A stretch of DNA of 64,000 nucleotides from Salvelinus alpinus (Eukaryota > Chordata > Actinopteri > Salmoniformes > Salmonidae), in contig NC_092120.1 in the NCBI RefSeq assembly GCF_045679555.1, positions 3,907,079 through 3,971,078 on the forward strand. The letters are read 5' to 3'. Below, in pieces: positions 1-64,000 of this stretch (the stretch's first letter is position 1; each line of letters starts with the position of its first letter). The notes below the pieces were generated by a model that saw nothing but the letters and a program-made list of their open reading frames with translations, was not told the DNA's origin and did no database searches. The translations under genes and the position numbers were made by a program.

Positions 1-3000
1 TAGGGCCAAACAGTAAAACATTCTATATTGACCATCTCAGGATAGGGCCAAACAGTAATACATTCTATATGGACCATCTCAGGATAGGGCCAAACAGTAA
101 TACATTCTATATTGACCATCTCAGGATAGGGCCAAACAGTAATACATTCTATATGGACCATCTCAGGGTAGGGCCAAACAGTAAAACATTCTATATGGAC
201 CATCTCAGGATAGGGCCAAATAGTAATACATTATATATTGACCATCTCAGGGTAGGGCCAAACAGTAATACATTCTATATGGACCATCTCAGGATAGGGA
301 CAAACAGTAAAACATTCTATATGGACCATCTCAGGGTAGGGCCAAATAGTAAAACATTCTATATTGACCAACTCAGGATAGGGCCAAATAGTAATACATT
401 CTATATTGACCAATTTACAGTAGGGCCAAACAGTAAAACATTCTATATTGACCAATTTACAGTAGGGCCAAACAGTAAAACATTCTATATTGACCAACTC
501 AGGGTAGGGCCAAACAGTAAAACATTCTATATTGACCAACTCAGGGTAGGGACAAACAGTAAAACATTCTATATGGACCATCTCAGGATAGGGCCAAATA
601 GTAAAACATTCTATATTGACCAACTCAGGGTAGGGCCAAACAGTAAAACATTCTATATTGACCAACTCAGGGTAGGGCCAAACAGTAAAACATTCTATAT
701 GGACCATCTCAGGATAGGGCCAAATAGTAATACATTCTATATGGACCATCTCAGGGTAGGGCCAAACAGTAAAACATTCTATATTGACCATCTCAGGGTA
801 GGGCCAAACAGTAATACATTCTATATTGACCATCTCAGGGTAGGGCCAAACAGTAAAACATTCTATATTGACCATCTCAGGATAGGGCCAAATAGTAATA
901 CATTCTATATTGACCATCTCAGGATAGGGCCAAACAGTAATACATTCTATATGGACCATCTCAGGGTAGGGCCAAACAGTAAAACATTCTATATTGACCA
1001 ACTCAGGATAGGGCCAAACAGTAAAACATTCTATATTGACCATCTCAGGATAGGGCCAAACAGTAATACATTCTATATTGACCATCTCAGGGTAGGGCCA
1101 AACAGTAAAACATTCTATATGGACCATCTCAGGGTAGGGCCAAACAGTAAAACATTCTATATTGACCAACTCAGGATAGGGCCAAACAGTAATACATTCT
1201 ATATGGACCATCTCAGGGTAGGGCCAAACAGTAAAACATTCTATATGGACCATCTCAGGATAGGGACAAACAGTAAAACATTCTATATTGACCATCTCAG
1301 GGTAGGGCCAAACAGTAATACATTCTATATTGACCAACTCAGGATAGGGCCAAACAGTAAAACATTCTATATTGACCAACTCAGGGTAGGGCCAAACAGT
1401 AATACATTATATATGGACCATCTCAGGGTAGGGCCAAACAGTAAAACATTCTATATGGACCATCTCAGGATAGGGCCAAACAGTAATACATTATATAAGG
1501 ACCATCTCAGGGTAGGGCCAAACAGTAAAACATTCTATATTGACCATCTCAGGATAGGGCCAAACAGTAAAACATTCTATATTGACCATCTCAGGATAGG
1601 GCCAAACAGTAAAACATTCTATATTGACCATCTCAGGATAGGGCCAAACAGTAATACATTCTATATGGACCATCTCAGGATAGGGCCAAACAGTAAAACA
1701 TTCTATATTGACCAACTCAGGATAGGGCCAAACAGTAAAACATTCTATATTGACCATCTCAGGATAGGGCCAAACAGTAAAACATTCTATATTGACCATC
1801 TCAGGATAGGGCCAAACAGTAATACATTCTATATGGACCATCTCAGGATAGGGCCAAACAGTAATACATTCTATATGGACCACCTCAGGATAGGGCCAAA
1901 CAGTAAAACATTCTATATTGACCATCTCAGGATAGGGCCAAACAGTAATACATTCTATATGGACCATCTCAGGATAGGGCCAAACAGTAATACATTCTAT
2001 ATGGACCAACTCAGGATAGGGCCAAACAGTAAAACATTCTATATTGACCAACTCAGGATAGGGCCAAATGGTAATACATTCTATATGGACCATCTCAGGA
2101 TAGGGCCAAACAGTAATACATTCTATATTGACCATCTCAGGATAGGGCCAAACAGTAAAACATTCTATATGGACCATCTCAGGGTAGGGCCAAACAGTAA
2201 TACATTCTATATTGACCATCTCAGGATAGGGCCAAACAGTAAAACATTCTATATTGACCATCTCAGGATAGGGCCAAACAGTAAAACATTCTATATGGAC
2301 CATCTCAGGGTAGGGCCAAACAGTAATACATTCTATATGGACCATCTCAGGATAGGGACAAACAGTAAAACATTCTATATTGACCAACTCAGGTTAGGGC
2401 CAAATAGTAATACATTCTATATTGACCAATTTACAGTAGGGCCAAACAGTAAAACATTCTATATTGACCAATTTACAGTAGGGCCAAACAGTAAAACATT
2501 CTATATTGACCAATTTACAGTAGGGCCAAATAGTAATACATTCTATATTGACCAACTCAGGATAGGGCCAAACAGTAAAACATTCTATATGGACCATCTC
2601 AGGGTAGGGCCAAACAGTAAAACATTCTATATTGACCAACTCAGGGTAGGGCCAAACAGTAATACATTCTATATTGACCATCTCAGGATAGGGCCAAACA
2701 GTAATACATTCTATATGGACCATCTCAGGATAGGGCCAAACAGTAAAACATTCTATATTGACCAACTCAGGATAGGGCCAAACAGTAAAACATTCTATAT
2801 TGACCATCTCAGGATAGGGCCAAACAGTAAAACATTCTATATTGACCAACTCAGGATAGGGCCAAACAGTAATACATTCTATATGGACCATCTCAGGATA
2901 GGGCCAAACAGTAATACATTCTATATGGACCACCTCAGGATAGGGCCAAACAGTAAAACATTCTATATTGACCATCTCAGGATAGGGCCAAACAGTAATA

Positions 3001-5027
3001 CATTCTATATGGACCATCTCAGGATAGGGCCAAACAGTAATACATTCTATATGGACCACCTCAGGATAGGGCCAAATAGTAAAACATTCTATATTGACCA
3101 ACTCAGGATAGGGCCAAATGGTAATACATTCTATATGGACCATCTCAGGATAGGGCCAAACAGTAATACATTCTATATTGACCATCTCAGGATAGGGCCA
3201 AACAGTAAAACATTCTATATGGACCATCTCAGGGTAGGGCCAAACAGTAATACATTCTATATTGACCATCTCAGGATAGGGCCAAACAGTAAAACATTCT
3301 ATATTGACCATCTCAGGATAGGGCCAAACAGTAAAACATTCTATATGGACCATCTCAGGGTAGGGCCAAACAGTAATACATTCTATATGGACCATCTCAG
3401 GATAGGGACAAACAGTAAAACATTCTATATTGACCAACTCAGGATAGGGCCAAATAGTAATACATTCTATATTGACCAATTTACAGTAGGGCCAAACAGT
3501 AAAACATTCTATATTGACCAATTTACAGTAGGGCCAAACAGTAAAACATTCTATATTGACCAATTTACAGTAGGGCCAAATAGTAAAACATTCTATATTG
3601 ACCAACTCAGGATAGGGCCAAACAGTAAAACATTCTATATGGACCATCTCAGGGTAGGGCCAAACAGTAAAACATTCTATATTGACCAACTCAGGGTAGG
3701 GCCAAACAGTAATACATTCTATATTGACCATCTCAGGATAGGGCCAAACAGTAATACATTCTATATGGACCATCTCAGGATAGGGCCAAACAGTAAAACA
3801 TTCTATATTGACCAACTCAGGATAGGGCCAAACAGTAAAACATTCTATATTGACCATCTCAGGATAGGGCCAAACAGTAAAACATTCTATATTGACCAAC
3901 TCAGGATAGGGCCAAACAGTAATACATTCTATATGGACCATCTCAGGATAGGGCCAAACAGTAATACATTCTATATGGACCACCTCAGGATAGGGCCAAA
4001 CAGTAAAACATTCTATATTGACCATCTCAGGATAGGGCCAAACAGTAATACATTCTATATGGACCATCTCAGGATAGGGCCAAACAGTAATACATTCTAT
4101 ATGGACCACCTCAGGATAGGGCCAAATAGTAAAACATTCTATATTGACCAACTCAGGATAGGGCCAAATGGTAATACATTCTATATGGACCATCTCAGGA
4201 TAGGGCCAAACAGTAATACATTCTATATTGACCATCTCAGGATAGGGCCAAACAGTAAAACATTCTATATGGACCATCTCAGGGTAGGGCCAAACAGTAA
4301 TACATTCTATATTGACCATCTCAGGATAGGGCCAAACAGTAAAACATTCTATATTGACCATCTCAGGATAGGGCCAAACAGTAAAACATTCTATATGGAC
4401 CATCTCAGGGTAGGGCCAAACAGTAATACATTCTATATGGACCATCTCAGGATAGGGACAAACAGTAAAACATTCTATATGGACCATCTCAGGGTAGGGC
4501 CAAATAGTAAAACATTCTATATTGACCAACTCAGGATAGGGCCAAATAGTAATACATTCTATATTGACCAATTTACAGTAGGGCCAAACAGTAAAACATT
4601 CTATATTGACCAATTTACAGTAGGGCCAAACAGTAAAACATTCTATATTGACCAATTTACAGTAGGGCCAAATAGTAAAACATTCTATATTGACCAACTC
4701 AGGATAGGGCCAAACAGTAAAACATTCTATATGGACCATCTCAGGGTAGGGCCAAACAGTAAAACATTCTATATTGACCAACTCAGGGTAGGGCCAAACA
4801 GTAATACATTCTATATTGACCAATTTACAGTAGGGCCAAACAGTAAAACATTCCATATTGACCAATTTACAGTAGGGCCAAATAGTAATACATTCTATAT
4901 TGACCAATTTACAGTAGGGCCAAACAGTAAAACATTCTATATTGACCAATTTACAGTAGGGCGAAATAGTAAAACATTCTATATTGACCAATTTAGGTTA
5001 GGGTCAAACAGTAAAACATTATATCTT
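1..5027. repeat. 42-bp minisatellite with 25-unit higher-order repeat
   Basis: About 120 tandem copies of a 42-bp unit, cut by the left window edge and decaying into unique sequence after about 5027. Units vary at a few sites: CTCAGG versus TTTACAG, ATTGACC versus ATGGACC, AATA versus AAAA. Rare variants recur at a fixed distance. The unit with CAAATGGT occurs at about 2066, 3116 and 4166, exactly 1,050 bp (25 units) apart. Triplets of the TTTACAG variant begin near 2424, 3474 and 4566; the last step is 1,092 bp because one extra unit was gained. The array is open in one plus frame and in long stretches of the minus strand only because the unit is 14 codons long and lacks stops. I do not treat it as coding. 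If iffo1 continues leftwards, the array lies in one of its introns. Confidence 0.97.
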
Positions 5028-5564
5028 GTCATTATAAGTCTTGACTCAAATCGCACTTCAAATCCAAAATACAACAGTATAATCTGTCCATGATGATTAT
5101 ATATTCTTTACAGTGTAAGGATAAATGTTCTTACCCTAAGTCTTACTACAAATCCAAAGTACAACACACAAACATACAGTACATACACAGATTATACATT
5201 GACAATCCTGCCTACTTAATCTCTGAAGTATTTGATTCCCTAAACTACTAGCCATAATATTTTGCAGAACTTCTTCCTGAGATATGTCTTGACATAAAAG
5301 CTGATTGTGTCTGTGGTGCAAATGAAATAGGGTAACTTGACTTGTCCCCAAGTGTTTCTTTGTGTATCTTGTACATTGTTCTGCATGGATAGTTTAATGT
5401 AAAGTGGGACTTTGCTGCATGCCATGTGGTCTCCTGTTGGCTCAACAGAGCCTGTCTAACTGGGTTAGGTAGATGTCCCCTGCAGTTGCATCCTCACACA
5501 TCCGCACACACAACAAACCTGAGAAACCAGAGCCCCACCTGGCTCAGCTTTATATGCTCACCGA
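5028..5564. other. Unique sequence, no feature seen
   Basis: Non-repetitive sequence between the minisatellite and the first LINE. I see no exon of a known gene, no RNA gene and no clear repeat. Confidence 0.5.
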
Positions 5565-6613
5565 TGGCAAGATGGCGCCGACAGACATGGCAGCTCTGCT
5601 TCTAGCGCCTAAGCAACATTGCAGTCTTTTTTTTTTTTTTGTGTTATTTCTTACAAACAGAAAGGACTTTTGAATATCAGAGCGGCGGTAACTCACCAGC
5701 ATTATGACCAGGAATACGACTTTCCCGAATTGGATCCTTTGTTCGTAACCCCCAGGGCAATTAAACTTATCCCAGGGGCTGCCTGGGACTTATCCCAGAC
5801 GCCGCCGGCGGAGAAGAGTAGACTTCTAGTCTGACTCAGGAGGCGTACACACCATCCACCGCTTCCGAGTATATTACTCGCTAATGTTTAGTCTCTGGAC
5901 AATAAAGTAGACAAGCTCAGGGCGAGGATCTCCCCCAGAGATACATCAGGGACTGTAACATACTCTGTTTCACGGAATCAAGGCTCTCTCCGGATATACT
6001 GTCCCGGTCCATACAGCCAGCTATGTTCTCAGTACATTGCGCAGACAGGAATAAAGAACTCTCCGTGAAGAAGAAAGGCAGGGGTGTATGTTTCATGATT
6101 AACTACTCATGGTGTGATTGTGATAATGTACAGAAACTCAAGTCCTTTTGTTCACCCGACCTAGAATACCTTACAATCAAATGCAGACCGTATTACCTCC
6201 CAAGAGAATTCTCTTCAGTTATAGTCACAGCCGTGTGCATTCCCCCTCAAGCCACATATCCTGAGGCCGCATTTATTGTAGCTGGGGACTTTAACAAAGC
6301 AAATTTGAGGAAAACGCTACCGAAGTTCTATCAACACATTGACTGTAGTACTCGTGCTGCTAAAAAACACTCGACCACTGCTACTGCAACTTCCGTGATG
6401 TATGTGGCAAGGTCTACAGACAATCACGGATTACAAAGGGAAAACCAGCCACGTCGAGGACACCGACATCTTGCTCCCGGATAAGCTAAACACCTTCTTC
6501 ATCCGCTTTGAGGATAACACAGTGCCACCGATGCTCACTGCCCGCACTTCAAGGACATCAACCACCCGAGCCATGGCCTGTTCACCCCACTGTCATCCAG
6601 AAGGCGAGGTCAG
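5565..6613 (+). mobile_element. L2-like LINE, degenerate 5' part with endonuclease remnant
   Basis: It starts with the AAGATGGCGCCGACAGA-type head common to salmonid LINEs of this group. The stretch 6023-6330 resembles an apurinic endonuclease domain; the translated remnant GVCFMINYSW and later VAGDFNKANLRKTLPKFYQH match the GGVC...W and GDFN motifs of L2/jockey-like non-LTR elements. Large internal parts are missing: the sequence jumps from the endonuclease to the FEDNTVP region near 6510 and then to the 3' end around 6550. The remaining 3' pieces of the same element are at 8096-8221 and about 9117-9180, separated by later insertions. Confidence 0.8.
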
Positions 6614-6795
6614 GATGATAGCGGGGTGAACAGGCCATGTCTCGGGTGGTTGATGTCCTTGATTATCTTTTTGGCCTTCCTGTGACATCGGGTGTTGTAG
6701 GTGTCCTGGAAGGCAGACAGTGTGCCCCCGCATTGGGCAGACCGCACCTCTGGCGATGCCTGCGGTTGCGGGCAGTGCACTTCCGGTCACAAGGC
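6614..6795 (-). mobile_element. Inverted LINE 3' fragment facing the first LINE
   Basis: From 6614 the sequence returns in reverse complement through the same LINE region that ends at 6613, for example the AAGGACATCAACCACCCGAG segment at 6551 and its complement near 6640-6660. It continues further upstream in the LINE on the minus strand to about 6790. The result is a head-to-head palindrome of about 60 bp per arm followed by inverted-only sequence. A 5' inversion during target-primed insertion, or a second insertion in opposite orientation, would both give this layout. Confidence 0.7.
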
Positions 6796-6799
6796 ACAG

Positions 6800-8092
6800 G
6801 CCTCCTTATTGTCTCTAGAATTCTAAGCAAACAGCTGGAGACAGGGCTTTCTCCTATAGAGCTCCATTTTTATGGAATGGTCTGCCTGTCCATGTGAGAG
6901 ACGCAGACTCGGTCTCGACCTTTAAGTCTTTATTGAAGACTCATCTCTTCAGTAGGTCCTATGATTAAGTGTAGTCTGGTCCAGGGGTGTGAAGGTGAAC
7001 GGAAAGGCACTGGAGCGACGAACCGCCCTTGCTGCTTCTGCCTAGCTGGATCCCCTCTCTCCACTGGGATTCACTCAACCCTATTACAGGGGCTGAGTCA
7101 TTGGCTCACTGGTGCTCTTCCATGCTGTCTCTAGGAGGGGTGCGTCACTTGAGTGGGTTGAGTCACTGACGTGATCTTCCTGTCCGGGTTGGCGCCCCCC
7201 TCGGTTTCGTGCCGTGGGGGAGATCTTCGTGGGCTATCCTCAGCTTTGTCTCAGGGTAGTAAGTTGGTGGTTTGGGGGCTGTGCTTTGGCAAAGTGGGTG
7301 GGGGTTATATACTGCCTGGTTGGCCCTGTCCGGGGGTATCGTCAGACGGGACCACAGTGTCTCCCAACCCCTCCTGTCTCAGCCTCCAGTATTTATGCAG
7401 CAATAGTTTACGTGTTAGGGGGCTAGGGTCAGTCTGTTATGTCTGGAGTATTTCTCCTGTCTTATCCGGTGTCCTGTGTGAATTTAAGTATGCTCCCTCT
7501 AACTCTCTCTCTCTTCTCTCGGAGGACCTGAGCCCTAGGACCATGCCTCGGGACTACCTGGCCTGATGACTCCTTGCTATCCCCAGTCCACCTGCTGTCC
7601 CCAGTCCACCTGCTGCTGCTCCAGTTTCAACTGTTCTGCCTGCGGCTATGGAATCCTGACCTGTTCACCAGACGTGCTACCTTGTCCCGGACCTGCTGTA
7701 TGACTGTCTCTCTCTACCGCACCTGCTGTCTAACTCTGAATGATCGGCTATGAAAAGCCAACTGACATTTACTCCTAAGGTTCTGACCTGTTGCACCCTC
7801 TACAACTACTGTGATTATTATTAGACCCTGCTGGTCATCTATGAACATTTGAACATGTACTATTATAATCTACACCCGGCACAGCCAGAAGAGGACTGGC
7901 CACCCCTCAGAGCCTGGTTCCTCTCTAGGTTTCTTCCTAGGTTCCTGCCTTTCCAGGGAGTTTTTCCTAGCCACCGTGCTTCTACATCTGCATTGCTGGC
8001 TGTTTGGGGTTTTAGGCTGGGTTTCTGTATAGCACTTTGTGACATCGGCTGATGTAAAAAGGGCTTTATAAATATATTTGATTGATTGATTA
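6800..8092 (+). mobile_element. Second LINE, 3' end with TTGA-type tail, inserted in the first
   Basis: A different LINE 3' region. It carries the ...GACTCATCTCTTCAGTAGG... reverse-transcriptase end remnant near 6940, then a long 3' UTR ending at 8040-8092 with TGACATCGGCTGATGTAAAA, ATAAATA and a short ATTGATTGATT tail. The first LINE resumes directly after the tail, so this element lies within it. A related tail in opposite orientation is at 27945-28062. No usable reading frame remains. Confidence 0.7.
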
Positions 8093-8095
8093 AGT

Positions 8096-8221
8096 ACAGG
8101 TGCATCAAAGCTGGGACCGAGAGACTGAAAAACAGCTTCTATCTCAAGGCCATCAGACTGTTAAATAGCCATCCCTTGTGGCTACCACCCGGTTACTCAA
8201 CCCTGCACCTTAGAGACTGCT
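8096..8221 (+). mobile_element. Continuation of the first L2-like LINE
   Basis: This segment (TACAGGTGCATCAAAGCTGG onward) is what follows the AGGCGAGGTCAG sequence of this LINE family in other salmonid copies, so it is the right flank of the interrupted element that stops at 6613. It encodes the last residues of the reverse-transcriptase protein in a degraded state. Confidence 0.7.
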
Positions 8222-9085
8222 GCCCTATATAAACTCAGCAAAAAAAGAAACGTCCTCTCACTGTCAACTGCGTTATTTTCAGCAAACTTAACATGTGTAA
8301 ATATTTGTATGAACATAACAAGATTCAACAACTGAGACATAAACTGAACAAGTTCCACAGACATGTGACTAACAGAAATTGAATAATGTGTTCCTGAACA
8401 AAGGGGGGGTCAAAATCAAAAGTAACAGTCAGTAACTGATGTGGCCACCAGCTGCATTAAGTACTGCAGTGCATCTCCTGCTCATGGACTATACCAGATT
8501 TGACAGTTCTTGCTGTGAGATGTTACCCCACTCTTCCACCAAGGCACCTGCAAGTTCCCGGACAATTCTGGGGGGAATGGCCCTAGCCCTCACCCTCCGA
8601 TCCAACAGGTCCCAGACGTGCTCAATGGGATTGAGTTCCGGGCTCTTCGCTGGCCATGGCAGAACACTGACATTTCTGTCTTGCAATGACTTGTGCCATT
8701 GTCATGCTGGAGGGTCATGTCAGGATGAGCCTGCAGGAAGGGTACCACATGAGGAAGGAGGATGTCTTCCCTGTAACGCACAGCATTGAGATTGCCTGTA
8801 GTGACAACAAGCTCAGTCCGATGATGCTGTGACACACCGCTCCAGACCATGACGGACCCTCCACCTCCAAATCGATCCCGCTCCAGAGTACAGGCCTCGG
8901 TGTAATGCTCATTCCTTCGACGATGAACGCGAATCTGACCATCACTCCTGGTGAGACAAAACCGCGACTCGTCAGTGAAGAGCACTTTTTGCCAGTCCTG
9001 TCTGGTCCAGCGACGGACAGTTTGCGCCCATAGGCGACGTTGTTGCCGTTGATGTCTGGTGAGGACCTGCCTCACCAAGAATGTG
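8222..9085 (-). mobile_element. Tc1-like transposon, truncated
   Basis: Begins at a TA with the CTCAGCAAAAAAAGAAACG terminal sequence of a common salmonid Tc1 family. On the minus strand it encodes transposase pieces including VLFTDESRF (first catalytic Asp), then a shortened middle, and AKSPELNPIEHVWD (catalytic Glu). The second Asp region is disturbed: it reads QHDNGTSHCKTE with a deletion following. The N-terminal DNA-binding part and the right inverted repeat are absent. It sits inside the first LINE. Confidence 0.85.
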
Positions 9086-9180
9086 CAAAGCTGTCATCAA
9101 GGCAAAGGGTGGCTATTTGAAGAATTTCGCTACACCCACAATAACATCTGCTTAATGCGTGTGTGACCAATAACATTTGG
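9086..9180 (+). mobile_element. Tc1 scrap and terminal part of the first LINE
   Basis: 9079-9116 matches the C-terminal flank of another Tc1 family (AAGAATGTGCAAAGCTGTCA). From about 9117 comes the LINE 3' end (TTTCGCTACACCCACAATAA ... AATAACATTTGG), the last visible portion of the first LINE. Confidence 0.55.
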
Positions 9181-9931
<751 letters not shown>

Positions 9932-9935
9932 TTAC

Positions 9936-18674
<8,739 letters not shown>

Positions 18675-18680
18675 TTTATT
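18675..18680 (-). terminator. Opsin poly(A) signal candidate
   Basis: AATAAA on the minus strand about 80 nt downstream of the opsin stop codon. It is the first canonical hexamer after the stop. Confidence 0.5.
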
Positions 18681-18759
18681 TTAAAGCTGTTTTTAAAGAT
18701 GTCTCTGCTCCTAAACATCTCCATCCTCTCAACATCTCTCTTATCCATCTCTCCCTCTA

Positions 18760-20466
18760 TCACTCGGTCATCAGACTACTAGAGGTGGAACCCCCCAGCT
18801 CTCTCCCTGCCTCGCTCAGACTCTGCCCGTCCATGTTGACCTGTGTGTCCAGCGAGGCCACGCCCAGGGCGTCCCACCCCACCGAGGTGGTGTCGCAAGC
18901 CCTCTCTTTCTTCCCCAACTCCACCATGGGCATGGCCTTGGGGTTGCTCCTCCCTCGCCAGCTGTGGCAGTAGGAGAGGCTGCCTTTGTGGGCTGAGGAG
19001 AGAAAGAGAGAGAGAAAGTTATCGGTCATTCTGCACCTGTCCAGTCCACACCTTTAGCTATAAAAGACACCTTACTGTCAGAGTAGCTCCCTGCTCTTCC
19101 CCGCATTCTCCTCCTCTCCCCGTTCTGTCTCCCAAACAGTATGTCGTACACGTCCTCTCTGAACTCCTTGTTCATGATCTGGTAGATGAAGGGGTTAATC
19201 ATGCAGTGAGACTTGGCGAACATTGCTGGTATCAGAGACACCATAGGTGGCAGGCAGGACACCGGCCGGTTGCTCCCTGTCTCCGACTCCCCCTCCTGGC
19301 TTGGGGCTGAACTGCGGGTGGAAGCAGCAGACAGACTGTGGCCTAAGCCAGAATAGGAGTAGGGATCTGGGTTGGTCACGTCCCGCAAGGATTCTCCAGG
19401 GTCGTAGTAGACACTTCCGTAGTTTTCCGTGGAGGTCCAATTGAGGAGACCCATAATGTTGGGGATGTTTGGGAAGGCTGAGGCTATCCCGGTGGATCCT
19501 CCAGTCCCCATGGAGGGGCCTCCTCCCTGCATGGCCTCCCCAGCCCCATGCTCCTCCTTGGGGGCCAAGGCGGAGTAGAGGGAGACAATGGCATAGGGAG
19601 TCCAGGATAAGAGGAAGGTGGAGCACACCACAGCTGCTATCTGGGACAGACAGACAATAGATGAAACAACAGAAAGATATACTGTGCTATCTGTACTTAC
19701 ACACTTGTTACAATGTTAATACAAACGTTATTCCCTGGTAGTTCCTCTGCCTGGAATAAAGCAGATGTTACGACATCTTTCATTTCAAGCCAGTAACTAA
19801 GCTTCTTCTAACATAGTCTGTTTTCCACATACCTTTGTGAGTCTCAGGTCTTTGCTGGTGTGAGTGACAGTTGAGGAGGGAATAGATGCCAGAGCGCGAC
19901 TAGAACGGTAAACCTACACAGAGAGACATGTCAGTAAACACAAACTTCAACCGTCACTGACCACAAACAAATACACAAGGGCCACGCTAGCTAGACCACC
20001 AGTTGGCTACAGCTATTGAGTCGACCATCACGGTAATAGATCATGCTTGCTGGACTGTACTCAGCATGCATTCCATACGTTATAGTGTGCCCCACTCAGA
20101 ATATGCCAGGACAATTGATTCCATTAATCAATGAGTTACATGGCATGCTGTTTTTTGTAGAGTCTGAGTTGAGTTCCCTGGACTCTTCCCTACTGAATCA
20201 GCCATTTTGTGCAGCTGGGTGCAGTTTCTCTCACCGTCAGCAGAATGGTCACGTAGGAGGCGACGATGGTCAGTGTGGGGAGAAAAAAGCACATGATCAG
20301 GATCAGCAAGATGTAGAGCCTGTCGATGAAAGATGACCTCATCCCCCACCTCAAAGAAAAGAGGAAGATGTATATTTAGAGAGAATACTTTTATAACCTC
20401 GTACCCAGGCTCAATTGCTGCTGCTGGATGAGATGAATGCTTTTATAACTGCAGACATTCACACAC

Positions 20467-20550
<84 letters not shown>

Positions 20551-23500
20551 CAAAACAGAGTCTAATAAGAGAGAGTCAGGAGTACCAGTTGATGGTGCAG
20601 CTGGTCCCAAAGGGTTCTGGTCCGTAGCTGCCAAAGCCGAAGACAGGCAGGGAGGCCCAGAACAGAGAGTAGAACCACACCAGCCCTATGGACATGGACA
20701 TGTGACGTCTCTCAATCCACTGACCTGGTAGAGAGAGATGGAGGAATGTTATTTCACCATTATTTATTCTCATTGGTTAAGATGAATAAAGTGAAGCACT
20801 TTGTTTGATTGACCAGTAATTAGTAAATAAGAAATAGGATTGATCCAAAGGCTCCAGATGTATGAAGCGTGTAATGAATACATTTATTTTTCCTTTATTT
20901 TAACAGGGAGTCTCATTGAGACTAAGGCATCTTTTGCAAGTGAGCCCTGAAAATGGATGCTAGTAGTTTAAATGGTTGTGTGTGATATTTACGTTTTTTA
21001 ATTTCTTTATGTAGTGCTGCATGTTGGTAGTCCAGACATTAACCCTGCCTGACAACTACCCTTCCCCTTCCTATAGTTACCTGCATGACTACCCCTAAAC
21101 AGCAATACAATAACACCATTGCTACCTCTCCCTTAGAATTCTTCTGAGGTTGTCCCGGTGTTACCTAAACAATCAGGTATTTGGAAGTGTCTACGTAACC
21201 GAAAAGTAATCTCCAGGTCAACAGAGCAACAAGATCAAGCTGGACTCTGGACCAATCAAAAATATCAAAAGCTGCTCTTACAATAGTGACCCCAATTATC
21301 TCTACAATGTGGGCTTGAAGAAGAGTCGGACATACAGACAAACAGATTATAAACTACACTACATGACCAAAGGTATGTGGACAGGAACTGATGTTTGGCG
21401 ATTAGGCCTGGCTCGCAGTCGGCATTCCAATTCATTCCAAAGGTGTTCCATGGGGTTGAGGTCAGGGCTCGGTGCAGGCCAGTCATGTTCTTCCAAACCG
21501 ATTTCGACAAACCATTACTGTATGGACCTCGCTTTGTGCATGGTGTCATTGTCATGCTGAAACAGGAAAGGGCTTCCCCAAACTGTTGCCACAACTTTGG
21601 AAGCACAGAATCGTCTAGAATATCATTGTATGCTGTAGCATTAAGATTTTTCTTCAGTGGAACTAAAGGGCCTAGCCCAAACCATGAAAAAAAGCCCCAG
21701 ACCATTATTCCTCCACCAAACTTTACAGTTGGCGCTATGCATTTGGGCAGGTAGCGTTCTCCTGGCATCCACCAAACCCAGATTCGTCCGTTGGACTGCC
21801 AGATGGTGGAGCGTGATTCATGACTCCAGAGAACGCGTTTACACTGCTCCAGAGTCCAATAGCGGCAAGCTTTACACCACTCCAGCCAACGCTTGGCCAT
21901 GGAAACCCATTTCATGAAGCTCCAGACAAACAGTTATTGCTCTGACTTTGCCTCCAGAGGCAGTTTGGAACTCGGTAGTGAGTGTTGCAACTGAGGACAG
22001 ACGGACAAGCGCTACACACTTCAGCACTTGGCGATCCCGTTCTGTGAGCTTGTGCGGCCTCGGCCTACCACTTCGCGGCTGAGCTGTTGTTGTTCCAAGA
22101 CGTTTCCACTTCACAGTAACAGCACTTACAGTTGACCTGGTCAGCTCTAGCAGGGCAGACATTTGATGAACTGACTTGTTGGAAAAGGTGGCATCCTCTG
22201 ACGGTGCCACATTGAAAATCACTGAGCTCATCAGTACGGGCCATTCTACTGCCAATGTTTGTCTATGGAGATTGCATGACTGTGTGTTCGATTTTATACA
22301 CCTGTCAGCAACGGGTGTGGCTAAAATAGCCGAATCCACTCATTTGAAGGGGTGTCCACATACTTTTGTATATATAGTGTATGTTTAGATTAGATCATTG
22401 AATGCAGAGGTTCTGTTCAAAATCAATCATCTGATGTGCTCAGTATAAAGGGCATATTCAAAGCAAGGGCCTTGTTTATGCTCTGACCCACTGACTAAAG
22501 CCTCAGGGAAAACAGGAACTCAATGAGGCCACTAAAAGGGGTCAGGGGTTAACAACATCCTTTTGTGTCACCAATTTTGTTCTCTCAATTGATTATTAGA
22601 CATGCATTTCATGTTATGAAATGTTTGGAAAAATATCAAATAAGGATGAAGGATAAATGTAGCCTAGGTAAGTTAAATGTTTTTGGGATTCAACAACACT
22701 TTATCATTGTCTTCCCAAGGGAAAGTATGTCAAAAAGAAAAAAGAAGAATAGGATAGAATAAGTATGCACTTACACACATGACTCAAAAGATAGCAAAAA
22801 TAAAATACGTTAAAAGAAATGAAGGGAATCCCACTGACCGTATCTGAAGCTGCAGATCTTGAGGCAGCGGTCCAGAGAGATGAGACAGGTGGTGATGAGG
22901 GAGCCGATCCCAAAAACAAAGCCCTGCAACCCGTACCACAGGCACCCTGCTTCCCCAAACACCCAGCCATGGGACACACTGGTGGACCAGAGGAGGAGTT
23001 AATGACCTGATAATGATCATTGGTCATTGGAACACTAAGCACTTTGTCTGATTCATGGGATGTGAGTGTTAACTGTCAATTGTTTTGGATAAAAGACACC
23101 TGTACCATATCATTCTCTCTAGTTTGATGTTCATACTGTCAGTATGGGGGATTGAAGATTGGTCGACAGGAATCGCTCACCTGGAAATTATGAGGCATGG
23201 CGCCCCCAAGAGGCTGTATCCAAAATCACAGATGGCCAGGTTAATAGTCATGAGTTCTGGTGGTCTGAGTTTCTTCTTCTTTCTACAGTAAACCAACAGC
23301 ACTATGCCATTCCCAACCACTGACACTACACCTGGAGAAGAAGAGAGGAGAGAAGAAACCAACAGCACTATGCCATTCCCAACCACTGACACTACACCTG
23401 GAGAAGAAGAGAGGAGAGAAGGAACCAACAGCACTATGCCATTCCCAACCACTGACACTACACCTGGAGAAGAAGAGAGGAGAGAAGGAACCAACAGCAC

Positions 23501-26500
23501 TATGCCATTCCCAACCACTGACACTACACCTGGAGAAGAAGAGAGGAGAGAAGGAACCAACAGCACTATGCCATTCCCAACCACTGACACTACACCTGGA
23601 GAAGAAGAGAGGAGAGAAGAAACCAACAGCACTATGCCATTCCCAACCACTGACACTACACCTGGAGAAGAAGAGAGGAGAGAAGAAACCAACAGCACTA
23701 TGCCATTCCCAACCACTGACACTACACCTGGAGAAGAAGAGAGGAGAGAAGAAACCAACAGCACTATGCCATTCCCAACCACTGACACTACACCTGGAGA
23801 AGAAGAGAGGAGAGAAGAAACCAACAGCACTATGCCATTCCCAACCACTGACACTACACCTGGAGAAGAAGAGAGGAGAGAAGAAACCAACAGCACTATG
23901 CCATTCCCAACCACTGACACTACACCTGGAGAAGAAGAGAGGAGAGAAGAAACCAACAGCACTATGCCATTCCCAACCACTGACACTACACCTGGAGAAG
24001 AAGAGAGGAGAGAAGAAACCAACAGCACTATGCCATTCCCAACCACTGACACTACACCTGGAGAAGAAGGGAGGAGAGAAGGAAGACAGGAGCGGGGAGA
24101 TAGGAGGTTTGAAGCGACGGGGAGAGAGAGAAAGATAGAAGTATAGAGACAGAGGTGATGATGAAGAGGAAGAGAGGAAGCAGAGAAAGAAGAGACAACA
24201 GAGTGATAAAGAGAGAGAGATGGATAGATGTGGCAGAAACAGGGGAGAGGAGGAGGGAGAGAAAGATAGCTTTAGTTTGCTATATGATATACTCTCTTAT
24301 GGTACAGCAGTATTATCACAGTGGGTAGTCATTAAACACAGACTGAAAATATTGTTTCAGCATTATTGGCATGTGGACCAGCTCACTGTCCGCTTTGGGG
24401 TATAACAAGGGTCAGTACACCGTCAATCATTTAATATTTCAACCGCTGCTACCTTCCTGACCCCCCCAACCCACTATCCGGCTTTGAAAGCATCGGGGAA
24501 CCAATCCAAAGTGAATAAATGTTATAGCTGAATCGACATGATTGCTTGCTGGCTGGCTGGCCAGTGGGGGGCAGGGTGCTGTTCATAGCCTCATTTGATT
24601 TGTTGTGTAGGTAATTATTGGGAGCAACAGGTATGGAATGTTCCATGCTGTGATTCCTCATGTGTATCCTCTCCTCTCTTCTTTCCTCTCTCCTTTCCTC
24701 TCACCTTTCCTCTCTCCTTTCCTCACTGCTCTCTCATTTCCTCTCCATGTATCCTCTATCTTTTCATCTCTCCTCTGTGCTCTCTCTATGTATCCTCTCT
24801 CCTTTATACTCTCCTCTGTCCTCTCTCCTCTCTGTGTGTCCTCTCCTCTCTGGTGTGACCCTGGGGTTGCTATGCTAATACACTTTGTATTCAGTCTGTA
24901 TACACAGCTCCATAATGGAAACAGTCACAGAGAGTTAGATCACTGACATACTTGATCAGAAAGGTTGATCCTGATGGATGACAGATCTGTGTTGAAACAA
25001 AGTAAACCCATTCAGCCATCTGTGTGGGCTCTGGATTCCATTCAGCCATCTGTGTGGGCTCTGGATTCCATTCAGCCATCTGTGTGGGCTCTGGATTCCA
25101 TTCAGCCATCTGTGTGGGCTCTGGATTCCATTCAGCCATCTGTGTGGGCTCTGGATTCCATTCAGTCATCTGTGTGGGCTCTGGATTCCATTCAGTCATC
25201 TGTGTGGGCTCTGGATTCCATTCAGTCATCTGTGTGGGCTCTGGATTCCATTCAGCCATCTGTGTGGGCTCTGGATTCCATTCAGTCATCTGTGTGGGAT
25301 CTGGATTCCATTCAGCCATCTGTGTGGGCTCTGGATTCCATTCAGTCATCTGTGTGGGCTCTGGATTCCATTCAGTCATCTGTGTGGGCTCTGGATTCCA
25401 TTCAGTCATCTGTGTGGGCTCTGGATTCCATTCAGCCATCTGTGTGGGCTCTGGATTCCATTCAGTCATCTGTGTGGGCTCTGGATTCCATTCAGCCATC
25501 TGTGTGGGCTCTGGATTCCATTCAGCCATCTGTGTGGGCTCTGGATTCCATTCAGTCATCTGTGTGGGCTCTGGATTCCATTCAGCCATCTGTGTGGGCT
25601 CTGGATTCCATTCAGTCATCTGTGTGGGCTCTGGATTCCATTCAGCCATCTGTGTGGGCTCTGGATTCCATTCAGTCATCTGTGTGGGCTCTGGATTCCA
25701 TTTAGTCATCTGTGTGGGCTCTGGATTCCATTCAGTCATCTGTGTGGGCTCTGGATTCCATTCAGCCATCTGTGTGGGCTCTGGATTCCATTCAGTCATC
25801 TGTGTGGGCTCTGGATTCCATTCAGTCATCTGTGTGGGCTCTGGATTCCATTCAGTCATCTGTGTGGGCTCTGGATTCCATTCAGTCATCTGTGTGGGCT
25901 CTGGATTCCATTCAGTCATCTGTGTGGGCTCTGGATTCCATTCGGTCATCTGTGTGGGCTCTAGATTCCATTCAGTCATCTGTGTGGGCTCTGGATTCCA
26001 TTCAGTCATCTGTGTGGGCTCTGGATTCCATTCAGTCATCTGTGTGGGCTCTGGATTCCATTCAGTCATCTGTGTGGGCTCTGGATTCCATTCAGTCATC
26101 TGTGTGGGCTCTGGATTCCATTCAGCCATCTGTGTGGGCTCTGGATTCCGATGATTAAGATGTGAAAAGCTGTTGCCCAGCTTATATATCGAAAACCTTT
26201 CAGTCCTCTGGGATCAAATTTGATTTTGTTCATATTGTTTTTAAGTCTTGATTTATCTGAACAGAATTTCACCCCTATAAATATACCTTAAACCAAGCCT
26301 AATACTTCTACACTGTACAGATTATGTTATTTTACCAGTGATTATTCTACCAGTGAGTTACTCAGGAGGAATACCAACCAAACTCTGATGTTAACTGACA
26401 CCAACACTGAATCTCTCATCTGTGATGAGGAGAGATGCCTAATTTCAAATCAACCAACAACCCTGAGCCTCTATGCCCAAGTGTCTAGAGACTTATTTGA

Positions 26501-26800
26501 TGTAATATGGTCATATCTCAAACTTGCCCTCTAGGCTTTGAGGATTTTTCACCATATTGCTTATAGTACACACATAGTGTAAAATCCAATCCTTTCAAAT
26601 CTCTATCAGTGGTTAGAGGGTATAGGGGTATAGTGGCAAGGGGTGAATGTATTATAGGCAGACGGTAGATTTGACTCACCTGTGACGATGAGGAAGATGG
26701 CGACTCCCAAGTCAGTGCTGGGGGAGAGGTGAGAAAGGAAGGCAGTAGGGATGGAGGATGGGACAGAGCCCCTCCATGAGCCATTCACTCCCAGAGACAT
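18760..26800 (-). CDS. Neuropsin (OPN5)-class opsin, 8 exons, 514 aa
   Basis: Exons: 26800..26680, 23331..23181, 22978..22839, 20724..20586, 20349..20235, 19913..19833, 19640..19076, 18992..18760 (1,545 nt; all junctions keep frame and have GT-AG ends). Retinal opsin signatures: TM1 [11 protein letters not shown]2 [25 protein letters not shown] with the disulfide Cys, LDRCLKIC at the end of TM3, ECL2 GPEPFGTSC with the Glu181-type counterion position, FLLSWTPY in TM6, retinal-binding Lys392 in [14 protein letters not shown]. The stretches PEPFGTSC and SLDRxLKIC are close to OPN5, so it belongs to the neuropsin-like group (opn5/6/7/8/9); I cannot fix the subtype. Expected role: light-sensing Gi/Go-type GPCR in the plasma membrane. 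Oddities: extracellular loop 3 is about 100 residues (roughly 276-378) instead of about 10, DRY is DRC, and exon 2 carries a repeated acceptor. Confidence 0.95.
20459..20549. repeat. (CA)n microsatellite
   Basis: About 45 CA repeats with one GC interruption near 20471, in opsin intron 4, about 37 nt downstream of the exon 4 donor on the transcribed strand, where it reads GT. Confidence 0.97.
21357..22379 (-). mobile_element. Tc1/mariner-type transposon, near full length, inactive
   Basis: Flanked by TA (21355-21356 and 22380-22381). Termini read CACTACATGACCAAAGGTAT and, inverted, CACTATATATACAAAAGTAT. On the minus strand 22339-21872 encodes the N-terminal helix-turn-helix part ([36 protein letters not shown]) and 21915-21265 the catalytic part ([30 protein letters not shown]). 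The first catalytic Asp in SDES is His here, and the HDNAPCT region is frameshifted ([10 protein letters not shown]). It lies in opsin intron 3. Confidence 0.9.
23291..24075 (-). repeat. 66-bp minisatellite carrying the opsin exon 2 acceptor, 12 copies
   Basis: On the transcribed strand each 66-bp unit is a polypyrimidine tract of about 25 nt, CTTCTCCAG, and the first 40 nt of opsin exon 2 (GTGTAGTGTCAGTGGTTGGG...). Twelve identical acceptor sites lie at 23331 + 66k (k = 0 to 11), the outermost at 24057. The unit is 22 codons, and the exon frame stays open from the outermost acceptor through exon 2, reading [20 protein letters not shown] per unit. Units differ at very few positions, mainly GAAGAAACC versus GAAGGAACC, so the array is well homogenised. 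Confidence 0.95.
25011..26149. repeat. 30-bp minisatellite, 38 copies
   Basis: Unit TTCAGYCATCTGTGTGGGCT plus 10 more bases. Most variation is C/T at one site, with single variants near 25300, 25702, 25944 and 25963. The unit is a whole number of codons without stops, so all frames look open; none is a gene. It lies in opsin intron 1, about 0.5 kb from exon 1. Confidence 0.97.
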
Positions 26801-26817
26801 CAACTGGTGGAGAAAAT

Positions 26818-27318
26818 AAGACAGAGAGAGAGAGAGAGATTTTACTGTAAAGCCCAGTAAACAGAAGAGGTCAAAAGAGAGAGGAGGAGAGTAACGTACT
26901 GAGACAGAGAACGTGCTAGAAAGTGGAAGGTAAGAGCTTTTAACCCCCTAGACATGCACAGAAAAACAGAGTGAGAGTTAGAGATGTTAAATTCCCTATA
27001 GTATTAGCTAACGCGGATATAGACAGAGAGAGAGAGACAGCAATGGTTGGGTAGATATATATTGATGGAGAGAGCAAAAAAAATAGGGGAGAGGGGAAAG
27101 GGTAGAGGAGAGCAGAGAGGGATGGGGAGAGGATAGGGGAGACAGGGGGTGAGCCAGTGTATTACAGCCAAAAATGTGTAAAAGTAAGAAGTGCACAATC
27201 AGGGGAAAAGTGGAGAATTGGAAAAGCAGGAAGAGAAAAAGAGAGACAGCCAATTGAAACACTCACAACTATTATCACAGAATCAAACTCACTGTTTAGT
27301 TCAAAGCTGAAATGAGAT

Positions 27319-27351
<33 letters not shown>

Positions 27352-27650
27352 GAAATCAAACAGGTGACACACACACACACACACACCAAGAGGAGCATCC
27401 TTACTCACCTTCCTCTTCGTCTGTCAACCTGCCCCTCTCTACCTCTCTTTTTTACTTCCTATCTCACTATTTTGTTCAGTCTGTCTGTGTTGTGATTTAA
27501 GCTCTTTTTTAAATCTTAAGCCTCTGTCAATTTTTGTGCTCTATTTCTGAGAAGAGTAAATCAACTTGCTGTCGACAATCTGGCTGAGAAATGATCAGTG
27601 AGTGTGTTGTCCGAAATGGCACACAGAGGGAAAATAAATGGAAGGATCTG
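26818..27650. other. Opsin upstream region with low-complexity tracts
   Basis: GA-rich tract 27020-27150, CA runs at 27318-27343 and 27367-27387. I recognise no opsin promoter element. Confidence 0.5.
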
Positions 27651-27657
27651 AGCCTTT

Positions 27658-27915
27658 TTGACCTCCCTCTCTCTCTCATCAATCTCTTTCTCTCTCTCTC
27701 TCTCGCTCTCCTACTCTCTCTCTCTCATCAATCTCTTTCTCTCTCTCATCAATCTCTTTCTCTCTCTCTCTCTCGCTCTCCTACTCTCTCTCTCTCATCA
27801 ATCTCTTTCTCTCTCTCTCTCTCGCTCTCCTACTCTCTCTCTCTCATCAATCTCTTTCTCTCTCTTCCATGTTCTCGCCCTCTTTCTCTCTCTCTTTCTT
27901 CCATGTTCTCTCTGT
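27658..27915. repeat. CT-rich array with ATCAATCTCTTT units
   Basis: Pyrimidine tract with imperfect tandem blocks (CTCTCATCAATCTCTTTCTC, at least five). Reading frames across it are Ser/Leu artefacts. Confidence 0.85.
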
Positions 27916-27944
27916 GTCTCTGTATCTTTCTATCCATTGTTTAA

Positions 27945-28062
27945 ATTCAATCAATCAATTTTATTTTATATAGCCCTTCGTACATCAGCTAATATCTCGA
28001 AGTGCTGTACAGACACCCAGCCTAAAACCCCAAACAGCTAGTAATGCAGGTGTAGAAGCATA
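27945..28062 (-). mobile_element. LINE 3'-end fragment, minus orientation
   Basis: TTCAATCAATCAATTTTATT followed by the complement of a TGATGTACGAAGGGC-type 3' end, up to the CTGGGTGTCTG and GTTTGGGGTTTTAGG segment. It is the same class of tail as at 8000-8092, severely 5'-truncated. Confidence 0.7.
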
Positions 28063-28389
28063 TCAACAAATTGAATACCGTGGAAGAAATATCACCACTT
28101 GTGATAAAGTAACAAGAGCACATATGTAACTGACTCATAATGTGTATGTGTGTGTCCAACAATGAGAGCAACAACACCCAGGAGACACACGTCTTCTCTT
28201 CAATAAGATTATGGATGGATGATGATCTGACTACAGGAGAATAATCCTTCTCTAACTGACTGCCTTGTCTGAGCATGACGTGAGAGAGATATTAGACACT
28301 GGGATGTTGACATAACATAGCCTACTGGCTGCAAACTGAACTACTACATTAACCCGATCTTCAATCCTGCTCTTATGGGGCTTAAAGTC

Positions 28390-28605
28390 AACCTGCACAC
28401 ACAAGTTTGACTTGACCCTGAGGGAGCGCACACATACACCTAACGCACACAAGTCTGACTTGACCCTGAGGGAGCGCACACATACACAAGTCTGACTTGA
28501 CCTGACCCTGAGGGAGCGCACACATACACCTAACGCACACACAAGTCCGACTTGACCTGACCCTGAGGGAGCGCACACATACACAAGTCTGACTTGAAAG
28601 GTTAT
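28390..28605. repeat. Short tandem repeat, five imperfect copies
   Basis: Repeats of a unit containing AAGTCTGACTTGACC, CTGAGGGAGCGCACACATAC, with alternating presence of CTAACGCACA, giving spacings of about 40-60 bp. Non-coding. Confidence 0.85.
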
Positions 28606-28609
28606 ATTA

Positions 28610-29385
28610 AACTGTGTATGTTTAGAGGCTCATCTTTACGACCAGAGGACGCCTTGGAGTGTGGCAGTAGGTGTTCAGCCATCAACATGTTCTCTTCTCT
28701 CCTGGAAGTCCTGCTGTGTGTTACTGTCACTAACGTAGAAAACCTAATGTGACAGAAAAAGTGGATCATTTTCACTCATTACAGCTAACAGACATTAATT
28801 CATTACTTATACTTAAGTGGTCAATTTGAAATACTCAATGAGTTGAATGTTTGATCTAATGACTTATGATACTTATGATTATCAATTGGTATGATGGAAA
28901 CCCAGTATTCTCTAAGCCCTTCTGTCCACTGTAAGCACTAAGTCAACTATAGTGAAGTCCAGTGAAAGCATGAAAACCTCCCTACATTCTCTATAGGCAC
29001 CACAAGTCCACCTAAAGCACCTGATACACACATACTGTCAAGTCTACAATAATCACTCTGTTCATTACGCCTCCTGCAGCCCCCATAGGACCACCATGCT
29101 GTGAAAACCCTAGTCTAGAGGTTGTTGGTCTGAGCGAGTCAGAAAAGTGATGCCCAGTAGAGTTGGCTTACCTCTCTTCCCTCTACCGTTTTGATTCCCT
29201 TGTCAATACCATCGATTGTGAATATTTTATGAAGGCCAATTGCGTAATCATAATGGTCGGCCATTGTCAACTCTAGTTAGTCATGCCAGAACACCGTTGG
29301 CTTAACAAATGGAGCAGGAATTGAGCTGAACTGAGGAAGGGGGGGTTATAGAGAGAAATAGTGATTCAACTCAGGAAGGGGGGAG
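28610..29385. other. Intergenic sequence, no feature seen
   Basis: Unique sequence between the opsin 5' side and the SINE. I see no exon or recognisable element. Confidence 0.45.
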
Positions 29386-29388
29386 AAA

Positions 29389-29566
29389 GTGGTGCAGCGG
29401 TCTAAGGAATCACTACAGACTCCCTGGTTCAAATCCAGGATGTAGCACAACCGGCCATGATTGGGAGTCCCATAGGGTGGCACACAATTGGCCCAGCATC
29501 GTCTGGGTTTGGCAGTCAGTGTAAATAAGAATTTGTTCTTTACTGACTTGCCTAGTTAAATAAGAT
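29389..29566 (+). mobile_element. HpaI-type SINE (tRNA-derived)
   Basis: The tRNA-like head contains GTGGTGCAGCGGTCTAAGG (box A side) and GGTTCAAATCC (box B). The body has GGGAGTCCCATAGGGTGGCA and CACAATTGGCCCAGC. It ends with AATAAGAATTTGTTCTTTAC and GACTTGCCTAGTTAAATAA. This is the salmonid HpaI family layout; several substitutions point to an old copy. Confidence 0.88.
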
Positions 29567-30107
29567 AATTTAAGCTGATGGTTTGGAAAGTGATTGGGCA
29601 AAATTTATTTTTAGGATTCTGTGTGTATTGTTTTGTATTACAACACTGAAGCTAGAAACAAGCATTTTCACTGCAGCTGCAAATCTGTGTACACAACCAA
29701 TAAACTTTGATTTGAAAAGAGAGAACTGGCAGAGGAAGTGACCAAGGTCATAAAGTGTCTGGGTTGTGTTTGAAATCATAGTTACGATCTGTCAAATGCA
29801 TGGATTCTAACAAGAGTAAACGGATCAGATATGCAAGCAGAGTGTAAGAGCATTCAGATTGAGGTTGATCTGTAAACTACTAGCTCTTTGTATTGATACT
29901 GTACCTAAACTACTCCTACGTACCCAGGGTCAGGAATAATTGTGTTGTTTACTATTTGGGTTGTATAGTGTTTCCCATTGTGTATGAGTGATCTATTCAT
30001 TCAGGTTTCTTAGCTTGATAGAAATAACGAAGGAATTATTTATGGGTTTGTCCTTCCCCATTATCAACACTAAATTAAAACAGAGGAAGCCATATTTACA
30101 GAGGACT

Positions 30108-30113
30108 TTTATT
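30108..30113 (-). terminator. gapdh poly(A) signal candidate
   Basis: AATAAA on the minus strand about 226 nt after the gapdh stop, a usual 3' UTR length for this gene. Confidence 0.55.
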
Positions 30114-30338
30114 CCGCTTCTGAATGAAGCAGGTGCAACAAACAGACAATCTCATCACACCCAGATTCCATCTCACCTTTCACACAACCAGAACAGGGTC
30201 TTTACAATACAAAAATAAATAGTTGTGATTGATATTTTTATGCGGGTAACTTTCAGGCAAGTTAAGGGCGATAGTCCAATCGAATGGGAAATGTGGTCAA
30301 ATGTAGTTTGGTAGCGTTTGGTTGGTTGGTTGGTTGCT

Positions 30339-33825
<3,487 letters not shown>

Positions 33826-34543
33826 TTTGCCTGAGTTGGTCTAGTCCTCTGTGGGGGGAGAGAAGAGGGAGGTAGAAGGAGACATTAGCTATTAAAACAA
33901 ATATTGATCTTCCATTATGGTTTTTGGGGATTTCCATACTTAATGGCATAACTTTGCAACCGAGTTATAGCTTTAAGGTAAGCATAGGCATAGAGAACAT
34001 AGCATAAGAGAGAAAACAGAGTACGCCATAGGTTCCCTTGAATAGACAACAGTATCTACACATCAAATGTCTGCAACTCATAGTAAGTTCATGCAAAGAA
34101 GTACACTAGGCCAATAGACCAAGACACGCATTTAAAAGTACAGCAAAATGTTTTAAACTGGAGAAAATGTGTAAGTCCATTTAAGCAAATTACAACATGT
34201 TGTAAGCAACAGTTATGAACTTTGAAAGTCTAAACTTTGCGTCAGGGATTCAGAGTTCAATCATGGCAGATTGAAGTCACTTTCACAAGAGGTTTGAATA
34301 GGCTTTTCTAACGCAAAAAAAACAAAAACCTATAGACATCAAGTAGTTGGAGCTGCATCTCATCAATTATGACATTAAATAAATGGTCACGCATGAAACA
34401 AGTCTTAGAATAAAACAAACAATTGCAAGGTTGTCAAGCCAAAAGCTGACAATCTCCCTAATCTTCTTGCTATCTAGGCCCATATTATCCCCAGCCATTA
34501 ACTTCGTTAGATATCCTAATGTAGCCGTTGGTTGGTCATTTAC

Positions 34544-34623
34544 CGTTTGTGAGATGCCTCAATCCTGTCTTACGACTTTCGGGTGTGAGTGGGGACTGGT
34601 AGAGCTGGGCTACCTATTTATTT
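34544..34623 (-). promoter_or_regulatory. gapdh core promoter and non-coding exon 1 (candidate)
   Basis: On the minus strand a TATA-like AAATAAATAG lies at about 34614-34624. It is followed about 30 nt later by the presumed start near 34590 and by a donor CAAACG|GTAAAT at 34544. The matching acceptor is at about 33851, right before the coding exon. The layout fits the known non-coding first exon of vertebrate GAPDH; the start site itself is inferred. Confidence 0.45.
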
Positions 34624-34709
34624 CCAGCCTGTATGGACACGCCCCTTTGTGTGCTACGGGCTCTAAACACCGCCCCTTTCAGAATGTCAAGGTCATAAGG
34701 AAGTTGTGA

Positions 34710-35869
34710 CGAGTCAGCCTATTAGAAATGTAGTTTATGTAGCCTAACAATAAAGCTGCATTAGCTATAGTATGAAAACATTAGTTGAAATACCTAATTA
34801 TTCAAATGGGTCTTGCTGTGTTCACCCCCTTGCCTGGTATTTAAACTAAAGCTGGCCTAAAGTAGCATTGATTTCGTGGGTGATAGTGAATAGTGTAGGC
34901 CTGAATATTGATTTAAGTGCTTTCACTTTGATTTATTTTGCTTTCAGGGAAGTTCATCAGACTCTCTGTATCTGTCTGAATATATGTCCCTCTTATTTCA
35001 CTCAAGGCCGCCACGTTCAACCACTAGATTTTATTAACACTGAATGTTTTTTTTGTATATCTTTTTAAACCTTCCCATAACTTTAATTCTGAAGCATAGG
35101 AACAGATGATGCAACACTACACAGATATAATAAGTCCTTGGATGGCCAAATGATATAATAGAGGGTCTGTTCCTGTGTGACCTTCTCACTAGATAGAGAG
35201 AGCCAGACAGCGAGAGCAAACGGGGATCAAATCACTTTCCTCCACAGTGTGACATTTACAGTCCAAAGACCATGACCCTTCACTTTCAACCTCTCTCTCT
35301 CTCCTCTCCTTCTCCTGCCTGGGGTGTGAGGAGGGCTGTGTGGACCTATGGCCATGCCCTGGTCAGGTCAGTCTATAGAGTCTGAACACATCACATTTTG
35401 CACATTCTCATGCCTTAAGCCAAGACACAGTTCTCACAGAAATAACTTGTGTGGGTGTGTTTTTGTCTGTCTAATCAAGTGACTGTGTCTAAGGAGTTGA
35501 GTTCTTTCTATGTCAGAGTAACTGAATGGCAAGTCTGGTTATAACACAAGACTGGGTCCGTGGATCTGGTTTTGTTCACTTGGTGTCTCAAAAGAACATT
35601 ATGAACAAGAAAACCCAAGGATTTTAGTTCTCTAAATGAAGCTACCCCTCCAGCCTTGTCTTATGTACAGAAATCCAGGCTGTCTGGCCGTGGTAGGGAC
35701 AAGTATATATGTAGACTTGTAGCCCTGTGTCATGTGGCACATTTTCCTAATTTGAAAGCCTTATCTTTTGCTTTAACATGAAACAGCCCACCTTGTATAT
35801 TCTAGTGTACCACCCTCCTAAACCTAAACCTAATAGTTGGTTCATTGCAGAATTCTCTGACCTCTGTCT
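34710..35869. other. Intergenic sequence, no feature seen
   Basis: Unique sequence upstream of gapdh. A short CT run at 35296-35312; no exon recognised. Confidence 0.45.
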
Positions 35870-37320
35870 TTGGTTATGTCTAAATATGACAGGGTTATTC
35901 TTGGAGATCTAAACATTCATGTTTAGCCCAAATAATGCACTAGCTAGGGAGTTTTCAACCCGTTAGGATCCTTTAACTTTGTGCTACATGCCACAGGGCC
36001 GACACACAACCAAGGCCATACTGTTGATCTGGTGCTGTCCTATGGTCCGAATATTGATTACTTGGAAACTATTGATGTGTGTGTCTCTGACAATCTCAGT
36101 GTTGTTTTTAAAATGCTTTCTCCTACTTCTCCTAAAAATGTGTTTGTCGCCACTCACTCTCACATCATTATCTCCACAACTCCTAGTAAGTTCATCTACC
36201 AATGCCTTTTGATCCTCTACTACTCCTGTTATTTGTCGTCACAACGATGATTTGCTGGAAAGTTTCAATGATATGGGTGAGGCTACTTTAGACTCAGTGG
36301 CACCAGTTAAGTTAAAACCAGAAATAAACTGCCGGCCAGCGTCTCATCATAGTTAAATGACCACACATCTGCTTTAAAAAGTGAACTTGTAAAGGCTGAA
36401 CATAAATGGAAGGCCTGCAAACTTCAAGTATTCTATGAGATAATGAAGGAGCTGATGAGAAATGATAATGTTGCAGGTTAAAGATGCAAGAGTGAACTAC
36501 TTCTCTACCCTGATCTCTGAGAACTCCCACAACTTTAGAAATATTAGATCCCAGATTGACAGTAGCTGACTCCATACCAGCATTGCTGGCCAGGAGGCAC
36601 TTGAGGCAACTATTCTGAGACTGTCTACTGCTTCCTGTTTCTCCTTTGAGCAAATATCCTTTGAGTCCCTCCTTGATACTGTAGGTCACTTGAAGACCTC
36701 CTCCTGCCCCTTGGACATGATCCCTACTAGATCACTCCTACCTTCGGGTTGGCCCTTACATTCTGCCTATTGTAAGTATCTCCCTGACTTCTGGCTTCTT
36801 TTCAGCCTATTTTAAAACTGATCTGGTCCAACCTCTCCTTAAAGAGCCCAATCTAGACCCCTCCTCACTGAGTAATTATAGACTTATCTCTAAACTTTTT
36901 CTCCAAGATTATTTGAAAAAGTCAAGCCTTTCAAGCTTATTTGAGTATGAACAACTTATCTGAAAAATTCCAGTCTGGCTTCCGCTCACTTCACAGCACG
37001 GAAACTATTAAAAGTCAGTAATGACTTTCTGTTGGCTGCCGATCCTGGCAGATGCTCTACCCAAGTTCTTTTGGATCTCAGTGCCGTGTTTGATACTATT
37101 GATCAGAATATTCTTGTCACGCGGCTGTAGAGGTGGATGGGAATCTCTGGCGTTGCCCTCGATTGGTTCAGGTAATATTTATGTAACAAATATTTCTCAG
37201 TGAACATATGTGGTTCAGTATTGTCCCCAGCACCTATTCACGATGGTGTCCCTCGGGTCAATTCTGGGGTTAAATCCTTTTTTCCCTGAAACACATTCGG
37301 TGATGTTTGTCCATTTATGA
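35870..37320 (+). mobile_element. L2-like LINE, degenerate
   Basis: Fragments on the plus strand: GHTVDLVLSYGPNIDYLETI (end of the endonuclease domain, 36017-36080), a linker region, FQSGFRSLHSTET-type sequence at 36967-37010, and LLDLSAVFDTIDQNILVTR at 37068-37120 (reverse-transcriptase palm with D-x-x-A-F-D-T). Many stops and frameshifts; both ends are missing. Confidence 0.75.
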
Positions 37321-37399
37321 TTACCTTCTTCTTTTTTTTAAGCAATGAGCATGTGCTATGACAATTATAAAATGAAAGGATGCATCTATGGTTAATTTA

Positions 37400-37660
37400 A
37401 AAAATGCTGGATACCATTACTGCCTATGCGGTCGCTGGTTTGAAAGGTCAATGGTTTGAATCCTCAAACCGACTACTGTAGGTGAAAAATCAGTCGATGT
37501 GGCCTTGAGCAAGGCACTTAACACTAATAATGGCTGATCCCTGGCCGTGAACACACTCTCCGAGGGTTGTCCAAAAAAATCCCCCCAAAAATCGAATTCA
37601 CACGTGTATGAAACACACTTGAACATGTGTGAAATAGTAGAAATGTAAACACCCAACTAA
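37400..37660 (+). mobile_element. SINE-like fragment
   Basis: Contains a box B-like GGTTTGAATCC at 37450, then the GTGGCCTTGAGCAAGGCACT core found in several fish SINE families. The 3' part does not match the standard tail. Family assignment is uncertain. Confidence 0.45.
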
Positions 37661-37785
37661 TTACTATATTTCAAAATGTAAATTGGTTTTCAATCATTTC
37701 TTCTGATCATAAATGTCCCATTAGGTCAATAAGGACTTGTTGGAACCAGGGAGGGGCGTCAGTGATCTTCTCTTTCTGCTCTCTA

Positions 37786-38135
37786 TGTCATGCCCTGACC
37801 ATAGAGATCCTTTTTATGTCTCTATTTTGGTTTGGTCAGGGCGTGAGTTGGGGTGGGCATTCTATGTTTTGTGTTCTATGTTTTCTATTTCTGTGTGTTT
37901 GGCCGGGTGTGGTTCTCAATCAGAGGCAGCTGTCTATCGTTGTCTCTGATTGAGAACCATACTTAGGTAGCTTTTTCCCACCTGTGTTTTGTGGGTAGTT
38001 GTTTTCTGTTTTGTGTTGCTGCACCTGACAGGACTGCTTTGTTATTTTGTTTAGTGTTCTGTTTAAATAAAAATAACATGTACACTTACCCCGCTGCGCT
38101 TTGGTCCACACCTAATTCAACAGACGATCGTTACA
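37786..38135 (+). mobile_element. Solo LTR of an LTR retrotransposon
   Basis: A 350-bp segment with TG...CA ends (TGTCATGCCC ... GATCGTTACA), flanked on both sides by the same 5-bp target duplication CTCTA (37781-37785 and 38136-38140). It carries an AATAAA-like signal near 38067. No internal region is present, which is the usual product of recombination between the two LTRs. Similar LTRs are common in salmonids; the family is probably Gypsy-like. The intact target duplication suggests a moderately recent fossil. Confidence 0.88.
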
Positions 38136-38140
38136 CTCTA

Positions 38141-38885
38141 TAGGAATATAAAACGACCAATTAGTAGAGTCTGAACCTTTAGGCCTTTGGTCCATATGCC
38201 TCTATAAGCAAAACACACAACAACCTGTACCTAAATATCACAGCGAAGGAAATAACACAGAACTAGCGTTACATGTTCTCAAACACAGCGCGACATGCCA
38301 TGACACATGAACAACATGTTCAACAGCACAATAGCAGTCATGCCACTCTGCACTAATATTTTTGTCACAGGTGTTGTGATTTAGGGTGTTGACGAGCCAA
38401 TGACCTAGGCATAGTTGAACTACCACGACCCCATGTGAACACGCACTGCTCTTGGCCTCCGCTGCACAGCTTAAGGTCAGAGAGGTGAAGTAAAGGTCGT
38501 TCTATGAATAGAATCAGATCGGTCTACTCCTTGGTGGATGGTATTGTGTACTGTATTTGACCCTGCTTAATATCACACCACATGATCACACAGTCATCAT
38601 AGGTCATTTTATAGTCCATGGTAGGCTAATATAAAGGCCAACTTCTCCCTTAATTGAGGGTTTTCATGTAGGCCTACAGATTTCTGTAAGAAAATGTTTC
38701 ATTTGTGTCTGATAACTAACCAACTCAACAGTGAATTATGTTCAGATTTGTGTAGTGCTTTTGAGAAAATCAGAGGAAGCCAAAAGTAGTTTAGAATACA
38801 AAAGAGGAGCCATGGCCCTAAATCTAGACCCAGAAGATCCTAGACCAGACGGTGTGAGGCTGAAAGTAAAGGAAGACTACTGCTG
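38141..38885. other. Intergenic sequence, no feature seen
   Basis: Unique sequence between the solo LTR and the fold-back element. Confidence 0.4.
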
Positions 38886-38888
38886 TAT

Positions 38889-39450
38889 ACAGTGCTCTCC
38901 GTAATTATTGGGACAGTGTAGCATTTTTTCTTCTTTTGGATGTATACTCTAAAAGTTTGGATTTTGAAATCAAACAATGACCACGAGGTTAAAGTGCAGA
39001 CTGTCAGATTTAATTTGAGGGTATTTTCATCCATATCGGGTGAACCGTTTGGAAATTACAGCACTTTTTGTACATAGTCACCCCATTTTTAGGGGAGCAA
39101 AAGTATTGGGACAAATTCACTTATGTGTATTAAAGTAGTAACAAGATAATTGTGCGTCTAACTTTCTCACTCATCCTTATTCACAATTAATTCAGGACTA
39201 TCCATAATCATGGTAGGATCCACATTAATGTAGAAGTGTTTAGAAACATATTCTATTCTTATTTTCAATAAAAGTGACTCCAAAATGACACAATACATTA
39301 TTTATCATTAATTTCTATTGGGCACAAAATAATCTGAAACTCAACCAAAACAAACTGAAAAGCATCCAACAAATTTGTAGAGTCACAAGCTTGATGTAAT
39401 CATTGGTGCTATGAATATGAGACCAAATATTAAATGTTGACTGCTTTAAT
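38889..39450. mobile_element. Non-autonomous fold-back Tc1/mariner-type element, internally deleted
   Basis: The left arm starts CAGTGCTCTCCGTAATTATT and runs through TTTGAGGGTATTTTCATCCA to about 39150. The right part (39150-39440) is the family's inner right arm, with CTTTCTCACTCATCCTTATT and CCACATTAATGTAGAAGTGT. In related salmonid copies the two arms are long inverted repeats; here the outer right arm is missing. Confidence 0.65.
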
Positions 39451-40011
39451 AGAGCAATCCTACAACCCTGGTGTTGTCAGCACTGTCCATGCTCCGACTA
39501 ACTTGAGTTATCTGAAATGTCTTTGGATTTTACCTCTGGTATACCTCTGGTAAAACATGCATCAGAAAGGTGTACAACTGGGTTCATATGCTGCTGAATT
39601 ATCATCACTCTCATAATGTTCATTAGCAGAGTCCAGCACTAAGTCTGGAGTCTGGATTGCACATCGGTTTGGACCTTGCAACATGACAAACTAATTCAGA
39701 CTGACCTCTTGTGGTTTACTTTAGGGACTGCATCCAGTCTTTTAACCTGAGTTAACCTCTTCTGTGACAAACACACGACTGACTCTCTAGAGCCCTCAAA
39801 TTCAGCTCTGGACCTCGAAGTCAGTTCCATTGCATTTTTGAATTGTCCCCCTCTAATCAGGGACTTGTTTAGAGCTGGGACACCAGGTGTGTGCAATTAA
39901 TTACAAGGTAGAGCAGAAAACCAGCAGGCTCCAGACCTCGTAGGGTCAGAGTTGAATACCCCTGCTCTAGAGACTCTCAGTATCCATCTCCCAACCTCTA
40001 ATGCACTCTAT

Positions 40012-40658
40012 TGACCCTGGTGAAATGCCCTCTTTCCCCAACCCAGAACTGACCCTGGTGAAATGCCCTCTTTCCCCAACCCAGAACTGACCCTGGTGAA
40101 ATGCCCTCTTTCCCCATCCCAGAACTGACCCTGGTGAAATGCCCTCTTTCCCCAACCCAGAACTGACCCTGGTGAAATGCCCTCTTTCCCCATCCCAGAA
40201 CTGACCCTGGTGAAATGCCCTCTTTCCCCATCCCAGAACTGACCCTGGTGAAATGCCCTCTTTCCCCATCCCAGAACTGACCCTGGTGAAATGCCCTCTT
40301 TCCCCATCCCAGAACTGACCCTGGTGAAATGCCCTCTTTCCCCATCCCAGAACTGACCCTGGTGAAATGCCCTCTTTCCCCATCCCAGAACTGACCCTGG
40401 TGAAATGCCCTCTTTCCCCATCCCAGAACTGACCCTGGTGAAATGCCCTCTTTCCCCAACCCAGAACTGACCCTGGTGAAATGCCCTCTTTCCCCAACCC
40501 AGAACTGACCCTGGTGAAATGCCCTCTTTCCCCAACCCAGAACTGACCCTGGTGAAATGCCCTCTTTCCCCAACCCAGAACTGACCCTGGTGAAATGCCC
40601 TCTTTCCCCAACCCAGAACTGACCCTGGTGAACTCCCCTCTTTCCCCAACCCAGAACT
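40012..40658. repeat. 38-bp minisatellite, about 17 copies
   Basis: Unit GACCCTGGTGAAATGCCCTC followed by TTTCCCCAACCCAGAACT. A central block of units has CCCATCCC instead of CCCAACCC. Although 38 is not a multiple of three, all three minus frames are stop-free, so long overlapping frames appear. Non-coding. Confidence 0.97.
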
Positions 40659-40659
40659 G

Positions 40660-41648
40660 TATTTAAAGAGAGAAGATGATGTTCTGTTTGGGAAGTACTT
40701 GTCATATAGACAAGAGTTAACTCCCTTCTATAAGTGAGATACTAACGACATAGTAAATTCAGTTTGGAAGCATCAGTGGTAGCTTGATTAGCGTAGCTCC
40801 AAGCCCTAATTGGTCCTCCCACACAAGCCCACCATGTAATGCAGGCATTTCATTTAGCTCTGAGGAAGACATGTAACTTCTCTCTCTCCCTCAGCTGCCT
40901 GTGGCAGATTTAATAAAAACGACCATGGAAACAGAGGTATAAATATCTGCTGTGAGAAATTGAACCTTCAAATTGAATGGAAATGCATGAATATGTAGAT
41001 GACGCATGCCAATGTGAAATGAACAAATGGAGGAGTAGAGGATTTGAGGATGTATCTGCCACTGGAAGATGTCAGGACTTTAATAGAACACAACACTCAA
41101 TACAACCTGGTTTCAGTGTACATTTATTCATGCCAAATGTATGTCAAATCAATAGCAGAGAGAAGAAACATTTGACTTTAATTATATTATTATATTTTTT
41201 CAAATATTTATTTCCATTAAACATGCCATAACACAACTATTCCTGCAGGATTAACAAGGACAATCAAGAAAGTCAAGAAAGACAACTAGTTTTAAATAAA
41301 GTGCAGGTTTACTGTCAAAACAACACTCAGAGACTTAAAATAGAATAACAGCTTGATGTAAACATAACTCTGATACTTTCAAGATTCAAATGAATAGATG
41401 TACAATATAAGTACAGCTAACCCCTTCCAACAGCCAGGAGACATACAGAGTAACTTTCTTTAAGCTCGATGGAACCACATTAGCACTACAGCAAGTACAC
41501 TACAGCTACGCTACATGTAGACCTCCTTTGTACTCACATTAACATCCTTGTATTCACCTGTGTGTAAATGACTGTGTGCTGTGTAGCAGCCTACTGTGTG
41601 TTCGTCCTCATATCCCCTGAGGGACGTCAGTCTCTTCCTCTCTCTCCA
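40660..41648. other. CNP downstream region
   Basis: No coding exon recognised. AATAAA candidates for the CNP transcript lie on the minus strand at 41123-41128 and near 41208, about 520 and 440 nt after the stop. Confidence 0.45.
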
Positions 41649-42331
41649 CTAGCAGCCCAGTCCACTCATTGACCCGATCCTGTCCAGTTTGAGTCCGAAG
41701 CATCCTCGGTTCCACCCCCTCCTCGACCGGTCCGTCACAGCTCTTTTCTGATTGGCCAGGGTCCCCTTCAGGAGGCGGAGCCAGGTGCTGTCGCCCTGTG
41801 CTGGTATGTCAGCCCATTTGGGGTACTCAGCGACTTTGACCCCGGAAGTGAAAGCCAAGGAGGGCTCCTCTGGTTGGCTGCTCACCAGGTTCTCCAGGTC
41901 ATCCAGGGTCAGGTCGTTGTAGCGATCCAGAAACTGCTCAACAAACTAGGCAGGAACAACAAATATGCTGTTATTATTATGCAATAAACATGTTATTATT
42001 ACTACGCAGAAAAGTCACGAGAGCTCCGTAAAAAAGTTATTGATGATCCATCTCTGCCCTCAATCCAAATATACCCTCTACTCCCCTCTTCCCCATCTCC
42101 CCTCTGTCCCACTCTCCCCAGCTCCCCCTACTCTCCCCCTCCCTAACTTTCCACTCCCCCTCTTTCTCCATCCCCATATCCCCTCTTCTTCCTATTCTCC
42201 TCCCACTACCCCTCTCCCTTCACCCTCCTTACCTGGATGGCATCAGGTGAGGGGTGCAGGGTGCGCCCCTCTGTGTGCCCCAGGGGTGCTATCAGGAGCA
42301 GAGCAGCACACAGCAGAGCTGGGTACAGCAT
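41649..42331 (-). CDS. C-type natriuretic peptide precursor (CNP-1 type)
   Basis: Coding exons 42331..42233 and 41945..41649; 131 aa. It opens with a signal peptide (MLYPALLCAALLLIAPLGHT), followed by a propeptide (FVEQFLDRYNDLTLDDLENL ...). The basic site DRSRR precedes the last 22 residues, GWNRGCFGLKLDRIGS plus MSGLGC, which end at the second Cys of the 17-residue ring. That ring and the lack of a C-terminal tail define CNP. The GWNRG start matches the classic killifish and eel CNPs, called CNP-1 in teleosts. CNP is secreted and signals through the guanylyl cyclase NPR-B; in fish it is mainly a brain peptide. The intron before the second exon is phase 0. No defect is seen. Confidence 0.96.
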
Positions 42332-43298
42332 GGCAGCAGTGAGTAGAGGGAGGGCGGGAACAGTAATGCGGGAGACTGGCTGAACACGACTACACTGACA
42401 CTGCAATGACACCAGGATTCTGGAAAAACAGAGAGGAATTAATATTAATATGCCAATATAGATAATACAGTGACTATTGATACAACTATAATACATCTCT
42501 AAAACCATACAGAAAAATGTTTATGACTACACATCACACAGAGCAATGACCACCACCAAGACTCTACTGACCATAAAGATAAATCCATGATCATGCTTTA
42601 TGATGGCTTTTAATAATCTGCTGTTAATAATCAAATGCATGAGAAAAACTTGATTTTTGCCAAGGGAGAAATTGCCTTGTACACACAATATACTTCTGTA
42701 TGAAAAGCTGAGACGAGGTATAAATTGTGACATTATGTCTGTGAGATGAGTAGTGATTTTCATTTAATATCTTATAAAAAATCTGATCTACAAATGAGCC
42801 ACTGATTCCTCTATAACAAATCAGTACATTATACTTCCTGATTCTTCATGATCAAATAGACATGGATGCATTTAAGTATTTACTCAGGAATAATAATTAT
42901 TACATGATAATAACGTACAAAATAAAATAAAAACATTAATTGTACATGATGAAATATGCAGCAATACCTACTTTTTGGTACAAATTCCATCTTCCTCTGT
43001 ATCTAATCAACCTGAAAGTACAGGTGCATAACCTCTCACCCTTTCGCTAAACGAACAAATAAAGAATGCATGAAATAACTCACACTTTATTGTCTTCTTC
43101 TCTTGTCTCCGATGCTGTGGGTCACTGTGTGCTCTCACAGGCTGGCTGCATCTCTCTTTCTCTCAAGCAGTCTTTCCCTCTCCTCTATCAGCTACCTCTC
43201 ACTGTTTGGCACCTGCTGAAAGCATCACTATCTCACGCTTTGCCCCTCCTTTTCTCCTCTTCCCTCTCTCTCACTGATGTTATTGAAGGGATGAGTTT

Positions 43299-43366
43299 AC
43301 CTCTTGTGTTCGCTTGGCTGTAGTTTAATGTTAGTGTATCAGCTGGGATGATGCGGTGGGTTTATA
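43299..43366 (-). promoter_or_regulatory. CNP promoter and 5' UTR exon (candidate)
   Basis: TATAAA on the minus strand at 43366-43361, about 30 nt before a presumed start near 43335. A donor CAAGAG|GTAAAC follows at 43301, and a fitting acceptor (GGTGTCATTGCAG) lies near 42402 just upstream of the start codon. The 5' UTR intron is inferred only from these signals. Confidence 0.35.
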
Positions 43367-43737
43367 CCGGCAAATATCCTCCCTCCGGCCCCCTCCATCT
43401 CCCCTCCCCTACTTTATCACTGGGATGATGTCATGGCAGTAGGAGTGTTTGTCATCACCAAGGTGAGTAGTGGTTGCCGGTGGCCACACATCTCCCCTGC
43501 TCGGAACACAATGTCACGGGAGGACACCCGCCAGGGTCAAAGGGCAAACAGAAACATGACAAGAGCGCCCAACGGGTACAGAGGCTGGGGAGGACCAATT
43601 TTTGTAACTGGACCTACAGTGGAGGTCATCCTCCATTGGTCTAATAACCCCACCACCCCATCAGTAGGTGTGTATATCCCTGCACTGCATTTGTGTTATA
43701 GCATCTTTGCTGTGTCATTGCAAAGCCTCACTTTCCA

Positions 43738-44187
43738 TCCTGTGTGTTTATAGCCTCGCTGTACCCTGTGTGTTTATAGCCTCGCTCTACCCTGTGTGTT
43801 TATAGCCTCGCTCTACCTTGTGTGTTTATAGCCTCGCTCTACCCTGTGTGTTTATAGCCTCGCTCTACCCTGTGTGTTTATAGCCTCGCTCTACCCTGTG
43901 TGTTTATAGCCTCGCTCTACCCTGTGTGTTTATAGCCTCGCTCTACCTTGTGTGTTTATAGCCTCGCTCTACCCTGTGTGTTTATAGCCTCGCTCTACCC
44001 TGTGTTTATAGCCTCACTCTACCTTGTGTGTTTATAGCCTCGCTCTACCCTGTGTGTTTATAGCCTCGCTCTACCCTGTGTGTTTATAGCCTCGCTCTAC
44101 CCTGTGTGTTTATAGCCTCACTCTACCTTGTGTGTTTATAGCCTCGCTCTACCCTGTGTGTTTATAGCCTCGCTCTACCCTGTGTGT
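43738..44187. repeat. 26-bp minisatellite, about 17 copies
   Basis: Unit TGTGTGTTTATAGCCTCGCT plus CTACCC, with a few C/T and G/A variants and one shortened unit near 44000. It lies upstream of the CNP promoter. Confidence 0.95.
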
Positions 44188-44189
44188 GT

Positions 44190-45601
44190 GGTGCCTTCTC
44201 TCCCTCATAGTGAGCTACAGTCTGTCAGTACCATCTGCTCTCAGCCCCCTGCAGCCTCTCTGCCATAACACCAGCAGGCATTGCAGATTAATCTCAGCAC
44301 CCAGGACCAAATCTCTCATACATGCTGGTGTTGTCTGTCATAAGAGACTACCAGCAGATATTTGGCTATACCCTACAGTCGTGTTGTAGTACATATTGAG
44401 TGTCTCAGTCCTGTCTAGGTGTAGGGTATATTTGTACTAGGTCTTGACTCGGTCTCGGACAGTGAGGACCCGTAATTTCTTCCCGAGACCAGAGTAAAAA
44501 ACTCATAATTATCAGCTTCCATTCAGTCAGCACATAGAGCTGCTTCTCCAGGCCAAATATATACACTCCTTTCTTGAAACATGAATGTTTTATAAGCCTT
44601 CATATCTATTATAGACAATATGTTTGCGCAGTGGCAAACCTATAGGCCTCCAGTGATTCTGAAAGGACATCAACCGTAATACCAGCGCACTCATGTAGGA
44701 GAGCCATTTTTGTAAAACACAAAAGGGCCGTTGTAGTGTAAGGTATATGCAGGTATTTGCGAATTCAGCAACATTCTCCAGTAATACCTCTACAGTATAA
44801 TGAACACAAATCATGAAGCAGTTTGACAAGCCCGTGTTTCCTAAAAACATCTTCCATATCACTTGGTACAGGTGTTTGTCTAGGTCACACCAGTTGAGGC
44901 CACTCTCGGTTATCTCCGCATGAACGTCTCTCCAAGTGTTCCAGGGTTGACCTCGTTTTCCCTAGGGGTTCCATTTCAGGAAATTGTGAACCTCTAGGGA
45001 AAAACTGGACAGGAATCCATTGAACTACTAATAAAAAGTGACGTTGGATTAGACACACTCCACAGAAACCAGCCACCAACATCACTCACCAGTCCCTGAA
45101 ATGGAAGTAGTTTATTTTCATGCATCTTCAGTTTCTCACAAGTCTTCATCCAACACAAAATGTCTGTCAGACTGCCAACGCAGAGTTTATAAACCCAAAC
45201 TTTACATTTAGTCTGAAGTCAAAAGGTGTTTTTTCCCTTTACATAATTCACAAAAACAGAAGTTCACTCCTGTGTCATTTAAAAGGAAAGAGAGTGAGTG
45301 GGAGGTAGAGGGAAGAGATTAGCTACAAAAGAGGGGGGTGAAGGTACAACATGAAGATGTCAGTGAGGAGAGCGACCGAGGAACGTAACAGGCAGAGAAA
45401 AAGCATGGAACAGGAGGGAAGAGGTGTGTGGGAGGGGAAGACCTTGGAGAGATCAGGAGGTATTGAGGGGCAGAGATGGAGCACGTGTCAGAGGGAGAGA
45501 AGTCTAAAATAAGTGTAAAATAACATGCTACCATTTTGTTCAGGTGTCAGGCACATCATATACCAGGTGAGACCCGGGGAAAAAGTTTAGGATACATTTT
45601 T

Positions 45602-45641
<40 letters not shown>

Positions 45642-46150
45642 TAAATTATTATTATTATTTTTTTTTTTTACATGTGTGTGGGGTGAAAAAGCATGTTACC
45701 AAGAAAAGTTTTTAAAAGGATTTTATTGTAAGTGCAAAATTGTCCTCTTTCGTGATCAAATCGTAAATATGATAAACACGTGATATATTTGAAAAGCCCA
45801 ATGTCCTCTCAAACAGGACTTAATAAACTGGCTTGTATGGCCTCAGATACAGACGAAGATCTAAATGTCCACTAGAGGACAAAAATGAATTGCCATGTCT
45901 CAGGATTTAGGTTACCAGGTTTAATAACTTCCAATGGGTGAGATTACAGAATATTTCAAACTGGCAGAAATAGGAGCATGGAGGAGAGAGTAAAGGAGTA
46001 AGAATGGTAGCAACCGTGTCTATCCAAGCTGGGACAGTCCAACCTGAACACACACTATTTCACTGACCAAACACACATAATGCAAGACAAGGGCATAAAT
46101 CTAACTCCACTTGCAAACACACACGGATGACAGCGGTTGTGTGGTTCACA
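44190..46150. other. Intergenic region between CNP and ncapd2
   Basis: No exon recognised. Contains a TTA/TA microsatellite at 45597-45672. Confidence 0.5.
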
Positions 46151-46157
46151 CCAAAGA

Positions 46158-46163
46158 TTTATT
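46158..46163 (-). terminator. ncapd2 poly(A) signal candidate
   Basis: AATAAA on the minus strand about 147 nt after the ncapd2 stop codon. Confidence 0.55.
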
Positions 46164-46309
46164 AAAAGACTAGTATTTAGTCAAAGTATTTAGTACTGAC
46201 TAGAGCAACATTAAAAGATAAAAGGTTATTTTAAAAATGAAAAAACATGACTTAAAAAGACAAAAACAGAACATGTGACATACAAACTAAAAGCAGAGGA
46301 AGAGAGGGA

Positions 46310-49300
46310 TCAGTGTCGGAGACGGGCACGTCGAGAGGTGCGGGCGATGGGTGTGGTCACCTTAGGTGTCTCACTCTCTGCCATGACAGCGTCTGATTGG
46401 GTAAAAAACAAATATCAGTAACATTGATGTGTTAATTTGACAAGCAACAACTAACCAGATTTGTTCCCAACAGTAATTGCTATGAAATTGCAAAGATTAA
46501 AACAAATGTCACTTCATTCACTGAGCTCAAATGTACTTCATGACACCATCCTGGGAAGCCAGCACCAACAATCTACTGAGAGCATGAATCAGTTTATATG
46601 CTTTCCATCACTTTAACTGAAAAGCACTGCTAACACTCAGACTAAAACAGATTGTACTGTTAGAAAGTGCAGATACCTTCTTCCTCCTCCTCCTCTTCGT
46701 CACTGCTGAAGGTGATAACAGCTTTCTTGGAGGACTTCCGGGTTGGTTTAGGGGTCACAAAGCTATCGTCATGGCGACTGGCTACAGAGGGCTTGGCTTG
46801 ACCTTTGAGGGGAGAGAAAGAAAATCATGGAACATTAGCTAAAGTCTATGTAATTGGCAAAAATAAATACATTCAGGAGGGAAAAATTCACTGTCTACCA
46901 GAAAAGGCACTACACTTGTGTGCGCGCTCACCTCTCTTGGGCCTGCCACCCCGTCCCTTGTTGGGTAGTGGCGTGTGAGTGGTGTTCTGGCTGGGCCCAG
47001 CTCCCTCGGGCTGGTTCTTCTCCATCTCAGAGCTCTCTACGTTCTCCAGCCCCCGGGTGTGGACCGCCGTCAGACGCTTCTCAAACTCCTCCACCTGGAC
47101 CTGGGGACAGAGACAGAAGAATCAGAATAAGACCTGGCATGTGTATTCATTTAGAGCACAGTCAAGAAATCAGTCTGGATAGTCAGAAAGAGTCTGGATA
47201 GTCCGTAGTCGCTCACTTGTCCCAAGTTTATTGTTATGTATATCTGAATTGGGGGGGGGGGGGGGGGCTAAGGGCTTTCTTATGTGGTTTGAACAGCTGT
47301 GAAAAACTATTCTGCCAGTCAATACATACAACCACTATCATCTGTACCTTGAGCTGTGGCTTGGCTCCTCGGCGTAGCTTAGCAGTGATGGAGAGGAGAG
47401 GCTGGTAGACTCCTGTCTCAGTCAGCTTGTCACTGTAACACTCCCAACACTCCTGGAGCCTCTTCAGCCCTCGCTCACACATAGACAGCAGAGACAGAGA
47501 CACGGCCAGGTCACACCACTGACGCTCAGTCCTGGAGAGAGATTTGGGGGGCGGGGGGGGGGTGGAGTGAGGAAATTTGATTATTCACTTACAACAAATA
47601 GTCTTTCAAGAACAGAGGAAATCTGACCTGACATTTGAAGAAATCATTCTCCGCCCATGGTCTCACTGATTCACTGTCTGTCTGTGGCTTAATCTAAAAT
47701 GCCCTTTCTATGGAGGTCTGTGCTTTGAATGATGAGCCAGAAAGAGGGAAAGAGTTGGCCCCGAGTTCGCTGAACAGACAACCCTCGAATACTCCTGAGA
47801 CAGAGGAACTAATGCCAGCCGTTATGACACGGAATGGGAGAACAGAAGTTAGGAGAAAGGAAGGAAATGCAAGGGGAAGACGGGCTGCTCACTTTGCGGT
47901 CCTGAAGCGCTGACACAGCTTCTCCACCAGAGACTCAGTCTGTCTCTCCTTAGTGATGTAGGAAAACAGCTGCCTGAAAACAGACAGAGGGAAACATTAA
48001 AATAAGGCATTAAAACACCACTCACATATTAGCATCCCATTTCCATGTTATTCAGCACAACAGGTTTCAAACCAGAGTCACAATGTGACTCCAGCATGCC
48101 AAGTCATCCAGTGTGTAAAGCCTGGGAGAGAACACAGTGAGCGACAGACACACAGGTTAAGTAGCCCTCTATACTGATACACACTATACTGATCACAACA
48201 CAATATACACAGTGAGAGCAGAAGAGGCACACAGCTCAGTGTGGACACCACTCACTTCATGATGGTGTGGAAGTCTTCCTCGTTCATGGCTCTCTCTGGG
48301 TCGGACAGTCTGCTGATGATGTCTGGGAGAAGGTTATAGATAGCATTGTCCTGGGAGGAGAAGAGACGCCACTGTCTGGTTTAGAACATTGGAGGATCCA
48401 TTACCCTCAGTCTATGTAAAAAGGTCCCCAATACACTAACTCAGATTTACAGTGCATTCGGAAAGTATTCAGACCCGTTGACTTTTTCAGCATTTTGTTA
48501 CGTTCCAGCCTTATTCTAAATTTGATTAAATTGTTTTTCTCCTTCTAATCTACACACAATACCCCAAAACGACAAAGCAAAAACAGGTTTAGAAATGTTT
48601 GTTAATTTATTTAAAATAAAAACCTGAAATATGACATTTACATAAGTATTCAGACCCTTTACTCATTACTTTGTTGAAACACCTTTGGCACCGATTACAG
48701 CCTCGAGTCTTCTTGGGTATTTACATTTACATTTAAGTCATTTAGCAGACGCTCTTATCCAGAGCGACTTACAAATTGGGGTATGACGCTACAAGCTTGG
48801 CACAGCTGTATTTGGGCAGTTTCTCCCATTCTTCTCTGCAGATCCTCTCAAGCTCTGTCAGGTTGAATGGGGAGCGTTGCTGCACAGCTATTTTCAGGTC
48901 TCTCCAGAGATGTTCGATTGGGTTCAAGTCCAGTCCTTCAACCTCATGACTTGGTGTTTGCTCTGACAACTGTGGGACCTTATGTAGACGGGTGTGTGTC
49001 TTTCCAAATCATGTCCAATTAATTGAATTTACCACAGGTGGACTGCAATCAAGTTGTAGAAACATCAAGGCTGATCAATGGAAACAGGACACACCTGAGC
49101 TCAATTTCAAGTCTCATAGCAAAGGGTCTGAATACTTATGTAAATAAGGTGTCTAAAAAACTGTCTTTGCTTTTGGAGTATGGTGTGTAGATTGGATAAA
49201 AAAAAATCAAATAAGGCTGTTGTTAACTCGAAATGACACAACGACAAGGTTCCAGTTTAACAAAGTTGACTCTACTATATGAACACACTTACAAGGTAGC

Positions 49301-52300
49301 CATTACACTCAAGGCTAGGTCCAACCACCAACTTCTCACCTGCGCAGGCGCACTCTTGACCTGGTGATAGCCCCGTAATAACAGAAGTATAGGGATACTT
49401 AAAACATGAACAGCTGTAACATAACAAAATGTCGAAAAAGTCAAGGGTCTGAATACGTCACGAAGGCACTGTATATCCCAATTAAATAGAAATGCCTGGA
49501 AATAATACTGTGTACCTTGGAGGCGAGCTCGTTGAAGAAGTTGAGTGCGAGGCTGGCGATGTGTGTCTGGGGGTCGATGAGCAGCACAGCCACCTCACTG
49601 ACCTGACCTTTGACCTTGAGCACGTCCTTCAGCACTAGCTGGGTCAGAACAGTCACCGCAGTCTGCCTCACCGCCGGGTTCTCGTCACTCAGCCTAGGCA
49701 GGGGAGACAGGGACATGTTATATGATGAAACAATATTATTTAAATGGCATGCAGGTTTCTGCTCTAATCAGCATCAGCTGGGATACCATGTAAGAGACTC
49801 TGACCAATCAATGACATTAAGCAATCGACTACCTGGGTGAAAATACGACCAGCCATACATTGGACCTGGAGGCTTCGATGCCAATACCCCTGACTGGCAT
49901 TGACCATAATCCTCTGCTATGCAGTCATTTCAGATGTACGTGTGGGAGGTACAGAGGGCCTCTACCCTGAGGGAGCTCTGACACAAAATGGCTGCAGGGT
50001 CTCACCGGGCTCCATTGTTCTAAACAGGGGAATGAATTAACCGCATACACTGGGAAGGGATTTGAGGCCAGGTGAAAAAAAAACGTGCAACTTCTCCTCC
50101 AGCCGTGGATTAGGACGTTTTGCAGAGGAACCAGACTCGCCGGGTGTGTGGTCTGCTATACAGTAGATGGTCATAAGCCACAGCTTCAGTATAATTAACT
50201 ATGCCTGTAAAACAGTGCATTACCATTAGAGTAAAAATCATGTTTAATACCCTTATCAGTCCTCTCCCAGGGAGGGCTTTCTGTCTTTGAGGAGACCCAA
50301 CACAATGGAGGTGTGTGGGAGACAATTACTGACTGCTACAAAACACTTACCATGAGGAAAAACCTAAGGATTAGTGTTCATAGTGAAAAGCCTGGAAAAC
50401 ACTATTCACCTGAAACACATAAAATGTAAGAATAACCAAGCATCATAATTAGCACTATACAAAGACAAAAACAGAACGAGTGGAATGAAGAGATAACGAA
50501 TTGTAATTAAACTTAAATGGGGGAGGGGTATGGCTTCAGTGCATCTCAATGTGGGAAGAACAACCAGCAATCATCATTAAGCTTTCTTCAATTAAGTCCC
50601 CATCCTTCCTACGGAGTATAACCTATGGTATCACCTGAAAGTATCCCCCTTCTCCCTCCAATCTACTCATTGTATAATTATACCACCAACAAGTAGTTCT
50701 GGACACAATCAGAAACTTCAAGTTGTTCTAGGCCTTTCTGCTCAAATTTTATTTGAGAGTGCACGAGCGAGCAGACCATGGTTGACAGTCCAGAAGAGCG
50801 GTTGGAGTTCTGAAGAGCACAGTACACTGTACTGTCGCGCAATAGCAACATCAGAGGTCAGAATGATAGTGGAGGACATGACAGAATTTTACAATGCTTA
50901 CTATTGTTTTTTTCTGTTCTGAACATATGAAAATAAGTTTTCCGATCAACTGGTTCAGTAGACTGCAGCAGCAGCAGGACTGGAGCGTGTGAAGGAACAA
51001 CATTAGCAGACAACCAGACATGGAACGAGCTTGTAGCCCTCAGCCATCCTCATCTAATGGCCATGTTTACCTAAATTAAAAAAGCCACACAATCCATAGT
51101 ACTCACAGCTGGGTAATTAAATAAAGATCAGCTTGTTTGCTACTTCCATATTCTAAACTATAAACAAGTTATATTAGCTGCTTGGCTAATATTTAGTCAC
51201 TGAATGAAAATGGCTTGTGGGGGTGCACACCTGGTACAGAGGCTCTGGGTCCAGGTGTTTGGATTACCTGGTACAGAGGCTCTGGGTCCAGGTGTTTGGA
51301 TTACCTGGTAGAGTCTCTGGGTCCAGGTGTTTGGATTACCTGGTACAGAGTCTCTGGGTCCAGGTGTTTGGATTACCTGGTACAGAGTCTCTGGGTCCAG
51401 GTGTTTGGGTTACATGGTACAGAGTCTCTGGGTCCAGGTGTTTGGATTACCTGGTACAGAGGTTCTGAGCCCAGGTGTTTGGATTACCTGGTATAGAGGT
51501 TCTGGGTCCAGGGCTCCAGGATGTTGGGGAAGCGGACGGTGAGGTCTCCCAGGCCGATGATGGCGTTGGCCCTGACGACGGGCAGAGAGGAACGCTCCAG
51601 CACCGTGAACAGGAGACGGATGTGCTCCTCACACACTGACGGACTGATAGAGGAGAGGGGACAGAGGTTGACAGAGACACACACCACAGCCATACCACAC
51701 AAAGGAAAATTATAGAAAAACAATGTAGTCCGAGGTGTAGTCTGACCTGATCATCATGTACTGTGAGAGGGCCAGGCAGGCAGCGGTGGTAAGCTGGGGG
51801 TGGCAGTATCTCCCTGGGGAACTACACACCCTCACCAGCAGGGGCAGGAACGAGCACAACAGGTTCTCCTCTGGGGGGAGGAGAGATGTGGTTGTCAAAG
51901 CAATTAAATCACATCAGGAAAAATGACATAGTTTTGAAAAAGTTATGCCTTTACCAGCCAGCAGCTCAGTCTCACAGATCTTCCTGATCAGCTCAGCCTC
52001 GGTGTCCTCAGCAGAAGCACCCATCAACCCAAGTTCTTCCTCCACAGAACTGTCATTGGCCGCTTGCTGTGGGAAACATGGATCATGACAGTTGATTAAG
52101 AACTCCTTGTTCATGTCTGGTCTACTGGAAAGTTACAGCGATTTAATCTAAACGAGTAATTAGGAAGAAGATAGCTGTTGTTCTTAGACCCCTGATGGGA
52201 AGAATCATCAAGACCTGTCAATCACCGTGTTGCGTGACCAAAATTAAACTCATCAAGTGTTTCCCAGGGAGAAAAGTCACTGATTGGCAAGACAATCCTA

Positions 52301-55300
52301 CTCACATGGCCTCTTTACTAATCAACATCCTGTTCTGATAACATTTGGTTTATGAAATGCAATGAGAATCAATTTTACACGTATAGTAAAAGCTTCTTAA
52401 ACACAGAACATGTGTATAAACCCAGCAGTCTCATTACCACTAGGTTTGTAGTATCCTAATCTCACGATTGACCATTATGTGAATTATTGCATCATTGGTT
52501 TGGATTGCCTAAAAATACTGGACATCATAAACATTGTGTTCCCATTCCATGTCCAGACTGACCTTGGCCTTACGGGAGGGTACCTTCGCCTTCTCCTCCC
52601 TCTCTTCTGTCTCTCCTCTCCTCCTCCGCAGCTCAGAGCTGACGCTGCGCTCCAGGTGGGACACCTGCCAGAACGCCACGCAGCCACACAGAGACAGCAG
52701 CTGGGCCAGGGACACGCAGCTCACCGCAGGGACTAGAGGGACAGGGACACACATCACTATAACACCATACTGACCATAAAGTACCTATACAAGATACTGG
52801 TCATCATAATACACTACCACACTGGCAGAGTTTCAACAACTAGGCACAGTGAAAGAGCACCAGACAACTGGAGAATGTCATCTATTCATACTACAGAAGT
52901 TTTACCAGAGTGCACCAACTTTTTAAATAAATATCCACTCTCTCGCACCTTGTTCTCCCTGCTCCTCAGGGTCCTGAGATGCACCCGGCAACTGGCTGAC
53001 ATCCTTGTTTGCTAACATCTCCCCGCCCTCCGCGATCTGGTCCAATAGCAGGCGAGAGCAGCGCTGGAGGAGGCGGGAGCAGAGCTGGTCTGGGGACTCG
53101 GACAGGAAGTACAGCAGACGTACAGCCTGCTCCATGAAGCTCTGCCAGTGAGGGTCCGCCATCACCACACCTGGGGCGGGACCAGACAGACAGTTAGTTA
53201 AGAGAAGGTCAGGGGCAGAGACACTACATTCTCCCACTCAAGAGATAGTGTGTGTACACACCTTCAGCGATGGCCTGTGTGAGGCAGGTAAAGAGCTGGT
53301 TGTCCTGAGGCAGTCTGAATGGAGCTCCTTTGCATTGCTGGGGGGTACAATTCAACTCAATCACTTTACACACTTCAAACCTCTATAGGGCTGACCCCAT
53401 TTAGTCACCTGGTAGATTGTTTAGTTCAGGCTGTTGGTCGACCGAGATTTCTTTTGTCAAGCAGTTTCAAAAATATTATTTTCATGGTGCACAAGACTCC
53501 TGTCTGATTCCCACCTGTCTCAGTGGACTAATCCATTGCAGATGCCACGGGGATGGCACAGTTCATCACTCTAAGACATGAGCTACTGAACTTGTAAGCG
53601 GTTATATTTTGTAAGAAAATGGTGCAATGGTAATAAATATATTTTATAACAAATGCAGTTTCTCAAGCGATGGATAGCGGGAGAATGCGCTGTCCGCGGT
53701 TCTGAAACGTAATCTTCAGTGCGCCGTTGAATTGGCGCCTTCCCCTTTATGTTGCTATGTGCATAATAGCAAAGTTAACCAGCATATTGTTGTTGTGAAC
53801 AGAGTAAGGAGACGAGAAAATAGCCCTTGCCTTAATTGTCTAAGAAACTAGAGGAAACAAACTTAGATATATAATCCATAGCATAACTGTTAAATCGTGC
53901 CTGACTTTATAAATCAATTTCTACAGAAATAAAACGGATCCTGTTTGAGTGTTTAATAGCCTACTGATTCCGTGAGCACCAAGACTCTCACAACCACAGA
54001 ATGTCAGATAAAGCAACTTCACAAATGTGTATGTTTTTAATCTTTGCTGTAATAAATTTAGATTTTTGTTAGAACAGACTAAATTGTAAGTAATACCAGA
54101 GTTGTTTACACGGTTCCAAACAGGCAGAAAATATTGAAATCTAATAGGACTGGGCAGAGGCGCAGCCATGGTGGGTGGGCATGGGTCCACACACTACGGA
54201 GCCAGGCCCAGCCAATCAGAATACATTTCCCCACACAATTAAAAACAGAAATACTGCTCAGCATACAGCCTCCCCCTCAGACAATCTCACAGGTAAAGAA
54301 GCTGGATGTGGAGGTCCTGGGCTGGCGTGATAACATGTGGTCTGCAGGTGTGAGGCCGGTTGGATGTACTGCCAAATTCTCTAAAACAATGTTGGAGGCG
54401 GCTTATGGTAGAGAAATTAACATTCAAAACAGCTCTGGTGGACATTTCTGCATTCAGCATGCCAATTGCGCGCTTCCTCAAAATAAGCTTTTTTTTTTTT
54501 TGCATATGGGAAATTTCTGGGATCTTTTATTTCAGCTCATGAAAAATGGGACCAACACTTTACATGTTGTTTATATTTTTGTTCAGTCTAGTTCATTTTA
54601 TTCAAACACATTGGGTGTGGGGGTGTGTAATATATATATATATATATAAAGACACTACTTTAAATTTCAACCAATCGATTGGTTGAAAGAACATGCGACT
54701 TTTGGTCGACCAAGATAGTTTTTGTTGTCTGGGACAGCCCTAGACCTCTAGAAAGTCTAGGCCGGCAAACTACATGAGGGGTCTTACCCTGACATGGTCA
54801 GTGATGTTACAGATGGTGATAACAGAGTCTCTGGCCAGTAGGAAGTCTTCAGTCAACTTCTCTCCCAGAGCCACAGAGCACAGAGTGTCCAGGTTACTGA
54901 GGACCACCTCCCTCTCCGCTCTACACAGAGAAATACACAATTACATTAGGCTACACACTGAATAATCTAAAATGCCACATCTAATCTGATACAAGAACAC
55001 GCATACAAACATGCTATTACACACAGCAACTTTAGTGTGTGGTGCACAAATTATGTTCTTAGCAGTAAATGTACATACTGCCATGTCTACACACAACAGA
55101 GTAGTAGGCTACGGCATTTAAATTATGCCCAGGCGCCAGATTAATTAATCATCTCATCGGTGCTCGGCCCTCCGCAGAACACACACAGTCCCAGTCTATG
55201 GGGGATTGTGTGTGGGAGGGAGGGTTAGAGGAAGTGAGGACAGGATTAAACAGGTTATGGAAAGAGATGAGGCCCGGTATTGTCCATTACAGTGTGGGTG

Positions 55301-58300
55301 GACTGCAGATAGTCCCCCTCTCCCCCCCACCGGCAGTGGCTGTCTTTGAAGGAGACCGAATGCCTGTTTAAAACGCTTGTTCTTCATTGAAAACCCTGGC
55401 GGTGAGCCCAGATGTGTGTGGTCGTGACTTAGACTCAATTGAGAGAAGTCTGTGTACTCTGCTGTGCTCCTATTCAGAGACTATAAAGGCGCCAGCATGC
55501 TTCGTTTCGGCTAGCCAAATGAGTATGCTTGCATACTCTCTTAAAAGACATTCACTTGGACAGAAAAAAAAGAGTCAATAGTACTGTTTGTCCATTTTGA
55601 GACAGCGTAGCCAGTACACTTCCTCAAAATAGTCTGAATTAATCTAAGATAAAAATGAATGACCGATTTTCTGAGTTCACGTTTATGCTGAGGATATCCT
55701 TTTTTTGTTTTTGCATCTAAGATGTTTTCGGGAGTATTTCTCAATGAAAAAACTTGCATGAAAACAAGTCGTCTCTCGCTGAATGACAGACTATTGAAGA
55801 ATCTCTACTGTTGACCAATCATCGACAAAGGGGAGTAGACTTGTTGCCCCCGAACTGAAAAAACCTCAGTGAAGTCTAAAATAAACATGTCACAAGATGT
55901 AATAATATATGCACGTCTTCTGAAGTGCTACGGATAGGAAGCATGCAGGCGCCTTAATGAGGTTTAGTGGACAAATTAACCAACGCCAGACTGTTGAGAA
56001 AGCCAAGCGCCAAAGGTAGGAGTTGCCAATAGGTGCAGACCTAGGAACAGTTTACCATACGTCAATAATGGAACATTGTCATTGGGAGGTTAACTGCAAA
56101 ACTGGACTTGGACCAGAGTCTCATATTAAACAAAGATCAAGAGATTAAGATTAATGTATTAGTCAAATGGCCACAAGGTCCAACTGAAATTTTACTTCCA
56201 CTTTTAACCCAACCCCTCCGAAAGACACATACAGGTGTAGAAGCCCTCAGATTACCAAAGAAGAGCGCTCATGGACAACTGAATATTGAGGAGAGGTGGG
56301 GTTCTCCCTGCCTCACACATACAGACACAGACAAACACACATCAGTCACACTGTCAGCACCCTCCCACTATTCTCTACCGTGTTTCTTTAACGGGAGAAA
56401 CATGTGGGTGGGGACAAGTCACTGTAGGCCGGCCCTTACAGCAGAGCAGCCAATCTCCGCTACACTGCCAAGATTACCGGCCAATCAAGACAAGGTAGAA
56501 CCCAACTCTCTCATTCAGTTGGCTCGCATTCGCCTTGGTCTCATCATTGGGCAAGAAGTCAAAGGGGACTTAAAGACAGAGGTGTGAAGTTAGAACTTGT
56601 GTTTGTGTGAGGGCCTTACCGTGCAGCCATTCCCAGAAGCAGTACTGCTGCTCGTCTGTGCAGGCTGGAGGTCTCTCGTTTGCCAGTGAACCTCTCCCAC
56701 AGAACCTGCACTACCGTGGACTGCAGGCTGCTGCCACCACCAAAAAACTCCTGGACCTGGGACGACATGAGAGAAGGGGTTGGAACAGATTAGACGAGAG
56801 AGAGAACAGGGTTAATAATTGAAGACAGGATGGCTAGAGAGTAATCAGTGAAGAGTAAAGGCTAACAATCACTGGGTAGTATTGATGACAGGATGGCTAG
56901 AGAGTAATCAGTAAAGAGTAAAGGCTAACAATCACTGGGTAGTATTGATGACAGGATGGCTAGAGAGTAATCAGTAAAGAGTAAAGGCTAACAATCACTG
57001 GGTAGTATTGATGACAGGATTGATAATAAAAGATGGTAATAAGAGAAACTCACTATCTCCTCCAGACACTGGATTGTCCCCAGAGAGGCATCCACCATCA
57101 GTTCAGACAGACTGTCCACTAGAGTCTGAGCTTTAGCCCTGAGAGAGGGAGAGAGAGTCAGGCACCAGAGCATAGCCCATTGGAGGTTGCTGAAGTTCTA
57201 CCTTGAGTCTGCATCTCTTTCAGCAGCAATGTGCTGGTGGGAGCAAGATTAACAAATTCACAGCAGAAAATGTAATAAATGGTGTGTTCACACAGGCAGC
57301 CCAATTCTGATATATATATTTTGGCACCAATTGGTCTTTTGACCAATCACACATTTTTTCACATCATTTCTGAGCTGATGCGATCGGTCAAAAGACCAAT
57401 TAGTGAAAACAAGATCAGAATGGGATTGCATGTCTATAAACGCAGCCGGAGAGTTGAAACCGCTTGGGGGGAATGGCTGAGGTGCTGGAATGAAGATTGC
57501 AGGTTCCCATTATAGCTATTTCAGCAGACAAGACAGAGTTCCCTTTACTCTCAATATCATTATAATGTCACTAGCACCGCTTCGCAATTTCACATGGGAA
57601 GAAATTACCATTTCAAAAGTAACTTAACCATCTGAAATTGGTAGTGGGATCGAGGGACCTGAGGGGGTCGATAGAAAGTGCCTGTGGCAACAGTTTGAAG
57701 GTGTGACAGCGTACCTGGTGTTATCTCCCTGGGGGTTGAGGTAGAGGCGTCTGTAGGCCTGCACCACAGCATCTTTAATGGCAGCGTCAGTAGACCAGAC
57801 CAGAGGCAGCATCTTCCTCACACCAGTCAGAGAGTTCGCCACACTGAACTCGCATACTGTCACACAGAACTGCACCGCCTCCTGGACCACTGAGACACAT
57901 TCATTCCTCAATACCCCACATATTACATTGTCTCAGAATACATGCATGGAGTCATTGGTGTAAGATGTTGACTGTGCAGGTGATGAAGGTATGGTAATGC
58001 AGGTGTAGGTAAGATGAGGTGTGTTTGTACCTGAGGTAGTCTTCCAGTAGAGCATGGTGTTGATGACAGCGATGGCTCTCTCCACCTGCAGGGCAAAGCT
58101 CTCAGTGTCTCTCAGATACTGCAACAGCATCTCCTGTTTCTTCAGCTCGCTCTCCTCCACCCCTTCCTTCCCTCCATCCCCTGCTCCCTCCTTCTGGGGG
58201 GTGGAAGGCAGGTCCTCTCTGATCTCAGAGGTGTCCTGGTCAGGACCTGGGGAGGAACAGAGAGGTCAGATTATAAAAATGTTCTCCTGAGAGCAGATGT

Positions 58301-61300
58301 GAACATCTTAACTCCTGCCAGCGCGAGCACACATTTGTTCCAGTCCACATGATTTAACTAAATAGTGGTCTAAAATGAGGACCAGTGTTAGTTCTCAGGT
58401 GTTAGAGCTAGGCTTGGGTGATTCACCAGTAGAAAACCTTATCACCCACTCCATCAGTAATGCTGTCATCTAGAACTACACCTACACTGCTGAAAGCAAA
58501 CAGCACTAGATTGACCTTAATTACATTTTGATTGGTTATATCACACTCTTATTCTAGCACTGATTTCACCACTTGTTTTTGAAGGCTTGCTACTGAATCA
58601 TTTGTTTAATCCATATGAAAGTGTTTTGATTGAGTGAATATGACTCTTTTAGTAGAGTGCTGGTTAGTTCTGAATAGTTCACTTAATAGACTTGTATTAT
58701 GAGGTTCTTTCAAAATTCACTTATTGTAAGTCGGTTCTAGATAAGAGCATTCACTAAATGACCAAACATTTTCAGAATGCTAACTTTCCCCCCTCCCTTT
58801 CTATCTCCTACACTTAACCAATACACGTGCTTCGTGATGTGATTGACGGACAGAGTTCAGTACCTTTGAAGAGCAGGGCCAGTGTGTCCAAGAGAGTCTC
58901 GGCGGTGAGAGTGGTCAGAGACGAGAACATCTCAGACTCTGGGAACAGGCTGTGGGCTCGCACACACAGACGCACTGCATTCCTGATACACAAACAGCAA
59001 TCAGTTATTATGTGATGACAGTGGAGTTCAGCTTGGAATGCCAATTGTTATCTCAATTCTATAAACAATTGATCCTGATTTTTTACAAATCTAGTCACCT
59101 GGGCAGTGTTTCAAAATGTATTTGATTTTGCCTATAGGATCGGATTAAATGGATAGAAATAGAATGAATAGAACGAGCCCCCACCATTTCATTTCTATGC
59201 AATTAGTCCTATCCAATAGGCGAAATCCAGATAGATGACCTTTGAAAAACTGGGCCCGGTATTTAGATATTGTTTCACTTTACCGGTATTTGTTGACGCG
59301 GAGGAACTGGGCGATCTGTACGGCGGTGGCCCTGTCGTCCTCCTCTCCAGCCTCGTCCTCCTCCCTCTCCTGCTGTTCCCCCTCTCCCTCACTGGTGGGC
59401 TCCAGCTCGGCTCTGACGGTGAAGAGCAGCTCAGGCTCCATAGCGGCCCACAGTTCGGAGGCCTTGATCACTGCCACTGGACGGAGAGCCCAAAGGAATA
59501 TGGTTAAATGGGAAATCAACACTAAAATCATTTTGCATCAGGTTTCTCGAAAGCCCAATATCTTGAAAACTTGACCGCTGACATGCAAAACATTTTTGGG
59601 ACTGTATCAGGGGATTAATGAAAAAATTAAATAAAAATAACTTGAGTGGAGTTTCCCTTTAATGATAAATATAGTTTGGACAAGAGGCAGAAGATGAGGT
59701 AGAGGAGTTCAGAATGAATGGATTCTATTTCTATTGTTACAAAGCCCTCAGATTAACAAAGAGCGCTCATGACCAACTGAATATTGAGGAGAGGTGGGGT
59801 TCTCCCTGCCTCACACATACAGACACAGACAGACAAACACACGTCAGTCACACTGTCACCACCCTCCCACTATTCTCTACCGTGTTTCTTTAACGGGAGA
59901 AAAATGTGGGTGGGGACAAGTCACTGTAGGCCGGCCCTTACAGCAGAGCAGCCAATCTCTGCTACACTGCCAAGATTACCGGCCAATCGAGACGAGAGAT
60001 CCCAACCCTCTTTCAGTTGGCTTACATTCACCTTGGTCTCATCACTGGGCATTATATAAAAGATAAATATAAGGTGGTGTGTATAATTTACCAGGTGCGT
60101 TTTCCTGCAGTCTCTCTCTAAGCTCGCGGAGTTTATCCGTCTCCTTCTCCAGGGGTTTCTTCAGGTCAGCACTGCTCAACTACAGATGAAAAACAATTGT
60201 AAGACACTGTTGTGTGTGTGCTTCACAGTAGTGGTTGTTCGAGTGTGTGCGCACACACCTTGCAGCTGTAGGGGTTGTGTGCTATGAAGGCAGCCAGTAG
60301 CTGGATGGCACTCTTGACCACATTGATGGATTTGTCCATCAGCCTTCCCACTGCCAACCCCATCACTTCACTGTACCTGTTCAGGGGCAGAGCCTGGGGG
60401 GGGGGGGGGTAGAAATCACACAGAGGACATTAGAGGAACGCTCAGTAATCGCAGCGGAAGTGATTCTCTCCTTGTCTCCTTTCCTTCAAAAACGGAATAG
60501 TCAGGTTTTTGCTGTAAATAAAATAATTCAAATAATTTCTGCGGGCTTGAGAGATTGACAATCAAATGGGGATTTGATGTTGAGGGACAATTCACTTCAA
60601 ACTCAAACCAGCACAGGGCATTAGTGACTGAATGTTGAGGCCACTGCATAGCTGTCACTAAGATTTCTGAATGCCCTCAGATTACCAAAGAAAAATGTCA
60701 TAGCCATAGCAAAGGCTATCAACGAAGAGTTGTGTCTCCTTGCCAACTGAAACATATTCTCACACTCACAAAGACTTTCAGCAGCCTCCGTCCTGCCTTC
60801 TCCCATGTCTCTGGGATGGGCAGAGGATGAGGAGGACTGCTAGTTTACTGTAGGTGGGCCCTTACAGCAGAGCAGCCAATCTTCACCACACTGCCAAGAT
60901 TACCCACCAATCAGCAGGAAGGAGAACAATCTCTCAGCATGATTGGCTCATATTTGCCATGATCTCATCACTGGGCATTAGTGAATACATAATACTGCAG
61001 TTTCATAACAGTGCAAGTAGCATCCGGAATTGCTTCATACATCAACATAGTTGTTTGGGATACCCTTTTAGAGATGTAAGCACACAAACTCGCACCTTGC
61101 TGTTGACGATGCGTGTGTAGACCTGCAGCACTCGGGCCCTGACGTAGGAGTGTGTGTCATGGAGGTGCTCCTGCAGTGTGTCCATGAAGCGGTCCCTGTC
61201 AGCTCTGCCAGACTCATCCAGTGCATCTCCACTCAGGACCCTGACCAGAACCTCTCCCAACACTTCACACACTGCCACACGCAAACTAGGGCTCTGCAGG

Positions 61301-64000
61301 CACAGAGAAGGTTTGAACATTCAGTAATGACAAGTTATTAAGGACATGATGATTGATCAAAGGAAGCACAATTTCAAGGGAAAAAGTAGTACTATAAAAC
61401 CTCATGTTGGGGATAATGGTGTATGAGTTACCTCACCCTCCAGGTGTGTGAGTAACACATTGATGTTGGGGATCATGGTGTATGAGATACCTCACCCTCC
61501 AGGTGTGTGAGTAACACATTGATGTTGGGGATAACGGTGTATGAGTTACCTCACCCTCCAGGTGTGTGAGTAACACATTGATGTTGGGGATCATGGTGTA
61601 TGAGTTACCTCACCCTCCAGGTGTGTGAGTAACACATTGATGTTGGGGATCATGGTGTATGAGATACCTCACCCTCCAGGTGTGTGAGAACACATTGATG
61701 TTGGGGATCATGGTGTATGAGTTACCTCGCCCTCCAGGTGTGTGAGTAACACACTGATGTTGGGGATCATGGTGTCGGGGACCAGGGTGCCCAGTTCAGA
61801 CAGGAAGCTGGAGAAGGCCTTGACCCCTGACCCCTCTCTGGCCAGCTCCTCACTAGACTTCTGACCGATCTCTCTGAGAGAGGAGGTTCAGTATAGAAAA
61901 CAGGGCATCAGAACAGAGACGTCATACACATTCCAACTCAAGTCGCTAATATGTTTCTCTCGGGACAAAAAGGACATGACACGAGGACCTTAAGACATTC
62001 TAGCGGAAAATGATACACCAATACAAAAAGTAATCTCTTCGACTGACCTCATGACCTCTCCTACAATAGCCTTGACTCCATACTCAGTGCTCCACACAGA
62101 CACAGCCTGGGCACACACTGACGACAGCTGATCAAAGTGCTGCAGCAGCTGGATCACCTTCACACTGGCACCTGTGGATGGAGAGAGCGAGAGAGGACAT
62201 CAGTACAATGCTTCACTTGAACACCATACCACTAATAAAAAGGCAGTGGCGCAGTAATATTCAAATGCATCAGTATAGGTTCTATGGAGCTGTCTAAAAA
62301 CAGTGATTTGGGGGTGTTGAGTTACTGACCCAGGAGGTGGTTGTATTTCTTGACCTGCACCCCCAGCAGGTGAATGATGGCGTCTCTGGTGGGCTTGTTC
62401 TTTACGTGGCTGATGGTTGGGTTCTCCAGGAGCTTATAGCAGCAGCATGTCACACAGCTGAGGACACACAAGAATACTGTAAGTCATATAGACTGCTGCT
62501 CATCGCTCACTATGTTCTCTACCTAGAGTGAAACCCCACAAACCCATGTTTCCTCCAGCCCCACACACTCATCCACAGTCTGGCCCTCTCACCTGATGAA
62601 CTCCTCCTCGACCAAAGAGAGGCTCCAGAGGGAGCGGATGTCCAGCTGAAGGAGCTGGGTTAGAGCCTGCAGCACCGTCTCCCTCTCAGAGTCCCACTGT
62701 AGTAAACCTTCTCCTGCAACCTTCCCCTTCTTACTGCCCTGAGGGAGTCAACAGAAAGAAAGTTCACTTCAAACTGTCAACACAGTACAGAACTAAGGAG
62801 GGTTGAGATTCTAGAATGACTATACTGTACTATCCTTATGCAGTTACAATATCCTTATGCAGTTAGAGTGACTCCTTGTTTATGGGGCCACTATGCATAG
62901 CAGTCACAAAGGTGGTTTTTGAATGCCCTCAGATTACCAAAGAAAAATGTCATAGCCATAGCAAAGGCTATCAACGAAGAGTTGTGTCTCCTTGCCAACT
63001 GAAACATATTCTCACACTCACACAAAGACTTTCAGCAGCCTCCGTCCTGCCTTCTCCCATGTCTCTGGGATGGGCAGAGGATGAGGAGGACTGCTAGTTT
63101 ACTGTAGGTGGGCCCTTACAGCAGAGCAGCCAATCTTCACCACTCTGCCAAGATTACCCACCAATCAGGAGGAAGGAGCACACACTCTCAGCCTGATTGG
63201 CTCATACTTGCCATGATCTCATCACTGGGCATTAGTGCATGTATTAAATTACTATAGCATGCTATGAGACTACATAATCAAATGTGACTGTTTGGAGAAT
63301 GACCTACCTTACTGGGTGCAGTGACGATACTCTGCCTGTAAGAGTCACTCTCCAGGATTTCTGTGAGCTTGCAGAGGAGGAACACACTCATTTTGACAGC
63401 ATTGAGCTGCTCCTTGCGGTCCGGTGCGGAGAGTGAGGCATTGAGGAGGAGGGAGGGCAGGGAGACGGACAGGCCACTCACCACTAATAGAGAACGCAAT
63501 GAAATACGGATGAGGACTTCGGCTGAATAGTGAGCACTAGCAGGCACAGGTATGCCATCATGTGTATAAGTTGAATGACATTTCAACACACACCATCACA
63601 AACACTGACCTTGTATGAGTAACTCCAGGGTGTCCTCTTTCACACTCATGTCCACTTTATGACAATGCCTGTGACATACAATAATATGCAACATGAGTCA
63701 ATTCGAGAAATTACATCATAGTTGTCGTAGGTTTAAGAAATAAAAATACAATAATTTGGGTAAATGTAGCTACTCACTGCAGCACAGTGTAACCCGTGTC
63801 GAAGTGTTCCAGGATGCACAATGGACCCTGGCTTCTCAGTGCAGCCTTGAAACCTGGAAAATATATAGAATAGTAAAGGAGTTGAGTTGCTTGGTCAGAT
63901 TTCAGGAGGACAATATTCTAACAATTATAATTCTGTAACAAACTCTGGGATATTTACTGTTGAGATGGGAGGGAAGTTGTTTAGGGGAGACGACATCCTG
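46310..64000 (-). CDS. Condensin complex subunit 1 (CAP-D2), 5' end off window
   Basis: 31 exons, 5' to 3': 64000..63958 (partial), 63853..63778, 63668..63610, 63483..63308, 62738..62593, 62457..62330, 62171..62048, 61873..61726, 61293..61096, 60393..60259, 60179..60092, 59476..59284, 58982..58864, 58246..58031, 57889..57715, 57138..57054, 56756..56620, 54920..54788, 53337..53262, 53170..52949, 52732..52563, 52066..51955, 51870..51747, 51643..51488, 49693..49516, 48350..48256, 47973..47893, 47531..47348, 47100..46932, 46802..46677, 46392..46310. All phases agree; 1,384 residues are visible, lacking only about 35 N-terminal ones. Landmarks shared with human NCAPD2: ILEHFDTGYTVL, LLQLDIRSLW, VGEVMREIGQKSSEEL, VDASLGTIQCLEEI, TEAELIRKICETELL, VKGQVSEVAVLLIDPQ, KERQTESLVEKLCQRFR, LRRGAKPQ, and an acidic/basic C-terminal tail. 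It is a HEAT-repeat subunit of condensin I that shapes mitotic chromosomes. Four introns host scaRNA genes. Confidence 0.97.
47252..47269. repeat. Poly-G run
   Basis: A run of about 18 G on the plus strand (poly-C in the transcript) in the intron between exons 28 and 29. Confidence 0.85.
48450..49471 (-). mobile_element. Tc1-like transposon, internally deleted, carrying a small insertion
   Basis: Flanked by TA; termini CAGTGCATTCGGAAAGTATT and, inverted, CAGTGCCTTCGTGACGTATT, the Sleeping Beauty-related salmonid family. Minus-strand remnant at 48969-48779 encodes LDLNPIEHLWRDLKIAVQQR and the transposase C-terminus; the upstream half is missing. At 48719-48778 a piece reading ACATTTACATTTAAGTCATT and TAGCAGACGCTCTTATCC, typical of a fish SINE/LINE tail, interrupts it. 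It lies in the intron between exons 25 and 26. Confidence 0.88.
49700..51220. other. ncapd2 intron between exons 24 and 25
   Basis: Apart from the minisatellite at its 5' end I recognise nothing here. Confidence 0.4.
51226..51505 (-). repeat. 37-bp minisatellite carrying the exon 24 donor, 8 copies
   Basis: On the transcribed strand the unit is the last 25 nt of exon 24 (CCTGGACCCAGAACCTCTAT plus ACCAG) and the first 12 nt of the intron (GTAATCCAAACA). Donor-equivalent positions are 51488 (real exon end), 51451, 51414, 51377, 51340, 51305, 51268 and 51231. One unit is 35 bp, and the one at 51414 lost the AG|GT context (ATGTAA). Confidence 0.93.
53385..54742. mobile_element. Non-autonomous hAT-type element, about 1.36 kb
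   Basis: Terminal inverted repeats TAGGGCTGACCCC and, inverted, TAGGGCTGTCCC. The flanking 8 bp read AACCTCTA on the left (53377-53384) and GACCTCTA on the right (54743-54750), a hAT-sized target duplication with one change. Subterminal repeats TTGGTCGACC occur near both ends (53433, 54703). No transposase remains. A Tc1 piece is embedded at 54285-54597. Located in the intron between exons 18 and 19. Confidence 0.78.
54285..54597 (+). mobile_element. Tc1-like fragment within the hAT element
   Basis: Matches the 3' part of a salmonid Tc1 family: AAGCTGGATGTGGAGGTCCT at the left, and CTGGGATCTTTTATTTCAGC, GGGACCAACACTTTACATGT, TATATTTTTGTTCAGT at the right end. Internal deletion; no transposase. 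Confidence 0.7.
54960..56238. other. ncapd2 intron between exons 17 and 18
   Basis: Unique sequence; apart from the scaRNA gene at its 5' end I see nothing recognisable. Confidence 0.4.
56243..56552 (-). ncRNA. U85/SCARNA10-type scaRNA, copy 1 (type A)
   Basis: A 310-nt composite C/D and H/ACA RNA, 67 nt downstream of the exon 17 donor. Closing stem GCCC/GGGC; box C AATGATGA; box D CTGA at 56250-56247. The element before box D, TCTTTGGTAAT, pairs with U5 snRNA nucleotides 42-51, and the fifth base from box D is the G opposite C45, so it should direct 2'-O-methylation there. The hairpin at 56427-56482 has a GGCCGG/CCGGCC base. Its pocket has AATCTT on the left (pairs with U5 48-53) and GTAAGG on the right (pairs with 40-45), placing U46 for pseudouridylation, and ACA follows. 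A stem-loop CCAACT/AGTTGG exposes GAATGAGAG with the UGAG CAB box for Cajal-body targeting. Box H is not clear. Confidence 0.92.
56821..57020. repeat. 63-bp tandem repeat, three copies
   Basis: Three nearly identical 63-bp units (starting GAAGACAGG/GATGACAGG at 56821, 56884, 56947), plus a partial fourth at 57010, in the intron between exons 16 and 17. No splice site is included. Confidence 0.95.
59744..60050 (-). ncRNA. U85/SCARNA10-type scaRNA, copy 2 (type A, probably decaying)
   Basis: 307 nt, 41 nt downstream of the exon 11 donor, closely related to copy 1. Closing stem GCCC/GGGC, box C GTGATGA, box D CTGA, and the H/ACA hairpin with GGCCGG/CCGGCC base and AATCTT/GTAAGG pocket are kept. 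Two functional sites differ. The methylation guide reads TCTTTGTTAAT, so the base opposite U5 C45 is U (plus-strand A at 59756) instead of G. The 5' loop reads GAAAGAG, without the UGAG CAB box. The pseudouridylation half could still work, but the methylation half should not. Retargeting cannot be excluded. Confidence 0.85.
60670..60979 (-). ncRNA. U85/SCARNA10-type scaRNA, copy 3 (type B)
   Basis: 310 nt, 116 nt downstream of the exon 9 donor. Closing stem AATGCCC/GGGCATT (7 bp), box C GTGATGA, box D CTGA, methylation guide TCTTTGGTAAT with G opposite U5 C45. The H/ACA hairpin keeps the same pocket as type A, but its base is GGTGGG/CCCACC, both strands changed together. ACA follows. The 5' stem-loop CAATC/GATTG exposes ATGCTGAGA with UGAG. 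The region between ACA and box D differs almost completely from type A, with its own stems. Confidence 0.92.
61405..61745 (-). repeat. 59-bp minisatellite carrying the exon 8 donor, 6 copies
   Basis: On the transcribed strand the unit is about the last 50 nt of exon 8 (ACACCATGATCCCCAACATC ... GGAGGGCGAG) plus about 9 nt of intron (GTAACTCAT). Donor-equivalent positions are 61726 (real exon end), 61668, 61609, 61550, 61491 and 61432; one unit is 58 bp. Confidence 0.95.
62922..63233 (-). ncRNA. U85/SCARNA10-type scaRNA, copy 4 (type B)
   Basis: 312 nt, 74 nt downstream of the exon 4 donor, very similar to copy 3. Closing stem AATGCCC/GGGCATT, box C GTGATGA, box D CTGA, guide TCTTTGGTAAT with G opposite U5 C45, hairpin base GGTGGG/CCCACC with AATCTT/GTAAGG pocket, and ACA. 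UGAG is present in the 5' loop (GGCTGAGA), although the stem below it is weaker than in copy 3. It looks functional. Confidence 0.91.

Follow-up and report, generated by a model that had tools for sequence, protein, structure and literature searches.

The ncapd2 gene of Salvelinus alpinus very likely carries four U85/SCARNA10 composite C/D-H/ACA guide RNAs in four of its introns, of which copies A, C and D would be dual guides and copy B a guide for pseudouridylation only; the two types to which they belong would each have been copied within the gene, with the positions of A and B filled by the time the locus was duplicated. The DNA analysed is one stretch of 64,000 nt, here called the window, and searches were extended to the genome from which it comes.

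U85 copies and their host introns

The whole window was scanned with cmscan, and the Rfam model RF01296 (snoU85, cut-off 41 bits) was matched by four segments, each of which spans model positions 1-329 of 329. Their positions and those of the host gene are as follows.

46310..64000, minus strand: host gene ncapd2 (condensin I subunit D2), from inside the ATG exon to the stop codon
54921..56619, minus strand: ncapd2 intron 18, host of copy A; acceptor taken from the sequence around TGTGTAG/AGCGG
56242..56552, minus strand: U85 copy A (type 1), in intron 18; 62.8 bits, E 1.5e-13
59477..60091, minus strand: ncapd2 intron 12 (615 nt), host of copy B
59743..60050, minus strand: U85 copy B (type 1), in intron 12; 58.1 bits, E 3.3e-12
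60394..61095, minus strand: ncapd2 intron 10 (702 nt), host of copy C
60672..60976, minus strand: U85 copy C (type 2), in intron 10; 69.8 bits, E 1.4e-15
62739..63307, minus strand: ncapd2 intron 5 (569 nt), host of copy D
62924..63230, minus strand: U85 copy D (type 2), in intron 5; 69.4 bits, E 1.9e-15

The original prediction of four U85/SCARNA10-type segments on the ncapd2 strand is confirmed by these matches, which are full-length in all four cases, exceed the cut-off of the covariance model at 58-70 bits, and fall where the segments had been placed; the sizes, given as 307-312 nt, are corrected to 305-311 nt, the Rfam consensus having 329 positions. The lowest score among the four is that of copy B. 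A profile built from A-D did not find a fifth copy in the window, its other rows being CA/GT repeats (E 0.029 and 4.5); likewise, no additional U85 copy was returned from the last 16 kb of the window by a scan at a lax threshold, and the 8 kb past the window end hold no further one. Matches to the nematode RNA ceN105 were also obtained for three of the four copies (23.5-27.9 bits, cut-off 55), and these we take to reflect the common H/ACA shape.

The host gene is ncapd2, as had been claimed: a stretch of 190 residues from it has condensin complex subunit 1 as its PDB match (best E 1.1e-18) and gives HEAT repeats in Pfam. Its start codon lies just past the window end, which the ATG exon (MSWDFF...) straddles, and the last frame of the gene is taken to be the C-terminus on the strength of what we assume of the human protein. 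Exon edges and splice sites were judged by eye from the sequence, without a transcript, and the intron numbers 5, 10, 12 and 18 assume a non-coding first exon ahead of the ATG exon, such as human NCAPD2 presumably has. All four copies lie in the sense orientation inside these introns, again as predicted. The distance from the splice donor to the RNA is 67 nt for A, 41 nt for B, 119 nt for C and 77 nt for D, so that the spacing of 41-116 nt first reported holds at its lower end and extends to 119 nt at its upper.

Several repeated elements were observed within ncapd2 itself. Two tandem arrays, with 37-nt units at 51229-51512 and 59-nt units at 61404-61775, each contain repeated copies of the 3′ terminus of an ncapd2 exon and of the splice donor that belongs to it, and the donor-like sites in the two arrays are consecutive (six CAG/GTAATCC and six GAG/GTA(A/T)CTC). 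Since neither 37 nor 59 is a multiple of three, splicing from a donor further along would change the reading frame, except where three units are added. On contig C4, which is described below, a counterpart to the 37-nt array matches it in part. In intron 16, an inverted-repeat element at 57304-57421 gives weak matches to microRNA models (MIR6135 and others), MIR6135 matching both strands at 45.6 and 37.3 bits with a cut-off of 99; the matched models are, as we take them, plant families, and the element is probably a small palindromic transposon.

Guide elements, U5 target and fold

C45 and U46 of U5 sit in the loop that holds the exons during splicing. As the original prediction had it, box C (UGAUGA), box D (CUGA) and a closing stem (GCCC/GGGC) are present in every copy. 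Ahead of the H box, the pocket arms AAUCUU and GUAAGG stand in all four window copies and in both copies found on C4, and in each of these GUAAGG starts 14 nt upstream of the H-box ACA. When the arms are paired by eye with U5, whose loop letters recur in the genome as described below, they meet positions 48-53 and 40-45, so that U46 and A47 stay unpaired; the proposed H/ACA pocket for U46 is thus upheld in letters and spacing for 4/4 copies, with its pairing read by eye.

The guide for C45 was said to be intact in three of the four copies, and this is what we find. The sequence ahead of box D forms ten pairs with U5 42-51 in A, C and D, one of them G-U, and in these copies the fifth base before box D is a G that lies opposite C45. 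Copy B has U rather than G at this position (-5), which is a mismatch to C45, and is without 3 nt that A has just upstream of the guide. By its sequence, copy B would be a U85 member by descent and pocket, and not a full functional equivalent. For the remaining boxes we used consensus forms as we assume them (ANANNA for the H box, followed by an ACA box, and ugAG for the CAB box). Type 1 has ACAGUG and ACA, the former differing from the assumed H box at its last position, and type 2 has ACAGUA and AAA; the hairpin loops, read by eye, contain GGAG, AGAG or GAAG in the 5′ hairpin and AAAG or AGAG in the 3′ hairpin.

The canonical U5 loop, CTTTCGCCTTTTACTAAAG, occurs at 61 places in the window's genome, and no exact match exists there for the 19-letter loop once position 45 is changed to A or G. 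Hence, no simple A/G-45 variant of U5 in this assembly suits the altered guide of B, and the idea of a U5 variant fitting it was set aside on these counts (0 exact versus 61 canonical), which doubly changed variants would escape. When 20 of the 47 listed U5 places were inspected, 19 had the canonical loop; the place L022 on contig C7 has G for A at position 49 and keeps C45, while U5 genes of the type found on contig C9 have C for U at position 52, one mismatch to the pocket. It was also observed that U5-like genes stand in tandem rows on contigs C9, C28, C307 and C456 of this genome (G000; loci L015-L021 and L023-L031 among them), and that C9 has a second type of U5 stem, with AAGCC before the loop and GACTT after it.

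By analogy with the family, the ncapd2 pre-mRNA would serve in cis as the source of copies A-D, whose ends would be set by trimming back to the closing stem of boxes C and D. The 5′ H/ACA hairpin of each copy would then present U46 of U5 for pseudouridylation, and in A, C and D the stretch ahead of box D would position C45 for 2′-O-methylation. Copy B, which retains the box C, box D and stem that the RNA should need for its production and upkeep, should no longer methylate C45, and would be a pseudouridylation-only U85.

Copies A and B are 94.4-95.1% identical and C and D 97.7%, and between these two types identity is about 65%; in many stems the letters differ between types and the pairing is retained. 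In the structure of the four-copy alignment, 96.8% of 284 cells are paired. Both sides have changed in 17 of its 71 pairs, a number reached by 6 of 500 shuffles, and double-changed cells number 31 as against 15.6 expected; when partners are slid along the alignment, only 1 to 4 double-changed pairs remain. Pair types are no more numerous than in the shuffles (447/500). For A and C folded jointly, the energy is -68.3 versus -40.6 ± 5.2 in shuffled columns, none of 300 being as low, and compensated pairs number 12 versus 8.4 ± 2.6 in refolded shuffles, 44 of 300 of which reach that count. We also took structures from single sequences, with pairs of probability 0.5 or more and 2000 shuffles, and counted the double-changed pairs that still pair in another copy: 13/19 from A to C (reached by 13/2000 shuffles), 10/15 from C to A (40/2000) and 12/19 from B to D (53/2000). 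From D to B, the 7/13 kept are reached by 462/2000 shuffles and are not above expectation, and pairs changed on one side only are retained no better than by chance in all four of these source/target tests. Energy and overall pairing are thus the main support for the U85 structure, to which covariation adds only moderately.

The second locus and the history of the copies

In the window's own genome (2.37 Gb), a search for the U85 family finds six places, namely A-D and two on contig C4 that score 46.4 and 52.3 bits; RF01296 matches all six, and these are recovered again when copy D is used in a DNA search (genome copy counts are lower bounds). Collinearity between C4 and the window extends past the window end, over about 60 kb in all (window coordinates 10141 to 71523), and pieces of 250 nt or more are 76-94% identical, repeat arrays apart, which is as expected of a duplicated chromosome segment. 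The locus within it is the following.

G000:C4:33503001-33533000 (loci L007-L009): decayed second ncapd2, carrying U85 copies Bo and Ao

In this second ncapd2, exons 6, 7, 9, 10 and 19 are without a match, exon 8 has none of its own (its weak alignment coincides with exon 16), exon 5 is truncated, and exons 15, 16 and 18 contain stops. Bo and Ao occupy introns that match those of B and A, with matching flanks; apart from U85 cross-matches, C4 has nothing that corresponds to the part of the window with C and D (about 60603-63449). Since U85 occupies introns 12 and 18 at either locus, the positions of A and B would have been filled first and the whole locus duplicated thereafter; the C4 locus has since lost its coding capacity, and still carries two U85 copies.

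Other elements were noted along the two stretches. Minisatellites lie in the window at 1-5028 (42 nt x 120), 23290-24081 (66 nt x 12), 25008-26149 (30 nt x 38), 40012-40659 (38 nt x 17) and 43739-44187 (26 nt x 17), and the 66-nt array is longer on C4 than in the window. A 1.6-kb segment at window 14321-15931 recurs at 97% identity in the C4 ncapd2 copy, as an insert (33514069-33515677) in the intron after exon 13; the two are probably one transposon in two places. At window 48732-48785 and 48772-49008, a UnaL2 LINE 3′ element (71 bits) lies beside a reading frame that resembles what we take to be the C-terminal end of a Tc1-type transposase.

The earlier proposal of a local family expansion stands as far as expansion within the gene is concerned, the types A/B and C/D each having presumably been copied inside ncapd2; a single burst does not fit, with two types each present twice and the A and B positions filled at the second locus as well. 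Could the copies have been produced by retroposition of the mature RNA? The similarity of A and B does end at the ends of the RNA, as retroposition would have it. For A/B, A/C, A/D, B/C and B/D no flank similarity above that of shuffles was found on either side. However, the 3′ flanks of C and D can be aligned with one another (score 34 versus a maximum of 24 in 200 shuffles, on the 3′ side only), so that at least that copying involved genomic DNA, and neither an A-rich tail nor a clear target-site repeat is seen by eye at the RNA ends. We consider retroposition improbable as the source of the copies. The RNA of C and D is better conserved than the adjoining 3′ flank, 7 of 305 positions having changed versus 4 of the first 33 that align in the flank (p 0.015, the 33 nt having been cut by eye).

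Both Bo and Ao carry U at -5, where A has G, and the 3-nt gap upstream of the guide is common to B and Bo. Because both C4 copies have U as well, the change in B at -5 probably predates the duplication of the locus. Either the U arose in the line of B and again, or by exchange, in Ao, or else it is ancestral to type 1 and A would have regained G.

The comparison of the four type-1 copies bears on how A and B came to be so similar. A and B are 94.4% identical, as compared with 91.7% for A and Ao and 92.2% for B and Bo, although the two positions predate the duplication; moreover, the shared changes form a mosaic, in that six sites located at the two ends of the RNA group A with Ao and B with Bo, and three in its middle group A with B. 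These observations suggest gene conversion between A and B. Nevertheless, the gap in divergence is not significant (17/304 versus 48/597, p 0.22), of two other sites, one puts A with Bo and the other is multiple, and the six-copy tree is weak (support 70 and 58), placing the root, when C and D serve to root it, on the Ao branch so that A and Ao form no clade. A faster change of the C4 copies would give the same picture, and private changes indeed number 24 on the C4 copies versus 8 on A and B (binomial p 0.007). That the closeness within each type (A/B 95%, C/D 98%) is due to conversion within the gene, rather than to recent copying, is thus a reading that we regard as quite possible and stop short of preferring.

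The same excess of private changes on C4, threefold and as would be seen under weak constraint, raises the question of whether only some copies work, with B and the C4 copies decaying and the lost C45 guide reflecting decay rather than a division of labour. Copy B, with the lowest score, no G at -5 and 3 nt missing near the guide, would fit such decay. However, B keeps both arms of the pocket with their 14-nt spacing, as well as boxes C and D and the stem that closes the RNA, and its U at -5 and 3-nt gap recur in Bo, which makes this state probably an old one. Between the loci, furthermore, the pocket hairpin has changed at 3/132 positions versus 45/465 in the rest of the RNA (p 0.0035), and so appears to be the best-kept large part of it, although it is not significantly below the near flanks (15/322, p 0.30). 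It should also be noted that the RNA outside the pocket hairpin changes faster than the near flanks (45/465 versus 15/322, p 0.009), and that conservation of the A/Ao and B/Bo RNAs as wholes is not above that of nearby intron sequence. Decay of B and the C4 copies therefore has points in its favour, and we lean against it while granting it a sizeable chance.

Related systems and the use of several copies

Human SCARNA10/U85 is a single gene, unlike the four copies found here, and U87 and U88 are composite guides. The human gene is like those of the window in its host, NCAPD2, and in its targets, U46 and C45 of U5, as given in a published passage (PMC3766210). In chicken, GGgCD80, of the U85/U89 type, is described as a U5 C45 guide with one isoform in NCAPD2 intron 3, unlike the four copies here, and the copying of snoRNAs within a host gene is presented in the same source as a main route (PMC2653536). 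That source also places U87 and U88, with U5 U40 and U4 A66 as targets, in introns 9 and 11 of chicken ATG16L1 (PMC2653536), an arrangement that resembles ours in having composite guides in two introns of one host and differs in the host and the targets.

The closest likeness is to the pikeperch, for which passages of a published study describe three U85 genes of 315-325 nt in Ncapd2 introns 5, 9 and 12, two of them 91% alike, with a third that shares about 62% identity with these (PMC11788885). Several U85 copies in different introns of one Ncapd2, with a similar split into two types, are thus common to both fishes, and the window differs in having four (introns 5, 10, 12 and 18) rather than three (PMC11788885). 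As an arrangement of this kind is already in print for another fish, the novelty implied by the original prediction is reduced. What is added here is a fourth copy, two U85 copies within the decayed counterpart of the host, and one old copy that on paper has a single guide left. The main text of the pikeperch study is without the terms scaRNA, Cajal and spliceosom, and its passages on these genes make no mention of guide sites or of a second locus (PMC11788885). In the titles and abstract openings that the literature searches brought up, neither a gene with four U85 copies nor a U85 without the C45 guide is reported; the six terms on U85 and U5 looked for in PMC8522698 are absent from it, and PMC3349704 mentions neither U85 nor NCAPD2.

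Why several copies are kept may be considered in terms of dosage, with the supply of U85 limiting the modification of U5, for example in fast-dividing embryos. There are several copies per transcript, and in pikeperch U85 is multi-copy too (PMC11788885). Brain RNA-seq in pikeperch is described as showing all three U85 RNAs, with the intron-5 copy rarest; within an animal the others exceed it 11.5- to 67-fold (Table 8), which speaks for unequal contributions, although the library was poly(A)-enriched and its counts are no clean measure of mature U85 (PMC11788885). The 61 U5 loop matches make a demand plausible and prove nothing. We regard the dosage explanation as rather doubtful.

For a division of functions, one concrete hint may be seen in the lost C45 guide of B, a loss common to both copies on C4. 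It is conceivable, if on the unlikely side, that the lineage of B had already given up C45 methylation when the locus was duplicated and has been retained as a U85 for pseudouridylation only, next to dual copies in the same transcript, with two U85 genes outliving the coding capacity of the second host. Whatever the reason for their retention, dual- and single-guide copies in one transcript would let the two U5 marks be separated by the removal of single introns, and the decayed second host is a natural test of the fate of intronic guide RNAs once their host stops coding.
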